The notes beneath the pieces were generated by a model that saw only the letters and a program-made list of their open reading frames with translations, had not been told where the DNA came from and did not search any database. Position numbers and translations under genes: made by a program. Of a stretch of 64,000 nt of DNA, positions 1 through 64,000 are shown one piece after another. The DNA comes from Burkholderia seminalis DSM 23518. GTDB lineage: Bacteria > Pseudomonadota > Gammaproteobacteria > Burkholderiales > Burkholderiaceae. The first letter of the stretch is position 1. Every line of letters starts with the position of its first letter. The DNA lies in assembly GCF_902832885.1 (NCBI RefSeq), contig NZ_CADFDK010000004.1:95655-159654 (forward strand), given 5' to 3'.

Positions 1-1195
1 GTGATCGAGCTGTTCGCCGACGAGAGACCGGTCGAGGTCGAGGTCGACAGCGACGTGATCGAGCTGTTCGCCGACGAGAGACCGGTCGAGGTCGAGGTCG
101 ACAGCGACGTGATCGAGCTGTTCGCCGACGAGAGACCGGTCGAGGTCGAGGTCGACAGCGACGTGATCGAGCTGTTAGCCGACGACAGGCCGGTCGAGGT
201 CGAGGTGGACAGCGAAGTGATCGAGCTGTTGGCCGACGAGAGGCCCGTCGACGTCGAGGTCGACAGCGAGGTGATCGAGCTGTTGGCCGACGACAGACCC
301 GTCGAGGTCGAGGTGGACAGCGAAGTGATCGAGCTGTTCGCCGAGGACAGGCCCGTCGAGGTCGACGTGGACAGCGACGTGATCGAGCTATTCGTGGACG
401 AGAGGCCCGTCGAGGTCGAGGTGGACAGCGACGTGATCGAGCTGTTAGCCGACGACAGGCCGGTCGAGGTCGAAGTCGACAGCGAATCGATCGAGCTGTT
501 AGCCGACGAGAGGCCCGTCGAGGTCGAGGTCGACAGGGACGTGATCGAGCTGTTCGCCGAGGACAGACCCGTCGACGTCGACGTCGACAGCGAAGTGATC
601 GAGCTGTTGGCCGACGAGAGCCCCGTCGACGTCGAGGTCGACAGCGAGGTGATCGAGCTATTGGCCGACGACAAGCCGGTCGAGGTCGAGGTGGACAGCG
701 AAGTGATCGAGCTGTTCGCCGACGAGAGGCCAGTCGAGGTCGAAGTCGACAGCGAGGTGATCGAGCTATTGGCCGACGAGAGACCCGTCGAGGTCGAGGT
801 CGACAGGGACGTGATCGAGCTGTTCGCCGAGGACAGACCCGTCGACGTCGACGTCGACAGCGAAGTGATCGAGCTGTTGGCCGACGAGAGCCCCGTCGAC
901 GTCGAGGTCGACAGCGAGGTGATCGAGCTATTGGCCGACGAGAGGCCCGTCGACGTCGAGGTGGACAGCGAGGTGATCGAGCTATTGGCCGACGACAAGC
1001 CGGTCGAGGTCGAGGTGGACAGCGAAGTGATCGAGCTATTGGCCGACGAGAGGCCCGTCGACGTCGAGGTGGACAGCGAGGTGATCGAGCTATTGGCCGA
1101 CGACAAGCCGGTCGAGGTCGAGGTGGACAGCGAAGTGATCGAGCTGTTGGCCGACGAGAGGCCCGTCGACGTCGAGGTCGACAGCGAGGTAACCG
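1..1195. repeat. Tandem array of about 22 x 54 bp inside the adhesin gene
   Basis: Units of 54 bp (18 codons) repeat head to tail with no visible gaps and vary by a few substitutions, mostly at synonymous or Ser/Thr-exchanging positions. They encode the distal Ser/Thr-rich stalk of the minus-strand autotransporter. Because the unit length is a multiple of three, gain or loss of units would lengthen or shorten the stalk without shifting the frame. Some multi-unit blocks recur nearly unchanged (for example around 500-650 and 760-920), which suggests recent duplication. The array continues past the left edge. Confidence 0.95.
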
Positions 1196-4088
1196 AGCTG
1201 TTGGTCGAGCTGAGGCCCGTCGACAGCGACGTGATACCGGTCGACAGCGACGCGATGGCGCTGCCCGACGTCGACACCGTCGTCGACAGCGAGTCCACGA
1301 CCGAATTGGTAGCGTAGAGTTGCGAGCCGTTGATCGCATCGGTGCTGTTCGCGGCGATCCGACCGGCCGCGACATTGGTCACCTGACGCTCGGCGCCAGG
1401 CGCACCCACGCTGACCACGCTGGTCGGATTGCCGCCTTGGAACGTCGCCGTCACGCCACCGACAGTGCCGGTCGGCGTCGGGTTCGGCGCCGCCGTCGTG
1501 GAGCCGCTGCCGAGTGCAACGTCGCCGGCGTTGTTGGCCGTCGCGTTCTGGCCGATCGCGACTGCACCGTTTGCCTTCGCGTTCGCGGTGTCGCCGACTG
1601 CGACGCTGCTCGTACCCGCGGCGCTGGCGGCCACGCCGGCGGCGAGCGAATTGACGCCGGTCGCGCCGTTGTTGTTGTAGTTGGCCTGTTGCGTACCACC
1701 GTCGTTGACGCTGTAGTAATGCGTCTTGGCGGCTTCGATCGCGGTCGAGGTCGACGTGGACAGCGAGGTGATCGAGCTGGTGGAGGAGCTGAGACCGGTG
1801 GACAGCGACGAGATACCGGTCGAGGTCGACGTGGACAGAGACAGGATCGAGCTGTTGGCCGATGACAGACCCGTCGACGTGGAGGTCGAAAGCGACGTGA
1901 TCGAGCTGTTGGCCGACGAGAGGCCCGTCGACGTGGACGACGACAGCGACGTAACCGAGCTGTTAGCCGAGCTGATGCCCGTGGACAGCGAGTTGATGCC
2001 GGTCGAGGTTGAGGTCGACAGCGAGGTGATCGAGCTGTTGGCCGACGACAGACCCGTCGACGTGGACGACGACAGAGACGTGACCGAGCTATTGGCCGAG
2101 CTGATGCCCGTGGACAACGAGTTGATGCCGGTCGAGGTTGAGGTCGACAGCGAAGTGATCGAGCTGTTGGCCGACGAGAGGCCGGTCGACGTGGACGACG
2201 ACAGAGACGTGACCGAGCTATTGGCCGAGCTGATGCCCGTGGACAGCGAGTTGATGCCGGTCGAGGTCGAGGTCGACAGCGAAGTGATCGAGCTGTTGGC
2301 CGATGACAGACCCGTCGAGGTGGACGACGAAAGCGACGTGACCGAGCTATTGGCCGAGCTGATGCCCGTGGACAACGAGTTAATGCCGGTCGAGGTCGAG
2401 GTCGACAGCGAGGTGATCGAGCTGTTGGCCGACGACAGGCCCGTCGAGGTGGACGACGACAGCGACGTGACCGAGCTGTTAGCCGAGCTGATGCCCGTGG
2501 ACAACGAGTTAATGCCGGTCGAAGTCGAGGTCGACAGCGAGGTGATCGAGCTGTTGGCCGACGACAGACCCGTCGACGTGGACGACGACAGAGACGTGAC
2601 CGAGCTATTGGCCGAGCTGATGCCCGTGGACAACGAGTTGATGCCGGTCGAGGTTGAGGTCGACAGCGAAGTGATCGAGCTGTTGGCCGACGACAAGCCC
2701 GTCGACGTGGACGACGACAGCGACGTGACCGAGCTATTGGCCGAGCTGATGCCCGTGGACAACGAGTTAATGCCGGTCGAGGTCGAGGTGGACAGCGACG
2801 TGATCGAACTGTTAGCTGACGACAGACCCGTCGACGTGGACGACGAAAGCGACGTAACCGAGCTGTTTGCCGAGCTGATGCCCGTGGACAACGAGTTGAT
2901 GCCGGTCGAGGTCGACGTCGACAGCGAAGTGATCGAGCTGTTGGCCGACGAGAGGCCGGTTGACGTGGAAGTCGACAGCGAACGGATCGAGCTATTCGCC
3001 GACGAAAGGCCGGTCGACGTGGAGGACGAAAGCGACGTAACCGAGCTATTGGCCGAGCTGATGCCCGTGGACAGCGAGTTGATGCCAGTCGAGGTCGAGG
3101 TCGAGAGCGACGAAATCGAGCTGTTTGCCGACGACAGGCCGGTCGACGTCGAAGTCGACAGGCTGCCGATCGCGCTCGTGGTCGTGCTCATGCCGGTGCT
3201 GAGCTGGGCGACGGTGACCGCGTCCTGCGGTGCCGAGCCGTCGGCGACGTTGGTGATGCGGCGCAGTGCCGTCGAACTGCCGACGGACACTTCCGACAGC
3301 GGTGCGGCGCTGCCGGTGAGGTAGCCCGTCCCGCTCGGTGCCGTAGCGCCGGTCACGCTGCCTGCACCGATCGCGACGCTGGACGCGTAGTTGGCCGTGC
3401 CGCCGAGTGCCAGGGCGTTGGTGCCGGTTGCCGTCGCGGCATTGCCGATGGCGGACGCGCCGGAGCCGGCCGCGGTGGCCGCCGAACCAAGTGCCGTGCC
3501 GTTGGTGCCTGCCGACGTGACGACCGCGTTCGAGCCGATCGCGATACCCGACGTCGTTGCCGAGTTGACGTTGGAAAAGCGGCCCAAAGCAATGGCGTTG
3601 GTGCCGGCTGCAACGGCACCGCCCGAGCCCGAACTGTTGCCGCCGCCGATTGCGATCGAACTGCTGCCCGACGCCGTGGAGTCGTTGCCGACCGCCGTCG
3701 CCCCCGTGTTCAGCGCCTTTGCGCCCGAGCCGATACCGATCGCGCTTGCGCCGGTCGCCGTCGTGGCCTGACCGAAAGCCTGCGAATAGTTGCCCGACGC
3801 CGTTGCGTTCGCGCCGATTGCAATCGACGTCGAACCACTGGCCGTCGTGGTGCTCCCGTTGTTACCGCCAATTGCGATCGCCTGTGCGCCCGTTGCGGAG
3901 ACGCCGCCCCCGCCGTTGCCTGCTACATACTGCGCATGCGCGACGCCCGCCCCCGCGACGAGAACGGCGGCTGCAACGGCCTTCACGACGGCCGACTTGT
4001 TCGGCTTGCCCCGGGCCGAATCGTGTTCCGATGCCGCGACCCAGGCGCCAAGAGCTTCGTTCCAGATCGAGCGGTATGTGCGGTTCAT
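1..4088 (-). CDS. Trimeric autotransporter adhesin (YadA/Hia type), N-terminal part, cut by window edge
   Basis: Surface adhesin of the type V secretion family. The gene starts at the ATG at 4086-4088, with a GGAGG ribosome site 9 bases upstream, and its frame stays open for about 1362 codons to the window edge; the C-terminal membrane anchor lies outside. The protein begins with an extended signal peptide region (MNRTYRSIWNEALGAWVAAS), then a signal helix ending AHA before QYVAG. Next come YadA-type head repeats (SxAIGxxAxATG pattern) to about residue 270, then a Ser/Thr-rich array of about nine 43-residue units (3170-1741). A second head region follows at about 1740-1270, with a neck-like stretch AERQVTNVAAGRIAANSTDA. 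A further array of about 22 units of 18 residues (SLSTSTSTGLSSANSSIT type) runs to the edge. Known family role: adhesion to host or matrix. The acidic repeat protein that can be read on the plus strand is a shadow of these repeats. Confidence 0.93.
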   Translation of the reverse strand, partial: MNRTYRSIWNEALGAWVAASEHDSARGKPNKSAVVKAVAAAVLVAGAGVAHAQYVAGNGGGGVSATGAQAIAIGGNNGSTTTASGSTSIAIGANATASGNYSQAFGQATTATGASAIGIGSGAKALNTGATAVGNDSTASGSSSIAIGGGNSSGSGGAVAAGTNAIALGRFSNVNSATTSGIAIGSNAVVTSAGTNGTALGSAATAAGSGASAIGNAATATGTNALALGGTANYASSVAIGAGSVTGATAPSGTGYLTGSAAPLSEVSVGSSTALRRITNVADGSAPQDAVTVAQLSTGMSTTTSAIGSLSTSTSTGLSSANSSISSLSTSTSTGINSLSTGISSANSSVTSLSSSTSTGLSSANSSIRSLSTSTSTGLSSANSSITSLSTSTSTGINSLSTGISSANSSVTSLSSSTSTGLSSANSSITSLSTSTSTGINSLSTGISSANSSVTSLSSSTSTGLSSANSSITSLSTSTSTGINSLSTGISSANSSVTSLSSSTSTGLSSANSSITSLSTSTSTGINSLSTGISSANSSVTSLSSSTSTGLSSANSSITSLSTSTSTGINSLSTGISSANSSVTSLSSSTSTGLSSANSSITSLSTSTSTGINSLSTGISSANSSVTSLSSSTSTGLSSANSSITSLSTSTSTGINSLSTGISSANSSVTSLSSSTSTGLSSANSSITSLSTSTSTGINSLSTGISSANSSVTSLSSSTSTGLSSANSSITSLSTSTSTGLSSANSSILSLSTSTSTGISSLSTGLSSSTSSITSLSTSTSTAIEAAKTHYYSVNDGGTQQANYNNNGATGVNSLAAGVAASAAGTSSVAVGDTANAKANGAVAIGQNATANNAGDVALGSGSTTAAPNPTPTGTVGGVTATFQGGNPTSVVSVGAPGAERQVTNVAAGRIAANSTDAINGSQLYATNSVVDSLSTTVSTSGSAIASLSTGITSLSTGLSSTNSSVTSLSTSTSTGLSSANSSITSLSTSTSTGLSSANSSITSLSTSTSTGLSSANSSITSLSTSTSTGLSSANSSITSLSTSTSTGLSSANSSITSLSTSTSTGLSSANSSITSLSTSTSTGLSSANSSITSLSTSTSTGLSSANSSITSLSTSTSTGLSSANSSITSLSTSTSTGLSSANSSITSLSTSTSTGLSSANSSITSLSTSTSTGLSSANSSITSLSTSTSTGLSSANSSIDSLSTSTSTGLSSANSSITSLSTSTSTGLSSTNSSITSLSTSTSTGLSSANSSITSLSTSTSTGLSSANSSITSLSTSTSTGLSSANSSITSLSTSTSTGLSSANSSITSLSTSTSTGLSSANSSITSLSTSTSTGLSSANSSITSLSTSTSTGLSSANSSI
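1741..3170. repeat. Tandem array of about nine 129-bp units inside the adhesin gene
   Basis: Units of 129 bp (43 codons) repeat between the two head regions of the autotransporter. Each unit is a composite of two 18-residue blocks plus a 7-residue insert (SLSTGIN or ISLSTGI type when read on the minus strand). The unit nearest the N-terminal head has an extra 18-residue block. The period differs from the 54-bp array at 1-1195, so the two stalk segments were expanded separately. Confidence 0.93.
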
Positions 4089-4102
4089 GTCCTGCTACCT
4101 CC

Positions 4103-5095
4103 AAATGTGCACGCCACACACCGGTCTCTTTTGTTAGAGGAATGCTCCGTGCGCTCGCGCGAATCTCAAAATTGATGGGCGGAGTTTATTGGAGGTGGTT
4201 TTTATAGATTGATAAAAAGTGATAAATAGACGGTTTTGAAAGTTAAAGGATGGTTAATGAACCGCGTTTCCGTGTGTCAATGAAGAATGATTTTGAAAGA
4301 TGTAAGAATGTGTCTCGTTGGGTTCTGGCTTGCTTGGGGCTATCATTATTTTGGTATGAAAATCATGTACTTACACTTGTTGTGTGGGCTGGGTTACACA
4401 AGCGAACGCCTCAAAAGTAAGACAAATGAAATAGCAAACGTTTGCGCATCGGAAAATTCTTTCAGCAATGTAAGGTTAATTTGCCGGCCGATGGATAATG
4501 TCTTTGAAATCTTGTTAACCTGTTAATTTGAGATTTATATCAAATTGATTTTTATTTTAATTGATTTCGTGAAAATCAATTTAATTGAATATATTGAATA
4601 TCCGACTGTGCTGAATTGCGCATCCTGGCCGACGCCGGTGCCCGTCTGACGGGCGTTCCGGGCCGGCAGGTTCGCCAAAGTTGTAAAAAAGTGCTACGGA
4701 GCAATTGATCAGCGCCCAAGCATTCTTTTTCGGATTTGTCCTATTGACGATATCGGCGTGTAAGTGGAGCGGGATGGGCGGGACAATCGGCGGGAGGCCG
4801 CCCTGTGGCGGGGTAACGACAGATTGTTGAACGCGCCGGCAGGGCATGTCGGCAGGGCCCCCCAAATTGTCAGATCAGGGGTGACAATTGGCCCGTGTGC
4901 CGCATAAAAAAGGGCGGGTACAACTGTGTCGGGGACGCGACATATGGCGGCTACGCGCGCTCGACGCGTCGAAGCTTCAAACCGACAACTGCTGGCCAAG
5001 GCGGAACAACGCGGGTTCGATGCCGTGCCCCGTCCCGGAAGCACGGGCGATCCTTTGTGTCTACATGCCGACTTGCCGAACGAGCGCGGCCGCCG
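4103..5095. other. Intergenic region with an AT-rich block upstream of the adhesin gene
   Basis: No convincing gene. About 4150-4620 is strongly AT-rich in an otherwise GC-rich window and lies directly upstream of the minus-strand adhesin gene, so it probably holds its promoter. I could not pick a convincing -35/-10 pair. It contains a perfect 9-bp inverted repeat with a 5-base loop (arms at 4559-4567 and 4573-4581, AATTGATTT/AAATCAATT) and a nearby further copy of ATTGATTT at about 4543. The GC-rich remainder (4620-5095) shows only weak open frames on both strands. Confidence 0.6.
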
Positions 5096-5434
5096 TCACG
5101 GTCTCACTGCGGGCGTACAGTCGATGGCCACGGTGGCGGACGGCCCCTGCGTCGCACTCGATCCGGCCAGCGCGGTCAGCAACCCGGCCTGATTGGTCAG
5201 GCACTGAACGTTGACCGTATGCGCGTCGATTGGAGTCATCGTGATATTGCGGCCTTGCCACATGAAGACAAGGTTCGTCGACGGGATGTTCAAAGGCGTT
5301 GTCGTGCCGGTGGCGGTGCATTGGCCACCGGAGGGCGAACTGCATTGCAACGAGATGGAGGAGCCGGCGGCGAATGTGGTGCCGGCGGCGCCGGCAAGGA
5401 CGATCCCGGCCACGGCATGGGAAATCGATTTCAT
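5096..5434 (-). CDS. Small exported protein of unknown function
   Basis: 112 residues. The N-terminus is a clear Sec signal peptide (MKSISHAVAGIVLAGAAGTT followed by FA) with likely cleavage before AGSSIS, so the mature protein of about 90 residues is periplasmic or secreted. It contains four cysteines (in LQC, GGQC, VQC and DCT contexts), compatible with two disulfides, and a Thr-rich stretch around residue 45. An AGGA ribosome site lies about 7 bases before the ATG. I do not recognise the family. It stands alone: the nearest gene downstream is the adhesin, about 1 kb away, and the nearest upstream is the ferritin-like protein gene. Confidence 0.65.
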   Translation of the reverse strand: MKSISHAVAGIVLAGAAGTTFAAGSSISLQCSSPSGGQCTATGTTTPLNIPSTNLVFMWQGRNITMTPIDAHTVNVQCLTNQAGLLTALAGSSATQGPSATVAIDCTPAVRP

Positions 5435-5752
5435 TTGGAATCCTGAGTAGTATAGGGGAGGCTTGACGATCCGGCCGCGCCATGGCCTGACTCACGAACC
5501 GTCAGCCCTGTCGCGACGCGTGCGGCGACATCCCCGGTACGGCCAACGCCGGCTTGTCATCGCGGAACATAACCTACGTTGGCGTGACGACGCATGTCAA
5601 GAAAATGCAGGGCCTGAAAGCGATTCGGTCGTAGCGGTAGCGAGTGCCGGCCGAGGGGCGGCATTTGCGAACCTCGAGCGTGCCTGTGACGGTGTTCCGC
5701 AGACGCGGCGATCGCCGGTTGCCGGACCCGGCAACCGGGCAATCCTCCGGTC
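5435..5752. other. Intergenic region, nothing recognised
   Basis: About 318 bases between the small exported protein and the ferritin-like gene, both on the minus strand. It should contain the promoter of the exported protein and the end of the upstream transcript. I found no clear terminator, RNA or open frame. Confidence 0.4.
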
Positions 5753-6655
5753 TTACTTCTTCAGAAACCGCAGCGCGAACCGCGCCATGCGTGGCACGAA
5801 CATCGGGCGCAGCAGGCGCTCGTCGTACCCGGCCATCCGCCGGTCGTTCTCGGCCAGACACAGCTCGATCAGCTCGCGCGGGTTCAGCGCGTCGCCGATA
5901 TCCGCAGTGCCGGTCGCCGGGAAGTTCGCGTCGCGCGCGGCGCCATTCGCATCGATGCCGCGCGCGATGTTCATGCGGTCGCGAATCAATTGCACCCACA
6001 CCGCCGCGACACGCGCGAAGAACCACGGCCGGCGCCACCACGGCATCGTGCGCCAGTACCACGCATACCAGTTCACGAAGAACAGGATATGGCGGCCTTC
6101 TTCCTGGATCACGGGCTCGAAGGTGTCGACGAGCTCGGGCGGGAAATAACCGGAGCGCTGCGCGGAGCGGAACAGGCCGAATGCGAAGAAGCTGTCGATG
6201 CATTCGCTGAAGCCCGTCATCATCCACGACCATTCGGGATCGGTCGGCGCCGGGTAGGGCGGCTCCGGCGCGAGCCGGATGCCGTAAGCCTCGACGAGCT
6301 TCGACAGCACGACCTTGTGGCGGGCTTCCTCGTTGCCGTCCATCTCGAGCGCGCGGCGCAGCAGCGGATCGCCGACCGTCGCCGCGTAGGTCGCGACGCG
6401 GATCGACGCACGGCCTTCGGTTTGCACCGCGATGTCCCAGATCGGCAGCGACGTGAGCCGCCGAAGTTCGTCGGGCTTGAGCGGCGGCCAGTCGATCACG
6501 GCCGGCTTGTACGGATTGTGTGTGTCGAGCAGCATGCGGCAGAACATCTGCATGTGCGCATCGGAACCGATCCGGACCGGACCTTGCCTCTCGAAGGTCC
6601 AGTTGCGCATTGCGTGATCTGCGGCTGCGTGCTCTTCCTGCAGCGTGTCACTCAT
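5753..6655 (-). CDS. Ferritin-like di-iron domain protein
   Basis: 300 residues from the chosen start MSDTLQEEH. Two E-x-x-H helices typical of ferritin-like di-iron proteins are present: NEEARHKVV near residue 115 and QEEGRHILFF near residue 190, the latter followed by an aromatic-rich membrane-interfacial stretch (NWYAWYWRT). This suggests a soluble or membrane-attached oxidase or hydroxylase-like protein, but the substrate cannot be read from the sequence. An in-frame GTG at 6754 would add 33 residues and overlap the stop of the next upstream gene by 4 bases; the extra residues look non-conserved in character, so I prefer the ATG at 6655 although its ribosome site is weak. Confidence 0.75.
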   Translation of the reverse strand: MSDTLQEEHAAADHAMRNWTFERQGPVRIGSDAHMQMFCRMLLDTHNPYKPAVIDWPPLKPDELRRLTSLPIWDIAVQTEGRASIRVATYAATVGDPLLRRALEMDGNEEARHKVVLSKLVEAYGIRLAPEPPYPAPTDPEWSWMMTGFSECIDSFFAFGLFRSAQRSGYFPPELVDTFEPVIQEEGRHILFFVNWYAWYWRTMPWWRRPWFFARVAAVWVQLIRDRMNIARGIDANGAARDANFPATGTADIGDALNPRELIELCLAENDRRMAGYDERLLRPMFVPRMARFALRFLKK

Positions 6656-6750
6656 GGCTATTGTTATGCGATTGCGGATCGAAAGATTCTTGCACAGCTT
6701 CCGTAATCGCGTATTTTCGAGTGGCCATGTGCACACCGGCCCGGCGGACG

Positions 6751-6969
6751 TCACGCGTTGGTGTCGACCCAGAGGCGGCCCCAGCGCGACGCATAGGCGA
6801 GCGCGTGCTCCTCCTCGAAGAAGAAATCGATTGCATCGAACGACACGGAGCGCGGCGACGGCCCGCCGCTCGCCCGCTCGATCGTCAGGTTGGCGGCGAA
6901 CAGCCCGTTCGGCAACCGGGCAGCGGCGGGAGCGACTTCATAGCCCTTGTAGCGGATCGTACGGTTCAT
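6751..6969 (-). CDS. Small soluble protein of unknown function
   Basis: 72 residues starting MNRTIRYKGYEVAPAA. It reads like the short Burkholderia-type proteins with an N-terminal beta-hairpin (YKGYEVAP, then NGLFAANLTIER) and a C-terminal helix (FFEEEHALAYASRWGRLWVD). No signal peptide and no cysteines. It sits directly upstream of the ferritin-like gene and may share its transcript. The family function is unknown to me. Confidence 0.6.
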   Translation of the reverse strand: MNRTIRYKGYEVAPAAARLPNGLFAANLTIERASGGPSPRSVSFDAIDFFFEEEHALAYASRWGRLWVDTNA

Positions 6970-7207
6970 GGCATGCGCGGAGAAAGTTCGGACTTTCAGC
7001 GTACGAAAACCTGCCGGCGCCGTGAACCAATCTTTCGGCCAATGCTAATCACGCGGCAGGCCGAATCGTTATCGAGGGGGGACGCGGGGGAAGGGCGACG
7101 CAGGGGAGACGACGGCGTGCGCGGCCGGCGGTCGCGCATCGGAAAACGCGCCGCGCGCGCCCGTCGAACCTTGTCGGCCGGGCGCGCGCGACGTAATGCG
7201 GCGGAGA

Positions 7208-7858
7208 TTACTGGTTGGCGATCTTCAGCACGGGGGCGAGCGCATCGACCGATGCCGCGTGCGACGCCGCCCGATGCGATGCGAAGGCGAGCGCAAACTC
7301 GGCCGCTTGCGCGCCGACCGTCTCGAGCTGCGCGGCGACTTTCGGATCCGAGCAGTCGTCGGCGCTTTCGAAGCGTGTTTCGAGCGTGTTCACGGTCGCG
7401 CCGAACGGCGTCGGCCAGCCGCGCAGCGCATGGACGATCGACCGCACCGACGTGAGCACGGTGCCGGCCGCCTGCCAGCCGTAAGCGGTGACGATCAGGC
7501 CGACCGCGCGGCCGTCGAGATAGGGGCGTTCGTCGGCGCGCAGTTCCTCGAGCGTGTCGAGCGCGTTCTTCACGAGACCGGAGACGCCGCCGTGATAGCC
7601 GGGCGTCGCGATGATGATCGCGTCGGCCTGGCGCACGGCGTCGATCAGTTCGCGCTGCGCGTCGGTCAGCGTTTTGTGTTCGGGGGCGTAGTGCGGCAGC
7701 GTATGCAGGAACGGGCCGTCGAACAGGCGCGTTCGTGCGCCGGCAGCCTGTGCACCGCGCAGCGCGAACGTCAGCGCGCGTTCGGTGGACGACGCGGCTC
7801 GGGTGGTGCCGCCGATACCGACGACGAACGGGCGGCGGTGTTGATCGAATGCAGTCAA
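7208..7858 (-). CDS. NADPH-dependent FMN reductase family protein
   Basis: 216 residues with a flavodoxin-like fold. The N-terminal FMN phosphate loop is GIGGTTRAASSTERAL (residues 14-29), and the second signature is ATPGYHGGVSGLVKNALD near residue 85, as in SsuE/ChrR/ArsH-type reductases. It would reduce FMN or a quinone/metal-type acceptor with NAD(P)H in the cytosol; the physiological acceptor is not evident. It is a single-gene unit, with no sulfonate or arsenic genes beside it. On its 5' side lies the plus-strand small RNA candidate. Confidence 0.85.
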   Translation of the reverse strand: MTAFDQHRRPFVVGIGGTTRAASSTERALTFALRGAQAAGARTRLFDGPFLHTLPHYAPEHKTLTDAQRELIDAVRQADAIIIATPGYHGGVSGLVKNALDTLEELRADERPYLDGRAVGLIVTAYGWQAAGTVLTSVRSIVHALRGWPTPFGATVNTLETRFESADDCSDPKVAAQLETVGAQAAEFALAFASHRAASHAASVDALAPVLKIANQ

Positions 7859-8019
7859 GGGGCGCTCCTGGGGGATGGCTTGCCCGGCTAAGCACAGGCT
7901 TAAAACCAGATGGTAACGACCCCGCCGCCACTCTGAAAACGACTTTTCGTTCTATCGATATGCCGCGCGACGGGGCAAACGTGTGCGAGGCCGCGCAAAT
8001 CGATAGCAGAAATGCTTGG

Positions 8020-8048
8020 TTGGGACGGTGCGCCAAGGTCGATAAGAT
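8020..8048 (+). promoter_or_regulatory. Candidate sigma-70 promoter for a small RNA
   Basis: TTGGGA at 8020-8025 and TAAGAT at 8043-8048 are separated by exactly 17 bases; each hexamer matches the consensus at four of six positions. A transcript starting near 8055 would end about 69 bases later at the strong terminator, with no open frame between. Confidence 0.4.
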
Positions 8049-8054
8049 GAATCC

Positions 8055-8123
8055 GTCTCCTCCATGATGTCTCTACTGACATGGGTTGGCCCCGCCGCGC
8101 GGATGCAGGCGGGGCTTTTTTTT
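8055..8123 (+). ncRNA. Candidate intergenic small RNA with exposed anti-Shine-Dalgarno sequence
   Basis: Predicted RNA of about 69 bases in the gap between two minus-strand genes. It would begin with TCTCCTCC (8056-8063), complementary to ribosome binding sites, followed by a short stem-loop (ATGTC/GACAT around TCTACT, 8067-8082) and a GC hairpin with eight T residues. This layout (5' C-rich seed, short hairpin, Rho-independent terminator with a long U tail) is what is seen in Hfq-dependent regulatory RNAs. The ends are inferred from the promoter and terminator only. Confidence 0.45.
8089..8123 (+). terminator. Rho-independent terminator reading on the plus strand
   Basis: Perfect 8-bp stem GCCCCGCC (8089-8096) / GGCGGGGC (8108-8115), then T8 at 8116-8123. 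The T tract exists only for plus-strand transcription, yet both flanking genes are on the minus strand, so it must end an unannotated plus-strand RNA. Confidence 0.85.
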
Positions 8124-8176
8124 GGTTCATCGAGGATGGCCGGAAAACGGGGCGCGATGCTTTCGGTCGTGACGCG

Positions 8177-8482
8177 TTATTCGAATACCGGCCGGAAGAA
8201 GCTGCGCTCATAGCGGACGATGCAGCGCGTTTCCTCCGCGTAGCGGAACGCGGCCTGGCAGGCCGGATCCTCCATCGAGCGTTCGCGGTAGCGCTCGTAT
8301 TCGGCGAGACTCGGGAACGAGAACATCGCGAGCGCGATGTCGTTCGCGCCTTCGGACGGCAGGAAGTAGCCGTGATGCGTGCCGCCGAACTTTTCGACGA
8401 GCGGAATCCACATCTTGCCGTAGGTTTCGAACTCGGCGAGCTTGTACGGATCGATGACGTAGCGAAGGAAGCAGGTGACCAT
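8177..8482 (-). CDS. NIPSNAP family protein
   Basis: 101 residues from the chosen start MVTCFLRYVIDPYKLAEFE. The sequence follows the NIPSNAP/ferredoxin-like alpha-beta barrel pattern: VIDPYK, then WIPLVEKFGGTHHGYFLP, then FSFPSLAEYERYR, ending YERSFFRPVFE. Proteins of this family are dimeric and of uncertain function, sometimes found with degradation enzymes. I prefer the start at 8482 because family members begin close to this motif; an in-frame ATG four codons upstream (8494) is also possible, and neither has a strong ribosome site. It is a single gene with no obvious partner. Confidence 0.8.
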   Translation of the reverse strand: MVTCFLRYVIDPYKLAEFETYGKMWIPLVEKFGGTHHGYFLPSEGANDIALAMFSFPSLAEYERYRERSMEDPACQAAFRYAEETRCIVRYERSFFRPVFE

Positions 8483-8763
8483 GAACACTCGCATTGCGGT
8501 ATGGGAGCAGCGAGTCTGGAGCGCGTCGCCGCACGTGTCAACGGCATGCGTGCCCGGCATCGATATCGCCGCGTGACGGGGTGCTTGCGCGAACAACGAT
8601 CGGTGTGATTTCAGGGGTTTGCAACGACACGTGCGGCGTTGCGGGACGTACCTTTTTCATCGCGTCCGCCACGCCCGCTTCCCCAAACTTTTACGACATT
8701 TTTTCTTGCGACAGCGGCTGGCGCGCTCATAGACTTCGGGCATCCCCATCACGGAGCATGGCC

Positions 8764-9552
8764 ATGTCGATACCCTGGAACGCGATCGCCGAACGTCCTT
8801 CCGTCGCGCCGCCTTTCGTGAGCGCCGACCGGGTGGTCGTACGGCGTTTCGATCCGGCATTCGACAGCTATGCGCAACTCACGCCGATGCTGCATCGCGC
8901 CTTCGCGCGGCTCGGCGCGATGGGGCTGAACTGCACGTGCGTCGATCAGGACGAGGACGTCACGCGCCGCCGCGCGGAAGCCGGCGAGTGCTACGTCGCC
9001 GTCCGTGGCGGGCGCGTCGTCGGCACCGCGACGCTGTATGCGACCGATCCGTCCTCCGCATGCTCGCTGTACCGGCGCGAAGGCGTCGCGAGCGTGCGCC
9101 AGGTGGCGGTGGACCCCGATTGTCAAAGCCGCGGGATCGGCGCGTTGCTGTTGTCGTTCGCGGAGCAGTGGGCCGCGTTGCGCGGCTACACGCTGCTCGC
9201 ACTCGATACGCCGCATCCCGCCGCGCACTTGCTGGCGTTCTACGGCGCGCAGGGCTTCGAGGTCGTCGACGTGATGCGTTTTGCCGGCAAGCGCTACGAC
9301 AGCGCGATTCTCTGCAAGCGGCCCGTCGCGCACGTTGCGCGGCGTGTGTCGCCGGTGTCGCGGCTGGCCGCACGGGTCGCGGCCGTGCGGCGTCTTGCGT
9401 ATGGGTTGCCGTCGCGCGTGGCCGCGGTGGCCCGGCGCGATCTGCACGTGCGCCGCGGCGCGGGCTGGGCCGCGCGTCGTGCGGCCGGTGCCGCAAGCTG
9501 CCGCTCGTCGCCGTGGCGGCCGCGCCAGCACGGGCGCTACACGTTCGGCTGA
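8764..9552 (+). CDS. GNAT family N-acetyltransferase with basic C-terminal tail
   Basis: 262 residues. Residues 20-180 form a GNAT domain with the acetyl-CoA motif VRQVAVDPDCQSRGIGALLL and the following helix and FYGAQGFEVVDV motif. The final 80 residues or so (after SAILCKRPVAH) are rich in Arg and Ala with little predicted globular structure, an unusual addition for this family. GGAG precedes the second ATG (8764) by a good distance, but almost touches the first ATG (8758), which decides the start. The acceptor substrate cannot be told. It is transcribed alone, divergent from the NIPSNAP gene. Confidence 0.85.
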   Translation: MSIPWNAIAERPSVAPPFVSADRVVVRRFDPAFDSYAQLTPMLHRAFARLGAMGLNCTCVDQDEDVTRRRAEAGECYVAVRGGRVVGTATLYATDPSSACSLYRREGVASVRQVAVDPDCQSRGIGALLLSFAEQWAALRGYTLLALDTPHPAAHLLAFYGAQGFEVVDVMRFAGKRYDSAILCKRPVAHVARRVSPVSRLAARVAAVRRLAYGLPSRVAAVARRDLHVRRGAGWAARRAAGAASCRSSPWRPRQHGRYTFG

Positions 9553-10047
9553 GCGCCGCGCCCCGGTTCCCTTTCCGGTTTTTGCCGCGTAGGCGTCACG
9601 TGAGCGGAGTGTGGCGCTCCCGCTCGTGTACGGCCCTCGATACACCCCCGCCGCGTCGCGGCGAACGGACGTTTACGCGCTTTTTATGCGCTGGCGTGAT
9701 CCTTTGCCGCGGTCTTCACGCGAACCTTCATAAGATGGTCGTATGGAACCCGGACGCGGCTCGTGCGGTTGCACGCAGGCAGCCGTCGCGCGACGCACCG
9801 GCAAGAGGACGCCCACCATGCCTCTCGCTCATGTGGCTCATGTGGCTCATGTGACATGACTCGCGCCGCGTGCGCTGTTCCGCCATCCGGTGATGTTTTG
9901 CACGTACGTCGGCAGCATCCCGCCGACGCTTGCTCGAAGCGCCGCGCTGTTCATCCAGGTCGAAGCGCCGGCTGCATTACCGCACAGCGCGAAACACGGC
10001 GGGGCCGCGAAGACGCTTTCGGCGCCCCCTGGTGTCGCGCGTCGCGC
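9553..10047. other. Intergenic region, no gene recognised
   Basis: About 495 bases between the acetyltransferase and the convergent lytic transglycosylase gene. The open frames here lack ribosome sites and resemble no family. The only structure seen is a perfect triple repeat of a 9-mer at 9827-9853. No clear terminator for either flanking gene was found. Confidence 0.5.
9827..9853. repeat. Three perfect copies of a 9-bp unit
   Basis: GCTCATGTG is repeated three times head to tail in non-coding sequence. This is a short minisatellite; nothing in the surroundings gives it a role. Confidence 0.9.
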
Positions 10048-10701
10048 TCAGGGATTCGCGGCCGTCCGCAGTGCATCGGCCGGGGTGCCGTTCGACCGGC
10101 GCAATTGCGCATCGAATTGCTGCACGCGCAGCGCGACGCGCCGCGCATAGCGTTTCGTGCCGCCGTTGTAGCGCACGAGCGCGGTTTCGACGTCGCCGTC
10201 CGCATCGTCGAGATAGCCGCGGAAGATCGCCGCACCGATCCGCACATTGGTCGCCGGATCGGACAGGTCTTTCACATGCGCGACGAGGTCGCGGTGCGCG
10301 GCGGGCAGCACCTGCATCAGCCCGCGCGCACCCGCGACGCTGGTCGCGTGGCGATCGAAGCCCGATTCGACCGCGATGATCGCGAGCAGCAGCGCCGGTG
10401 CGAGCCCGTAGCGGTCCGATTCGGTCTGCACCGCGCGCGCGATCGTGCAGGCTTCGGCATACGCGACGTGAAAGCGGTTGCGCAGTGCGGTGACGATCGT
10501 GTCGAGGGTGGGCGACGGCGACGCGGCGGGCGTGCTGGCGGCGGTCACGGGCACGGCCGGCGTGTCGTCGGCGTGCGCGGGCAGCGCGACCGACAGTGAC
10601 AGCGCGAACGGGAAAAGCAGCGCAAGCCGTTTCAACGGCAGCGTCGGGCACGGACGTGTGCGCAGTGCCGGCCGGTCGTGCGATGGACAGGTTTCCTGCA
10701 T
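10048..10701 (-). CDS. Lytic transglycosylase (SLT domain), periplasmic
   Basis: 217 residues. An export signal (LKRLALLFPFALSLSVALPAH, then A) precedes an SLT domain: catalytic Glu in LLLAIIAVESGFDRHA, then the GLMQVLP motif, then AIFRGYLDD and ALVRYNGGTKRYA. It would cleave peptidoglycan glycan strands with formation of anhydro-MurNAc. With the ATG at 10701 the signal helix starts only at residue 23; a TTG at 10635 would put it at the very N-terminus, so the true start is uncertain. A paralogue with the same architecture lies at 55210-55896. Confidence 0.88.
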   Translation of the reverse strand: MQETCPSHDRPALRTRPCPTLPLKRLALLFPFALSLSVALPAHADDTPAVPVTAASTPAASPSPTLDTIVTALRNRFHVAYAEACTIARAVQTESDRYGLAPALLLAIIAVESGFDRHATSVAGARGLMQVLPAAHRDLVAHVKDLSDPATNVRIGAAIFRGYLDDADGDVETALVRYNGGTKRYARRVALRVQQFDAQLRRSNGTPADALRTAANP

Positions 10702-10805
10702 GTCGTCGCGTCGTGGTTCCGATGCGACGACTGTACGCAGTTACGCGTTGCGACCTTCGAAAGAAACGGGCGTGCCTAATAAACGCTGCATAAAGACGCG
10801 CGGCG

Positions 10806-12161
10806 TCACGCGTCGCGGCCGCGCGAGTCGCCGCCGCCTTTCGCGAGTCGCCACGCGATCGTGCCGAGCACGCCGACCGCGACGACCAGCGCGCCCCACA
10901 GCACGAAGCGGCGAGTCGCGTCGGTATCGGCGGGCGCCGGTGCGACCGCCGATACCGGCAGCGCCGCGCCGACCCGTGCGGGCCGCACTTCGGGCGCCAT
11001 GCCGACCAGCAGCGCCTCGCGGCTCACCGCCGACGACACGAGCGACGCGTCGCCGACACCGAGCGTAAACGGCGGTGTGCCGCGCGCGACGAAGGTCAGC
11101 GCGGCCGGATGCCAGCCGATCGCGACGGCCGGCTGCCCGCCGCCGAACCCGCCGTTACGCATGTCGACGACGATCCGCCATGCACGGTCCGTATTCGCCG
11201 CGAACTCGAGCGGCGGATTGCGCTGCTCGCCGGCCTTGCCCTGCAGCCGGAACAGCACGGCGCCCGCGACGTCGCGCCACGGCGCCTGCGCGTCGGAGCG
11301 GCTCTGCAACGTCGCGCGCGCAACCGTATTCGGTTGCGGCAGGTCGATGCGCACGCGATCGACCGGATAGGCGCCATCGGTGTCGAACAGATACTCGCCG
11401 GGCGTATCGCCGGCGCGCACGCGCACGGCGTTGCGCCATTGGCGCGGCACGGACGCGGTATCGGTTCCGCGAGCGTCACGCGGATGCGTCTCCACGTCGA
11501 TCGACGCGATCGCGGGTGCGTCGTCGAGCCAGTCCAGCCGCAGGTAGCGGGGCGCCGCGCCTTCGAGTGCGATGCGCTCCTGCACCAGCATGTCGTCGCC
11601 GTGGCCGACTTTCAGCAGTTGCGTGCTGCCGAGCGACCGCCAGCTGCGCAGGTCGTCGCTCGCTTCGATCGCGACACGTCCCTGGTAGCGGTCGTCGCCC
11701 ACATGCACGAGCAGCGCGTCGATGGTGCCGTCCGTATGCGACAGGTCGACGAGATCGGCGCCATGTTTCGTGCGCGCCGGCGCGGTGCTTGCCGCGCGCA
11801 GCGCGCCGTCCGGGCCGACCGTCACGCCGAGCGGCGCGCCGCCGTTGTCGGTGCGGGCCGGCGGCAGCGGAAACCAGTGCACCGGCGTGCGCGTCGGTGG
11901 TACCGCGAGCGCGGCCGCGATGGGGGCGTCGAGCGAATACGGCACCGGTTCGCCCGCGCCGTTGAAGATGCGCACGTCGCCGAGATCGTCGCGCCGGCTC
12001 GCCGCATACACGAGCTGCGGCACGGTGAGCTGGTAATACGCGGCGCTGCCGTCGAGGTCGAGCGCGAAGCGTTGTGTCACGCGTGCGACGTCCGGCATGC
12101 CGTCGGCCGCCGCGAACGACGCGAGCAGGCCCAGTCCGAGCAGGGCGGCGAGTCGCTTCAT
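10806..12161 (-). CDS. DUF3999 family membrane-anchored exported protein
   Basis: 451 residues. A Sec signal (MKRLAALLGLGLLASFAAAD) leads into a long periplasmic beta-rich region with motifs usual for DUF3999 (VYAASRRDDLGDVRIFN and GEPVPYSLD near residues 50-70, YLRLDWLDD in the middle). Near the C-terminus is one membrane span (FVLWGALVVAVGVLGTIAW). The ATG at 12161 overlaps the stop of the upstream DUF2339 gene in an ATGA arrangement, so the two are translated together. These two families commonly occur as neighbours; their biochemical role is unknown, though envelope location is clear. Confidence 0.85.
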   Translation of the reverse strand: MKRLAALLGLGLLASFAAADGMPDVARVTQRFALDLDGSAAYYQLTVPQLVYAASRRDDLGDVRIFNGAGEPVPYSLDAPIAAALAVPPTRTPVHWFPLPPARTDNGGAPLGVTVGPDGALRAASTAPARTKHGADLVDLSHTDGTIDALLVHVGDDRYQGRVAIEASDDLRSWRSLGSTQLLKVGHGDDMLVQERIALEGAAPRYLRLDWLDDAPAIASIDVETHPRDARGTDTASVPRQWRNAVRVRAGDTPGEYLFDTDGAYPVDRVRIDLPQPNTVARATLQSRSDAQAPWRDVAGAVLFRLQGKAGEQRNPPLEFAANTDRAWRIVVDMRNGGFGGGQPAVAIGWHPAALTFVARGTPPFTLGVGDASLVSSAVSREALLVGMAPEVRPARVGAALPVSAVAPAPADTDATRRFVLWGALVVAVGVLGTIAWRLAKGGGDSRGRDA

Positions 12162-15100
12162 GACTGCTCGTCCTGTTGTGCGGCGGCTTTCGGCGGCATC
12201 GGCGAGAAATAGCCGATCAACAGCAGCAGCACGCCGATGCCGATGAACGACACGATGCGCTCGATGCCGGTCACGTGCGACAGGTCGAACAGGAACAGCT
12301 TGACGACCGTGAGCGCGAGCAGCGCGGCGCCGACGAACCACAGCGGACGCAGCCCGCGGCGCGTGGCCCAGATCGCGATCGCGAGCGCGCAGAGCGTCCA
12401 GTACACGGATACCGAGGCCTGCACGAGCGTCGATTCCGCCATCGCGCCGAATTCGTACGGCACGCCTGCCCAGTGATGCAGCGTGCGCAGCAGGATCGCG
12501 TTCAGCCACAGGAACGCGGTGGCGCCGGCCGCGCTCAGCAGCGCGACGCGATACTTGCCGAACGACCCGCCGAGCTTGCGCGCGCGGATGAACCACGACG
12601 CGGCGAGCGCATAGACGACTGCTAGCACGAGATCGAGCGGGTTGAAGAGCGGCACGCGCGCCCAGCTTCCGCCGTCCTGCGTGAAGTTCGCATAGAAGGT
12701 CCACATCCACATCACGACGATCAGCGGCAGCGACGCGAATGCGCAGATACGGGCGATGCCGTCGCGGCGCGTCAGCCACATCCCGGCGAACGCGAACAGG
12801 CTCCAGCCGACCATGAACACCTGCTGGATGCCGAACGACGACAGCACGGTGTCGAGGTCGTAACCGGTGTGGAAGCGGTGATGCAGCGTGCGCAGCATCA
12901 GCGCGTTGAACCACAGGAACACGGTCGCGATCGCCGCATAGTCGACCACGCGCGGATGCCACGCGATGCCGAGCGCTTTCAGGCGGCGCAGCCACGCGGC
13001 GAACGCGACGAAGACGAGACACTGCGCGATGTCGAGCGGATTGAGCAGCGGCAGCCAGAAGAGGGGGGCCGCGCTGCCGTCGCTGACCGTGCTCGCGATG
13101 CTCCATAACCACAGCAGCGCGGCGAGCGGCGCGGCGCCCCACACCTGGTACGCGCGCGGGAACGCCGCGACCGGCCAGCGCAGCCGCGCGCCGGGGCCCG
13201 ACACGAGCAGGAGCAGCGCGCCGAAGCCGTATGCCCATGCGCTCCAGCTCCATGCGCCTTCGGGGACGAACGCGCGCAGGCGCCAGAAGCCTTCGAGCGA
13301 CAGCAGCCCGCACAGGGTCCAGAACATCAGCGTATGCAGCGGCGCGACGATGCCGGCGGCAATCGATGGCACCGTGCCGCTCCCGGCATCGGCGCGAGCC
13401 GGGCCGCGCGCCTGCCGCCACAGCAATGCAAGCCCCGCGCCGACGGCAACGGGCCACGCGAATGCGCCGATACCCGACAGCGGGGCTTCATGCGCATCGA
13501 ACGCGCGCAGCGCGAGCAGCGCCAGCACCGGCGTGAGCGCGAGCGCGGGCCATTCGGCGAGCGGCCACGCGAGCTTGCGGCGCGCGACGTGCGCGAGCCA
13601 CGCGGTGCCGGCCGCGAACAGCGCGGTCGTGTCGACGACGAAGCGGTCGGCATGCAGATCGACGTGGCGGCTTGCATGGACGAGGATCTCGTGCAGCCCG
13701 CCGCTGACCCACCACAGCAGCCCCCATGCAGCGGCCGCGACGCCGATTTCCGGCATCCACGCGTGCCACGCGCGCGCTTCGTCGCGCCCGTGCAGCCACC
13801 AGCCGGTGAACAGCCCGGCGAGCGCGATCAGCAGCATCGCGATGTACGGGCTGTTGAGCACCGGCAGCGCGGTGGCGTCGGCCGGCCCGAGCAGGCTCGT
13901 GAAGAACGCGCCGGCCGCGGCGATCTGCATCAACAACCCGAAGCCGAACGGCAGCAGACGCTTCTGGCGCACGCCGAGCCACACGATGGCCGCGCCTTCG
14001 ATCGCCCACGCGGCGCTCGTTGTCGGCCCCGAAAACGCGAGCGGCACGGCCAGCGTCGCGAAGATCACCGCGAGCGCGAGCATCGATTCGAACAGCAGCC
14101 CGAGGCGGTCGCGGCGCCGCGCGAGCCAGGCCGCGACCGCAACGTAGAACGCCGACAGCGCGACCGCGCTCCATGCGAGCCCGAACGGCATGCCTTTCAC
14201 GAGCGACGCCTGCAGCGCGGTCGCGACGATCGGCGTGCCGAACACGAGCGTGCCGTCCACGTAGTGCCGCAACGCGATTTCGCGTTTCAGCGCATACAGC
14301 AGCGCGATGCCGACATACATCAGGAAGAACAGGATCAGGAACGGTTCGGTGCTCGCGAACAGCGCGGGACGGTAGGCCGTCACGCCCCAGGCCGAGCCGA
14401 TCGTGAACGTGAAGACGAAGCCGAGCAGGTTCAGCGGACGCCATGCCTTGAACCACGCGATCGCGAAGATGCCCGCGTTCAGCAGCGCGTAGTAGCTGAA
14501 CAGCGCGACGTGGTTGCCCTGGCCCGTCGACAGCAGCACCGGTGCGAGGAAGCCGCCCGCGCTGCCCATGAACGCGAGCGGCAGCGCGTTCTGCCGCACC
14601 GCGAGGAACGCGCTCAGCGCGCAGACCGCGACCATCAGCGGAAACGCGGCGCCGACCGGAAGCAGCGCGTAAAGCTTGGTCGCGGCGAAGATCGTCAGGT
14701 ACAGGATGCCGATGCCGCCGCCTTGCAGCACGAGGCCGTACGCGGCGCGGCGTGCGCGCACGCGCCAGCCGATCGCGAGCAACGCGGCCGCGGCGAGCGC
14801 GGTGCCCGCGAGGCGGAATTCGATCGGCAGCATGTTGTTGTCGGCCGCGTACTTGAGCAGGAACGCGACGCCGAAGAACAGCACGATGATGCCGACGCGC
14901 ACGACCGTGTTGCCGCCGAGCAGCCAGTCGCGCGCGGCGCCGAATGCGCGGTCGACGAGGCCGGGTTCGCGCGGCGCGGGCGGGGCAGGGCGGGCGGGTG
15001 CGGCGGCGGGACTTGCCGTCGGGCCGACGGGAGCCGACGCGGGTACGGCCGGACGCGCCGCGGTGGCCGGCGCGGGCGTCGCGGCAGGCGCCGGGATCGA

Positions 15101-15538
15101 GGCGGCGGCCGATGTGTCTGCTCGTGCGGCGGCAGGTTGTGCGGACTGTACCGGCGGTGGCGGGACGGGCGTCGACGGCGGCGCGGTTGCCGCACCGGCC
15201 GGCACCGTTTGCGCGACGTTTCCGGCGGTCGCCGCACCAGCCTTCGCGCCGGCCAGCTGGGCGCGCAGCGAGTCGAGTTCGCGCGTGAGCGTGTCGACGG
15301 TCGCCTCGAGGCGCGCGACGCGATCGGCGAGCGGCAAGGGCGCGGAGGGCGATGTCGCGGACAGCGCGAACGCATCCCGAGCGGCGGGCGTGTTCCTGGG
15401 ATGGCGTTGCTGAAGTGCGCGACCGATGGCGAACCCGGCGGCGGCTCCGAGCAGCGCACCGCTCGCGGCCGAGAAATCCCCGATCAAGGCGGCGATGCCG
15501 CCCACGACGAAACCGATTACGGCGAATGCCCAGTTCAA
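12158..15538 (-). CDS. DUF2339 family polytopic membrane protein
   Basis: About 1126 residues. A short N-terminal glycine-zipper-like membrane segment (FVVGGIAALIGDFSAASGAL) is followed by a coiled-coil stretch (VARLEATVDTLTRELDSLRA), a Pro/Ala-rich linker and then some two dozen membrane helices to the C-terminus. This is the usual DUF2339 layout and length. The best start is a TTG at 15538, preceded by GGGAG at 7 bases; the frame stays open far upstream, but there the reading lacks family character. It overlaps the DUF3999 gene by 4 bases. The function of the family is not established. Confidence 0.85.
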   Translation of the reverse strand: MNWAFAVIGFVVGGIAALIGDFSAASGALLGAAAGFAIGRALQQRHPRNTPAARDAFALSATSPSAPLPLADRVARLEATVDTLTRELDSLRAQLAGAKAGAATAGNVAQTVPAGAATAPPSTPVPPPPVQSAQPAAARADTSAAASIPAPAATPAPATAARPAVPASAPVGPTASPAAAPARPAPPAPREPGLVDRAFGAARDWLLGGNTVVRVGIIVLFFGVAFLLKYAADNNMLPIEFRLAGTALAAAALLAIGWRVRARRAAYGLVLQGGGIGILYLTIFAATKLYALLPVGAAFPLMVAVCALSAFLAVRQNALPLAFMGSAGGFLAPVLLSTGQGNHVALFSYYALLNAGIFAIAWFKAWRPLNLLGFVFTFTIGSAWGVTAYRPALFASTEPFLILFFLMYVGIALLYALKREIALRHYVDGTLVFGTPIVATALQASLVKGMPFGLAWSAVALSAFYVAVAAWLARRRDRLGLLFESMLALAVIFATLAVPLAFSGPTTSAAWAIEGAAIVWLGVRQKRLLPFGFGLLMQIAAAGAFFTSLLGPADATALPVLNSPYIAMLLIALAGLFTGWWLHGRDEARAWHAWMPEIGVAAAAWGLLWWVSGGLHEILVHASRHVDLHADRFVVDTTALFAAGTAWLAHVARRKLAWPLAEWPALALTPVLALLALRAFDAHEAPLSGIGAFAWPVAVGAGLALLWRQARGPARADAGSGTVPSIAAGIVAPLHTLMFWTLCGLLSLEGFWRLRAFVPEGAWSWSAWAYGFGALLLLVSGPGARLRWPVAAFPRAYQVWGAAPLAALLWLWSIASTVSDGSAAPLFWLPLLNPLDIAQCLVFVAFAAWLRRLKALGIAWHPRVVDYAAIATVFLWFNALMLRTLHHRFHTGYDLDTVLSSFGIQQVFMVGWSLFAFAGMWLTRRDGIARICAFASLPLIVVMWMWTFYANFTQDGGSWARVPLFNPLDLVLAVVYALAASWFIRARKLGGSFGKYRVALLSAAGATAFLWLNAILLRTLHHWAGVPYEFGAMAESTLVQASVSVYWTLCALAIAIWATRRGLRPLWFVGAALLALTVVKLFLFDLSHVTGIERIVSFIGIGVLLLLIGYFSPMPPKAAAQQDEQS

Positions 15539-16155
15539 CGCCTTGCTCCCTCTCGCTATCGTTATCGTCCTTCGATCGAGGATCGCACCGGATCGAGGCG
15601 GTTTCAGCGCGGCCGGCAGGCGAACCGGCAGGCGCGTGCCGCGTGGGTGGCCTCTCGTGCGAAAGGCCCGCGGCGACGTCGCGCTCAACGTGCTTGCGGG
15701 GAATGTAACACAGCGGACCGTCGCGGATTTCCGGGGTAGGGGCGGTATCGCGGCGTGCGCCGTCCGGTGTCGTCGCGCGGCTTTTTGCACGGTCATGCTT
15801 TTTACCGGTGAATGCGATGGATGTTTTCGTCTGAACAGAGCGCCGCCGGATCGGACGCGGATTTGTCGCAAAGCGACGCGCGGCCGAGGCGCGTTGGCGC
15901 AAAAACTCATGCGATGCGTGCCGCGCTGCTGCGCACAAGTCCGGCGGGGGATGCCCGTCGTTGCTGGGTGTGCGCGTATTGCACCGCCGCAATCGGGTGC
16001 CGCCGCGCGGCGCGGCCCGCCAGGCGGGGCTGGAGGGTGTGTCGTATTTGCGCAAGCGTTTGTCGTAATTCGTCGGCAGGTCGGGGTTTTTTCTGGCAAC
16101 TATGTAGGCACGCTATGACAAGCGCGAGTCCCCGCTACACGAGGAGAAGGTTTCG
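15539..16155. other. Divergent intergenic region upstream of the choline transporter operon
   Basis: About 617 bases separate the DUF2339 gene (minus) from the choline transporter operon (plus). Promoters for both must lie here. An AGGAGA ribosome site at about 16141-16146 serves the first operon gene. I could not identify a convincing promoter pair or operator, and no credible small gene is seen. Confidence 0.5.
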
Positions 16156-17325
16156 ATGGATGCCCCCAAGGTCGTGGTCGAAGGTCTGTGCAAGGTGTTT
16201 GGAAGCAACCCGCAGCAGGCGCTCGACATGCTCGCCGCCGGCGCGACGAAAGACGATGTGCTCAAGCGCACCGGTCAGGTCGTCGGCGTGCACAACGTCT
16301 CCTTCGATGTGCAGGAAGGCGAAATTTTTGTGCTGATGGGCCTGTCCGGCTCCGGCAAGTCCACGTTGATCCGCCTCGTGAACCGGCTGGTCGATCCAAG
16401 CGCCGGCAAGGTGATGATCGACGGGCTCGACGTCGCATCGGCGCGCCGCTCGGCGCTGACCGCGCTGCGCCGCAAGGACATGAGCATGGTGTTCCAGTCG
16501 TTCGCGCTGATGCCGCATCGCACCGTGGTGTCGAATGCCGCATTCGGCCTGGAGGTCGCCGGCGTCGGCAAGAAGGAGCGTGAGCGCCGGGCGATGGAAG
16601 TGCTCGAGCAGGTCGGCCTCGCGCCGTTCTCGCACAAGCTGCCGTCCGAGCTGTCGGGCGGGATGCAGCAGCGCGTCGGCCTGGCCCGCGCGCTGGCCGT
16701 GAACCCGTCGCTGATGATCATGGACGAGGCGTTCTCCGCGCTCGATCCGCTCAAGCGCCGCGAAATGCAGGACGTGTTGCTGCAACTGCAGAAGGAACAG
16801 CGCCGCACGATCATGTTCGTGTCGCACGATCTGGAGGAAGCGCTGCGCATCGGCAACCGCATCGCGATCATGGAAGGCGGCCGGCTCGTGCAGGTCGGCA
16901 CGCCGCAGGACATCATCGCGAACCCGGCCGACGATTACGTCCGCGCGTTCTTCGACGGCATCGACACGAGCCGCTACCTGACGGCCGGCGACCTGATGCA
17001 GACGGGCGCCGTGCCGATCGTGTCGAAGTGCGATGCCGCGAACGTCGCGGCGACGCTGAACGGCAGTGCCGACTATGCGTTCGTGCTCGACGCCCAGCGC
17101 AAGATCCGCGGCTTCGTCACGCGCGAAGCGATCGGCCAGGACACGCCGTCGGTGCGGCCGATCGAAAGCATCCGGCACGACGCGTCGCTCGAACATGTCG
17201 TCGCACGTGTGGTCGCGAGCCCGAATGCGCTGCCCGTCGTGGACGACGACGGCTGCTACTGCGGCTCGGTCGATCGTGCGCTCATCCTGAAAGCCATCAC
17301 GCGTTCGCGAGGTTCCCATGTCTGA
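16156..17325 (+). CDS. choV: Choline/glycine betaine ABC transporter ATP-binding protein (ProV-like)
   Basis: 389 residues. The ATPase couples ATP hydrolysis to import of choline or betaine. The N-terminus carries the QAT-family pre-domain (FGSNPQQALDMLAAGATKDD), then Walker A GLSGSGKST, the Q-loop VFQSFALMPH, signature LSGGMQQRVGLARAL and Walker B LMIMDEAFSALDP. The last 100 residues or so are CBS-like. The gene has an AGGAGA ribosome site and overlaps the permease start by 8 bases. Its neighbours are the permease, an AraC-type regulator and the choline-binding protein. Choline is inferred as the substrate from the binding protein. Confidence 0.92.
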   Translation: MDAPKVVVEGLCKVFGSNPQQALDMLAAGATKDDVLKRTGQVVGVHNVSFDVQEGEIFVLMGLSGSGKSTLIRLVNRLVDPSAGKVMIDGLDVASARRSALTALRRKDMSMVFQSFALMPHRTVVSNAAFGLEVAGVGKKERERRAMEVLEQVGLAPFSHKLPSELSGGMQQRVGLARALAVNPSLMIMDEAFSALDPLKRREMQDVLLQLQKEQRRTIMFVSHDLEEALRIGNRIAIMEGGRLVQVGTPQDIIANPADDYVRAFFDGIDTSRYLTAGDLMQTGAVPIVSKCDAANVAATLNGSADYAFVLDAQRKIRGFVTREAIGQDTPSVRPIESIRHDASLEHVVARVVASPNALPVVDDDGCYCGSVDRALILKAITRSRGSHV

Positions 17326-18214
17326 AATGATTCCGCTCGGTACCTGGGTCGACCAGTCCGTTCACTACCTGCTCGACCACGACGCGAAGACGTTCGACGC
17401 GATCGGTCAAGCGATCGAGGGGCTCGCCGCATTCGTCGAGCATGGCCTGCAGGCGATCCCGATGTGGCTGATGATGGCGATCTTCATCGGCGTCGGACTG
17501 TGGCGGGTGGGCTGGCGCTTCGCGCTGTTCACCACCGCGTCGCTGCTGCTGATCTTTGCCACCGGCTTCTGGGATCAGACCATCATCACGCTCGGCCTCA
17601 CGCTGTCGTCGACGATCATCAGCCTCGTGCTCGGCATTCCGCTCGGCATCTGGGCCGCGAAGAGCAAGTGGGTCGCCGCGATCGTGCGCCCGATCCTCGA
17701 CCTGATGCAGACGATGCCGGCCTTCGTCTACCTGATTCCGGCCGCGATGCTGTTCGGTCTCGGTCGCGTGCCGGGGATCCTGTCGACGGTGATCTTCGCG
17801 ATGCCGCCGGCGGTGCGCCTGACGAGCCTCGGTATCCGCCACGTGAACCGCGAGATCGTCGAAGCCGGCCAGGCCTTCGGTTGCACGCCCTGGCAGCTGC
17901 TGTACAAGGTGCAGTTCCCGAACGCGCTGCCGTCGATCATGCAGGGCGTGAACCAGACGATCATGATGGCGCTGTCGATGGTGATCATTGCGTCGATGGT
18001 CGGCGCGGGCGGCCTCGGCAACGACGTGCTCGCGAGTATTCAGCGCCTCGACATCGGCCTCGGTTTCGAAAGCGGTCTGTCGGTCGTGCTGCTCGCGATC
18101 ATTCTCGACCGCATCACCGAAAGCTTCGGCCGTGCGCCGGGCACGGTGAAGGCGCCGCTGTTCGCCGGTCTCAAGCAGCTCTTTCGCGTGAAGACCGCGC
18201 CCGCACAGGCCTGA
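17318..18214 (+). CDS. choW: Choline/glycine betaine ABC transporter permease (ProW-like)
   Basis: 298 residues. A hydrophilic N-terminal part (about 45 residues) is followed by seven or so membrane helices and the BPD permease EAA loop (EAGQAFGCTPWQLLYKVQFP, residues about 184-203), which contacts the ATPase. The segment LGRVPGILSTVIFAMPPAVR is typical of ProW. Translationally coupled to the upstream ATPase gene. It is the inner-membrane channel of the importer. Confidence 0.92.
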   Translation: MSEMIPLGTWVDQSVHYLLDHDAKTFDAIGQAIEGLAAFVEHGLQAIPMWLMMAIFIGVGLWRVGWRFALFTTASLLLIFATGFWDQTIITLGLTLSSTIISLVLGIPLGIWAAKSKWVAAIVRPILDLMQTMPAFVYLIPAAMLFGLGRVPGILSTVIFAMPPAVRLTSLGIRHVNREIVEAGQAFGCTPWQLLYKVQFPNALPSIMQGVNQTIMMALSMVIIASMVGAGGLGNDVLASIQRLDIGLGFESGLSVVLLAIILDRITESFGRAPGTVKAPLFAGLKQLFRVKTAPAQA

Positions 18215-18322
18215 TCTCCGGCGGCCGGTACACCCGCCGGCCGCTCACCCTGAACAGATAACGGCTTCCGCGGCCCGAGCCGCGGGGCTGGCCCCCTGCA
18301 ACCTCCTCGCCAGGAGACCGAT

Positions 18323-19321
18323 GTGACGTCTGCCGTCGCTGTGGCGCCCGCCGCCTGCGTTTCACCGGTTTCGTCCCTCGCCCATTTCGGCTTCCTGACG
18401 CTGCCGAACTTCTCGATGATCGCGTTCTCGAGCGCGGTCGAGGTGCTTCGGATGGCGAACTACGTCGGGCGTGCCGACCATTACCAGTGGTCGATCTACT
18501 CGCTCGACGGCGCGCCCGCGCATGCCAGCAACGGCATCGCGGTGCGGCCCACGCAGGCGCTCGACTACGAGAACCTGCCCGACGTGATGATCGTGTGCGG
18601 CGGCATCCGCATCCGCGACGTGGTCGACGAGGGCGCGCGCGATACGCTCGCGGCGCTTGCCGAGCGCGGGCTGCCGCTCGGCGGCATCTGCACGGGCGCG
18701 TACGCGCTGATGTCGAGCGGGCTGCTCGACGGCTATCGCTGCACCGTGCACTGGGAGAACCTGTCCGCGCTGCATTCGGAGTTTCCGCAGGTCGGTTTCG
18801 CCGACGAGCTGTTCGTCGTCGACCGCGACCGGCTGACCTGCACGGGCGGCACCGCGCCGCTCGACCTGATGCTGAACCTCGTCGGCATGCGCTTCGGCCA
18901 GCAACTGGCCGCGCAGGTGTCCGAGCAGTTCATCCTGGAGCGCATCCGCAGTTCGACCGACACGCAGCCGATTCCGGTCGATGCGCGCGTCGGCTTCTCG
19001 CGCGCGGAGCTGATCGAGGTCGTGCGGCTGATGGAGGCGAACATCGAGGAGCCGCTGTCGCTCGAGGAACTCGCGCGGCTCGTGCGGCTGTCGCAGCGGC
19101 ACCTGCAGCGGATGTTCAAGGTGTACCTGAACGTGTCGCCGACCCACTATTACCTGACGCTGCGCCTGAAGCGCGCGCGCGACCTGCTGCGCACGACCGA
19201 CGCGTCGATCGCGCGCGTGACGACGGTCTGCGGCTTTCATTCGCCGTGTCATTTCAGCAAGGCCTACCGTGCGCAGTTCGGCCATGCGCCGAGCTACGAG
19301 AGACGGTTGCCGGGGCGCTGA
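18323..19321 (+). CDS. GlxA-family AraC-type transcriptional regulator (GbdR/SouR-like)
   Basis: 332 residues. Residues 20-190 form a DJ-1/PfpI-like domain (FGFLTLPNFSMIAFSSAVEV, then GGICTGAYALMSSGLLDG), and residues 225-325 an AraC DNA-binding domain (VRLMEANIEEPLSLEELARL, and HSPCHFSKAYRAQFGHAP). Regulators of this architecture control betaine, dimethylglycine and sarcosine genes in pseudomonads and Burkholderia. The start is a GTG behind an AGGAGA site. It lies inside the transporter operon, between permease and binding protein, so it likely controls this operon. A second member of the family is encoded at 46590-47657. Confidence 0.9.
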   Translation: MTSAVAVAPAACVSPVSSLAHFGFLTLPNFSMIAFSSAVEVLRMANYVGRADHYQWSIYSLDGAPAHASNGIAVRPTQALDYENLPDVMIVCGGIRIRDVVDEGARDTLAALAERGLPLGGICTGAYALMSSGLLDGYRCTVHWENLSALHSEFPQVGFADELFVVDRDRLTCTGGTAPLDLMLNLVGMRFGQQLAAQVSEQFILERIRSSTDTQPIPVDARVGFSRAELIEVVRLMEANIEEPLSLEELARLVRLSQRHLQRMFKVYLNVSPTHYYLTLRLKRARDLLRTTDASIARVTTVCGFHSPCHFSKAYRAQFGHAPSYERRLPGR

Positions 19322-19431
19322 ACGGCGCCGCCACGCAACATTCGGTCCGCGACGTCGCCGGGATCGCGGCGCGCGGCTTCAATAAACGATCCCGCATTCA
19401 AGCAAACGACATCACTTTGAGGAGAAGCAAG

Positions 19432-20379
19432 ATGAAGCGCCTATTGATCGCAGCGGTGTGCGGAATCGGGGTAACCGCGCCGATGTCGGCCGTTTATGCG
19501 GCCGATCCGCCCGTATGCAAGAACGTGCGCTTCGCGGATGTCGGCTGGTCCGACATCGCGGCGACCACGGGCCTCGCGTCGACGATGCTGCAGGGCCTCG
19601 GCTACAACCCGACGAAGACGATCGCCTCGGTGCCGATCACGTTCGCCGGGATCAAGAGCAAGCAGATCGACGTGTTCCTCGGCTACTGGTCGCCGACGAT
19701 GGACCCGATCATCCAGCCGTTCACGAAGGCCGGCACGATCAAGGTGCTGTCGACGCCGAACCTGACCGGCGCGAAATACACGCTCGCGGTGCCCGACTAC
19801 GTGTACCAGGGCGGCCTGAAGTCGTTCGCGGACATCCAGAAGTACGCGGACAAGCTCAACGGCAAGATCTACGGGATCGAGCCGGGCAACGACGGCAACC
19901 TGCTGATCAAGAAGATGATCGACGGCAACAAGTTCGGCCTCGGCAAGTTCAAGATGGTCGAGTCGAGCGAGGCCGGTATGCTGGTCGAGGTGAATCGCGC
20001 GATCCGCGACAAGCAGTGGATCGTGTTCCTGGGCTGGGAACCGCATCCGATGAACGTGCAGATGAAGATCGACTACCTGAGCGGCGGCGACGACGTGTTC
20101 GGCCCGAACTACGGCGAAGCGAAGGTGCTGACGGCCACGCCGCCCGACTATGCGCAGCGCTGCCCGAACGTCGCGAAGTTCGTGTCGAACCTCCAGTTCA
20201 CGACGACGATCGAGAACCACGTGATGTTGCCGATCATGAACAAGGAAGACCCGAACAAGGCGGCCGCCGAGTACCTGAAGGCGAACCCGCAGGCGCTCGA
20301 CAAGTGGCTCGCCGGCGTGACGACGCTCGACGGCAAGCCGGGTCTGCCGGCGGTGAAGGCGTATCTCGGCGTGCATTGA
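19432..20379 (+). CDS. choX: Choline ABC transporter periplasmic substrate-binding protein
   Basis: 315 residues with a signal peptide (MKRLLIAAVCGIGVTAPMSA, cleaved near VYA-ADPPVC). The mature part follows the ChoX/ProX family: RFADVGWSDIAATTGLAS, KQIDVFLGYWSPTMDP, and WIVFLGWEPHPMN, with aromatic residues that cage quaternary amines. Strong GAGGAG ribosome site. It delivers choline to the ChoVW permease. A strong terminator follows at 20407. A degraded copy of its last 40 codons or so is found at 27993-28116, on the far side of the peptide-export cassette. Confidence 0.92.
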   Translation: MKRLLIAAVCGIGVTAPMSAVYAADPPVCKNVRFADVGWSDIAATTGLASTMLQGLGYNPTKTIASVPITFAGIKSKQIDVFLGYWSPTMDPIIQPFTKAGTIKVLSTPNLTGAKYTLAVPDYVYQGGLKSFADIQKYADKLNGKIYGIEPGNDGNLLIKKMIDGNKFGLGKFKMVESSEAGMLVEVNRAIRDKQWIVFLGWEPHPMNVQMKIDYLSGGDDVFGPNYGEAKVLTATPPDYAQRCPNVAKFVSNLQFTTTIENHVMLPIMNKEDPNKAAAEYLKANPQALDKWLAGVTTLDGKPGLPAVKAYLGVH

Positions 20380-20406
20380 AGGTGGTTTGCAGGTTCGGGC
20401 TGCAAG

Positions 20407-20441
20407 CGCCCGCCTCCGGGAAACCGGGGCGGGCGTTTTTT
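20407..20441 (+). terminator. Rho-independent terminator after the choline operon
   Basis: Perfect 8-bp stem CGCCCGCC (20407-20414) / GGCGGGCG (20428-20435), followed by T6. It lies 28 bases after the choX stop and separates the choline operon from the peptide-export cassette. Confidence 0.88.
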
Positions 20442-20929
20442 CGCATGCGCGGCACCGTGACGATCCGGTCCCGCGGCGCCGCTTCCCGCGTCCAGTGACG
20501 TTTTGCGAAGCGTCCGGTTGACCGTTACCCGCGTCAAAAAATAAAACACGGCAATCCGCCGATCGACGCGTGTTCCGCCCGCGCACTTTGTCGCGATATT
20601 TCTGACTTGTCCGATTGGCTTCGACGTAGCCGGGCACGAGAATAACGCCTAGCTCACAAGGCGGACGGCAACATGACTCGGTCGATGCTTGCGGGCGCCT
20701 TGTGCAACCGGCCATGTTCCTGTCGAGGATCGGGTAGCGATTTCGTTTGCAGTCGACCGACGAAGATCGGACGGGCCGCATCTTGTCGTGCGTCGGAAAA
20801 GACGCGAAACGACATCACACGCTGGGCTGCGGCGAACGACATACATGGTCCCTGAATATCTTGGCGAGGCTGACGTGGCAGTGGCGTCGGCGGCTCGCGG
20901 AGTCGATCATGCATCGAAGGGGAATTGCA
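20442..20929. other. Upstream region of the peptide-export cassette
   Basis: About 488 bases without a convincing gene. A possible promoter is TTGACC at 20518-20523 with TAAAAC at 20542-20547 (18-base spacing) in the local AT-rich stretch; it is about 400 bases from the first gene. A perfect 9-bp inverted repeat (CACAAGGCG at 20655-20663, CGCCTTGTG at 20696-20704) could form a long-loop hairpin in the leader or serve as an operator. An open frame runs through from 20747 into the fimbrial gene, but the residues before its signal peptide look non-coding. Confidence 0.4.
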
Positions 20930-22003
20930 GTGAACGACGAAAGTCGTGGTAACACGCTGAAGCGTATGTCATTTGTCCCGGCGGCGTGCCGCTGCCTGCC
21001 CGGCTTCTGCGCCGGCGTGGCGCTGCTGGTGTTTGCATGCCTGCCGTCGCGAGCGATGGCCGCCTGCGAACTCGGCACGGGCGGCGTCTATCGCGTATCG
21101 CTGTCGCTGCCGGCGAGCGTCACGGTGCCGCGCGATGCGCCAGCGGGTACCGTCATCACGAGCGCGCGATACACCTATTCGTTCAATCAGTCGAAGCCGG
21201 TCGGCGTCTACTGTACGACGGGGACAACCGTCGAAAACCAGAGCGGATCGGGGGTGCAATCGTCCAACGGCATCATTCCGACAGGTACCCGGGGCATCGG
21301 CTACCGGTTGCGCCTCGAAGCGGACGGCTATGCGCCGGACACCGGTTCTTACACCATACCGGTGTCGGTCTTCAATACCGCGTCGCGGTGCGGCTATCCG
21401 GCGAGCGGCAAGTGCTACGTCTATCTGGGCACGCCGGTCGTGCTGGAACTCGTCAAGACGAGCGACGTGCCGCCCAACGCGGTGATTGCCGGCGGGCTGC
21501 TCTTCACGCAGCGCATCGGCGGTCTGGCCGCGTCGACGGTCACGCTGTCGACGCCGCAGGTGAGCGTCGCATCTCAGAGCTGCACCGTGACGTCGAGCAA
21601 AGTGAACGTACGCTTCGGCCGGATCGGCGCGCACATGTTCGGCGGGGTCGGCAGTGCGGCGTCCGCGGTTCCGCTCGGTATCTCGATCGATTGCCGGGGC
21701 GTGTCGTCGAGGATTGCGGTGACCTTCACCGACGTCTCGTCGCCGAACAACCGTTCGAATGTGTTGTCGCTGACGAGCGATTCGACCGCGCGCGGCTTCG
21801 GCATCCAGATATTGTCCGACGCACGGCCGATCTCGTTCGGCCCCGATTCGTCCGTCGCCGGCAATCCGAACCAGGTCGTGATCGGCACGGTCAGCAACAC
21901 GATTTACGAAGTGCCGTTCTCGGCGCGCTACATCCGCACGGCGTCGGACATCAAGGCCGGCACGGCCAACGGTCTCGCGACGTTCACGATGTCGTACCAG
22001 TGA
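20930..22003 (+). CDS. Two-domain fimbrial (type 1 pilin-like) exported protein
   Basis: 357 residues from a GTG preceded by AAGGGG. After a signal peptide (FCAGVALLVFACLPSRAMA, cleaved before ACELG) there is a first beta-rich domain of about 170 residues with paired cysteines. A C-terminal domain (from about residue 210) resembles FimA/FimH-type pilin modules: SQSCTVTSSKVNVRFGRI, SIDCRG, ending TFTMSYQ. The layout is like a tip adhesin. No chaperone or usher gene is near, which is odd for a chaperone-usher pilin. It lies 64 bases before the double-glycine peptide gene on the same strand and is probably part of that cassette. Confidence 0.8.
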   Translation: MNDESRGNTLKRMSFVPAACRCLPGFCAGVALLVFACLPSRAMAACELGTGGVYRVSLSLPASVTVPRDAPAGTVITSARYTYSFNQSKPVGVYCTTGTTVENQSGSGVQSSNGIIPTGTRGIGYRLRLEADGYAPDTGSYTIPVSVFNTASRCGYPASGKCYVYLGTPVVLELVKTSDVPPNAVIAGGLLFTQRIGGLAASTVTLSTPQVSVASQSCTVTSSKVNVRFGRIGAHMFGGVGSAASAVPLGISIDCRGVSSRIAVTFTDVSSPNNRSNVLSLTSDSTARGFGIQILSDARPISFGPDSSVAGNPNQVVIGTVSNTIYEVPFSARYIRTASDIKAGTANGLATFTMSYQ

Positions 22004-22067
22004 TGTGCCGCGCCCCGTGGCCGCGGCATGGTTGGCCAAATCGCTTTCAACCCAAGGAGCAGGGAAG

Positions 22068-22250
22068 ATGAAAAAAATCGATCGCACGACGCTCGCGCAA
22101 TCGCAGCTGGCGGGAGGTTGCTGCAAGCGGCGGAGCACGCCGACAAAGAACACACGCTCGGCGCCGCAGCCTACCGCCACGCCGCCCACCACGACGCCGC
22201 CGACCACGACGCCGCCCACCGGCGGTGGCGGCGTGACGATTCGGCCGTAG
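22068..22250 (+). CDS. Double-glycine leader precursor peptide (microcin/RiPP-like)
   Basis: 60 residues, with a very strong AAGGAG ribosome site. The leader MKKIDRTTLAQSQLAGG (residues 1-17) has the Gly-Gly pair and Leu at -4 expected for cleavage by C39 peptidases. The predicted 43-residue mature peptide starts Cys-Cys, has a basic patch (KRR, residues 20-22), then a Thr/Pro-rich segment with three TPP-type repeats (residues 38-51) and ends GGGGVTIRP. It is followed by the exporter genes. I know of no family for the mature part: it could be a bacteriocin, a signal, or a surface-attached peptide. The Thr-rich tail could be modified, but no modifying enzyme other than the LpxL-like protein is seen. 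Confidence 0.78.
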   Translation: MKKIDRTTLAQSQLAGGCCKRRSTPTKNTRSAPQPTATPPTTTPPTTTPPTGGGGVTIRP

Positions 22251-22457
22251 CGCTGATTCCCGGCTGTCGCGAACCGGTCGACGGTTCGCGCAGTTCCGCT
22301 GCCACTCCGTCGCCGGCATCACGCCGGCGCGTTCATGCACGGCACGTATGCCGCGTGATGCGTCGCACCGGGTTCCGCCCTGCACGCGGCCTGTCGCCGC
22401 GAGTCGGTCGGCAGGCTACCGGGCCGCGCAGACGGCCCGACATCCGGAACATCGAAA

Positions 22458-23660
22458 TTGGATTGGGAAGCTGGAAAACTGCCGCGCTTCGCGGATGTGT
22501 CGTGGCGCTGGATCGCATACTGCGCGTCGGCCATCGTCGGCGCGGGCATTGTCTTTGCATGTGTCCAGGAGATCGAACTCAAGCGGGACGTGCCGTGCGA
22601 AATCGTGTCGCCGTTCGACGTCCGGATTACGGGTCATGAAGGGCTCGTGACGGCTGTGTACGTGGCGTCGGCCACCCCGGTGCGAAAGGGGCAGCCGCTG
22701 TTCCGGCTGGCACGCGACCTGACGTTGTCCGCCGACGGCCGCCCAAGGCCGGTCTTCGACGAAGCGTCGCGCGACAGGCAGACGGCCGCGACGAACGCGC
22801 AATTCGACGATCGCATCGCCGCGCTGCAGGCTCGCATGCAGGCGGTCGGGCGCACGGAGGCGGCGCGCACGCGCGAACTCGACGCACTCGGCGATCGGCA
22901 GCACCGCTTGCGGCAGATGGCCGACGACGCGCGGCGCAGGCTTGCCCGTGTCGAAGGCGCCGCCGACTACGTCATTGCCGATCGCATCGAGCAGGCACGC
23001 ATCGAGGTCCGCCAGAACGAAGCGGAGATTGCCCAGGGAGATGCCCGGCATCAGGCGCTGCTTGCCGATCTCGAAACCTTGCGCGGTAGCCGCCGCGAAC
23101 TCGACGCGCAGGTCCGGGAACTGCATGCGCAGCGCGATCGTGAAGTGCAGGACATTCTGGTGCGTTACGAGGCGGCGCGGCGGGACATCACCGTATCGGC
23201 GCCGAACGACGGCATCGTGACGTTTTCGGGCCTCGTGCCGGGGAATGCGCTCGCGTCCGACGACGTCGCGCTCGTGATCTCGACCGGCCCGAAACCGTCG
23301 CTGTCCGCCGCACTACGCATTCCGTCGCGGCAACGCGGGTTTGTGCGAGAAGGGCAGACGGTCCGCATCAAACTCGACGCGTTCCCCTATGCCCGCTTCG
23401 GCAGTGTCGCCGCGCGCATCGACTCGATTTCCGGCACGACGATGACCGCGGCCACGGCTTCGTCGCCGTCGTCGGCGCCCACCGGCGCGCGACCGACCGA
23501 TTACATGGCGTGGGCGACGGTGCGCAGCGCGACGTTCGGCTCGCCCCGCGAGCCGCTGCGGATCCTTCCGGGCATGCATGGCACCGCGAGCGTCGTCGTC
23601 GAGCGCCGTTCGATCGCCGAGTGGGTATTCGAACCGCTGTTCCAGATGATCCGGAGTTGA
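22458..23660 (+). CDS. HlyD-family periplasmic adaptor of the peptide exporter
   Basis: 400 residues from a TTG start (22458); the ribosome site is weak and the exact start uncertain. One membrane helix near the N-terminus (WIAYCASAIVGAGIVFACV) precedes a lipoyl/barrel-sandwich half (DVRITGHEGLVTAVYV), a long coiled-coil hairpin (residues about 95-230) and a beta-barrel part (VSAPNDGIVTFSGLVPGN, PSRQRGFVREGQTVRIKLDA). It would bridge the inner-membrane ABC exporter and the TolC-like channel. It ends 3 bases before the exporter gene. Confidence 0.88.
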   Translation: MDWEAGKLPRFADVSWRWIAYCASAIVGAGIVFACVQEIELKRDVPCEIVSPFDVRITGHEGLVTAVYVASATPVRKGQPLFRLARDLTLSADGRPRPVFDEASRDRQTAATNAQFDDRIAALQARMQAVGRTEAARTRELDALGDRQHRLRQMADDARRRLARVEGAADYVIADRIEQARIEVRQNEAEIAQGDARHQALLADLETLRGSRRELDAQVRELHAQRDREVQDILVRYEAARRDITVSAPNDGIVTFSGLVPGNALASDDVALVISTGPKPSLSAALRIPSRQRGFVREGQTVRIKLDAFPYARFGSVAARIDSISGTTMTAATASSPSSAPTGARPTDYMAWATVRSATFGSPREPLRILPGMHGTASVVVERRSIAEWVFEPLFQMIRS

Positions 23661-23663
23661 CGC

Positions 23664-25763
23664 GTGCGCGTGATTTACCAGAATGAAGTCGCGGACTGCG
23701 GATATGCGTGCCTGGCGATGGTGCTGAGCCATCTCGGGCGCGCGACCGAAGTACGCGTGATTGCCGCGCATCGTCCGGTGTCGTCGCACGGGCTGACGCT
23801 GATGGACCTTTACGACGTCGCGAACGATTTCGGGCTGGCGGTGCAGGCGTATCGGTTCGACGCCGGCGATCTGGCCGACATCCGGCCCGGCTCGATCATC
23901 CATTTCGGCGGCGCGCATTTCGTCGTCTTCGAGCGCGTTCGCCGCGGCCATGTGCAGGTGATCGATCCGGCAGTCGGGCGACGCCGCGTCGCGCTCGACA
24001 TGTTCCTGTCGAGCGTGTCCGGCTACTTGCTCGAATGTGCGCCGACGCCGGGCTTGCCGCGCATTCGCGCACGTTCGCGCGTGCCGGCCGCGCTCGAGCG
24101 CGTGAGGGCGCTGAACCCGCAGTTGCGCGGGCAAATCGGCAAACTCCTGTTCGTTGCGCTTGGAAGCCAGTGCGCGATCCTGGCCATGCCGTATTTCGGC
24201 AACCTGGTGCTCGACCAGATCGTGACCAGCGACAACCGGAATCTGCTGCGGATTCTCACGCTGACATTCGCGAGCATTTTCGCGATCGGGACGTTCAGCC
24301 GCTTCGTGGAGTCGTATCTGACCGCGCTGGTTCATACGCTCGTCAACGTGAACATGACCGAAGGGCTGATCGGGCAATTGCTGCGCCACCCGATTCCGTA
24401 TTTCGAGAAGCGCAACGTCGGCGACCTGTTCGCGCGCGTCAAGTCACAGGATGAAATCAACGAATTCGCAGTGCGCACCGCGATCTCGCTGCGGATCGAT
24501 CTCGCGGTCGGCGGCATCGCGGTGCTGCTGATGCTCGCGCAGAGCCCGCTGCTGGCCGGCGTCGCGCTTGGCATATTCGCAACGTATGTCGGCGCGGCAT
24601 TCGCGCTGTATCGGCCGATGCGTGATGCGCACATGCTGGTGCTCGAACGGACGGCCGAATGCGAGGACTTGCTGTTCGAGACGATCCGGGGAGCTCCGGT
24701 GATCAAGCTCGCGTCGGGCGAAGTGCGGCGCACGGCGATTTGCATGGCGAAATTCAAGGCGTGCGCGGCGACGATGCTGCAGAGCGCGAAGCTCACGGCC
24801 TGGCGCGACGCAGTGTTGAAATTCGTCGACTATGCGGACGTCGTCGCGATTACCTGGCTGTCGGCCGGACTGATGCTCGACGGCAAGATTTCGGTCGGCG
24901 TGTTCTATTCGTTCATGATCTACAAGTCGCTCGCGTCGGAGCGGCTCGCGCAGGCGATCAACGCGCTGTTCGCGCGCCTGATGCTGACGGTGCCGGTCGC
25001 CCGGGTCGCCGATATCGTCGACGGCGAGCCGGAGCGCTATACGCCGCTGGAGCAGATCGGCCGCGCGGCCGAGACGCGGTGCTTCGAATCGATCGAGATG
25101 AGCAATGTTTCGTTTGCATATGGGGCGTCGGACCGTCGCGTGTTGACTGGCGTGAGTCTCGATATCCGTCGCGGCGACCGCATCGCGATCGTGGGGCCGT
25201 CCGGATGCGGGAAGTCGACGGTCTTCAAGCTGCTGTGCGCGGCCGAACACGCGCAGCATGGCGACGTATGGCTGAACGGCGTGCGCTACGCGAATCTCGA
25301 GGTCGACGAGATTCGCCGTCACATGACGCAGATGCGGCAGGGCGACTTGATCCTGCGCGGATCGATCGCCGACAACGTGTCGCTGTTCAGCGCAAATGCC
25401 GACCCTGCGCGCATCAACCGTCTGCTCGACGAGGTCGGCCTGCTGGACGACGTGATGCGCTTGCCGATGCGCACGCGCACGATCATCAGCGATTCGATCG
25501 CGAACATCTCGGCGGGGCAGCGGCAGCGCCTGCTGCTCGCGCGCGCACTGTATCAGCCGGCCGAGCTGATGCTGCTCGACGAGCCGACGTCGAACCTCGA
25601 CGCGGTGTCCGTTCAGCGTATCGCGGCGTTGTTGCAGCGTATCGATCGAACGGTCGTCGTGATCACCCACGATCGCTCGCTCGCCGCCACGTTCGAGCGC
25701 TGCTATGAACTCGTGGATGGTGTGCTAGTGCCGGGCGTGGCCAATCGCGCGGGGGCGGCATGA
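23664..25763 (+). CDS. Peptidase-containing ABC transporter (C39 peptidase, PCAT)
   Basis: 699 residues, GTG start with GGAG at 7 bases. An N-terminal C39 peptidase domain has all catalytic residues: Gln6 and Cys12 in YQNEVADCGYACLAMV, His85 in GGAHFVVFE, Asp101 in VIDPAVG. A six-helix membrane domain (about 150-430) follows, then the ATPase with Walker A GPSGCGKST (near 512), signature ISAGQRQRLLLARAL (LSGGQ changed to ISAGQ) and Walker B LMLLDEPTSNLD. Enzymes of this type cut leaders after Gly-Gly and export the peptide. The substrate is most likely the 60-residue peptide encoded just upstream. The ATG of the TolC-like gene overlaps its stop (ATGA). Confidence 0.93.
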   Translation: MRVIYQNEVADCGYACLAMVLSHLGRATEVRVIAAHRPVSSHGLTLMDLYDVANDFGLAVQAYRFDAGDLADIRPGSIIHFGGAHFVVFERVRRGHVQVIDPAVGRRRVALDMFLSSVSGYLLECAPTPGLPRIRARSRVPAALERVRALNPQLRGQIGKLLFVALGSQCAILAMPYFGNLVLDQIVTSDNRNLLRILTLTFASIFAIGTFSRFVESYLTALVHTLVNVNMTEGLIGQLLRHPIPYFEKRNVGDLFARVKSQDEINEFAVRTAISLRIDLAVGGIAVLLMLAQSPLLAGVALGIFATYVGAAFALYRPMRDAHMLVLERTAECEDLLFETIRGAPVIKLASGEVRRTAICMAKFKACAATMLQSAKLTAWRDAVLKFVDYADVVAITWLSAGLMLDGKISVGVFYSFMIYKSLASERLAQAINALFARLMLTVPVARVADIVDGEPERYTPLEQIGRAAETRCFESIEMSNVSFAYGASDRRVLTGVSLDIRRGDRIAIVGPSGCGKSTVFKLLCAAEHAQHGDVWLNGVRYANLEVDEIRRHMTQMRQGDLILRGSIADNVSLFSANADPARINRLLDEVGLLDDVMRLPMRTRTIISDSIANISAGQRQRLLLARALYQPAELMLLDEPTSNLDAVSVQRIAALLQRIDRTVVVITHDRSLAATFERCYELVDGVLVPGVANRAGAA

Positions 25764-27067
25764 CGATCGGACGGATCCTGCTCGCGGCGGCGCTCGCTTG
25801 CGTGTCGCAGCACGCGCTTGCGGATGACCTGATGTCGGTCGTGACCAGCGCGCTCGATTACGACGCGGAACTCGCCGGCGTGCGCTCGGATGTCGAAGTC
25901 GGCCGTCTCGGTGTGCCGCGCGCGCGCGCCGCGCTGTTGCCGCGGATCGATGCGGGCTGGGGACGCACGTACAACCGGATCGCGACGCGGGACGTTCCGT
26001 CGATGCATTACTGGCAGAACGGCTGGACGGTATCGTTGACGCAGCCGCTGTTCGACTGGGAACGCTGGATCGCCTATCGGCAGGCGGGAACGGCGGCCGC
26101 CAAGGCGGAACTGACCTATGCGCGTGCGCAGCAGGCGCTGATGCTGCGCGCCGGGCGTGCGTATTTCGACGTTCTGGCGGCGACCGACGAATTGATGCGC
26201 GCGACGGAGTATGTGGCGGCGGTTGCCGAACAGCACGAGATCACCGTGCACCGACGGGCGGCCGGAGAGGCGACGCTGATCGACGTACGCGAGGCGCAAG
26301 CGCAGCTCGATGCGGCGCGGCTGCAGCAGATCGACGCGCGGCAGGCCGTCGATTCGCGCCGCCGGATTGTCGAAACGCTGATCGGCCGGCCACTCGGCCC
26401 GTTCGCGCGCGTGCCGGACGAAACGCCCGCGTTGCTGCTCGATCCGGACGACGCCGGGTATTGGGTTGCCCAAGCGGAGCAGAAGGGCTATCCGGTCCAG
26501 ATCGGCGAACTCGCCGTGCGCGACGCGCGGGATGAGGCTCGCCGAGTACGCGCGCAACGGTATCCCGTCGTGAATCTGACGGGCAGCCACACGCCGGCGG
26601 GTGCGGCATCGGGTTTCGCGCAGCCGACGACCACGACGACCGCGATGGTGACGATATCGATCCCGCTGCTGACGGGCGGTGACATCCAGGCGCGCCTCGG
26701 GCAAGCGCTGGCGGGTGAGGACAAGGCGCGCAGCGCGCTGCAGGCAGCCACCCGGCAGGCGGGGGCCGACACGCTCGACGCCTTCCAGCGGCTGCACTGG
26801 GCACGCGAGCGCGGCGAACTCCTTGGCCGCCTCGTGCGGGCCAACGAGCGAACGCTCGACGCGACGCGGATCGGCTACCGGGTCGGCAGTCGTTCCAACC
26901 TCGATGTGCTGCGCGCGAGCGAGGCACTTTTTGCGAGCCGCAAGGCGCGGCTGGGTGCGCACTACGACATGCTTGCCGCGTACCTCGCGTTGAAATCCGG
27001 TGTCGCGTCGCTGGATTTCGACGACGTCGCGCGGATCAACGGATGGTTGACCAACGATGGCCGATAA
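25760..27067 (+). CDS. TolC-family outer-membrane channel of the peptide exporter
   Basis: 435 residues with a signal peptide (MTIGRILLAAALACVSQHAL, then ADD). Two TolC-type repeats of beta-strand and long coiled-coil helices are recognisable: VSLTQPLFDWERWIAYRQAG in the first half and VTISIPLLTGGDIQARLGQA in the second, each followed by heptad-rich helix. Length agrees with the family. It would form the outer-membrane exit duct joined to the HlyD-like adaptor and PCAT. It overlaps both the exporter stop and the next gene start, so the four genes form one operon. Confidence 0.92.
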   Translation: MTIGRILLAAALACVSQHALADDLMSVVTSALDYDAELAGVRSDVEVGRLGVPRARAALLPRIDAGWGRTYNRIATRDVPSMHYWQNGWTVSLTQPLFDWERWIAYRQAGTAAAKAELTYARAQQALMLRAGRAYFDVLAATDELMRATEYVAAVAEQHEITVHRRAAGEATLIDVREAQAQLDAARLQQIDARQAVDSRRRIVETLIGRPLGPFARVPDETPALLLDPDDAGYWVAQAEQKGYPVQIGELAVRDARDEARRVRAQRYPVVNLTGSHTPAGAASGFAQPTTTTTAMVTISIPLLTGGDIQARLGQALAGEDKARSALQAATRQAGADTLDAFQRLHWARERGELLGRLVRANERTLDATRIGYRVGSRSNLDVLRASEALFASRKARLGAHYDMLAAYLALKSGVASLDFDDVARINGWLTNDGR

Positions 27068-27971
27068 GCGGCAGCGACGCCTCGGTTGGCGCGATCGATG
27101 GCTGCTGCGCCTGTCGGGCCGCGGGCTCGAGCGGTTGGCGCTGGCTGTGTGGGTCTTGCGGAGTCTCGGCAGCCCACGCACCCGCTGGGCGGGCCGGTTG
27201 CGCTACGAGTGGGGGCGCGACCACGTCGCGCTCACCCGTGCGCACATCTGGCGGACGATGGCGGCAGGCGAATTCGAGCGCCTGATGGATCGGCGCCTGC
27301 ATGCCGAACGCGCTGCCGGCCGCGATGTCGAATGGCCGGGCCTCGAAGCGGCCACGCAAGCGCTGGCTCGAGCGATCGCCCGGATTCGCGACGAATCGGG
27401 CGGCCGTCCCGTGATCGTGTCGCCGTTTCATTACGTGTCGCAGTTTGCGAACGTGATCGTGATCGATGCGTTGCGCGACGCGCTGCAATTGTCCGAGATC
27501 GCAGTCGTATCGGGCATCGCGCGGGATACGTATGGCGGTTTCGAGTCGACGCTGATGCCGAACGTGCGCGTGTTGCACACCTACGACGAAGTCAATCGCA
27601 ATGCGCTCGGGCTGCGCGTCTTGCACGCGCTGCGACGAAACGGCGTTGCCGTGGTGTTCGCCGATGCGCCGCCGTACCTGATGCAGCGCTTTCCGATGGA
27701 GACGATCGAGGTCGCGATGTTTGGGCGGCCGGCGCGGATTCACCGTGGCGTGTTCAGGATCGGCGCGCGCGCCGGTGCGGTGCTGGTGCCGTTCCATCTC
27801 GAATTTGCGGCTGGCCGGTTCGACCACCGGATCTTCCCCCCGATTGATCTCGAGCAGGCCGACGCGCCGCAACGCGTGTCGGATTGCATCGAGCGCGCGT
27901 GTATCGATGCGTATCCGGACTGGATTCTGGCCGGGCATCCGTCGCAATACGGGTTCGCGCCGCTCAGGTAG
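27057..27971 (+). CDS. LpxL-like lysophospholipid acyltransferase-superfamily protein
   Basis: 304 residues, overlapping the TolC-like gene by 11 bases. The sequence follows the lipid A/LpxL acyltransferase fold: an N-terminal amphipathic segment, then VIVSPFHYVSQFANVIVIDA, then GVAVVFADAPPYLMQRFPME and a FGRPARIHRGVFRIGARAGA block typical of the second conserved motif. However, the catalytic His-x4-Asp/Glu motif reads His-Tyr-Val-Ser-Gln-Phe, so the acid is missing. It may be inactive, use other chemistry, or act as a lipid- or peptide-binding protein. Its position at the end of the export operon suggests a role in peptide modification or immunity; this is an inference. Confidence 0.75.
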   Translation: MADKRQRRLGWRDRWLLRLSGRGLERLALAVWVLRSLGSPRTRWAGRLRYEWGRDHVALTRAHIWRTMAAGEFERLMDRRLHAERAAGRDVEWPGLEAATQALARAIARIRDESGGRPVIVSPFHYVSQFANVIVIDALRDALQLSEIAVVSGIARDTYGGFESTLMPNVRVLHTYDEVNRNALGLRVLHALRRNGVAVVFADAPPYLMQRFPMETIEVAMFGRPARIHRGVFRIGARAGAVLVPFHLEFAAGRFDHRIFPPIDLEQADAPQRVSDCIERACIDAYPDWILAGHPSQYGFAPLR

Positions 27972-27992
27972 GGCGTCGTCGCCGTCTACTCG

Positions 27993-28116
27993 AGCAAGGC
28001 CGCCGCCGCATGGCTGAAGGCGAACCCGCAAGCGCTCGGCAAGTGGCTCGCGGGCGTGACGGCGCTCGACGGCAAGCCGGGTCTGCCTGCCGAAGGCGTA
28101 GCTCGGCGTGCCTTGA
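27993..28116 (+). pseudogene. Degraded 3' end of a choline-binding protein gene (choX remnant)
   Basis: This stretch aligns by eye with the last 40 codons or so of choX (20253-20379): the reading KANPQALGKWLAGVTALDGK matches KANPQALDKWLAGVTTLDGK, and the match continues to the TGA. There are about 15 substitutions and a 2-base deletion near the end that shifts the frame. No start codon, ribosome site or 5' part of the gene is present. It lies 21 bases after the LpxL-like gene. Confidence 0.85.
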
Positions 28117-28214
28117 GCATGACGCGTCGGGCTTTTTGCTGCCCGCGCCGCGAGCCGCCAGACGGTTGCCCGACGATGCGCTAGACTGCTCGATCCCCGA
28201 TCGAGGAGACGGCA

Positions 28215-28343
28215 ATGATCCGTACTGCGCCTGATGCATCCGGATGGCAATACGCGGCCGGCACACGGCCGAACGGCGCGGCCGCTTCGGGCGACACACG
28301 CTGCAACCGGACGATGCAGCGCTTCGGCCATTCATTCGCATGA
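28215..28343 (+). CDS. Possible 42-residue upstream ORF overlapping the channel gene start
   Basis: An ATG with a strong GAGGAG site (28203-28208) opens a 42-codon frame beginning MIRTAPDASGWQY. It ends in a TGA that overlaps the ATG of the TRIC-type channel gene (ATGA). The channel gene itself lacks a ribosome site, so this short frame may exist to couple translation. The peptide resembles nothing I know and has no membrane or signal segment. Confidence 0.35.
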   Translation: MIRTAPDASGWQYAAGTRPNGAAASGDTRCNRTMQRFGHSFA

Positions 28344-28966
28344 AGCGCATCGAGCACATCGTGCTCGCCGCCGACCTCGCGGGCACGGCGGTGTTTGCGA
28401 TCGAGGGCGCCAATGCGGCGATCGGCGCGGGACTCGACCTGTTCGGCGTGATGGTGCTGTCGCTCGTCGTCGCGCTCGGCGGCGGCGTGATCCGCGACCT
28501 GCTGATCGGCGCACGGCCGCCCAGCGCCGTCAGCGACTGGCGCTATCCGGCCCTCGCGTTCGCGTCCGGGCTGGTCGCGTTCGTCTTTCATGCGCGGGTC
28601 GCCGCGTTCTCGCCGTCGCTCCTCACGACGCTCGATGCGGCCGGCCTGGCGTTGTTCGCGGTCGCGGGCGCGGTGAAGGCGCTCGAATTCCGCGTCCATC
28701 CGTTCATCGCGACGCTGATGGGCGCCGTGACCGGATGCGGGGGCGGTGTCGTACGCGATGTGCTGCTCGCGCGGATACCGGTCGTACTGGTTACGGATAT
28801 CTATGCGAGCGCGGCGCTGCTCGGCGCGGTCGTCGTCGTGTCGTGCAGGCGACTCGGGTGTCCGCCCGTCGTGGCGGCCGTGCTCGGCGGCCTTGGCTGT
28901 TTCGCGCTGCGGATGGCGGCGGTGCGCTTCGGCTGGCAACTGCCGAAAATCGCGGCCGGTGCGTAA
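28340..28966 (+). CDS. TRIC/UPF0126-family membrane protein
   Basis: 208 residues with seven membrane helices in two homologous halves, each with the family glycine motif followed by RD: VVALGGGVIRDLLIGARPP (first half) and AVTGCGGGVVRDVLLARIP (second half). Bacterial members of this family form trimeric monovalent-cation channels, and some have been linked to glycine uptake. The start MKRIEHIVLAAD fits the family; no ribosome site precedes it, and translation may depend on the short upstream frame. It is followed by the convergent PACE efflux gene. Confidence 0.87.
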   Translation: MKRIEHIVLAADLAGTAVFAIEGANAAIGAGLDLFGVMVLSLVVALGGGVIRDLLIGARPPSAVSDWRYPALAFASGLVAFVFHARVAAFSPSLLTTLDAAGLALFAVAGAVKALEFRVHPFIATLMGAVTGCGGGVVRDVLLARIPVVLVTDIYASAALLGAVVVVSCRRLGCPPVVAAVLGGLGCFALRMAAVRFGWQLPKIAAGA

Positions 28967-28975
28967 GCGTCCGGC

Positions 28976-29401
28976 TCACGACGCCTTCGTCGCCGCCGGC
29001 ACGTCGAACACGCGATCGAACGCCCACTGGAACACGAACGCGTAGCAGAAGAAGAACGCGAACAACCCGATATCGACGACGAACGCGTCGAACCACGAGA
29101 TGTCGAGCCACCACGACACGACCGGCACGAGCATGAAGATGAGCCCGCCTTCGAATCCGGTCGCATGCAGGAGCCGCCGCCCGAGCGTACGCGACGGCTG
29201 TCGGCGCGACGCTTCCCAGCGCTCGAACAGCGCATTGAAGATCATGTTCCACAGCAGCGCGATCGCCGACATCGTCGCCGACAGCGCGCCCGAATAGACG
29301 AGGTCCTGCCTGAAGATCGCGGCGATCGCGGGCGAGATGCAGGAGATGGCGATCGCTTCGTAGAGCACCGCCTGCGTGATTCTGCGCGGTAGGCCTTGCA
29401 C
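28976..29401 (-). CDS. PACE-family proton-driven biocide efflux protein
   Basis: 141 residues from a GTG with GGAGA upstream. Four membrane helices in two tandem BTP domains are seen. The first repeat has RRITQAVLYEAIAISCISPA and ALLWNMIFNALFERWE; the second has LLHATGFEGGLIFMLVPVVS and CYAFVFQWAFDRVFD. The conserved acidic residue in helix 1 (Glu in LYEA) is present. AceI-type relatives export chlorhexidine, acriflavine and short-chain diamines. The gene is divergent from a LysR regulator, the arrangement found for AceI/AceR pairs. Confidence 0.9.
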   Translation of the reverse strand: MQGLPRRITQAVLYEAIAISCISPAIAAIFRQDLVYSGALSATMSAIALLWNMIFNALFERWEASRRQPSRTLGRRLLHATGFEGGLIFMLVPVVSWWLDISWFDAFVVDIGLFAFFFCYAFVFQWAFDRVFDVPAATKAS

Positions 29402-29505
29402 GGTGTTTCTCCGGTTGGACGGTAATCGTCGGGGCGGTGTGCCGCGACGTCCCGCAAGGCTAGCCGCGTTGCACACCCGCTTCAATTCACCTAATCTCAC
29501 CCGGA

Positions 29506-29520
29506 TTGAATCGAATTCAA
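29506..29520. promoter_or_regulatory. Inverted repeat in the PACE/LysR divergent promoter region
   Basis: TTGAAT and ATTCAA arms separated by 3 bases form a near-palindrome 29 bases before the LysR start; an additional TTCAATT copy lies at 29481. This is a plausible LysR operator by position and symmetry, not proven. Confidence 0.35.
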
Positions 29521-29548
29521 CCCGGCCGTATCCGGCCCGCGAGGCCCC

Positions 29549-30493
29549 GTGTTCTCGAAAATCCCCCTGACCGCATTGCGTGTATTCGAGTCGTCGGCGC
29601 GGCTCGGCACGTTCAAGGCCGCCGCGGACGAACTGTCCGTGACGCCGGCCGCCGTGTCGCATCAGATCAAGTCGCTCGAAAGCCGGCTCGGCGTGCTGCT
29701 GTTCGAGCGCGGCGCGAGCGGCGTACGGCTGACGGAGGAAGGCGCGCAACTGTTTCGCGCGAGCCACGATGCGTTGCTCGCGCTCAGCCGCGGGCTGGAT
29801 GCGTTGCGGCCCGATACCGCCGGCGAGCGCCCGCTCGTGCTGACCACCACGCCCGCCTTCGCGGCGATGTGGCTGATCCCGCGTCTCGGCGCGTTTCGCC
29901 GCATCGATCCGCACCTGCACATCAAGGTCGAGACCGGCAACACGCTCGTCGATCTCGAACGCGAGGCGCGGATCGATCTGGCGATTCGCGCGACGTCGCG
30001 CACGTTTCCCGCGCTGCACGAGATCGCGTTGATCGACGAGTATTTCGGCGCGTTTGCGGCCACCGGCTTCGATGCGCATCGCACCGACGAGCCGCTCGAC
30101 TTGATCGAGACCGTGTGGGATACCCCGCTGCCCGTGTCGGTCGACTGGGCGTCGTGGTGTCGCGCGGCCGGCCGCGAAACGTGGCTCGAACGCGCGGTGT
30201 TTCGCCATTACGACGACGAGCATTACGCGTTGCAGGCCGTGCTGCACGGGCAGGGTGTCGCGTTGCTGAGTTCGGTGCTGGCCGCCGAGCACGTCGAGCG
30301 CGGTGCGCTGATGCCGATCGAGCCTTCGGTGCGGCTCGACGGCGCGCGTTTCGTCGCACTGTGCCGCCCCGGGCGCGAGCGCGAGCCGCAGATCGCTCGG
30401 TTTCTCGACTGGCTCGACGCGGAAATCGCGCAGACGCGCGCGGCGGTCGCGCGGATGGCGCCCGGCGACCGTCGCGTCGTTACCCGAAGCTGA
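29549..30493 (+). CDS. LysR-family transcriptional regulator (GcvA-like)
   Basis: 314 residues, GTG start. The N-terminal winged helix reads PLTALRVFESSARLGTFKAA and VTPAAVSHQIKSLESRLGVL, closest in pattern to GcvA-type LysR proteins; a periplasmic-binding-like effector domain fills residues 95-300. The gene is divergent from the PACE efflux gene and likely regulates it. Its 3' end overlaps the 3' end of the convergent BNR-repeat gene by 14 bases. Confidence 0.9.
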   Translation: MFSKIPLTALRVFESSARLGTFKAAADELSVTPAAVSHQIKSLESRLGVLLFERGASGVRLTEEGAQLFRASHDALLALSRGLDALRPDTAGERPLVLTTTPAFAAMWLIPRLGAFRRIDPHLHIKVETGNTLVDLEREARIDLAIRATSRTFPALHEIALIDEYFGAFAATGFDAHRTDEPLDLIETVWDTPLPVSVDWASWCRAAGRETWLERAVFRHYDDEHYALQAVLHGQGVALLSSVLAAEHVERGALMPIEPSVRLDGARFVALCRPGREREPQIARFLDWLDAEIAQTRAAVARMAPGDRRVVTRS

Positions 30494-31610
30494 CGCAATA
30501 GACCGGCGGCAAATGCGCGGATACCTGGCGCCAGTGGTCGCCGCCGTCGGCGGAGGTCCATAACCCGCCGGTCGTCGACGCCATCGCGAGGCGCATGCCG
30601 GTATCGTCCACCGCGAGCCCGTGCCGGTACACGAGGTCGTAGGCCGGCGCGGCCGGCAATCCGTTCGAGAGGCTTTCGAAACTTTGCCCGCCGTCGCGCG
30701 TGCGCGTGACGACGAGCCGGCCGTTCACCGGAATGCGGCACGCACCCTTCACGGCCGGCACGAACCACGCGGTGTCCGGTTCGCGCGGATGCACGGCCAC
30801 CGCGAAGCCGAAGCTCGACGGTTGCGCGTCGATTCGCCGCCAGTGCTCGGCGCCGTCGGTCGAGCGGAAGATCGCGCAGTGGTGCTGTGTCCACAGCACG
30901 TCCGGATCGGCCGCGCATTGCACGACGCGGTGCGGATCCTGCGCGTTCGGCTCGCCGCGCCGCTCGGGCGGCATGTAGTCGGCTTCCATGCCTTGCGCGG
31001 TCACGCGCCACGTCGCGCCGCCGTCCGCGGTCTGCCAGACGCCGCCGCACGAGATGCCGACCGTCACGTGCCGGCTGTCGCGCGGATCGACCATCACCGA
31101 GTGGATGCCCGGCGCATCGTACCCGCCGCCGCCCCATTCGGCGCGCTCGGGGCGATCCCACAGCGCGCGGTTGAGTACCCACGAATCGCCGTGGTCGTCG
31201 GAGCGGAACAGCCCGCCGGGAATCGTGCCGGCCCACAGCACGCCCGGCTCGTCCGCGCCGCCGGCTTCGAGCGACCAGATCTGCTGAAGCGTCCACGGCG
31301 GCTGCGGCGTGCCGGACGGCTCGTCGTCCGCGTCGCCGGTGCCGGTGGGCACGGCGTCGGCCGGTCGCGGCGGGTAGACGGGGACCGCGCATTCTTCCCA
31401 GTCGGCGGCGCCGGCGCGCAGCCGATGCAGCTTCACGCCGAAGTGGCCGAGGTTGAGCGCCGCATACAGCGTGCCGTCGCGCGGGTCGGCGAGCACCATG
31501 CTGACGGGTTCGCCGATGAAGTGCGGTTCGCCGGGCGTCCAGCCGCCGCCCCCGTCGGGATGCAGGATGAACAGGCCCTTGCGGGTGGCGACGAGCAGTC
31601 GATCGTTCAT
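30480..31610 (-). CDS. BNR/sialidase-like beta-propeller protein
   Basis: 376 residues, cytosolic by lack of a signal. It contains repeated Asp-box motifs characteristic of BNR propellers: RSDDHGDSWV, QTADGGATWRV, RSTDGAEHWRR, RTRDGGQSFES and TSADGGDHWRQ. The usual sialidase catalytic residues cannot be assigned, so an exo-glycosidase activity is not implied. The protein opens MNDRLLVATRKGLFIL, typical of a family often called exo-alpha-sialidase or WD40/YVTN-like. It lies 67 bases downstream of a MoaD/ThiS-like gene on the same strand; the pair probably forms an operon. Confidence 0.82.
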   Translation of the reverse strand: MNDRLLVATRKGLFILHPDGGGGWTPGEPHFIGEPVSMVLADPRDGTLYAALNLGHFGVKLHRLRAGAADWEECAVPVYPPRPADAVPTGTGDADDEPSGTPQPPWTLQQIWSLEAGGADEPGVLWAGTIPGGLFRSDDHGDSWVLNRALWDRPERAEWGGGGYDAPGIHSVMVDPRDSRHVTVGISCGGVWQTADGGATWRVTAQGMEADYMPPERRGEPNAQDPHRVVQCAADPDVLWTQHHCAIFRSTDGAEHWRRIDAQPSSFGFAVAVHPREPDTAWFVPAVKGACRIPVNGRLVVTRTRDGGQSFESLSNGLPAAPAYDLVYRHGLAVDDTGMRLAMASTTGGLWTSADGGDHWRQVSAHLPPVYCVSFG

Positions 31611-31677
31611 GTGCGATGTCTCCTGAGCGGGCGGCCCGGCGTTCGGGCGCCGGGTCCGGTTCGATGCATCCGTCCCT

Positions 31678-31947
31678 TTATCCGCCCGTCAGCGCCTGGA
31701 CGACATACACGCGGCTGGCGTCGTCGAGCACATCGGACAGGCGCTGCCGGTCGCGTATCGGCTGGCCGTCGATGAACACCGACAGATGCTTTCGCAGCGC
31801 ACCCTGGTCGTCGAGGATGTAGCCGCGCAGCCGCGGCTGCTCGCTGAAAACGGTGTCGAACGCTTCGCCGACCGTGCGCGCGTCGAGGTCGCGTTCGGGC
31901 GTTTCGATATGCCGCTGGATCGACGCGGCGAAGAAGAGGTGCGCCAT
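31678..31947 (-). CDS. MoaD/ThiS-family ubiquitin-like sulfur carrier protein
   Basis: 89 residues, starting MAHLFFAASIQRHI and ending ALTGG. The C-terminal Gly-Gly is the hallmark of sulfur-carrier beta-grasp proteins that are activated by adenylation and thiocarboxylation. The core VGEAFDTVFSEQPRLRGYIL and VFIDGQPIRDRQ fit the MoaD/ThiS fold. No MoaE, ThiG, MoeB/ThiF or cysteine-biosynthesis partner is near; its only neighbour is the BNR-repeat protein gene downstream. An upstream in-frame extension to 32043 is less likely. Confidence 0.82.
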   Translation of the reverse strand: MAHLFFAASIQRHIETPERDLDARTVGEAFDTVFSEQPRLRGYILDDQGALRKHLSVFIDGQPIRDRQRLSDVLDDASRVYVVQALTGG

Positions 31948-32067
31948 GGCGGTGGCTGTCAGGAGCCGTGCGGAAGGGACGGTCTGTAGTGTAGGCGATC
32001 CGCAGGAAGCCGAAAGTCGGGGGAGGGGGCGCTGCGCCGGCATGCGCGCGCCGCTTGCGCGCTGGAA

Positions 32068-32757
32068 CTAGACCGGAATCGACCGCCCGCGGATCCGGAT
32101 CCCGAGCCGCACGACGCCGATCACCGCATTCGACAGCCACGTGAGCAGGCGCGGCATGCCGCGCCGGCGGATGTCGAGCAGCAGCACGATGCGCACTGCC
32201 TCGCTGTCGTTCCACACCTCGTGCGTGAACGTGTCGTCCCACAGCAGGAAGCGGCCTTCGTCGAGCCGGTATTCGCGACCGTCGACCTTCAGCACCGCGG
32301 CCGGCGAGCCGTCCGCGCGCTTCGGCATCGACAGCACGAGATAGCCGCGCAGGATGCCGCGAAACGGCCCGCGATGCGGCGGGATGTGCTTGCCGGGCGC
32401 GAGGAACGACAGTGACGCCGACAGCACGTCCGGCGAGGCCGCGACGATCGATGCGATGGTCGGGCAGCGCGCCAGGTTGCGCGGGAATCGCTGGCCGTAC
32501 GCCTGCATGATGAACATCCGCCAGTCGCGTGCGTCGTTGGCCGAGATGTCGTACTGCTCGCGCATGATTTCGTGAAAGCGCGGGATGCGCGGCATGTCGC
32601 GCGCGACGGCGAGCGCTTCGGCCCGGATCGCGGGCCATGCGCGCACGAAACGTTCGGCGTCCGGGAACGTGGCCGTGTCGAGCACCGCGCCGCCATCGAG
32701 ATGGCGGTCGTACAGGGTGCGCAGCAGGCCGGCTGCATAGTCGTAAGCGACGGACAT
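32068..32757 (-). CDS. Aspartyl/asparaginyl beta-hydroxylase family (LpxO/AspH-like) dioxygenase
   Basis: 229 residues. The Fe(II)/2-oxoglutarate dioxygenase core is seen: first iron ligand and 2-oxoglutarate site in APGKHIPPHRGPFRGILRGY, then DEGRFLLWDDTFTHEVWND with the second histidine. A C-terminal hydrophobic helix (LLTWLSNAVIGVVRLGIRI) could anchor it in the membrane, as in LpxO, which hydroxylates lipid A acyl chains. An AspH-type protein substrate is the alternative. It is transcribed alone, upstream of the MoaD-like gene by 120 bases, on the same strand. Confidence 0.87.
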   Translation of the reverse strand: MSVAYDYAAGLLRTLYDRHLDGGAVLDTATFPDAERFVRAWPAIRAEALAVARDMPRIPRFHEIMREQYDISANDARDWRMFIMQAYGQRFPRNLARCPTIASIVAASPDVLSASLSFLAPGKHIPPHRGPFRGILRGYLVLSMPKRADGSPAAVLKVDGREYRLDEGRFLLWDDTFTHEVWNDSEAVRIVLLLDIRRRGMPRLLTWLSNAVIGVVRLGIRIRGRSIPV

Positions 32758-32965
32758 GGTCGATCGGGGTGCGATCCGCAGAAGGTGACGTCAGTCTGCC
32801 CGATCCGCAACGGGCGCTGCGTTACGTCAGGTTACGCCGGCTGACGAATGAATGACAGTTTGACGGACGCCCGTCGCGCGGATCGACCGGCAGGGAATAA
32901 ACGCAGCCCGGCCGTCGTCATACGGGTGTAGCACGTCGTCTCGTTGACTTCTGAAGGAGTGAAAC

Positions 32966-33310
32966 ATGAATACGCATTGGCTGGTGGCCGCCACGGTGGT
33001 GGCGATGTCCGTCGCGGGTGTCGCGACGCAAGCGTCGGCACAGGCGCTGACGCGCGCGCAGGTCACGCAACAACTGATCGACGCGGAACACAACGGGTTG
33101 CGCTTCGTGACCGACACGTCGTATCCGGACGTGAGCCCGCTGTTCCGGCAACAGGCCGAACGGATGCCGCAGCGCCAGGCGAGCACCGCGATCGGCGGCG
33201 ATCCGGCCGTGTCGTCCGAAGCCGGCAGGCCGGCGACGATGCCGTCGCATCCGCGCGCGGCCGCATGCGTCGGCCCCGCGAGTTTCTGCACGATCTATTT
33301 CGGCAGCTGA
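32966..33310 (+). CDS. DUF4148 exported protein
   Basis: 114 residues. A signal peptide (MNTHWLVAATVVAMSVAGVA, cleaved near ASA-QALT) is followed by the DUF4148 core LTRAQVTQQLIDAEHNGLRF. The C-terminal extension contains two cysteines (ACVGPASFCT), which differs from the usual short family members. A strong GAAGGAG site precedes the ATG. The family is abundant in Burkholderia and of unknown function; it often shows stress-dependent expression. A second member follows 68 bases downstream. Confidence 0.85.
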   Translation: MNTHWLVAATVVAMSVAGVATQASAQALTRAQVTQQLIDAEHNGLRFVTDTSYPDVSPLFRQQAERMPQRQASTAIGGDPAVSSEAGRPATMPSHPRAAACVGPASFCTIYFGS

Positions 33311-33378
33311 CGTACCGGCCTGCCTCCGCAGGTCACGCATTCCCCGCGGTTGATCGATACGCAACATCGAAGGAGTTC

Positions 33379-33657
33379 ATGATGAGAACATATATCGCAC
33401 TACTGACGATGATCGGCGCGATCGTCGGTCAGTCGGCATTCGCGCAAGCGGCCGCGCCGCTGACGCGCGCGCAGGTTCGCGACGAACTGATGCGTCTGGA
33501 AGCGGCCGGGTACGACCCGGCGAAGGGCGACGACGGCGAGTATCCGGCGGACATCCAGGCCGCGGAGGCGAAGCTCGCCGAGCAGGATCGCGCGCGAATG
33601 GCGGCGTCCGCCGCGCATGCGCCGGCTCCCGGCATGCCGGTGCAAACCAGCAATTAG
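33379..33657 (+). CDS. DUF4148 exported protein, second copy
   Basis: 92 residues. Signal peptide MMRTYIALLTMIGAIVGQSA, cleaved near FAQA, then the family core LTRAQVRDELMRLEAAGYDP and DDGEYPADIQAAEAKLAEQD. This is the standard DUF4148 length. AAGGAG precedes the ATG. It probably shares a transcript with the DUF4148 gene just upstream. Function unknown; periplasmic location is clear. Confidence 0.88.
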   Translation: MMRTYIALLTMIGAIVGQSAFAQAAAPLTRAQVRDELMRLEAAGYDPAKGDDGEYPADIQAAEAKLAEQDRARMAASAAHAPAPGMPVQTSN

Positions 33658-33837
33658 GTGCCGACGTGATCGTGTGTGAGGTCCGGCCGTCGTGTTCACG
33701 GGGCGGCAAGCCGCATGCCCTTCTGCGCGCCACGCGACGTGGCCGAAGGGCGCCGGTTGTCGTGCCGCCGATTGCACGCCGCTTCGCGCGGCGTCGCGAT
33801 CAGCGGGTCGACCGGCTCCGATGAGCCGGCAGGTCGA

Positions 33838-34365
33838 TCACCAGGGCATCATGCGCTGCACGACCTGGTCGCGCAGCACGAAGCGGTGCAACAGCGCGGC
33901 CGCCACGTGCAGGCAGATGCCGGCGAACAATACCCACGCGAGGACGCCGTGCACGTCGCCCATCGCGTGCCCGAATCCGGAGCCGGCCGCCGACAGCGCC
34001 GGCAACGGAATGACGCCGACCAGCGTCACGGCCCACGCGCGCGACGACGCGTTGATCCAGCCGAGCAGCGGCACCGCGATCAGCAGCGCGTAGAGCGCGC
34101 CATGCGTGGCGCCCGACAGCACGCGCATCGCGGGCGACAGGTCGCTGGCAGGCGGTCGATGCGTCGCGCGCCACAGCACGCGGCACGCCATCGCCGCGAG
34201 CAGTGCCGTGCCGACGATCAGGTGCGCGGCGATCAGGCCGACCGGTTGCGTGTCGCGATGCACGTCGGGCATCGTCCAGCCGATCGCGTATTGCGCGACG
34301 ATCAGCGCCACGATCAGCCAGTGAAGAAAACGGGCGACGGCGTCATAACGGGCGGGTGCGGACAT
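33838..34365 (-). CDS. Cytochrome b561 family membrane protein
   Basis: 175 residues with four membrane helices. Haem-ligand histidines are in RFLHWLIVALIVAQYAIGW (helix 1), AHLIVGTALLAAMACRVLW (helix 2), and DVHGVLAWVLFAGICLHVAA (helices 3-4, two His). It would carry electrons across or along the inner membrane, for example to quinone or superoxide. It lies 69 bases downstream of the histidine kinase gene on the same strand and may be cotranscribed with the two-component system. Confidence 0.9.
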   Translation of the reverse strand: MSAPARYDAVARFLHWLIVALIVAQYAIGWTMPDVHRDTQPVGLIAAHLIVGTALLAAMACRVLWRATHRPPASDLSPAMRVLSGATHGALYALLIAVPLLGWINASSRAWAVTLVGVIPLPALSAAGSGFGHAMGDVHGVLAWVLFAGICLHVAAALLHRFVLRDQVVQRMMPW

Positions 34366-34434
34366 GGAGACTCCGGACGGATGAAAGGGGACACGGTTTT
34401 GGGGGGATTCTACGGTCGAATCCTTAACGAAACG

Positions 34435-35850
34435 TTAAGCACGCGGCGTCGATCCGTCCGCATCCGCCGACGGCAGCGCGATCGCCACGCCGAGGCCCTG
34501 CCCGCCGATGCCGGACTCGAACTGCACGGTGCCGCCGAAATACTGCGCGATGCGGGTGACGATCGACAGCCCGAGCCCGCTGCCGGGCGACTGCGCACCG
34601 CTGCCGCGATAGAAACGGTCGCCAAGCCGTTCGTGCTCGCCGGGCGCGACACCGGGCCCGTCGTCGCGCACGACGATGCGTTGCCATGCGCCGTCGTCGT
34701 ACACGCCGATGTCGATGCGCCCGCCACGGCGGCCGTACTTGACGGCGTTGTCGACGAGATTGTCGAGCAGGATGCCGATCAGGATCGGATCGGCACCGAT
34801 TGCGCGCGTGGAGAGGCCGCCGGCCGCGATGGCGATGTCCTTGTCGGCGGCCTTCGCCAGATGGCGGTCGATGGCGGCGTCGACGAGTTCGCGCACGACG
34901 ACCGCGCGCGTCGGAATGCGTTCGTACTCGTCGAGCCGGGCGAGCAGCAGCAACTGCTCGGCGAGCCGCGCGCTGCGGTCGACGCCTTGCACGACGCGCT
35001 GCATCGCCAGCTGCTTGTGCGCCGGATCGTCGGTCGCGATCGCCACCTGCGCCTGCACCTTGATCGCGGCGAGCGGCGTCTTCAGTTCGTGCGCGGCGTC
35101 GGACGTGAACGCGCGCTCGCGCACGATCGATTGTCGCAGCCTCGCCATCAGGCGGTCGATCGCGTCGACCAGCGTGCGCACTTCGTCCGGCACGGTCGCG
35201 ATGCCGAGCGGTTCGAGCGAGCGCGCATCGCGCGCGCCGATCAGCGCGGACAGGGTCTTCAACGGCGCGAGGCTGCGGGCGATCGTGACCCAGAGCAGCA
35301 GCGCGAGCACCGGCAACGCGACGATCAACGGCAGGACGATGCCGCGCGCGATGCCGGTCGCCAGGTCGCTGCGCGTATTGACGGTCTCCATCACGCGCAC
35401 GCGGCGCCCCGACGTGCTGTCGCGCAGTGCGTACGTGCGCCACGGCGTATCGCCGATGACGATCGTCCGCGGCGCACCGAGCGGGTCGCGCGCATCGGGC
35501 AACGCTGCCGCGGTCGCGGGCAGGCTCGACGCAACGACGTTGCCTTGCGCGTCGCGCACGTCGAACAGCACGTCGCGCGGCAAGCGATCGCCGTCGTTGG
35601 CGGCGCCGTGCGCCGACGCGCCGAACGCGAGTTCGACCCGTGCGTCGGGCGGCACGCGGGCGAGGCGGTCGAGGTCGGCCGGCGCGAGATTGACCAGCAG
35701 CGACGCGTATTCGGCGAGACGGGCGTCTTCCCATTCGCCGATCTCGCGCGTCGCGTAGTGGATGCTGCCGAACACGGCGACGAGCCAGACGACGGTCACG
35801 CAGCCGATCGCCATCAGCGACACGCGGCGTCGTATCGAGCGCGCGATCAT
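34435..35850 (-). CDS. Sensor histidine kinase (QseC-like)
   Basis: 471 residues. A first membrane helix (LMAIGCVTVVWLVAVFGSIH) is followed by a periplasmic sensor domain of about 130 residues, a second helix (LPLIVALPVLALLLWVTIA) and HAMP. Then come the H-box SDAAHELKTPLAAIKVQAQV, the N-box ILLDNLVDNAVKYG, the G1 box RDDGPGV and the G2 box GSGLGLSIV. It phosphorylates the response regulator encoded upstream, whose stop overlaps this ATG (ATGA). The signal is unknown; QseC relatives sense envelope, metal or host-hormone cues. The cytochrome b561 gene follows. Confidence 0.92.
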   Translation of the reverse strand: MIARSIRRRVSLMAIGCVTVVWLVAVFGSIHYATREIGEWEDARLAEYASLLVNLAPADLDRLARVPPDARVELAFGASAHGAANDGDRLPRDVLFDVRDAQGNVVASSLPATAAALPDARDPLGAPRTIVIGDTPWRTYALRDSTSGRRVRVMETVNTRSDLATGIARGIVLPLIVALPVLALLLWVTIARSLAPLKTLSALIGARDARSLEPLGIATVPDEVRTLVDAIDRLMARLRQSIVRERAFTSDAAHELKTPLAAIKVQAQVAIATDDPAHKQLAMQRVVQGVDRSARLAEQLLLLARLDEYERIPTRAVVVRELVDAAIDRHLAKAADKDIAIAAGGLSTRAIGADPILIGILLDNLVDNAVKYGRRGGRIDIGVYDDGAWQRIVVRDDGPGVAPGEHERLGDRFYRGSGAQSPGSGLGLSIVTRIAQYFGGTVQFESGIGGQGLGVAIALPSADADGSTPRA

Positions 35851-36506
35851 CGGAGGTCGACGACGTAGCCGATGCCGCGGACGGTGCGGATCAGTTCCGC
35901 GCCGAGCTTCTTGCGCAGGTTCGAAACATGAACCTCGATCGCATTGCTTTCGATGCCTTCCTGCCAGCCGTACAGGCTGTCCTCGAGGTGCGCGCGCGAC
36001 TGCGGAACGCCCGGGTGACTGACGAGCTGAACGAGGATCGCCCACTCGCGCGACGTGAGCGCGATGCGCGCCGCATCGCGCGTCACCGTATGCGCGGTCA
36101 GGTCGATCGTGATGTCGCGCCACACGATTTCATCGCCGGCCCGGCCCTGCGAGCGTCGCACGAGCGCGCGGCAGCGGGCGAGCACTTCGGACAGCTCGAA
36201 CGGCTTCGCGAGATAGTCGTCCGCGCCGTCGTCGAGGCCGCGCACGCGGTCGGCCACGGTGCCGCGCGCGGTCAGCACCAGCACGGGGACCGTCTCGCCC
36301 GCCTCGCGCAGCGCGCGCAGCAGTTCCGTTCCCGATTTGCCGGGCAGGCCGAGATCGAGCACGACGAGCGCGAAGCGCGTCGTCGCGAGTGCGGTGGCGG
36401 CGGCATGACCGTCGCGCAACCAGTCGACGTGATAGCCGGCCTGGCTGAGGCTGATCTCGAGGCCGCTGCCGATCAGGTCGTCGTCTTCAACAAGGAGGAG
36501 TCGCAT
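35847..36506 (-). CDS. OmpR-family response regulator (QseB-like)
   Basis: 219 residues. Receiver domain with acidic pocket VEDDD, phosphorylation Asp in FALVVLDLGLPGKSG (near residue 51) and Lys in DDYLAKPFE; a winged-helix C-terminal domain (residues 125-219) ends VSNLRKKLGAELIRTVRGIGY. Cytosolic transcription factor paired with the adjacent kinase. The start at MRLLLVEDDD is preferred by family fit; in-frame starts 8 and 15 codons upstream exist. Confidence 0.92.
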   Translation of the reverse strand: MRLLLVEDDDLIGSGLEISLSQAGYHVDWLRDGHAAATALATTRFALVVLDLGLPGKSGTELLRALREAGETVPVLVLTARGTVADRVRGLDDGADDYLAKPFELSEVLARCRALVRRSQGRAGDEIVWRDITIDLTAHTVTRDAARIALTSREWAILVQLVSHPGVPQSRAHLEDSLYGWQEGIESNAIEVHVSNLRKKLGAELIRTVRGIGYVVDLR

Positions 36507-36800
36507 GGTCGATTCGTGTACGGACATGCGCGATTGTACGAGCCTGACCACGCGCGCCGTGCAACGGAATGTAATCGGACCCCGTGCGAATGTCGCGCGA
36601 TTCTGAAGAACGCTTAAGGTTTGGCGCCGTTAATCCCGCTACCATCGGCCACGACATTTCTCGGGCGGTTCTCCGTTTCCCCAGATCCCGAACCGGGCGG
36701 GTGCGTGCGGCGCGAGCCGGACGCACCCGCCCGTCAATCCGCGATCCTTTCGATCGACCTACGGTCGATGCGTGTCGCCCGTACGGGAGGTTCAATCCTG

Positions 36801-37151
36801 ATGGCATCCTCGACGATCGAGCGATGGCGTGCCTACCTGCTGATCGCCGCACTGGCCGGCATGTTCATCCAGTGTTTCGTGCTGGTCTCGTTGCTTGCAT
36901 GGCGCGTACCGGAAGCGTTTTTTACCACGATGACGTTTCGCCTCTCGATCGTCGTGGCGCTCGCCGCCGCCATTCTTTCGGTTCGCAAGCTTGCCGGCGC
37001 GGCGTTCAGGTCCGCGCTGGCATGTGGCGATGTGCGCATGACCGGTATCGATCGCCGCACGGTAGTTGTGTCATCTGATTGCGCGTACCGTCGCTGGGTC
37101 GTCCTTCATATCCGGCTCAACGGGAACCGATACGGCGGCGTGCACGGGTGA
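36801..37151 (+). CDS. Small membrane protein of unknown function upstream of hpnI
   Basis: 116 residues, ATG preceded by GGGAGG. Two membrane helices are predicted near the N-terminus (YLLIAALAGMFIQCFVLVSL and LSIVVALAAAILSV), then a basic cytosolic or periplasmic tail of about 45 residues. It resembles no family I can name. It lies 62 bases before hpnI on the same strand, so a shared transcript is possible. The tail may be out of family because the coding signal weakens towards the end. Confidence 0.45.
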   Translation: MASSTIERWRAYLLIAALAGMFIQCFVLVSLLAWRVPEAFFTTMTFRLSIVVALAAAILSVRKLAGAAFRSALACGDVRMTGIDRRTVVVSSDCAYRRWVVLHIRLNGNRYGGVHG

Positions 37152-37213
37152 GCCCGCGTGCGCGCCGCCGTTCCCGGGCGTCGCGGTCGTACGGGTCACC
37201 ACTGGGGAGAAGC

Positions 37214-38383
37214 ATGATTCTGCTGCATGTGCTGCACGCGCTGGCCGGGGCAATGTCGATCGTCTGCGGGCTGGGCGTGGTGCTGGGCATTGCGTATACG
37301 ATCACGGCCAGCGTGCTGGTCGGCCGGTTCTTTTCCCGGGCGGCGGCGGAGCCGCGCGCGTATCCGGGCGTCACCGTCGCGAAGCCGCTGCACGGCGACG
37401 AATGGAATCTCGTCCAGCATCTCGAAAGCGGCTTCGTGCAGAATTATCCGGGACCCATCCAGCACCTGTTCGGCGTGCACGATGCCGGCGACGCGGCACT
37501 CGCGGCCGTCGAGACGCTGCGCGCACGCTACCCGGACGCGAACATCAAGGTCGTCGCCGATGCGCGGCTGTACGGGCCGAACCGCAAGATCGCCAATCTC
37601 GTGAACATGCTCGAACATGCGGAGCATGCGGTGCTCTGTCTCGCCGATAGCGACGTGGTGGTCGAGCGCGATTATCTGCGCGCCGTCGTCGGCGCGCTAC
37701 AGCAGCCGGATGTCGGCATCGTGACGAGCGTGTATCGCGGCGTCGCGTCGCCGGGCTTCTGGCCCGGCGTCGCCGTCGCGATGACGAACTACCATTTCCT
37801 GCCGGGCGTGATCACCGGGCTCGTCATCGGGCGCGCGCGGCCGTGCTTCGGGCAGACGATTGCGATCACGCGCGAGACGCTTGAACGCATCGGCGGGCTG
37901 GCGCGTTTCGCGCATCACCTGGCGGAAGATCACGCACTCGGCGAGGCGGTGCGGCAGGCGGGCGCGCAGGTCGTCATTCCGCCGTTCGTCGTCGGGCACG
38001 CGTGTGTCGAGGAGACGTTCGCGCGGTTGTACGCACACGAGTTGCGCTGGAGCTGCACGATTCGCGCGGCCGACCGACTCGGTCATGCGGGGTCGGTGCT
38101 GATGCACCCGCTGCCGCTCGCGCTGCTGGCGCTGCTGTTTTCGGGCGGCGCGGCCGCCGCATGCGCGCTGACGATCGCGGCACTCGCCGCGCGGGTGCTG
38201 CTGATGGTGAAGACAAGCCGCGCGACCGGCGCGGGCCTGCGCGGCGCGTTCCAGCTGCCGTTCGTCGATCTGCTCCAGTTCGTCGTGTTCGTATCGAGCT
38301 TCTTTTCGTCGCATGTCGTGTGGCGCGGCACGCGCTTTCGCGTCGACCGGGAAGGCCTGCTGTCGCCGGCCGCTGAATCGTGA
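37214..38383 (+). CDS. hpnI: Hopanoid glucosaminyl/GlcNAc transferase HpnI
   Basis: 389 residues. A GT2-type glycosyltransferase with an N-terminal membrane helix and two to four C-terminal ones. Motifs: VTVAKPLHGDEWNLVQHLES, ADARLYGPNRKIANLVNMLE, the metal-binding LADSDVVVERDYLRAVV, and acceptor-site HHLAEDHALGEAVRQAG. HpnI adds N-acetylglucosamine to bacteriohopanetetrol during synthesis of its cyclitol-ether head group. GGGGAG precedes the ATG. The gene overlaps hpnL by 4 bases. The other head-group genes (hpnJ, hpnK) are not in the window. Confidence 0.88.
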   Translation: MILLHVLHALAGAMSIVCGLGVVLGIAYTITASVLVGRFFSRAAAEPRAYPGVTVAKPLHGDEWNLVQHLESGFVQNYPGPIQHLFGVHDAGDAALAAVETLRARYPDANIKVVADARLYGPNRKIANLVNMLEHAEHAVLCLADSDVVVERDYLRAVVGALQQPDVGIVTSVYRGVASPGFWPGVAVAMTNYHFLPGVITGLVIGRARPCFGQTIAITRETLERIGGLARFAHHLAEDHALGEAVRQAGAQVVIPPFVVGHACVEETFARLYAHELRWSCTIRAADRLGHAGSVLMHPLPLALLALLFSGGAAAACALTIAALAARVLLMVKTSRATGAGLRGAFQLPFVDLLQFVVFVSSFFSSHVVWRGTRFRVDREGLLSPAAES

Positions 38384-39468
38384 CCACCGGCACCAACACC
38401 GACGCCGCCCGTGCGGAACCGGGCGCCGCGCGCGGCGACGCCCGGCTGCGGCAGGCGGGGCGCGCGGCCGCGCTCGGCGGGCTGGCGCTCGCGGTGTGGC
38501 TGATCTGGCGCGAACATCCGCTCGATATCCTGCATCGCCTGCGGATCGCCGGCGCGGGGCTGCTGGTCGCCGCGCTCGCGCACATCCTGCCGATGCTCGC
38601 GAATGCGTGGGACTGGCGGATGCTGATCCGCGGCCCGCGCCGGCCGTCGTTCATGACGATGCTGAAGCTCGTGTGGATCCGCGAATCGGTCAACGGGTTG
38701 CTGCCGGTCGCGCGCATCGGCGGCGAGATCGTGTCGTTCGGCCTGCTGCGGCAGGCGGGCGTGCGTCCGGCGACCGTCGTGGCGAGCCTCGTCGCCGACA
38801 TGCAGCTGACGCTGATCAGTCAGCTGGTCTTCGCGCTGGTCGCGATCGGCTACGTGCTCGAACGCGTGTCGTCCGATGCCGCGCGGGTGGCCGCGCACCT
38901 CGCGATCGGGATGGCCGCGCTGGTGCCGGTGCTGCTGCTGTTCGCGCTGGTGCAGCATGCGCGGCCGTTCGAGCGCGCGATGCGCGTACTCAACCGTGTC
39001 ACGAGCGGCAAGGTGGTGGCGCTGGTCGGCGAATCGGCGCGGACCGATCAGTCGATCCGGTTGATCTGGAGAAAGACGGGCGTCGTCGTGCGCTACCTGG
39101 CGATCTGGCAGACGCTGCAGTTCGCGGGTTACACGCTGGAAATCTGGCTGGCGCTGTATTTCCTCGGCGCCGATCCGACGTTTGCGCAGGCGCTCGCGAT
39201 CGAGGCGCTGATCCAGCTGGTGAGCAGCATCGCGTTCCTGATGCCGGGCGGCCTGGGGGTGCAGGAGGGCGGGTTCGTGTTGATCGGCGGGCTGCTCGGG
39301 TTCGACCCGCCGACCTGCCTGGCGCTGGCCGGCGCCCGCCGCGTGCGCGACTTGCTGTTCTATCTGCCGGGCCTGCTGGCGTGGCAATGGGCGGCCGGTT
39401 CGTCGAACCGGCCGGGCGGCACGACACCCGCGTCTTTGCCCGCCGGAGAATCCGCCCGGCCGCGCTGA
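38380..39468 (+). CDS. hpnL: HpnL-type hopanoid-associated membrane protein
   Basis: 362 residues, GTG start overlapping the hpnI stop. About eight membrane helices. The protein matches the lysylphosphatidylglycerol synthase transmembrane superfamily used by the hopanoid-linked HpnL group: MLIRGPRRPSF, WIRESVNGLLPVARIGGEIV, and FLMPGGLGVQEGGFVLIGG. A role in transfer or transport of hopanoids has been proposed for the group. Position directly after hpnI supports this assignment. The last 30 residues are low in complexity. Confidence 0.83.
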   Translation: MTTGTNTDAARAEPGAARGDARLRQAGRAAALGGLALAVWLIWREHPLDILHRLRIAGAGLLVAALAHILPMLANAWDWRMLIRGPRRPSFMTMLKLVWIRESVNGLLPVARIGGEIVSFGLLRQAGVRPATVVASLVADMQLTLISQLVFALVAIGYVLERVSSDAARVAAHLAIGMAALVPVLLLFALVQHARPFERAMRVLNRVTSGKVVALVGESARTDQSIRLIWRKTGVVVRYLAIWQTLQFAGYTLEIWLALYFLGADPTFAQALAIEALIQLVSSIAFLMPGGLGVQEGGFVLIGGLLGFDPPTCLALAGARRVRDLLFYLPGLLAWQWAAGSSNRPGGTTPASLPAGESARPR

Positions 39469-39496
39469 CCCGGCCGCATGAGGCGCGACGCGCGAG

Positions 39497-40468
39497 TCAG
39501 CGCTGCGCGTCGGCGATATGACTGCGGATCACGTCGGCGAACGACGTATCGCCCTTCAACCCGAGCGCTTCCGCGCGCGACGTGTCCCAGCGGCCCGGCC
39601 AACTGCCGACGATCTTCTCGATGCGTTCGTCGGGCGCATGACGGATCAGTTTCACGACCTCGTTGCCCGCGACCTCGCGCAGCGCTTCGATCATTTCGTC
39701 GACCGAGACCGACAGGCCCGGCAGGTTGATCACGCGCTTGTTGCCGAGCGCCGTGCCGTCGAGCTCGCAACCGGCGACGAGCGCGTCGATCGCGCCGCGC
39801 GGCGACAGCAGCCACAGCCGCGTCGAGCCGGGCACCGGGCAGACGCTTTCCTCGCCGTTCAGCGGTTCGCGGATGATGCCGCTCGCGAACGACGACGCGG
39901 CGGCGTTCGGCCGGCCCGGCCGCACGCTGATGGTCGGTAGCCGCAGCACGCGGCCGTCGACGAAGCCGCGCCGCGCGTAGTCGCACAGCAGCAGCTCGGC
40001 GATCGCCTTCTCGGCGCCGTACGACGATTGCGGGTTCAGCGCGGTATCGTCCTGCACGACGTCGGGCAGCGTGCCGCCATACACCGCGACGGAGCTCGTG
40101 AACACGACGCGCGGCCGGTGGCCGCGTGCGCGGCACACTTCGAGCAGCGCGCGCGACGCGTCGAGGTTGATCCGCATGCCGAGATCGAAATCGGCTTCGG
40201 CCTGCCCGCTGACGATCGCCGCGAGGTGGAAGATCGCGCCCGTCCGCGCGTCGATCGCGCTTTCGAGCACGGCGCGATCCGCGATGTCGCCGACGATCGA
40301 CGTCACGCGCGCGTCGCCGAAATCGCTGCCCTTGACGACGTCGAGCAGCACCAGCTCGTCGATCTTGCCGGTCCGGCCGTCCGGGCCGGTCAGCTCGCCG
40401 CGCTCGAGGAGCTTGCGCGCGAGACGCTGGCCGAGAAAGCCGGCACCGCCGGTGATCAGTACTTTCAT
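39497..40468 (-). CDS. denD: D-erythronate dehydrogenase
   Basis: 323 residues, short-chain dehydrogenase/epimerase fold. NAD-binding GGAGFLGQRLA at residues 7-17, catalytic FTSSVAVYGG and YGAEKAIAE (Tyr-x3-Lys). DenD oxidises D-erythronate to 2-oxo-D-erythronate. It is the last gene of the seven-gene tetronate operon. The assignment rests on the presence of OtnI, OtnK and OtnC in the same operon; on its own it could only be called an NAD-dependent epimerase-type protein. Confidence 0.88.
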   Translation of the reverse strand: MKVLITGGAGFLGQRLARKLLERGELTGPDGRTGKIDELVLLDVVKGSDFGDARVTSIVGDIADRAVLESAIDARTGAIFHLAAIVSGQAEADFDLGMRINLDASRALLEVCRARGHRPRVVFTSSVAVYGGTLPDVVQDDTALNPQSSYGAEKAIAELLLCDYARRGFVDGRVLRLPTISVRPGRPNAAASSFASGIIREPLNGEESVCPVPGSTRLWLLSPRGAIDALVAGCELDGTALGNKRVINLPGLSVSVDEMIEALREVAGNEVVKLIRHAPDERIEKIVGSWPGRWDTSRAEALGLKGDTSFADVIRSHIADAQR

Positions 40469-40496
40469 GTTCGTTGCCCTCTGAGGAATGCGTGAA

Positions 40497-41273
40497 TTAC
40501 AGGTACGGCCTGAGCCAGCCGAGGCCTTCCGACGTGCCGGCCTTCGGGCGGTATTCGCAGCCGATCCAGCCGTCGTAGCCGAGCGCGTCGATCAGCGCGA
40601 ACAGGTACGGGTAGTTGAGTTCGCCGACATCCGGCTCGTGGCGCTCGGGCACGCCGGCGATCTGGATGTGACCGATGCCCGCGAAATCGCGCTTGAGCTT
40701 CATCGCGAGATCGCCTTCGACGATCTGGCAGTGGTAGCAGTCGAACTGCACCTTCAGGTTCGGCGCGCCGATTTCCGCGCGGATCGCCTGCGCGTCGTCC
40801 TGGCGGCTCAGGAAATAGCCGGGCATGTCGCGCTGGTTGATCGGCTCGATCAGGACCGTGATGCCGTGCGCGGCGGCGGCTTGCGCCGCATGGCGCAGGT
40901 TCGCGAGGTAGGTGTCGCGATGGCGCGCGCGGTCGGCGCCCGGCGCGACCATGCCGGCCATCACGTGCAGTTTCTTGTTGCCGAGCACGCGCGCATAGTC
41001 GAGCGCCTGGTCGATGCCGCGCCGGAACTCGTCCTCGCGGCCCGGCAGCGACGCGATGCCGCGTTCGCCCGCGGCCCAGTCGCCCGGCGGCGCGTTGAAC
41101 AGCGCCTGTTCGAGATGGTGCGCATCGAGACGCGCGCGGATGTCCTCGGCCGCGAAGTCGTATGGGAACAGGTACTCGACGGCCTTGAAGCCGTCGTACG
41201 CGGCAGCGGCGAAGCGTTCGAGGAACGCATGCTCGGTGTACATCATCGAGAGGTTGGCGGCGAAGCGTGGCAT
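40497..41273 (-). CDS. otnI: 2-oxo-tetronate isomerase
   Basis: 258 residues, TIM-barrel of the hydroxypyruvate isomerase family. Visible motifs: [20 protein letters not shown] at the N-terminus, [17 protein letters not shown] (metal-binding Glu), [15 protein letters not shown] and IGCEYRPK at the C-terminus (second Glu). OtnI interconverts 2-oxo- and 3-oxo-tetronate. It lies between the MFS and denD genes of the operon. The MFS-otnI gap contains a perfect GC hairpin. Confidence 0.9.
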
Positions 41274-41299
41274 GGCAGCGGGTCCTGTGAATGATTGGG

Positions 41300-41320
41300 G
41301 CGGGGCGCCATGCGCCCCGC
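41300..41320. other. Perfect GC hairpin between the MFS and otnI genes
   Basis: Arms GCGGGGCGC (41300-41308) and GCGCCCCGC (41312-41320) with a 3-base loop. There is no T tract on either strand, so it is not an obvious terminator. It could stabilise mRNA ends or lower expression of the distal genes. Confidence 0.7.
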
Positions 41321-41340
41321 GTCGAATGAAGGCAGCCGGA

Positions 41341-42666
41341 TCAGCGGTTCACGAGTTTCGCGGGCGTGAGCCACACGGCGAGCGCGCCGATCACGAGCAT
41401 CGCGGCCAGCACGTACATGCCGGACGACGTGCTGTGCGTGACGTCCTTCAGGTAGCCGATCACGTACGGGCTCGCGAACCCGGCGAGGTTGCCGACCGAG
41501 TTGATGATCGCGATCCCGGCCGCGGCCGCGGAGCCCGCGAGGAACGCGGTCGGCAGCGACCAGAACAGCGGCGCGCAGGTCAGCACGCCGCCTGCCGCGA
41601 GCGACAGGAACACGATCGACACCGCCGTATTGTGCGAGTACGACGCGGCGACCGCAAACCCGACCGCGCCCATCAGCGCCGGCACGATCAGGTGCCAGCG
41701 GCGTTCGCGGCGCTTGTCCGCGCTGTGGCCGAACAGGTTCATCACGACGATCGCGACGACGAACGGAATCGCGGACAGCAGGCCGATCTGCAGCGTGTCG
41801 GTGATGCCGGTCGATTTCACGAGCGTCGGCATCCAGAACGTGAGGCCGTACTGGCCCGTGACGAACGCGAAATAGATCAGCGACATCCACCACATGCGCG
41901 GGTCCGAGAACACGGCCTTCAGCGAATGGCCGTGCTGCTGCCGTTCCTGCGGCTGAGCGGCGATTTCGTCCTCGAGGAGCTGCTTCTCGCGCTCGTCGAG
42001 CCACTTCGCGCCGCGGATGCTGTTGTCGAGATACAGGATCGTCGCGATGCCGACGAGCACGGCCGGCACGGCTTCGATCATGAACATCCATTGCCAGCCG
42101 TGGAAGCCCGAGCCGCCGTGGAAGCGCTCCATGATCCAGCCCGACAGCGGGTTGCCGAAGATGCCCGACACGGGAATCGCGGACATGAACACCGCGATGA
42201 TCTTCGCGCGCCGGTGCGACGGGAACCAGTATGTGAGGTACAGGATCACGCCCGGATAGAAGCCGGCTTCCGCGAGGCCGAGCAGGAAGCGCAGCACGTA
42301 GAACTGCGTCGGCGTCTTCACGAACGCGAACAGCGCGGACAGCAGGCCCCACGTGATCATGATCCGCGCGATCCAGATGCGCGCGCCGATGCGGTGCATC
42401 AGCAGGTTGCTCGGCAGCTCGAACAGGAAGTAGCCGAGGAAGAAGATGCCCGCGCCGAGCCCGAACACGGTTTCGCTGAACGCGAGATCCTGCGACATCT
42501 GCAGCTTGGCGAAGCCGACGTTCACGCGGTCGAGATACGCGACCACGTAGCAGAGCATCAGGAACGGCACGATGCGCCAGAACACTTTCTTGTAGGTGCG
42601 GTCGAGTTCGGCCGCCTGGGCGGGCGCGGCGGGCGAGCGGCTTGCGGCCGCGTCGAGAGCAGTCAT
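41341..42666 (-). CDS. MFS transporter, anion:cation symporter family (tetronate uptake)
   Basis: 441 residues with twelve membrane helices. Typical for the ACS/tartrate-hexuronate group: [20 protein letters not shown] followed by [10 protein letters not shown], and [26 protein letters not shown] precedes the ATG. Its place inside the tetronate operon points to D-erythronate and/or L-threonate as substrates, taken up with protons. No other transporter is in the operon. Confidence 0.9.
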
Positions 42667-42690
42667 CGTCGTCTCCTTGAATATCGTGTG

Positions 42691-42712
42691 CCGGCGGCGC
42701 GTACGCCGCCGG
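42691..42712. other. Perfect GC hairpin between the otnC and MFS genes
   Basis: Arms CCGGCGGCG (42691-42699) and CGCCGCCGG (42704-42712) around CGTA. No T tract follows on the minus strand. Like the hairpin at 41300, it sits in a gap inside the operon, here just before the ribosome site of the MFS gene. Confidence 0.7.
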
Positions 42713-42790
42713 GTCGTGTGTGTGCTGACGGAAAGGCCCGCGCACACGGCGGGCATGGGAATCGGTGCGTGACGCGCGCGGTGCGCGGCG

Positions 42791-43429
42791 TTACCAGCGT
42801 GCGCCGAAGCGCTGGCGCAACGCGTCGAGCGCCGCGTCGGACAGCGGCTCGGGCTTCGGGTTCGTCATCAGCCACAGCCGCGCCGTTTCCTCGAGCTCCT
42901 CGAGCGCGTACGACGCTTGCGATACCGACGGCCCCCACATCACGGGGCCGAGGCGGTCGAGCAGCACGCCGCGCACTTGGTCGGCCAGCGCCGCGACCTC
43001 GGTCGCGACGGCCGGGTCGCCGGGGCGGCGGTAGCGGATCAGCGGGACGTGGCCGACCTTCATCACGTAGTACGGCGTGATCGGCGGCAGCACGTCGGTG
43101 TCGCGCCACACGCCCGCGAGCGTCAGGGCGACGAGGTGCGTCGAATGCGTGTGGACGACGCCGTTCGCTGCCGCGTTGCGCGCGTAGATGCCGCGATGCA
43201 GCGCGAGCGTCTTCGGCGGCGTGCCGCCCGAGACGGGCTGGCCGTCCGGGCCGACCTTCGCGATGTCGTTCGGGTCGAGCCGGCCGAGGCAGGCGTCGGT
43301 CGGCGTGATCAGCCAGCCGTCGGGCAGGCGCGCGCTGATGTTGCCGGCGCTGCCGACCGCATGGCCGCGCGCATACAGGCTCGCACCGACCACGCAGATC
43401 TCTTCGCGCAGTTTCGCTTCGTCGCTCAT
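42791..43429 (-). CDS. otnC: 3-oxo-tetronate 4-phosphate decarboxylase (class II aldolase family)
   Basis: 212 residues. Class II aldolase/adducin fold: GSAGNISARLPDGWLITPTD, phosphate- and metal-site VHTHSTHLVALTLA (two zinc His), and GVLLDRLGPVMWG towards the C-terminus. OtnC converts 3-oxo-tetronate 4-phosphate to dihydroxyacetone phosphate and CO2, the last step of the pathway. The ATG overlaps the otnK stop (ATGA). It is followed by a hairpin and the MFS gene. Confidence 0.9.
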   Translation of the reverse strand: MSDEAKLREEICVVGASLYARGHAVGSAGNISARLPDGWLITPTDACLGRLDPNDIAKVGPDGQPVSGGTPPKTLALHRGIYARNAAANGVVHTHSTHLVALTLAGVWRDTDVLPPITPYYVMKVGHVPLIRYRRPGDPAVATEVAALADQVRGVLLDRLGPVMWGPSVSQASYALEELEETARLWLMTNPKPEPLSDAALDALRQRFGARW

Positions 43430-44715
43430 CGTGCGGCTCCATCCAGCGCGCGCAGCGCCTTGTCGAAAAAGTCCGTCGTGCCGAAGTTGCCGGATTTCAG
43501 CGCGAGGCCGAGCGGCTCGGCGTCGATGGTGGCGGTGGCCGGCACGCCCGGATCGATCTGCGCGCCGATCTGCAGCGATTTCACGTCGAGCGCCTGCACG
43601 ACCGCGCCGGACGTTTCGCCGCCGGCGACGACGAACTTGCGCACGCCGAGCGCGCGCAGGCCGCGTGCGATCGCCGCGAGCGTGCTTTCGACGAGATGGC
43701 CGGCGGCCTCGACGCCGAGTGCCTGCTGCACGGCCTTCACTTCGTCGGGCGTCGCCGTTGCGTAGATCAGCACGGGTTGCGGCAGGTGCGAGCGTGCAAA
43801 GGCGAGCGCCTGGTCGACGACGGGCTCGCCGCGCGCCGCCGCGAGCGGATCGATGCGGAAGCTCGGCCGCGTCGCGCGCCACGCGGCAACCTGCGCGTGG
43901 GTGGCTTTCGACGCGCTGCCGGCGAGCACGGCCGACAGCCCGTCGAGACGCGGCAGCGACGCCGCGTTGTCGCGCTCGGGCAATTGCTCCGCGCGGCGGA
44001 AATTCGCCGGCAGGCCGAGCGCGATGCCCGAGCCGCCGGTAACGAGCGGCAGGCCCGCGCACGCTTCGCCGAGCACGTAGAGGTCGCGGTCCGACAGCGC
44101 GTCGGCGATCGCGAAGCGCGCGCCTTCCGCGCGCAATTGCTCGATCCGCGTGCGCACGGCGGCCGCGCCGAGCGCGATCGTGTCGTAGCGGATCAGGCCG
44201 ACCGCCGACTTCGTCTGCCGCTGCAGCACGCGCACGAGGTTCGCGTCCTTCATCGGCGTGAGCGGGTGGTTCTCCATCCCCGATTCGTTCAGCAGCACGT
44301 CGCCGACGAACAGGTGACCGCGGTAGATCGTGCGGCCGTTCTCCGGGAACGCCGGGCACGCGATCGTGAAGCCGCCGCCGGCCGCGTCGAGCAGCGCGTC
44401 GGCCACCGGCCCGATGTTGCCCGTGTCGGTCGAGTCGAACGTCGAGCAGTACTTGAAGAAAAACTGGCGGCAGCCCTGCGCGCGCAGCCACGCGTACGCG
44501 TCGAGCGATTGCGCGACGGCGTCGGCCGCGGGGATCGTGCGCGACTTCAGCGCGACGACGATCGCATCGGCGTCGAGCGTGGCACCGCCGGCGGGCACGC
44601 CGATCGTCTGCACGGTGCGCATGCCGCTCTTGACGAGCATGTTCGCGAGATCGGTCGCGCCGGTGAAATCGTCGGCGATGCAGCCGAGCAGGGGACGGGA
44701 AGCGGAAGCGGTCAT
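43426..44715 (-). CDS. otnK: 3-oxo-tetronate kinase
   Basis: 429 residues, DUF1537/four-carbon acid sugar kinase family. N-terminal LLGCIADDFTGATDLANMLV and C-terminal nucleotide-binding KFVVAGGETSGAVVQAL are the two family signatures. OtnK phosphorylates 3-oxo-tetronate at C4. It lies 19 bases after ltnD and overlaps otnC, so it is in the core of the operon. Confidence 0.93.
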   Translation of the reverse strand: MTASASRPLLGCIADDFTGATDLANMLVKSGMRTVQTIGVPAGGATLDADAIVVALKSRTIPAADAVAQSLDAYAWLRAQGCRQFFFKYCSTFDSTDTGNIGPVADALLDAAGGGFTIACPAFPENGRTIYRGHLFVGDVLLNESGMENHPLTPMKDANLVRVLQRQTKSAVGLIRYDTIALGAAAVRTRIEQLRAEGARFAIADALSDRDLYVLGEACAGLPLVTGGSGIALGLPANFRRAEQLPERDNAASLPRLDGLSAVLAGSASKATHAQVAAWRATRPSFRIDPLAAARGEPVVDQALAFARSHLPQPVLIYATATPDEVKAVQQALGVEAAGHLVESTLAAIARGLRALGVRKFVVAGGETSGAVVQALDVKSLQIGAQIDPGVPATATIDAEPLGLALKSGNFGTTDFFDKALRALDGAAR

Positions 44716-44734
44716 GGCAGGAACGTCGTTCGAA

Positions 44735-45625
44735 TCAGCGGGCGGGCGGCAGCGTGATGCCGGGGAAGGTCTTGATCACGGCGGAATCGTCCTCGCCGCC
44801 GTGGCCGGCGCTCGACGCGCTCATGAACATCTGGTGCGCGGTGGCCGACAGCGGCAGCGGGAACTTGCTGCGGCGCGCCGTATCGAGCACGAGGCCGAGA
44901 TCCTTCACGAAGATGTCGACGGCCGACAGCGGCGTGTAGTCGCCGTTCAGGATGTGCGGCACGCGGTTCTCGAACATCCATGAATTGCCGGCGCTGTGCG
45001 TGATCACGTCGTACAGCGCGTCGGCGTCCACGCCTTCGCGCAGGCCGAGCGCCATCGCCTCGGCCGCCGCCGCGATGTGCACGCCGGCCAGCAACTGGTT
45101 GATGATCTTCACTTTCGAGCCGATGCCGTGCGCGTCGCCGAGGCGGTAGACCTTGCCGGCGATCGCGGCCAGCACGTCTTCGCAGGCCGCGTACGCGGCG
45201 GCCGGGCCCGACGTCATCATCGTCATCTCGCCGGAGGCCGCGCGTGCGGCGCCGCCCGACACGGGCGCGTCGAGCATCTGCAGGCCGGCGGCCTCGATGC
45301 GTGCGCCGAGCGCGACGGCGAACTCGGGCGCGACGGTCGCGCTCGCGATCACGACGCCGCCCGGCTTCATCGCCGCGACCGCGCCGTGTTCGCCGAACAG
45401 CACCGTTTCCGTTTGCGCGGCATTGACGACGAGCGTGACGACGACGTCGCACTGCGCGCCGAGTTCGGCCGGCGTCGCGCAGGCCACGCCGCCTTCGGCG
45501 GCGAACGCCTGCAGCACGGTGTCGCGCACGTCGCATGCGTGCACGCGCAGGCCGGCGCGCAGCAGCGAGCGTGCGACGCCGAGGCCCATCGCGCCGAGGC
45601 CGATGACTCCAACATTTCGTGACAT
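44735..45625 (-). CDS. ltnD: L-threonate dehydrogenase
   Basis: 296 residues, beta-hydroxyacid dehydrogenase family. NAD-binding VIGLGAMGLGVARSLLRAG, substrate-binding DAPVSGGAARAASG and catalytic Lys in GSKVKIINQLLAGVH. LtnD oxidises L-threonate to 2-oxo-L-threonate, feeding OtnI and OtnK. It is the first enzyme gene after the regulator. Having both LtnD and DenD, the operon should handle both tetronate epimers. Confidence 0.92.
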   Translation of the reverse strand: MSRNVGVIGLGAMGLGVARSLLRAGLRVHACDVRDTVLQAFAAEGGVACATPAELGAQCDVVVTLVVNAAQTETVLFGEHGAVAAMKPGGVVIASATVAPEFAVALGARIEAAGLQMLDAPVSGGAARAASGEMTMMTSGPAAAYAACEDVLAAIAGKVYRLGDAHGIGSKVKIINQLLAGVHIAAAAEAMALGLREGVDADALYDVITHSAGNSWMFENRVPHILNGDYTPLSAVDIFVKDLGLVLDTARRSKFPLPLSATAHQMFMSASSAGHGGEDDSAVIKTFPGITLPPAR

Positions 45626-45695
45626 GGTCAACCTTGATCGATTCGGGAGAGGTTCGTGACGGCGGCGGCGCCCGTGCGGGCAGCGGCCGCCGGCT

Positions 45696-46400
45696 TCAGC
45701 AGATGCCGGCTTCCGCGAGACGGCGGGCGGCGTTGTACATGTGCGTGCGCGCCGCGTTGCGCGCGGCCATCGGGTCGCGTGCGCGGATCGCGTCGGCAAT
45801 CGCCGCATGCTCGTCGCGCACCTGGCGCGAGAAGTCCTCGCGCGTCGCTTCGTTGCGCCGCGTGACCTTCACGCCGGCTTCGAGGTACTGGTTCAGGAAC
45901 TGCAGCGTCTTCAGGAAATACGGGTTGCCGGTGACGGCCGCGATCGTGCGGTGGAACGCGACGTCTTCCGCGACGCCGTCGCGACCAACGGCTACCGCAT
46001 CGTCGATCTTGCGCAGCGCGTCGTCGATGTCGGCCATGTCTTCATCGCTGTGGCGCAGCGCCGCTTCGGCCGCGACTTCGGCCTCGATCGCGCGGCGCAC
46101 CGCGAGCAGGTGCGGCAGCGACGTGGCTTCGACCGCTTCCGCGTAGTCGATCCGCAGCGGCCGGATCGCGCCGTGCTGGTTCACGAACACGCCGCTGCCC
46201 TGGCGCGGCTCGACCACGCCTTCGTTCTTCAGCCGCGAAATCGCCTCGCGGATCACCGTGCGGCTCACGCCGAACTCCTGCGCGAGCACGGCTTCCGTCG
46301 GCAGCTTGCCGGTGGCCGAGAAACTGCCGACTTCGATCTGCTTGAGCAGTTGCTGCGCGACGTGGTCGCTCATCGCACGGGCGGGAATTTTCTCGAACAT
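45696..46400 (-). CDS. GntR-family (FadR/FCD) regulator of the tetronate operon
   Basis: 234 residues. The N-terminal winged helix reads LPTEAVLAQEFGVSRTVIRE and EGVVEPRQGSGVFV; the C-terminal FCD domain (residues 85-225) has the metal-site histidines in AFHRTIAAVTGNPYF and DEHAAI, and near the end ARTHMYNAARR. It is the first gene of the operon and probably represses it until a tetronate or oxidation product binds. A candidate operator lies between 46411 and 46439. Confidence 0.9.
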   Translation of the reverse strand: MFEKIPARAMSDHVAQQLLKQIEVGSFSATGKLPTEAVLAQEFGVSRTVIREAISRLKNEGVVEPRQGSGVFVNQHGAIRPLRIDYAEAVEATSLPHLLAVRRAIEAEVAAEAALRHSDEDMADIDDALRKIDDAVAVGRDGVAEDVAFHRTIAAVTGNPYFLKTLQFLNQYLEAGVKVTRRNEATREDFSRQVRDEHAAIADAIRARDPMAARNAARTHMYNAARRLAEAGIC

Positions 46401-46410
46401 GACGCTCTGG

Positions 46411-46439
46411 TTTGTAAGGTGATGTGGTCATCATACAAA
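46411..46439. promoter_or_regulatory. Candidate operator of the tetronate operon
   Basis: Directly upstream of the GntR regulator start there are TTTGTA (46411-46416) and TACAAA (46434-46439) arms, and inside them GATG-tggt-CATC (46421-46432). The two symmetries have slightly different centres, so only one may be the true operator. Confidence 0.3.
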
Positions 46440-46589
46440 TTTGAGTGAGTATCAGCATCCGGGATAACCCTCGATTTTGGGCGGCCAACTTCGGCTAAGT
46501 TGACTGAAACCGGTTCCAACACCGTCTAAACCGACCCGAACGTGTGGGGTTGCGTGGTCGATTGGAAAGAGGGGCGGTGTGCGTCGCCG

Positions 46590-47657
46590 TCAGTCGGCGA
46601 CGTCTTCGACCGGATCGGCCGCAGCCAGCTCGCCGGCTTCGACCCCTTCGCCGCCGCGCTCGCGATAGGCTGCCGGCGGCACGCCGAACTGCTTGCGGAA
46701 TTCGCGCCCGAGGTGCGATGCGTCGGCGAATCCGCAGCTCGACGCGATATCGGCGACCGTGCGGTCCGAACTCGTCAGCAGCCACGCGGCGGTGCGCAGC
46801 CGCACCTGCTTCGCGAATGCTTGCGGGCTTTTGCCGGTCTCGGCCTTGAACAGCCGCTCGAGCTGCCGTGTCGACAGGTCGAGCTTGCACGCGAGTTCCT
46901 CGAGCGGCAGCGCGCGGCCCACGTGTTGTTCCATCAGGAGAATCGCGCGCTTGACCTTCGGGTGCGTCGCCGGTTCGAGGCCCGGCGGGTGCGGCTGCGG
47001 CGCGTTGCCTTTCTGCATCTCGCCGACGAGCAGGATGCGCAGCGCCTTCTGCACGGTGGCGTGATCGAAATGGCGCAGCAGGATCGCCGCCGCGACATCG
47101 ATCGACGCGCGGCCGCCCGAACAGGTGATCCGGCGCCGGTCGATCACGAACAGGCGGTCCGCGATCAGCAGGTCGGGATCGGCCGCGGGGAACCGCTCGA
47201 TGAAATCCCAGTAATGGAACCAGCTCACGCAGGTCCGGTAGCCGTCGAGCACGCCGGCGCGCATCAGCGTGAACACACCGGTGCAGATGCCGACGACCGT
47301 CGCGCCGCCGGCCGCCGCGCGGCGGATGAAGTCGAGCGTTTCAGGGCCGGCCTGCGGCCCCGAATGCAGCAGCCCGCCGACCACCACCACGTAATCGAAC
47401 GGCTCGGCCGCGTCGAACGTCTCCCACGGCGTGATCTGGATCCCGCAGCTCGCGCGCACCGGCGCGAGCGTCTCGCCGATCACGCTCCACGCGCAGCGCA
47501 CGGGCTTGCTGTAGTCGCCGTCGTCGGCCGACAGACGCAGCATGTCGACGAAGCCCGAGAAGGCCGTCAGCGTGAAGTTCGGCAGCAGCACGATGCCGAA
47601 GCGGATGCGCCGCGGCGCGGGTTCTGCGAGGGGGGAAGCGGGTACGTCGGGGGTCAT
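46590..47657 (-). CDS. GlxA-family AraC-type regulator (SouR/GbdR-like), likely for the sox operon
   Basis: 355 residues from ATG 47657 (a GTG six codons upstream is possible). A DJ-1/PfpI-like sensor domain ([37 protein letters not shown]) is joined to an AraC domain ([20 protein letters not shown], then [20 protein letters not shown]). The gene is divergent from sdaA-soxBDAG. In Pseudomonas SouR of this family activates sarcosine genes, so activation by sarcosine is the likely role here. A 10-bp-spaced direct repeat in the gap is a candidate site. Confidence 0.88.
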
Positions 47658-47787
47658 CGCGGCCAATCTCGTCACGCCGGGCGGGCGGTCTCACTCGTTT
47701 CACACTGTTTGCGGGTTGCGGCTGCCGGAGGCGACGCGGATGCAGCCAGCGTCGCCGATCGGCCGCGGCCGGACTTGTGGTTTTTCG

Positions 47788-47805
47788 TCGCCAACCATCG
47801 CCAAA
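47788..47805. promoter_or_regulatory. Direct repeat, candidate AraC-type activator site before sdaA-sox
   Basis: TCGCCAAC (47788-47795) and TCGCCAAA (47798-47805) are direct repeats offset by exactly 10 bases, one helical turn, in the gap between the divergent regulator and sdaA. This spacing suits an AraC-family protein with its two helix-turn-helix motifs. Confidence 0.4.
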
Positions 47806-47944
47806 ACGCACTTTCGGGGTAGCCGGCGCGGCGCTTGGCGGCGGTATCCCACGCCGATGCCGTTTTTGTTCTATCGGCCGATTTTACGCTTTGATGTACT
47901 GAGGCCCAACGACATTTCACGACCGCCCATCCAGAGGAAGCCAG

Positions 47945-49330
<1,386 letters not shown>

Positions 49331-49344
49331 CGAAGGACCACAAC

Positions 49345-50589
49345 ATGAGCCGCTACTCGATATTCAGCCTGTTCCGCAACGGTCTCTCGTATCACGAGAA
49401 CTGGGAAAAGCAGTGGAAGAGCCCGGAACCGAAGAAGGAATACGACGTCGTGATCGTCGGCGGCGGCGGCCACGGCCTCGCGACCGCGTACTACCTCGCG
49501 AAGGAACACGGCATCACGAACGTCGCGATCCTCGAGAAGGGCTGGATCGGCGGCGGCAACACCGCGCGCAACACGACGATCGTGCGCTCGAACTATCTGT
49601 GGGACGAGTCGGCCGCGCTGTACGAGAAGGCGATGAAGCTGTGGGAAGGGCTGTCGCAGGACCTGAACTACAACGTGATGTTCAGCCAGCGCGGCGTGAT
49701 GAACCTGGCCCACACGCTGCAGGACGTGCGCGACACCGAGCGCCGCGTGAATGCGAACCGGCTGAACGGCGTCGACGCCGAATTCCTGACGCCCGCGCAG
49801 ATCAAGGAAATCGAGCCGACGATCAACCTGAACAGCCGCTACCCGGTGCTCGGCGCATCGATCCAGCGCCGTGCGGGCGTCGCGCGCCACGATGCGGTGG
49901 CGTGGGGCTTCGCACGCGGCGCCGACCGCGCCGGCGTCGACATCATCCAGAACTGCCAGGTGACGGGCATTCGCCGCGAGGGCGGCGCGGTGGTCGGCGT
50001 CGATACGGTGAAGGGCTTCATCAAGGCGAAGAAGGTCGCGGTGGTCGCGGCCGGCAACACGACGACGCTCGCCGACATGGCCGGCGTGCGCTTGCCGATC
50101 GAAAGCCACCCGCTGCAGGCGCTGGTGTCCGAGCCGATCAAGCCGGTCGTCAACTCGGTGATCATGTCGAACGCGGTGCACGCGTACATCAGCCAGTCCG
50201 ACAAGGGCGACCTCGTGATCGGCGCGGGTATCGACCAGTACACGGGCTTCGGCCAGCGCGGCAGCTTCCACATCATCGAAAGCACGCTGCAGGCGATCGT
50301 CGAGATGTTCCCGGTGTTCTCGCGCGTGCGGATGAACCGCCAGTGGGGCGGCATCGTCGACGTGTCGCCGGACGCGTGCCCGATCATCACCAAGACCGAC
50401 GTGAAGGGCCTCTATTTCAACTGCGGCTGGGGCACCGGCGGCTTCAAGGCGACGCCCGGCTCGGGCTGGGTGTTCGCGCACACGATCGCGCGCGACGAAC
50501 CGCATCCGCTGAACGCGCCGTTCGCGCTCGACCGTTTCTACACGGGCCACCTGATCGACGAGCACGGCGCTGCCGCCGTCGCGCACTGA
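49345..50589 (+). CDS. soxB: Sarcosine oxidase, beta subunit
   Basis: 414 residues. DAO-type flavoprotein with FAD-binding [20 protein letters not shown] near residue 33 and a C-terminal [20 protein letters not shown]. This subunit carries covalent FMN and FAD sites of the four-subunit enzyme and oxidises sarcosine to glycine. It lies 14 bases after sdaA. The order B-D-A-G is conserved among proteobacteria. Confidence 0.95.
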
Positions 50590-50604
50590 ACGAGGAGAAA
50601 CAAC

Positions 50605-50919
50605 ATGTTGCTGATCGAATGTCCGTGGTGCGGGCCGCGCGCCGAATCCGAATTCTCGTGCGGCGGTGAAGCCGACATCGTGCGCCCCGTCAACAACGAG
50701 AACATGACCGACCGCGAATGGGGCGAGTACGTGTTCATGCGCGAGAACAAGCGCGGGCTGCACAAGGAGCAATGGCTGCACACGCAGGGTTGCCGCCGCT
50801 GGTTCAAGGTCACGCGCGACACGGTGACCTACGATATCAAGGGCTACGAAAAATTCGGTGGGGCTGCCATCAGCGGCGCCGCTGCCGGCAACGCACACGA
50901 AGAGGGCACGAGCAAATGA
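50605..50919 (+). CDS. soxD: Sarcosine oxidase, delta subunit
   Basis: 104 residues. Zinc-binding small subunit with ECPWCGPR at the start, FSCGGEA, and HTQGCRRWFKVTRDTVTYDI. It stabilises the heterotetramer. GAGGAG site upstream; the stop overlaps the soxA start by 4 bases. The final 20 residues are Ala/Gly-rich, as often seen in this subunit. Confidence 0.95.
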   Translation: MLLIECPWCGPRAESEFSCGGEADIVRPVNNENMTDREWGEYVFMRENKRGLHKEQWLHTQGCRRWFKVTRDTVTYDIKGYEKFGGAAISGAAAGNAHEEGTSK

Positions 50920-53900
50920 GCCAGAAAGACCGCCTCGGCACCGGTGGCCGCATCAATCGCGCGATTCCGTTGACGTTCACGTTCAACGGCCGCACGTACC
51001 AGGGCTTCCAGGGCGACACGCTCGCGTCCGCGCTGCTCGCGAACGGCGTGCACTTCGTCGCGCGCAGTTTCAAGTACCACCGTCCGCGCGGCATCGTGAC
51101 GGCGGACGTGGCCGAACCGAACGCCGTCGTGCAACTGGAGTCCGGCCCGTATACCGTGCCGAACGCGCGCGCGACCGAGATCGAGCTGTATCAGGGCCTC
51201 GTCGCGACGAGCGTGAACGCCGAGCCGACGCTCGAGAACGACAAGTACGCGATCAACCAGAAGTTCTCGCGCTTCATGCCGGCCGGCTTCTACTACAAGA
51301 CGTTCATGTGGCCGCGCAACATGTGGCCGAAATACGAAGAGAAGATCCGTGAAGCGGCCGGCCTCGGCAAGGCGCCCGACGTGCTCGACGCCGATCGCTA
51401 CGACAAGTGCTACGCGCACTGCGACGTGCTCGTGGTCGGCGGTGGCCCGTCGGGCCTCGCCGCCGCGCATGCGGCCGCGACGGCCGGCGCGCGCGTGATC
51501 CTCGTCGACGACCAGCGGGAATTGGGCGGCAGCCTGCTGTCGTGCCGCGCGGAGATCGACGCGAAGCCCGCGCTGCAGTGGGTCGAGAAGATCGAGGCCG
51601 AGCTGCGCAAGCTGCCCGACGTGACGATCCTGTCGCGCAGCACCGCGTTCGGCTACCAGGACCACAACCTCGTGACGGTCACGCAGCGCCTGACCGATCA
51701 CCTGCCGGTGTCGATGCGCAAGGGCACGCGCGAGCTGCTGTGGAAGGTCCGCGCGAAGCGCGTGATCCTCGCGACCGGCGCGCACGAGCGTCCGATCGTC
51801 TTCGGCAACAACGACCTGCCGGGCGTGATGCTGGCGGGCGCGGTGTCCGCCTACGTGCATCGTTTCGGCGTGCTGCCGGGCCGCAACGCGATCGTGTTCA
51901 CGAACAACGACCGCGCATACCAGACCGCGCTCGACCTGAAGGCGTGCGGCGCGAAGGTGACGGTCGTCGATTCGCGCGCGTCGTCGAACGGCGCGCTGCC
52001 GGCCGCCGCGAAGCGGCAGGGCGTGACGGTGATGAGCGGGGCGGTCGTCACGGCCGCGTCGGGCAAGTGGCGCGTATCGTCGGTCGACGTCGCGTCCCTC
52101 ACGAACGGCCAGGTGGGCGGCAAGCTGCAGACGATCCCGTGCGACCTGGTCGCGATGTCGGGCGGCTTCAGCCCGGTGCTGCACCTGTTCGCGCAGTCGG
52201 GCGGCAAGGCTTGCTGGAACGACGAGAAGGCCTGCTTCCTGCCGGGCAAGCCCGTGCAGGCGGAAGCGAGCATCGGCGCGGCGGCCGGCGAATTCGGGCT
52301 GGCGCGCGCATTGCGGCTCGCGGTCGATGCGGGCGTGGAAGCGGCGAAGGCCGCGGGCTTCACGGCCGCGCAGCGCCCGGTCGCGCCGCAGGTCGCGGAA
52401 ACCGTCGAAGGCGCACTGCAGCCGCTGTGGCTCGTCGGCAGCCGCGAGGCAGCCGCACGCGGGCCGAAGCAGTTCGTCGACTTCCAGAACGACGTGGCGG
52501 CCGCCGACATCCTGCTCGCCGCGCGCGAAGGCTTCGAGTCGGTCGAGCACGTGAAGCGCTATACGGCGATGGGCTTCGGCACCGACCAGGGCAAGCTTGG
52601 CAACATCAACGGGATGGCGATCCTCGCGGGCGCGCTCGGCAAGACGATTCCCGAAACGGGCACGACGACGTTCCGCCCGAACTACACGCCCGTGTCGTTC
52701 GGCACGTTCGCGGGGCGCGAAACGGGCGATTTCCTCGACCCGATCCGCAAGACCTGCGTGCACGAATGGCACGTCGAGCACGGCGCGCTGTTCGAGGACG
52801 TCGGCAACTGGAAGCGGCCGTGGTATTTCCCGAAGAACGGCGAGGACCTGCATGCGGCCGTGAAGCGCGAATGCCTCGCGGTGCGCAACAGCGTCGGCAT
52901 CCTCGACGCATCGACGCTCGGCAAGATCGACATCCAGGGCCCCGACGCGGTGAAGCTGCTGAACTGGATGTACACGAACCCGTGGAACAAGCTCGAAGTG
53001 GGCAAGTGCCGCTACGGGCTGATGCTCGACGAAAACGGGATGGTGTTCGACGACGGCGTGACCGTGCGCCTCGCCGACCAGCATTTCATGATGACCACCA
53101 CCACCGGCGGCGCGGCGCGCGTGCTCACGTGGCTCGAGCGCTGGCTGCAGACCGAATGGCCCGACATGAAGGTGCGGCTCGCGTCCGTCACCGACCACTG
53201 GGCGACGTTCGCGGTGGTCGGCCCGAAGAGCCGCAAGGTCGTGCAGAAGGTGTGCCAGGACATCGACTTCGGCAACGAGGCATTCCCGTTCATGAGCTAC
53301 CGGAACGGTACCGTCGCGGGCGCGAAGGCGCGCGTGATGCGGATCAGCTTCTCGGGCGAGCTGGCCTATGAAGTGAACGTGCCGGCGAACGCGGGCCGCG
53401 CGGTGTGGGAAGCGCTGATGGCGGCCGGTGCCGAGTTCGACATCACGCCGTACGGCACCGAGACGATGCACGTGCTGCGCGCGGAGAAGGGCTACATCAT
53501 CGTCGGCCAGGACACCGACGGGTCGATCACGCCGTACGACCTCGGGATGGGCGGGGTCGTCGCGAAGTCGAAGGACTTCCTCGGCAAGCGCTCGCTCGCG
53601 CGGTCGGACACCGCGAAGGAAGGCCGCAAGCAGTTCGTCGGCCTGCTGACCGAAGACGAACAGTTCGTGCTGCCGGAAGGCGCGCAGATCATCGCGAAGG
53701 ACACGCAGGTGTCGGCGGTCGATCCGACGCCGATGATCGGTCACGTGGCGTCGAGCTACTACAGCCCGATCCTGAAGCGCTCGATCGCGCTCGCGGTGGT
53801 GAAGGGCGGCCTGAACAAGATGGGCGAGAGCGTCGTGATTCCGCTGGCCAACGGCAAGCGCATCACCGCGACGATCTCGAGCCCGGTTTTCTACGATACC

Positions 53901-53927
53901 GAAGGGGTGCGCCAGCATGTGGAATGA
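50916..53927 (+). CDS. soxA: Sarcosine oxidase, alpha subunit
   Basis: 1003 residues, the usual length. An N-terminal 2Fe-2S-like fold without cluster (TFTFNGRTYQGFQGDTLASA), a dinucleotide domain (DVLVVGGGPSGLAAAHAAAT, near residue 170), and a C-terminal aminomethyltransferase (GcvT)-like domain (from about 600) that binds tetrahydrofolate and yields 5,10-methylene-tetrahydrofolate. Cytosolic. Overlaps soxD at its start and soxG at its end. Confidence 0.95.
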   Translation: MSQKDRLGTGGRINRAIPLTFTFNGRTYQGFQGDTLASALLANGVHFVARSFKYHRPRGIVTADVAEPNAVVQLESGPYTVPNARATEIELYQGLVATSVNAEPTLENDKYAINQKFSRFMPAGFYYKTFMWPRNMWPKYEEKIREAAGLGKAPDVLDADRYDKCYAHCDVLVVGGGPSGLAAAHAAATAGARVILVDDQRELGGSLLSCRAEIDAKPALQWVEKIEAELRKLPDVTILSRSTAFGYQDHNLVTVTQRLTDHLPVSMRKGTRELLWKVRAKRVILATGAHERPIVFGNNDLPGVMLAGAVSAYVHRFGVLPGRNAIVFTNNDRAYQTALDLKACGAKVTVVDSRASSNGALPAAAKRQGVTVMSGAVVTAASGKWRVSSVDVASLTNGQVGGKLQTIPCDLVAMSGGFSPVLHLFAQSGGKACWNDEKACFLPGKPVQAEASIGAAAGEFGLARALRLAVDAGVEAAKAAGFTAAQRPVAPQVAETVEGALQPLWLVGSREAAARGPKQFVDFQNDVAAADILLAAREGFESVEHVKRYTAMGFGTDQGKLGNINGMAILAGALGKTIPETGTTTFRPNYTPVSFGTFAGRETGDFLDPIRKTCVHEWHVEHGALFEDVGNWKRPWYFPKNGEDLHAAVKRECLAVRNSVGILDASTLGKIDIQGPDAVKLLNWMYTNPWNKLEVGKCRYGLMLDENGMVFDDGVTVRLADQHFMMTTTTGGAARVLTWLERWLQTEWPDMKVRLASVTDHWATFAVVGPKSRKVVQKVCQDIDFGNEAFPFMSYRNGTVAGAKARVMRISFSGELAYEVNVPANAGRAVWEALMAAGAEFDITPYGTETMHVLRAEKGYIIVGQDTDGSITPYDLGMGGVVAKSKDFLGKRSLARSDTAKEGRKQFVGLLTEDEQFVLPEGAQIIAKDTQVSAVDPTPMIGHVASSYYSPILKRSIALAVVKGGLNKMGESVVIPLANGKRITATISSPVFYDTEGVRQHVE

Positions 53928-54549
53928 AACGAGAAACCAGACGCAGGTGGCGGGCGCGGGCGGCGTGACGCTTGAATCGCCGTTCGTCGGCGCGGCCGAT
54001 GTGCTGAAGCCGCATCAGGCGCGCGCATCGAAGAAGTTCACGCTGCGCGAGCGGCCCTTCCTCGATCTCGTCAACGTGCGCGGCGAGTTGAGCGATCCGG
54101 CGTTCGTCGCCGCGTTCGAGCGCGTGGTCGGCTGCCGGCCGCCCGCGGAGCCGAACACGGTTGCGCGCGGCGCCGAGTACGACGTGCTGTGGCTCGGCCC
54201 CGACGAGTGGCTCGTGCGCTCGAACGGGCCCGTGCCGGCCGGCGTGCTCGAGGCGAAGCTCGCGGAAGCCGTGCAGGGTTCGTATGCGGCGGCCGTCGAT
54301 GTCGGCAGCGGTTATACGGTCGTCGAGATCAGCGGCGAGCGCGTGCGCGACGTGATCGCGCGCGGCTGCCCGCTCGATCTGCATCCGCGCGTGTTCAAGC
54401 CGGGCCAGTGCGCGCAGTCGCACTACTTCAAGTCGCCGATCACGCTGATCCCGACCGGCGACGACACGTTCGAGATCGTCCTGCGTCGCAGCTTCGCGGA
54501 CTATTTCGTGCGCATCATGCTCGACGCCGCGGCGCCGCTCGTGTCATGA
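53917..54549 (+). CDS. soxG: Sarcosine oxidase, gamma subunit
   Basis: 210 residues. GcvT-like small subunit: FLDLVNVRGELSDPAFVAAF, LWLGPDEWLV, and RGCPLDLHPRVFKPGQCAQS near the C-terminus. It completes the SoxBDAG enzyme. The ATG overlaps the soxA stop by 11 bases and its stop overlaps the FolB-like gene (ATGA). Confidence 0.94.
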   Translation: MWNETRNQTQVAGAGGVTLESPFVGAADVLKPHQARASKKFTLRERPFLDLVNVRGELSDPAFVAAFERVVGCRPPAEPNTVARGAEYDVLWLGPDEWLVRSNGPVPAGVLEAKLAEAVQGSYAAAVDVGSGYTVVEISGERVRDVIARGCPLDLHPRVFKPGQCAQSHYFKSPITLIPTGDDTFEIVLRRSFADYFVRIMLDAAAPLVS

Positions 54550-54986
54550 AGCCGTTCGACGAACCGTTCGTGGCGATCGACGCGCCGCGCCTGCGCGGGC
54601 GCGGCTGGAGCGTGTTCGTCGACGAACTGAAGGTGCCCGCGCGGATCGGCATTCATGCGCACGAGCATGAAGCGCCGCAGCCGATCGTGATCGACGCGCG
54701 GCTCGGGTATCGCTGCGAGCCGAGCGAGCAGGGCGAGTGGATCGATTACGACGGTTATTGCGCGCGTGTCGCGTCGTTCCTGTCGCACAAGCCGCATACG
54801 CGGCTGCTGGAGACGCTCGTCGCCGATATCGCGGTGTTGTCGTTCCGCGAGTGGCCGGCGCTGGAGTCGCTCACGCTGTCGGTGTACAAGCCGAAGATCC
54901 GGCCGGGGACGAAACGCGTCGGCGTGTCGCTCGACTGGACGCGGGGGGATTACTTGCGGTGGACCGGGGCGGCCGGGCAGCTTTGA
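54546..54986 (+). CDS. Dihydroneopterin aldolase (FolB)-like protein
   Basis: 146 residues. T-fold protein with the FolB/FolX pattern: FVDELKVPARIGIHAHEHEA near residue 28, DYDGYCARVASFLSHKPHTR, then LLETLVADIAVLSF and LTLSVYKPKIRPGTKRVGVS. The catalytic Glu (LLET) and Lys (YKPK) of dihydroneopterin aldolase are in place. It would help make tetrahydrofolate, the one-carbon acceptor of sarcosine oxidase. Translational coupling to soxG by ATGA supports this role. It could alternatively be an epimerase (FolX). Confidence 0.85.
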   Translation: MKPFDEPFVAIDAPRLRGRGWSVFVDELKVPARIGIHAHEHEAPQPIVIDARLGYRCEPSEQGEWIDYDGYCARVASFLSHKPHTRLLETLVADIAVLSFREWPALESLTLSVYKPKIRPGTKRVGVSLDWTRGDYLRWTGAAGQL

Positions 54987-55038
54987 TCAAAGGGGGCTGG
55001 ATCAAGGCACGAGAGAGGTGATCCGGAGACTCCACGGG

Positions 55039-55062
55039 GCGGCGGCGCGAATGCGCCGCCGC
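55039..55062. terminator. Perfect GC hairpin after the sox operon
   Basis: Arms GCGGCGGCGC (55039-55048) and GCGCCGCCGC (55053-55062) around GAAT, in the gap between the convergent sox operon and lytic transglycosylase gene. A short GTTTAT follows on the plus strand, so it is a weak Rho-independent terminator or a 3' end stabiliser. Confidence 0.45.
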
Positions 55063-55209
55063 ACGCGTTTATCGTTCCTGAAATATGCGAAGAATGTGAC
55101 GTTGCCGCCCATTGGCGCTTGTGTTCCTGAAATACCGGAACAATTGATGGTTCGGCCTGTGAATCGCAATATGTCGGATCGTCGACGCGCGAACGCGGGT
55201 GCGCATTGC

Positions 55210-55896
55210 TTACTTCGCGGTGCGGTTCGCGGCGGGCGCAGGGCCGGACGGATCGCTGACCGGCACCATCTGCGCCTTCCCGTCGTTCGCGGTATTCGCG
55301 GCTTGCGCATCGTCATCGGGTTCGAGCACGAACCGGAACGAATCGACCCGTTGCATGACCTTCGCCGCATACGCGCTGGATCCGCCGCTGTAGCTCTTCA
55401 GCCCGGCCTGGACGTTGCCGCCGGCCGCTTTCACGTAGCCGGAGAGAATCCGGGAGCCGGCCTCGACGTTCGCATTCGGTTCGGTCAGGTCCTTCACGTT
55501 GCGCAGCATGCCGCGGTGCGCGGACGGCACGACCTGCATCAGCCCGGTCGCGCCGTGCTGGCCGCGCGCCTTTTCCTGGAAGCGCGATTCGATCGAGATG
55601 ATGGCGTAAACGAGGGCGGGAGGCAGCGAATATTTCGTCGCGGTGACGCTCACGATATCGGCGAGCTTCGCGGCCTTTTCTCTTGCGACGCCGAATTTCT
55701 TCGTCAGGTAGGACGTGATGCGGCGGTTTGCTTCGTTCGGCTGATCGTTGGCGTTCGCGAGCGGCGCGGAGGCGACAGCCGGCGCCGATGCCAGCACGTC
55801 GGGCGCGGTGGCGGGCATAGCGGGCGTTTGCTCGGCCGATACCTGTTGCGCAATGCCGAGCAAGAGCACGATCAGCCAGAAAAACCGTCGTCGCAT
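55210..55896 (-). CDS. Lytic transglycosylase (SLT domain), periplasmic
   Basis: 228 residues. Signal peptide RRFFWLIVLLLGIAQQVSAE, then an SLT domain with catalytic Glu in LVYAIISIESRFQEKARGQH, GATGLMQVVPSAHRGM, and AGLKSYSGGSSAYAAKVM. Peptidoglycan strand cleavage in the periplasm. It has the same order of features as the protein at 10048-10701, including a C-terminal tail after the SYSGG/RYNGG motif, so the two are paralogues. No secretion-system genes are near to suggest a specialised role. Confidence 0.9.
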   Translation of the reverse strand: MRRRFFWLIVLLLGIAQQVSAEQTPAMPATAPDVLASAPAVASAPLANANDQPNEANRRITSYLTKKFGVAREKAAKLADIVSVTATKYSLPPALVYAIISIESRFQEKARGQHGATGLMQVVPSAHRGMLRNVKDLTEPNANVEAGSRILSGYVKAAGGNVQAGLKSYSGGSSAYAAKVMQRVDSFRFVLEPDDDAQAANTANDGKAQMVPVSDPSGPAPAANRTAK

Positions 55897-56053
55897 GGTC
55901 GAGTGCGGGGAAATGGGAGGCGCACAGTATATCGGCCAATCGCGCCAGACGGTCGAGCGCCGGCTCGAATGAAAGCGATGTGTAGGCTTGTGACGTTCGC
56001 AACGATCGACGCGGCGATCGTTGCGCGGACACGCATCGGAGTCCGGATGACCG

Positions 56054-56449
56054 CTAGTTGATGATCTCGCCGATGCCGGCTTCGATGCGGATTCTCAGCT
56101 GCTGAATGAACGCCGGATCGTACGGTTCCCAGTGATCGAGTTCGCCAACGACCTTCAAAGGCGATGTGCTTCGATACGAGCGCGTCGGATTGCCCGGGAA
56201 TTTCTTGTCCGTGACGTTCGGGTCGTTTTCGAATGCCCCGGTGGGCTCGACGATATAGACCCGCGGCTTGCCGTCGCCTTTGGCCATTTCCGCAGCCAGG
56301 CCAGCGCCCTTGGGCAGGGCCGTGAAATAAACGTGATTCATCACGACGTCATCCCGATAATTCGATCTGAAGCCCGCCGTCAGCAAGTCGCCGATCCGCA
56401 AATCCGCTTTCGTGCCATGAAAAAACGGGCCGGTGTCCAGGACGCCCAT
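56054..56449 (-). CDS. arr: Rifampin ADP-ribosyltransferase (Arr family)
   Basis: 131 residues, AAGGAG site before the ATG. The Arr family pattern is complete: PFFHGTKADLRIGDLLTAGF, MNHVYFTAL, VYIVEPTGAFENDPNV and KKFPGNPTRSYRSTSPLKVV. Known members transfer ADP-ribose from NAD+ to the C23 hydroxyl of rifampin and inactivate it. The His-Tyr-Asp residues used by Arr are present (FHGTK, SYR, ENDPN). The gene is 32 bases downstream of an osmoprotectant permease gene on the same strand but has its own strong ribosome site. Activity on rifampin is inferred from family membership. Confidence 0.9.
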   Translation of the reverse strand: MGVLDTGPFFHGTKADLRIGDLLTAGFRSNYRDDVVMNHVYFTALPKGAGLAAEMAKGDGKPRVYIVEPTGAFENDPNVTDKKFPGNPTRSYRSTSPLKVVGELDHWEPYDPAFIQQLRIRIEAGIGEIIN

Positions 56450-56481
56450 GGCTTCTCCTTCGAAAAATGTCGCCGTGTTTT

Positions 56482-57249
56482 CTAGGCGCGCCGCGCGCTC
56501 GCCACTCGCGCAATCGACCCGATCGCATCGCTGACGAGCACCGCGAGCAGCCCGACGATCACGCCACCTTGCAGCACGAACGCGGTGTTCGACGTCTGCA
56601 GGCCCGCGATGATCACGTCGCCGAGCCCGCGCGCGGCGACCGTCGAGCCGATCGTCGCGGTGCCGAGATTGATCACGACCGCGAGCCGGATCCCGTTGAC
56701 GATCACCGGAAACGCGAGTGGCAGTTCGACCGACACGAGTTGCTGCCAGCCGCTCATCCCCATCCCGCGCGCCGCGTCGACGACGTCGCGCGGCACGTCC
56801 TCGAGCCCTGCGATCGTGCTTTCGAAAATCGGCAGGAGCCCGTACAGCACGAGCGCGATCAGTACGGGCTTCAGGCCGAAGCCGACGGCCGGCACGGCCA
56901 GCGCGAGCACCGCGACCGGCGGGAAGGTCTGGCCGATATCGACGACGCTGCGCGCGACCGGCAGGAAATCCGCGCCGGCCGGCCGCGTGACCGCGATGCC
57001 GGCCGCGACCGCGACGATCGTGCCGATCAGGCTCGACAGCGCGACCGTGCCGAGATGCGCGAGCGTGAGATCGAGCAGGCTCGCACGATCGTAGATGACC
57101 GGCGCGCCGTTGTCCGCGAACGGCGCGAATACCCCCTGCAGCCACGCGGGGCGCAACAGCAGCACGAGCAGCAGCGCGAGCGCGGCCGCGCGGGCGACGT
57201 ACGCGGGAAGCGCCGAACGCGTCGGCCGCACGCTGCCATGCGCCGTCAT
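56482..57249 (-). CDS. Osmoprotectant ABC transporter permease (OpuC/Yeh type), second permease
   Basis: 255 residues, with about six membrane helices and the BPD EAA loop DAARGMGMSGWQQLVSVELP near residue 150. It opens with a variable N-terminus (MTAHGSVRPTRSALPAYV). Start overlaps the stop of the ATPase gene (ATGA). It is the partner of the larger permease at 58181-59359, the pair forming the channel for choline, glycine betaine or similar. Confidence 0.9.
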   Translation of the reverse strand: MTAHGSVRPTRSALPAYVARAAALALLLVLLLRPAWLQGVFAPFADNGAPVIYDRASLLDLTLAHLGTVALSSLIGTIVAVAAGIAVTRPAGADFLPVARSVVDIGQTFPPVAVLALAVPAVGFGLKPVLIALVLYGLLPIFESTIAGLEDVPRDVVDAARGMGMSGWQQLVSVELPLAFPVIVNGIRLAVVINLGTATIGSTVAARGLGDVIIAGLQTSNTAFVLQGGVIVGLLAVLVSDAIGSIARVASARRA

Positions 57250-58184
57250 GCGGGCTTCCTCGCATGCGCGCGGATCGCATCGAGCGTGATGCGGCGCGCA
57301 TTGCGCTCGCCGCCGTCGTCGACAGGCAGCGCGTCGACGCCGCGCCACAGCAGCTCGGACACCGCATCGCGCAGCGTGCGCGTCGCGGCGATCGGCTCGC
57401 CGTCGGCGTGGCCGGGTTCGGCCACCGTATCGATCGGCGTCAGCGCGAGCAGGCGCAGCGGCCGGTCGACCCCCGCGACGAGCTGCTCGACGACACCGGC
57501 CGCCGGCTTGCCGAGAATCTCGGCCGGCGGCGCGACCTGCAGCAGCCTGCCGCCGTCCATCACCGCGATCGTATCGCCGAGCTTCAGCGCTTCCTCGATG
57601 TCGTGCGTGACGATCACGACCGTGATGCCGAGGCGGCGCTGCAGCGCGAACAGGTCGTCCTGCGCCTTGCCGCGAATGATCGGGTCGAGCGCGCCGAACG
57701 GTTCGTCCATCAGCAGCATTGCGGGCTCGGCCGCGAGCGCGCGCGCGACGCCCACGCGCTGCTGCTGGCCGCCCGACAGTTCGTGCGGCAGCTTGTCCGC
57801 GAACTCGGCCGGCGCGAGATGGAACAGGTCGAGCAGTTCGTTCACGCGCGCGTCGATGCGCCCGGGTGGCCAGCCGAGCAGGCGCGGCACGGTCGCGATG
57901 TTGCGCGCGACGCTCCAGTGCGGAAACAGCCCATGCCCCTGGATCGCGTAGCCGATGCCGCGCCGCAGTTGCTCGGGCGCGACGGTCGCCGTATCGACGC
58001 CATCGATGCGGATCGTGCCGGTGGTCGGAGCGATCAGCCGGTTGATCATGCGCAGGAGCGTCGACTTGCCGCTGCCCGACGCACCGACGAGCGCGGTGAT
58101 CGTGCCGCGCTGCATCGTCAGCGACACGTCGTCGACGGCGATCACGTCGCCGAAGCGTTTGCCGACCCGTTCGATCTCGATCAT
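57246..58184 (-). CDS. Osmoprotectant ABC transporter ATP-binding protein (OpuCA/YehX type)
   Basis: 312 residues. Walker A GASGSGKST, Q-loop YAIQGHGLFPHWSVARNIA, signature LSGGQQQRVGVARAL, Walker B MLLMDEPFGALDP. The C-terminal 70 residues resemble a single degenerate CBS-like region, as in OpuCA-type ATPases. It is coupled to both permeases by 4-base overlaps. The operon order is binding protein, permease, ATPase, permease. Confidence 0.92.
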   Translation of the reverse strand: MIEIERVGKRFGDVIAVDDVSLTMQRGTITALVGASGSGKSTLLRMINRLIAPTTGTIRIDGVDTATVAPEQLRRGIGYAIQGHGLFPHWSVARNIATVPRLLGWPPGRIDARVNELLDLFHLAPAEFADKLPHELSGGQQQRVGVARALAAEPAMLLMDEPFGALDPIIRGKAQDDLFALQRRLGITVVIVTHDIEEALKLGDTIAVMDGGRLLQVAPPAEILGKPAAGVVEQLVAGVDRPLRLLALTPIDTVAEPGHADGEPIAATRTLRDAVSELLWRGVDALPVDDGGERNARRITLDAIRAHARKPA

Positions 58185-59359
58185 CCTGCACGCCCCTTCG
58201 CGAGCGATGTCGCGGCTTCGAACACGACGGCGGCCGCCAGTGCGAGCGCGATCGTCGGGATCGCGCCGAGCAGCACGAGATCGGCGGCCGATTGCCCGAT
58301 CCCCTGGAAGATGAAGGTGCCGAACCCGCCGCCGCCGATCAGCGCGGCCACCGCGGTCAGGCCGATGTTCTGCACGAGCACGATGCGCACGCCGCTCAGG
58401 ATCACCGGCAGCGCGAGCACGAGATCGACGCGCAGCAGCCGCTGCGCGCGCGTCATGCCCATCGCGCGTGCCGCTTCGGTCACGTGCGGCGGCACCTGCC
58501 CGAGCCCGACCACGACGCTCGAGGCGATCGGCAGCAGCGAATAGAGGAACAGCGCGAGCACGGCCGGCGCGACGCCGATCCCGCGGATGCCGAGCGCGGC
58601 CGCGAGCGGCACGTGCGCGGCGAGCAGGCCGAGCGGCGCCATCATCAGCCCGTACATCGCGATGCTGGGGATCGTCTGCACGACGTTGAGCACGGGCATG
58701 GCGAGGGTCCGCACGGACGCGACGCGCGCGCATGCGATGCCCAGCGGCAGGCCCGCGACGAGCGCGGCGGCCACCGAGCCGCCCGCGAGCGAGACGTGAC
58801 GGATCGCCTCGCGCCAGAAATCGTCGCTGCGCACCGCGTATTCGCGCATCACCGAGAGGCCGTCCCACCAGCCGCTGGCGAGCGGCACCGAAATCGCCGC
58901 TATCGCGACGACGAGCGCGACGAGGCGCCGCCACGGGCCGAACGCGAGTCGTGCGAGCGCGTCGGCGACGAGCACGGCCCACGCGAACAGCAGCAGCCAG
59001 ACGCCCGCGTCGGGCGACACGCGGGCCAGCATGTCGTCGGGCGCGACGACATGCCGCGCGGCGGCGCCGACCGCATACGCGAGCGTCGCGAGCCCCGCGC
59101 AGCCGGCCGCGAGCCGCCAGGCGGGGCGGCTCGCCGTCATCGCCCACAACGCGCCGGCGGTCCACAGCGCGGCGAGCGCGGCGCCCTGCATCGCGGGCAG
59201 CGCGGCGAACACCGACAGCCCGGTGCCGGCCGCGATCCGGTTCGGCCGCAGCACCGCGAACGACAGGCCGAACACGGCGACGATCGTCAGTACCCCGATC
59301 AGGATGCCGACCTTGTCGAGTGTCACGCGCCGCGCGGATGCGGCCGCGCGATCCGTCAT
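58181..59359 (-). CDS. Osmoprotectant ABC transporter permease (OpuC/Yeh type), large
   Basis: 392 residues. The first 170 or so contain additional membrane helices (VGILIGVLTIVAVFGLSFAV, then AALWTAGALWAMTAS) and precede the standard BPD permease with EAA loop EAARAMGMTRAQRLLRVDLV near residue 310 and C-terminal ALIGGGGFGTFIFQGIGQSA. The extended N-terminus is typical of YehY-type subunits. ATGA overlap with the binding-protein gene upstream. Confidence 0.9.
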   Translation of the reverse strand: MTDRAAASARRVTLDKVGILIGVLTIVAVFGLSFAVLRPNRIAAGTGLSVFAALPAMQGAALAALWTAGALWAMTASRPAWRLAAGCAGLATLAYAVGAAARHVVAPDDMLARVSPDAGVWLLLFAWAVLVADALARLAFGPWRRLVALVVAIAAISVPLASGWWDGLSVMREYAVRSDDFWREAIRHVSLAGGSVAAALVAGLPLGIACARVASVRTLAMPVLNVVQTIPSIAMYGLMMAPLGLLAAHVPLAAALGIRGIGVAPAVLALFLYSLLPIASSVVVGLGQVPPHVTEAARAMGMTRAQRLLRVDLVLALPVILSGVRIVLVQNIGLTAVAALIGGGGFGTFIFQGIGQSAADLVLLGAIPTIALALAAAVVFEAATSLAKGRAG

Positions 59360-60279
59360 TTAACGAAGCCCTTCGCTTTCAGGTAGCTTTTCGCGACGCC
59401 GGCGGCCGGCTCGCCGTTGATCTGGATGCGGGCGTTCAGCGATTGCAGCGTCTTCAGGTCGAGGCTCGCGAACACGGGCTTCAGGTAGTCGGCGATCTGC
59501 GGATGCGCTTTCAGCACGGCTTCGCGGATCACGGGCGCCGGGGCGTAGACGGGCTGCACGTGCTTGTCGTCGTCGAGCACCGCGAGGCCGCTCGACGCGA
59601 TGCCGCCGTCGGTGCCGTAGACCATCGCGGCATTCACGCCGTCGGTCTGGTTCGCGGCGGCCTTGATCGTCGCGGCCGTGTCGCCGCCGGACAGCACGAC
59701 GAGCTGTTCGGGCTTCATCTTGAAGCCGTACGCCTTCTCGAACGACGGCAGCGCGGACGCGCTGTTCACGAATTCAGCCGATGCCGCGAGCTTCACCTTG
59801 CCGCCGCCGGCCACCCACTTGCCGAAATCGGAGAGGGTCTTCAGGTGCTGCGACTGCGCGACGGGGGCGAGCAGCGCGACGCCCCACGTGTTGTTCGCCG
59901 GCGCCGGCTCGAGCCACACGAGGTGGTTCGCCGCATAGTCGAGCTTCTTCGCGGTGTCGTAGCCTTGTGCGGCGTTCTTCCACACGGGGTCGTCGGCCTT
60001 GTTGAAGAAGAACGCGGCGTTGCCGGTGTATTCCGGGTAGATGTCGATCTCGCCGCTCGTGAGCGCCTTGCGCACGATCGGCGTCGTGCCGAGCGCGATC
60101 TTTTCGGTGACCGGAATGCCGTGGGCCTTCAGCACCTGCGCGACGAGATTGCCGAGCAGGTTGCCTTCGGTGTCGATCTTCGACGACACCACGACGGGCG
60201 TGTCGGCGTGCGCGCCGGGCGCGACGACGGCGGCGGCGAACACGAGGCCCAGGATCCGGGCGGGCAGGGCGAGCTTCAT
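59356..60279 (-). CDS. Osmoprotectant ABC transporter periplasmic binding protein (OsmF/YehZ-like)
   Basis: 307 residues. Signal peptide LPARILGLVFAAAVVAPGAH, cleaved before ADTPVVV. Mature core as in the OpuC/OsmF group: SSKIDTEGNLLGNLVAQVLK, GEIDIYPEYTGNAAFFFN, and LVVLSGGDTAATIKAAANQT. It binds choline, betaine or a related quaternary amine and feeds the three downstream proteins. It is the first gene of the operon. Confidence 0.92.
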   Translation of the reverse strand: MKLALPARILGLVFAAAVVAPGAHADTPVVVSSKIDTEGNLLGNLVAQVLKAHGIPVTEKIALGTTPIVRKALTSGEIDIYPEYTGNAAFFFNKADDPVWKNAAQGYDTAKKLDYAANHLVWLEPAPANNTWGVALLAPVAQSQHLKTLSDFGKWVAGGGKVKLAASAEFVNSASALPSFEKAYGFKMKPEQLVVLSGGDTAATIKAAANQTDGVNAAMVYGTDGGIASSGLAVLDDDKHVQPVYAPAPVIREAVLKAHPQIADYLKPVFASLDLKTLQSLNARIQINGEPAAGVAKSYLKAKGFVK

Positions 60280-60445
60280 TGGGCCGATCTCCAGGACGGG
60301 GGCGTACGCCGAAAGTTACTTGACTGAGCCGGCTTTGGCAAACCGCGTGCGGCGGTGTGTCCACAGCCCGTGTGGGGATAACCCGCATCCGTCGCGTGCG
60401 CTTGTTACACTGAAATTCGTTCCCTGCCTGCGGACACTTGCCGAC

Positions 60446-61375
60446 ATGAAGCCCGAGTTGCTGGTCCTCATCGCATTGCGCGGCGACGCGCAGCGCAAGA
60501 TCGCCGCGTCGTTCGACGTGCGCCATGCTCCGACGCCCGACGAACGCGCACGCGCGATCGCCGAACACGGCGGCACGATTCGCGCGGTGCTGACCAACGG
60601 CAGCACGGGGCTCACCGCCACCGAGATCGACGGGCTGCCGCAACTGACGTTCGTCAGCGCGCTCGGCGCGGGCTACGAGCACATCGACGTCGCGCATGCG
60701 AAGGCGCGCGGCGTCACGGTCGTCACGGGCGCGGGCACCAACGACGATTGCGTCGCCGATCACGCGTTCGCGCTGCTGCTCGCGGCGGTGCGCAACGTCG
60801 TGCAGCTCGATGCGAAAACCCGCGCGGGCGTGTGGCGCGAGGGGTTGCCGATGCCGCCGAACGTGTCGGGCAGGAAGCTCGGCATCGTCGGGCTCGGCAA
60901 GATCGGCGAGAAGTGCGCGCGCCGTGCGGCCGGCTTCGACATCGAGATCGGTTATCACAACCGGTCCGAGAAGCCCGTTCCCTACCGCTATTTCGACCGG
61001 GTCGACGCGCTGGCGCAGTGGGCCGATTTCGTGATCGTCGCGACGCCCGGCGGCGCGGGCACGCGGCACCTGATCGACCGCACCGTGCTCGATGCGCTCG
61101 GGCCCGGCGGTTTTCTCGTCAACGTGTCGCGCGGCAGTGTTGTCGATACCGCTGCTTTGGCGGATGCGCTGCGCGAACGGCGCATCGCCGGCGCGGGGCT
61201 CGACGTGTACGAAGGCGAACCGGAGCCGCCGCGCGCGCTGACGGATCTCGACAACGTCGTGCTGACGCCGCACATGGGCGGCTGGTCGCCCGAGGCGCTC
61301 GATCGGTCGGTGCAGCAGTTTCTCGACAACGCGGCGCGGCATTTCGCGGGGCAGCCGGTGTTGACGCCGGTGTGA
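60446..61375 (+). CDS. D-2-hydroxyacid dehydrogenase (glyoxylate/hydroxypyruvate reductase type)
   Basis: 309 residues. NAD(P)-binding LGIVGLGKIGEKCARRAAGF near residue 150; catalytic Arg in VNVSRGSVVDTAAL, Glu in DVYEGEPEPP and His in TPHMGGWSPEALDRS, complete for the family. It reduces 2-oxoacids such as glyoxylate or hydroxypyruvate, or oxidises the D-hydroxyacids. Divergent from the osmoprotectant operon; convergent with the Nudix gene. No ribosome site close to the consensus is seen. Confidence 0.9.
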   Translation: MKPELLVLIALRGDAQRKIAASFDVRHAPTPDERARAIAEHGGTIRAVLTNGSTGLTATEIDGLPQLTFVSALGAGYEHIDVAHAKARGVTVVTGAGTNDDCVADHAFALLLAAVRNVVQLDAKTRAGVWREGLPMPPNVSGRKLGIVGLGKIGEKCARRAAGFDIEIGYHNRSEKPVPYRYFDRVDALAQWADFVIVATPGGAGTRHLIDRTVLDALGPGGFLVNVSRGSVVDTAALADALRERRIAGAGLDVYEGEPEPPRALTDLDNVVLTPHMGGWSPEALDRSVQQFLDNAARHFAGQPVLTPV

Positions 61376-61384
61376 GTGCCGAAG

Positions 61385-61406
61385 GGCGGGCGCGAATCAG
61401 CCCGCC
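61385..61406. terminator. Shared hairpin between convergent genes
   Basis: Arms GGCGGGC (61385-61391) and GCCCGCC (61400-61406) overlap the 3' end of the Nudix gene and lie just after the dehydrogenase stop. No T tract on either strand, so only a possible bidirectional pause or termination site. Confidence 0.3.
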
Positions 61407-61765
61407 TGCCTGCGGAATGCCCAATAGAAATCCGGCAGGTTCGCCGGTTTGTCGGCATCGAGGTCGATCCAGCCGAACGGGTTGTGCTCGTCGCTCAGGA
61501 CGATTTCATGACGATCGACCCGGCACTCGAAGCACACGATGAGCACACGCTTGCCCGGCACGACCTCGCACGAGCGGCTCGCCACGTGGCGGATCGCCGA
61601 GGCGACGATCCCGCATTCCTCCCGCACTTCGCGCGTGACGGTTTCCTCGAGCGATTCGCCGGCTTCGGGCCAGCCGCCCGGCAACGCCCATTCGTCGCGT
61701 GGATTACGCAGGAACAGGACCGAGCTGCCGTCACGGACGATCGCTTTCGCGCTGAGGGGGATCAT
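61397..61765 (-). CDS. Nudix hydrolase
   Basis: 122 residues, a single Nudix domain. The Nudix box begins GGWPEAGESLEETVTREVR at residue 30 and continues EECGI, fitting G-x5-E-x7-REUxEExGU. It would hydrolyse a nucleoside diphosphate linked to another group; the substrate cannot be told from sequence. The start MIPLSAKAIVRDGSSVLFL suits the family. Convergent with the hydroxyacid dehydrogenase gene. Confidence 0.9.
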   Translation of the reverse strand: MIPLSAKAIVRDGSSVLFLRNPRDEWALPGGWPEAGESLEETVTREVREECGIVASAIRHVASRSCEVVPGKRVLIVCFECRVDRHEIVLSDEHNPFGWIDLDADKPANLPDFYWAFRRQAG

Positions 61766-61896
61766 GGGAGGGCACCGTTGGCGTTCGATTTTCGCAGCCT
61801 GGCGCAGGCGTGCCGTTCCTGCAGCGATCCCCCGCCCGCGCCGACGGGCGCGCAGGCGGGGGCGGCCGTGCCGTCATGCCGGCAGCCGGCGTGCGA

Positions 61897-63861
61897 CTAC
61901 ACGCCCGCCGACGTCGAAGCCAGCGGCACCGTCACCGACGTGCCGGCCGGATCGAGCGTCAGGCCCGTGCCGGGCGCCGGCCGCAGCGTCGCCTCGTAGT
62001 CGCTGGAGAGGACGACGAGCCCGAGCCGGTGGCCGGCTTCCAGCTTGTAGTCGCGCGGCATGAACGTCAGCTTCAGGTCGTACGGCAGGCCGGGCAGCAC
62101 GGGTTCCGTCAGCCACTCGGACAGCCGGTTGCGTGGGTCGGTCCAGGCACGCGTGACGATCGTGGCCGTGCCGTCCGGCGCGCGATCGACCAGCAGCGCC
62201 GTCACGTTGGCGACGCCGGTGAAGGTCAGCCTGACGCGTGCGGTCGCGGTGCCGGACAGGCGCGCCGCGGCCGTCAGCGGCGCGGTTTCGAAGCGGCTGC
62301 GGTTTTCGCCCGTCGACGTGTTCGCCAGCGTGAGCGCTGGAATGCGCGCATCGTCGGTGAAGCGCGCGAGCGGGCCGCCGCTCGGCAGCCGCAGCAGCGT
62401 GCCGGTGCTTGCGCCGTCGCCGCCCGCGAAGTACGTGACCGGCGTCGCACGGCGCGCGGCCCAGTCGGCTTCCTTCAGCAGCGTGCCGTCGGCCTGCTCG
62501 ATCACCGCGCGCGGATCGCGCTCGACGCCGTTGTTGTAGCCGATCAGGTAACGCGTGAACCAGCGGTTCACCTCGGCGGTCCACGCTTCGCCCATCGCCG
62601 GCACGCGCGTCGGGTCGGTGTGCTTCAGGCGGTGCAGCCACAGCTGCGTCGGCACGCCCTGGCGCCGCATCGCGAGATACCACGATGTCGACTGGTCGAC
62701 GCGCACGTTGTCGTCGGTGAGCCCCTGCGCGACGAGTGCCGGCGCGACCGCGAACCCCGTCGGGATGTCGCGCGCGGCCCAGAACGGCGAATAGTCGCCG
62801 GTCTTGCGGTCTTCCTGCTGCAACGCTTCGTCGATCAGGTGCGTGCAGCGTTCCGGATGCGCGTTCGTCAGCAACGCCTTGATGTACACGTCGACGTCCT
62901 CGCCCTGATAGCCTTCCGGCGCGCGCACGAGGCCGCCCGAGCGGTAGTAGCCGTACATGTTCGTCAGCCCGGCGATCGGCACGATCGCGTCGAGCCCGCG
63001 TGTGCGCAGGCTCGCGACCATCTTCGGCAGCGTGCCGTCGTACGACACGCCGTACATGCCGACGTGGCCCGTCGACCAGTTCGCGACGACCGTCTTGCCG
63101 TTCGCGTCCTTCGCGGTCGCGTCGCGGCCGAGCCAGCGGATCACCGACGCCATCGCGACCGATTCGTCGCGCGTCAGGATCGTCGGGCAGCCGTCCGAGC
63201 CGGCGGTGCCGAGCGAATCCGCGTAGACGATCGTGAAGCCGCGCGGCACGAAGTAGCTCTCGATCCACGAGCGGCCGGCGGCGGCCGCTTCGACCTGCTG
63301 CAGCATCCGCGACTGCGGCGCGGCGGCCAGGATGCGCGTGGATGCCGATGCCGGTGCGCCGGCGTTCGCGGCCGGATGCGGCGTGCCGTCGAGTTCGACG
63401 TCGACGTCGTGGTCGGGGCTGTCGGCGAGCCCCGCGTAGTACGGGCTCGCGAGCACGATGACGGGCGTGCGTGCGCCGTTCGCGGTTTCGGACGGCCGCA
63501 CGATGCGCACGTGGATGCGGTCGCGCGTGCCGTCGCCGTCGGAATCGACCGGCGTGTCGACCCACGCGTTTTCCTCGATCGTGCCGCCCGACAGCGACGG
63601 CTGCACCTGGCCGTTGCTGATCACCGGCTTGTAGCGTCCGTTGCTGGCCGGATTCGCGTACGGGACACCGGACGGCGACACGTGCGACGCCAGCGACTGC
63701 GCATCGGCCGCCGTTGCGGCGGCCCCCTCCTGTTGGCCCTGCGCGAGTGCGGATACCCCCGCCGCGCTGCCGCCGTCGTCGCCGCCGCACGCGGCGAGCG
63801 TCGCGGCTGCCACGAGCGCGGGCAGCCACGCGCGCCGGAATCCGGTTCGATGAATGTTCAT
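61897..63861 (-). CDS. CocE/NonD-family (X-Pro dipeptidyl-peptidase-like) serine hydrolase, lipoprotein
   Basis: 654 residues. A lipoprotein signal MNIHRTGFRRAWLPALVAAA ends in a lipobox TLAAC, followed by a Gly/Asp linker. The alpha/beta-hydrolase domain has the nucleophile elbow GVSYDGTLPKMVASLR near residue 270; the C-terminal beta domain (from about 500) is of the CocE/PepX type (FMPRDYKLEAGHRLGLVVLS). Members cleave X-Pro peptides, esters or beta-lactam side chains. The chosen ATG has GAGG 8 bases upstream; an in-frame start 27 codons earlier would bury the signal. Location: outer-membrane or periplasmic lipoprotein. Confidence 0.88.
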   Translation of the reverse strand: MNIHRTGFRRAWLPALVAAATLAACGGDDGGSAAGVSALAQGQQEGAAATAADAQSLASHVSPSGVPYANPASNGRYKPVISNGQVQPSLSGGTIEENAWVDTPVDSDGDGTRDRIHVRIVRPSETANGARTPVIVLASPYYAGLADSPDHDVDVELDGTPHPAANAGAPASASTRILAAAPQSRMLQQVEAAAAGRSWIESYFVPRGFTIVYADSLGTAGSDGCPTILTRDESVAMASVIRWLGRDATAKDANGKTVVANWSTGHVGMYGVSYDGTLPKMVASLRTRGLDAIVPIAGLTNMYGYYRSGGLVRAPEGYQGEDVDVYIKALLTNAHPERCTHLIDEALQQEDRKTGDYSPFWAARDIPTGFAVAPALVAQGLTDDNVRVDQSTSWYLAMRRQGVPTQLWLHRLKHTDPTRVPAMGEAWTAEVNRWFTRYLIGYNNGVERDPRAVIEQADGTLLKEADWAARRATPVTYFAGGDGASTGTLLRLPSGGPLARFTDDARIPALTLANTSTGENRSRFETAPLTAAARLSGTATARVRLTFTGVANVTALLVDRAPDGTATIVTRAWTDPRNRLSEWLTEPVLPGLPYDLKLTFMPRDYKLEAGHRLGLVVLSSDYEATLRPAPGTGLTLDPAGTSVTVPLASTSAGV

Positions 63862-64000
63862 TGGATCGACCTCGTCTCTTGTGATTGTCTGGAACCGGCG
63901 CGGCTCGCGATACGCCCCCTGCGGCCTGGCCGGGTACTGCATCGGATGAAGCGGAACTGCACCATCAAAAGCGGCGGGCGACGCGCACCGGCGTCTCGCC

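Follow-up and report, generated by a model that had tools for sequence, protein, structure and literature searches.

A C39 peptide-export cassette with an LpxL-like acyltransferase in Burkholderia seminalis, a possible mobile lipopeptide secretion unit

Introduction

Class II microcins of the colicin V type pair a Gly-Gly precursor with a HlyD protein, a C39-ABC exporter and a TolC conduit, and we know of no LpxL-like partner in these systems. Double-glycine peptides of Gram-negative bacteria were reportedly the subject of a screen in 2004. In Xanthomonas, the raxX-raxST-raxA-raxB cluster combines a double-glycine precursor with a dedicated modifier (a tyrosine sulfotransferase), a HlyD-type partner and a C39-ABC exporter in a small, laterally moving unit, its TolC being a housekeeping protein (PMC6637879). 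The selidamide system NpuA-NpuN-NpuT comprises a Gly-Gly precursor with a Nif11-type leader, a C39 peptidase exporter (PCAT), a lanthionine synthetase and a dedicated fatty acyltransferase, a GNAT that acylates Lys1 of the nostolysamide core (PMC13060382). VexE of the Vi capsule pathway, a TPR-LPLAT fusion with UDP-GlcNAc as acceptor, supplies the lipid anchor for a polysaccharide that is exported to the cell surface (PMC9597891).

The locus described here lies in a window of 64,000 nucleotides from Burkholderia seminalis DSM 23518. It shares with the rax cluster the precursor, a dedicated modifier, the HlyD-type and C39-ABC partners and the small, laterally moving format, a likeness of gene content; however, its candidate modifier is an LPLAT rather than a sulfotransferase, and its TolC is encoded within the cassette. 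With the selidamides it has in common the Gly-Gly precursor, the C39 PCAT, a conserved Lys early in the core (position +3, against position 1 in NpuA) and, as a candidate, the fatty acyltransferase. It differs in its 17-residue leader and its acyltransferase type, and no GNAT acyltransferase or lanthionine synthetase domain is found among the six cassette proteins at the E-values listed. The conduit is like that of class II microcins, whereas the cassette has no evident dedicated immunity gene and its core has a conserved Cys-x-Lys start. Within the open-access literature searched, no description of a peptide exporter paired with an LpxL-fold acyltransferase was found.

A precursor peptide is encoded with a complete type I export path

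All six reading frames of the peptide-export cassette proposed in an initial annotation of the window are present (Table 1), and the 43-residue core expected behind a double-glycine leader matches the 60-residue precursor. The complete type I path claimed there is borne out by Pfam and NCBIfam matches together with motifs: the exporter fuses C39, membrane and ATPase domains, HlyD and TolC proteins are encoded in the cluster, and the conserved double-glycine precursor lies alongside. The exporter carries the C39 residues Q6/C12, H85 and D101, which we take to be the catalytic triad, and the ATPase motifs GPSGCGKST, SAGQRQR and LMLLDEP; its top NCBIfam match, TIGR03796, stays below the cut-off (325 against 853.3 bits).

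Table 1. Features of the cassette and its flanks (positions in the window)
Feature	Coordinates	Strand	Description
Direct repeat, left copy	20249-20379	+	3' end of upstream ProX-like gene; 88-92% identical to 27988-28116
Fimbrial adhesin-like protein	20930-22003	+	357 aa; PF00419 at residues 212-357 (C-terminal half), 67.5 bits
Precursor peptide	22068-22250	+	60 aa; 17-aa double-glycine leader MKKIDRTTLAQSQLAGG and 43-aa core with Cys-Cys-Lys start and Thr/Pro tail
HlyD-type periplasmic adaptor	22458-23660	+	TTG start; PF13437 39.8 bits, PF16576 36 bits; TIGR01843 E 1.8e-23, under cut-off
C39 peptidase ABC exporter (PCAT)	23664-25763	+	PF03412 84.3 bits, PF00664, PF00005
TolC-type outer membrane channel	25760-27067	+	PF02321; TIGR01844 241.7 bits, above cut-off of 225.15
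ACT, divergent LpxL/PatA-fold acyltransferase, candidate peptide acylase	27057-27971	+	invariant H125 and D203; HX4D/E lacks its acid
Direct repeat, right copy	27988-28116	+	downstream of ACT; site empty in two related genomes

From the fimbrial gene through the precursor, HlyD, ABC, TolC and ACT genes, the intergenic spacings are 64, 207, 3, -4 and -11 bp. The four genes from HlyD to ACT are therefore contiguous or overlapping, the ABC/TolC and TolC/ACT pairs accounting for the overlaps noted earlier downstream of 23664. No regulatory RNA is detected at Rfam gathering scores in 20300-28300, and the region 20350-22700 contains neither a sigma-70-like promoter nor, downstream of the precursor, a terminator-like site on the plus strand.

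The same six-gene synteny occurs in a second Burkholderia, where the five large genes encode proteins 86-94% identical to those of the window and the peptides share 68% identity. Between the two copies, dN/dS values are 0.028/0.193 for ABC, 0.036/0.173 for HlyD, 0.044/0.18 for TolC, 0.059/0.327 for ACT, 0.078/0.162 for the fimbrial gene and 0.208/0.41 for the peptide, whose first 20 codons differ chiefly at third positions. Given this synteny, the dN/dS values and the conserved precursor, the six-gene arrangement is real and more than chance. A decaying or non-functional genomic island would fit the occurrence of the cassette in just 2 of 65 genomes of the genus, the direct repeat that flanks it and the existence of broken copies (G277, G279, G310, which is the same as L166, and G322). 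However, none of the six frames of the window is interrupted, and each has a lower dN than dS against the second Burkholderia, most clearly ABC, HlyD, ACT and TolC; we consider decay most improbable.

The precursor is conserved beside the exporter

The comparison set comprised 93 loci, made up of the window, the named loci L111-L168 (58) and 34 others. Dropping 23 with an identical ACT match left 70, nine of which (L112, L120, L135, L144, L163, L166, G277, G279 and G322) were set aside as not intact, a locus being intact if one tblastn match spans 80% or more of each of ACT, HlyD, ABC and TolC; loci of other types (L169, G184, G147, G283, G220, G191 and G284) were left out. The initial annotation would have abandoned the idea of a dedicated peptide-export unit if the peptide gene were not conserved next to the exporter in relatives. 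Each of the 61 cassettes that are intact and non-redundant has a precursor (found by script in 60 and by eye in one, L145), which supports such a unit, and 60 of these precursors have a Cys at +1 (59 by script plus L145). Even among the non-intact loci, L112, L120, L135, L144, L163 and G277 retain a Cys+1 peptide, which in L120 starts from TTG and has Ala-Ala-Gly; the peptides of G279 and G322 contain no Cys, and no peptide is seen in L166.

Across 78 distinct precursors, three positions that the leader search pattern left free are strongly conserved, namely Leu-9 (78), Lys+3 (74) and Cys+1 (59). Nineteen precursors lack Cys+1, 17 of which keep Lys+3; four lack Lys+3, and in L121 Asn-Cys-Lys takes the place of Cys-x-Lys. 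The search script allowed leaders of 17-19 residues, taking 17 where several fitted, and as a control, in 3,877,596 strand-bases the pattern gave four distinct matches beyond those counted, three of them extra cassette peptides. No Pfam or NCBIfam model matches the precursors at cut-off (window peptide searched with both, nine with NCBIfam and eight with Pfam).

The remaining core is variable. Predicted cores of the Cys type have 16-43 residues, and the tails are Pro/Thr-rich, Cys-rich or beta-strand-like, some alternating hydrophobic residues (TTVVIYIQGK); many cores are cationic (CCKRR...), and several are short, Ser/Thr-rich and hardly cationic.

Lipoproteins combine a hydrophobic signal peptide with a lipobox that has a Leu-like residue at -3. 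The leaders here, of the type MQKI(D/E/N)R, are not hydrophobic, have neither signal peptide nor lipobox and carry Ala at -3 in 74 of 78 cases (a position that the pattern restricted to Ala, Ser or Thr), and the Lgt route for the conserved Cys was therefore rejected. If Cys+1 were the acceptor, the product would resemble that of the DAG-RiPP/lipoprotein hybrids, a small peptide whose N-terminal Cys carries a lipid; these hybrids, however, depend on a signal peptide, Lgt, LspA and Lnt (PMC12636315), in contrast to the predicted C39 cut behind the leader described here.

ACT is a near-constant partner with a VexE-like catalytic pattern

Since the counted loci were found through ACT, its presence was tested by a search with the exporter. 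In 299 genomes of the family, ACT lies beside 30 of 31 full-length exporter copies (at least 57% identity), in at least 30 genomes, the copy counts being lower bounds from the best three candidates per genome. The initial annotation placed the acyltransferase at the end of the unit as a defining feature, and this is not supported: ACT stands before HlyD, on the precursor side and usually directly behind the precursor, in 86 of 93 loci, and follows HlyD in only seven (five distinct lineages). Taken literally, the statement that no known RiPP modifying enzyme is encoded is correct, although ACT is the obvious candidate for that role.

By fold ACT is an LPLAT (LpxL/LpxM/PatA superfamily), although its scores against curated families stay below the cut-offs (PF03279, 15.9 bits against a gathering cut-off of 22.3; PRK07920, E 8.5e-7). 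H125 is kept in 27 of 27 homologs, while the acid of HX4D/E is replaced, by Tyr in 22 and Phe in 2 of the 24 close sequences and by Met, Ala and Ile once each in the distant three. D203, likewise invariant (27/27), aligns with the Asp of true LpxL and of the L205-type protein and, judged by sequence, is the block-3 acidic partner of the PatA E200 type, an equivalence taken from PMC4792965 and PMC9597891 and not from superposition. The predicted catalytic pattern of ACT, with His and block-3 Asp kept and the HX4D/E acid lost, is that of VexE, which also has Tyr at the acid position and is nevertheless active (PMC9597891 and PMC4792965).

To our knowledge, the LPLATs characterised to date acylate lipids or sugars. 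The acceptors given in PMC9597891 and PMC4792965 are of these kinds, and the nearest solved relatives of ACT act on lipids. This last point would suit an unmodified, microcin-like bacteriocin for which ACT could serve as the immunity function in place of a dedicated gene, altering lipid A or phospholipid, by acylation or otherwise, against the cell's own cationic peptide. The many cationic cores, the lack of an evident immunity gene and the recurrence of LpxL-like genes next to exporters of unrelated peptides (see below) point the same way. We regard this reading as unlikely, however: in most cases ACT comes right after the precursor, which is also where the rax cluster has its modifying enzyme; conservation at Lys+3 and Cys+1 far exceeds that of the remaining core, a pattern for which a plain bacteriocin would have no need; and several cores are hardly cationic. 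If ACT does protect the producer, it would represent a new kind of bacteriocin immunity through membrane-lipid change.

Peptide acylation before export is the favored reading

Our preferred, though tentative, interpretation is that the cassette is a laterally mobile unit for the secretion of a lipopeptide, that is, an acylated peptide. Such a unit would start from the small precursor encoded together with its own HlyD/C39-ABC/TolC conduit. ACT, in what would be a new step, may place a fatty acyl chain on the leader-bound precursor in the cytoplasm prior to export, most likely on Lys+3, which is also kept in most precursors without Cys+1, or on Cys+1. By analogy with the exporter family, the leader would then dock on the C39 domain, cleavage after Gly-Gly would free the Cys-x-Lys core, and the core would be exported across both membranes; were Cys+1 the acceptor, the S-acyl group could move to the new N-terminal amine upon cleavage. 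The product might remain at the cell surface or act on other cells, with specificity perhaps held by the variable tails.

The constant precursor with its conserved Lys+3 and Cys+1, the near-constant presence of ACT, its usual place after the precursor, its LPLAT fold with a VexE-like catalytic pattern and the recurrence of LpxL-like genes in two further exporter lineages (see below) argue for this interpretation, and the rax cluster and GNAT acylation in nostolysamide serve as precedents for the logic. Against it stand the precursors without Cys+1 or Lys+3, the Asn-Cys-Lys variant, the lipid or sugar acceptors of characterised LPLATs, the differing peptides of those further lineages and the scarcity of LPLAT matches near other C39 exporters in a survey of low sensitivity.

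Most cassette carriers belong to Paraburkholderia or Caballeronia, genera associated with plants or soil. The order-wide search, with the best five candidates per genome scored, found the cassette in at least 2 of 399 genomes, and a plasmid collection gave one matching record, in a stretch without annotation. Together with a gene logic equal to that of raxX-raxSTAB (PMC6637879) and a leader that is conserved while the core tail evolves fast between the two Burkholderia copies, the plant or soil association of these carrier genera could suggest a RaxX-like signalling or host-interaction peptide, with ACT catalyzing a chemistry other than fatty acylation. This is distinctly unlikely in our view: as judged by gene clusters, no regulator or receptor gene is seen travelling with the cassette, the fold of ACT is that of fatty acyltransferases, and the tails are too variable for one receptor.

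The fimbrial gene is an optional neighbor

The fimbrial gene had been taken as the defining start of the unit. Among 56 loci in the exporter tree (of the 59 formed by L111-L168 and the window, those with a stop-free exporter match of 600 residues or more; L112, which has the adhesin, is excluded), the adhesin adjoins the cassette in only 16, and a definition by the adhesin was rejected. Its presence requires five gains or losses on the tree. In relatives the gene adjoins usher operons; in the 64 kb window, no usher, chaperone or second pilin match was found with the queries used, and the ushers of this genome are located outside it. The fimbrial protein is thus an orphan here and an optional neighbor, not part of the core.

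A role of the peptide as a fimbrial accessory, complementing or anchoring chaperone-usher pili or an orphan adhesin with a beta-like tail as donor strand, would draw on the adhesin abutting the precursor side in those 16 loci, 14 of which have an usher match, and on the hydrophobic-alternating tails of some peptides. However, 40 of the 56 loci lack an adhesin in the available flanks (less than 2.4 kb upstream in L128, L137 and L139), and beta-like tails (12 loci) coincide with it in only five, leaving a donor-strand role little support. The window peptide has no such tail, and pilus assembly takes place in the periplasm, which a type I channel bypasses. We therefore hold this role to be very unlikely.

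LpxL-like genes recur beside other C39 exporters

LpxL-like genes accompany two other deep C39-exporter lineages, the L205 type (16 of 16 rows) and a Cupriavidus type. The one scanned locus of the Cupriavidus type has MacA/MacB-like genes; MacB-like pumps are lipopeptide exporters in Pseudomonas (PMC8788793). Around 40 other C39-exporter regions of the class, the only LPLAT match was a housekeeping LpxL in L270 (E 0.018), with a weak profile that gives the known L205 gene just E 0.57; the regions came from 72 C39 rows, the others being the window and L205 exporters and 30 mostly short C39-only genes. The L205-type and Cupriavidus-type peptides have no Cys-x-Lys start, and one L205-type core is devoid of both Lys and Cys, so these residues need not be what the shared enzyme type targets.

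With slightly more reserve than for the cassette itself, we suggest that an LpxL-superfamily acyltransferase may lipidate ribosomal peptides, which would define a new lipopeptide RiPP class in Burkholderiaceae acylated at Lys+3 or Cys+1 before C39 cleavage and type I export. Because three or more deeply diverged exporter lineages show this pairing, each with peptides unrelated to the others, secreted peptides may be lipid-tagged in this way more generally. Acylation of the peptide by ACT would add ribosomal peptides to the substrates of the LPLAT fold, otherwise that of lipid A, phospholipid and glycolipid synthesis, and would give many soil bacteria a lipopeptide family findable by one leader motif.

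A conserved peptide-secretion cassette and its precursor family

The cassette is a real, conserved peptide-secretion cassette. All six genes named in the initial annotation are found in reading frames of the window where and as it described them, separated in order by 64, 207, 3, -4, and -11 bp, and their G+C content resembles that of the surrounding DNA. Pfam and NCBIfam scans recognized HlyD, a full C39-ABC exporter, and TolC, and placed a PF00419 domain in the C-terminal half of the fimbrial adhesin-like product of the first gene. The last gene product, a divergent LpxL/PatA-fold protein (ACT), scored 15.9 bits against the Pfam lipid A acyltransferase family, below the cut-off of 22.3. On inspection the exporter has both C39 and ATPase motifs, including what we take to be the catalytic triad positions of the C39 domain. 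The 60-residue precursor consists of a 17-residue leader and a 43-residue core with a CCKRR start and a TPP-repeat tail.

Table. Features of the cassette region and of a second C39 locus in the same genome
Feature	Location	Strand	Remark
Six-gene cassette	20930..27971	+	
ACT gene	27057..27971	+	last gene of the cassette
Repeat of ProX-like 3' end, first copy	20249-20379		direct repeat flanking the cassette, 88-92% identity
Repeat of ProX-like 3' end, second copy	27988-28116		direct repeat flanking the cassette, 88-92% identity
Second C39 locus (L205)	C9:92000-110000, span 5570-13812		exporter 32% identical

The 93 loci collected reduce to 70 when made non-redundant by ACT, 61 of which have all four large genes intact (one tblastn match over at least 80% of each). 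The script found a precursor in 60 of these 61, Cys-starting in 59; the remaining locus holds a GTG-start precursor with CCK that was missed by the script and spotted by eye, giving totals of 61/61 and 60/61. The peptide is conserved beside the exporter in relatives, and the refuting condition named by the initial annotation, a peptide gene not conserved there, does not hold. In the sole intact cassette lacking Cys at core position +1, the core begins with Asn-Cys-Lys.

Across 78 distinct precursors, each with a 17-residue leader, Ile/Val at -14, Arg at -12, Leu at -9, and Gly-Gly are invariant, Ala at -3 occurs in 74, Cys+1 in 59, and Lys+3 in 74; the script constrained the leader in advance (Ile/Val/Leu close to -14, Arg/Lys close to -12, Ala/Ser/Thr in position -3, a terminal Gly/Ala-Gly, and a length of 17-19 residues with 17 preferred), which leaves Leu-9, Cys+1, and Lys+3 as independent evidence. 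The 19 precursors without Cys+1 have Lys+3 in 17 cases and a Lys somewhere in +1 to +4 in all. Over 3,877,596 strand-bases, the 17-residue pattern gave four distinct matches beyond the counted set; three are additional peptides of cassettes, and the fourth resembles a chance match. Between the window precursor and its nearest relative, differences at codon positions 1/2/3 number 2/1/7 in the first 20 codons and 11/7/9 in the rest, which indicates a conserved leader and core start and a fast-changing tail. Several loci carry two to four precursors; five (L154, L159, L162, L150, and L122) combine Cys-starting and non-Cys types among three or four per cassette, a likeness to two-peptide systems.

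The initial annotation had singled out the cassette as a candidate for a new peptide-secretion system. The conserved cassette stands, and its acyltransferase partner and precursor family are new as far as an open-access literature search shows; the export machinery is ordinary. The cassette may plausibly lead to something larger, by a route that is easy to test.

Association of ACT with the exporter

Loci gathered through ACT are unable to test its tie to the exporter, which a search with the exporter can do. This search found 31 full-length copies (at least 57% identity, no internal stop codon), spread over 30 of 299 family genomes, and ACT adjoins 30 of them; in the exception, G279, the cassette is divided between two places. 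Five further genomes (G322, G260, G181, G277, and G225) have broken or partial exporters. The damaged cassettes are too few to weigh: peptides in G279 and G322 lack Cys+1 but have Lys+3, and G277 retains CCK.

The host genome comprises 8.0 Mb in 55 contigs, with the window on contig 4. Genomes with ACT number 2 of 65 in the genus and, at E 0.001, 40 of 299 in the family (six of them distant, E 3e-12 to 5e-4); an order-wide sample of 399 genomes contained 2. Scanning named genomes with an ACT alignment yielded 59 loci, the majority in Paraburkholderia, several in Caballeronia, and some under Burkholderia names, together with Cupriavidus lacunae, a single Rhodanobacter, and a C. pauculus locus that belongs to another type. 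The Rhodanobacter locus, outside Burkholderiaceae, suggests lateral transfer. It has an usher operon and the adhesin alongside the exporter, ACT, and a fragmented HlyD, and its peptide leaders terminate in Ala-Ala-Gly.

A possible lipopeptide product

Gene content, its conservation, the predicted fold, and conserved catalytic residues are direct observations, and their best reading is that the product is a lipopeptide. We infer acylation, cleavage, and export of the peptide: ACT would acylate the leader-bound precursor, which C39 would then cut for export as a lipopeptide. Lys+3, the most conserved core residue, is a candidate acyl acceptor judging by sequence, and Cys+1 could be an S-acylation site. 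In nostolysamide, a Gly-Gly/C39-type lanthipeptide, a GNAT acylates Lys at core position 1 (PMC13060382).

The second C39 exporter in the window's own genome is followed directly by an LpxL-like gene, then by HlyD and an OmpW-like protein; the locus also holds a divergent TolC-like gene and, upstream, two unrelated double-glycine peptides. Its LpxL-like gene occurs in 31 of 65 genus genomes, and in 16 of 16 genomes listed the matches to a 30-33% identical exporter and a downstream LpxL-like gene lie 41-53 bases apart. The Cys-x-Lys start is absent from the peptides of this locus, one of which has a core free of both Lys and Cys; this counts against a Cys/Lys-specific acyltransferase. The main rival to the lipopeptide reading is that ACT alters a membrane lipid, shielding the producer. 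Near two further C39-domain genes of this genome, L272 (C3) and L281 (C4), a search of weak sensitivity gave no LpxL-like match.

The pairing recurs in a third type, where an ACT of 23-25% identity accompanies a C39 exporter in three genomes of one genus, including Cupriavidus pauculus. MacA- and MacB-like genes are next in line in the one cluster scanned; in Pseudomonas, MacB-like pumps are exporters of lipopeptides (PMC8788793). Clusters of this type (L065, L066, L067, and L169) have double-glycine peptides without Cys at +1.

Gene order, adhesin, and mobility

The commonest order in relatives is precursor, ACT, HlyD, ABC, TolC. The window arrangement, with ACT 3' of HlyD, is shared by few: 7 of 93 loci have it, and these represent five distinct lineages, namely those of the window, Nafp2/4-1b, C. 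lacunae, P. dinghuensis, and Rhodanobacter. The four included in the exporter tree all lie to the same side of a branch supported at 97/84. At 16 of 56 loci the adhesin is a neighbor of the cassette, a distribution that takes five changes on the exporter tree, and 14 of these 16 also have an usher match. The window adhesin is an orphan: the queries used matched neither an usher nor a chaperone nor another pilin anywhere in the 64 kb, and the closest usher on its contig is ~105 kb from the cassette. In G279 and G260 (L202, L203, and L059), usher pieces directly abut HlyD or exporter pieces, and these junctions are deletion or rearrangement scars inside a fimbria-cassette region.

The cassette is placed between ProX-like and TRIC-like genes, both named from sequence reading. 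Two related genomes have an empty site, with both flanks 80 and 88 bases apart. In Burkholderia sp. Nafp2/4-1b (G044), which holds the closest relative of the window cassette, the cassette lies on the opposite side of the TRIC-like gene.
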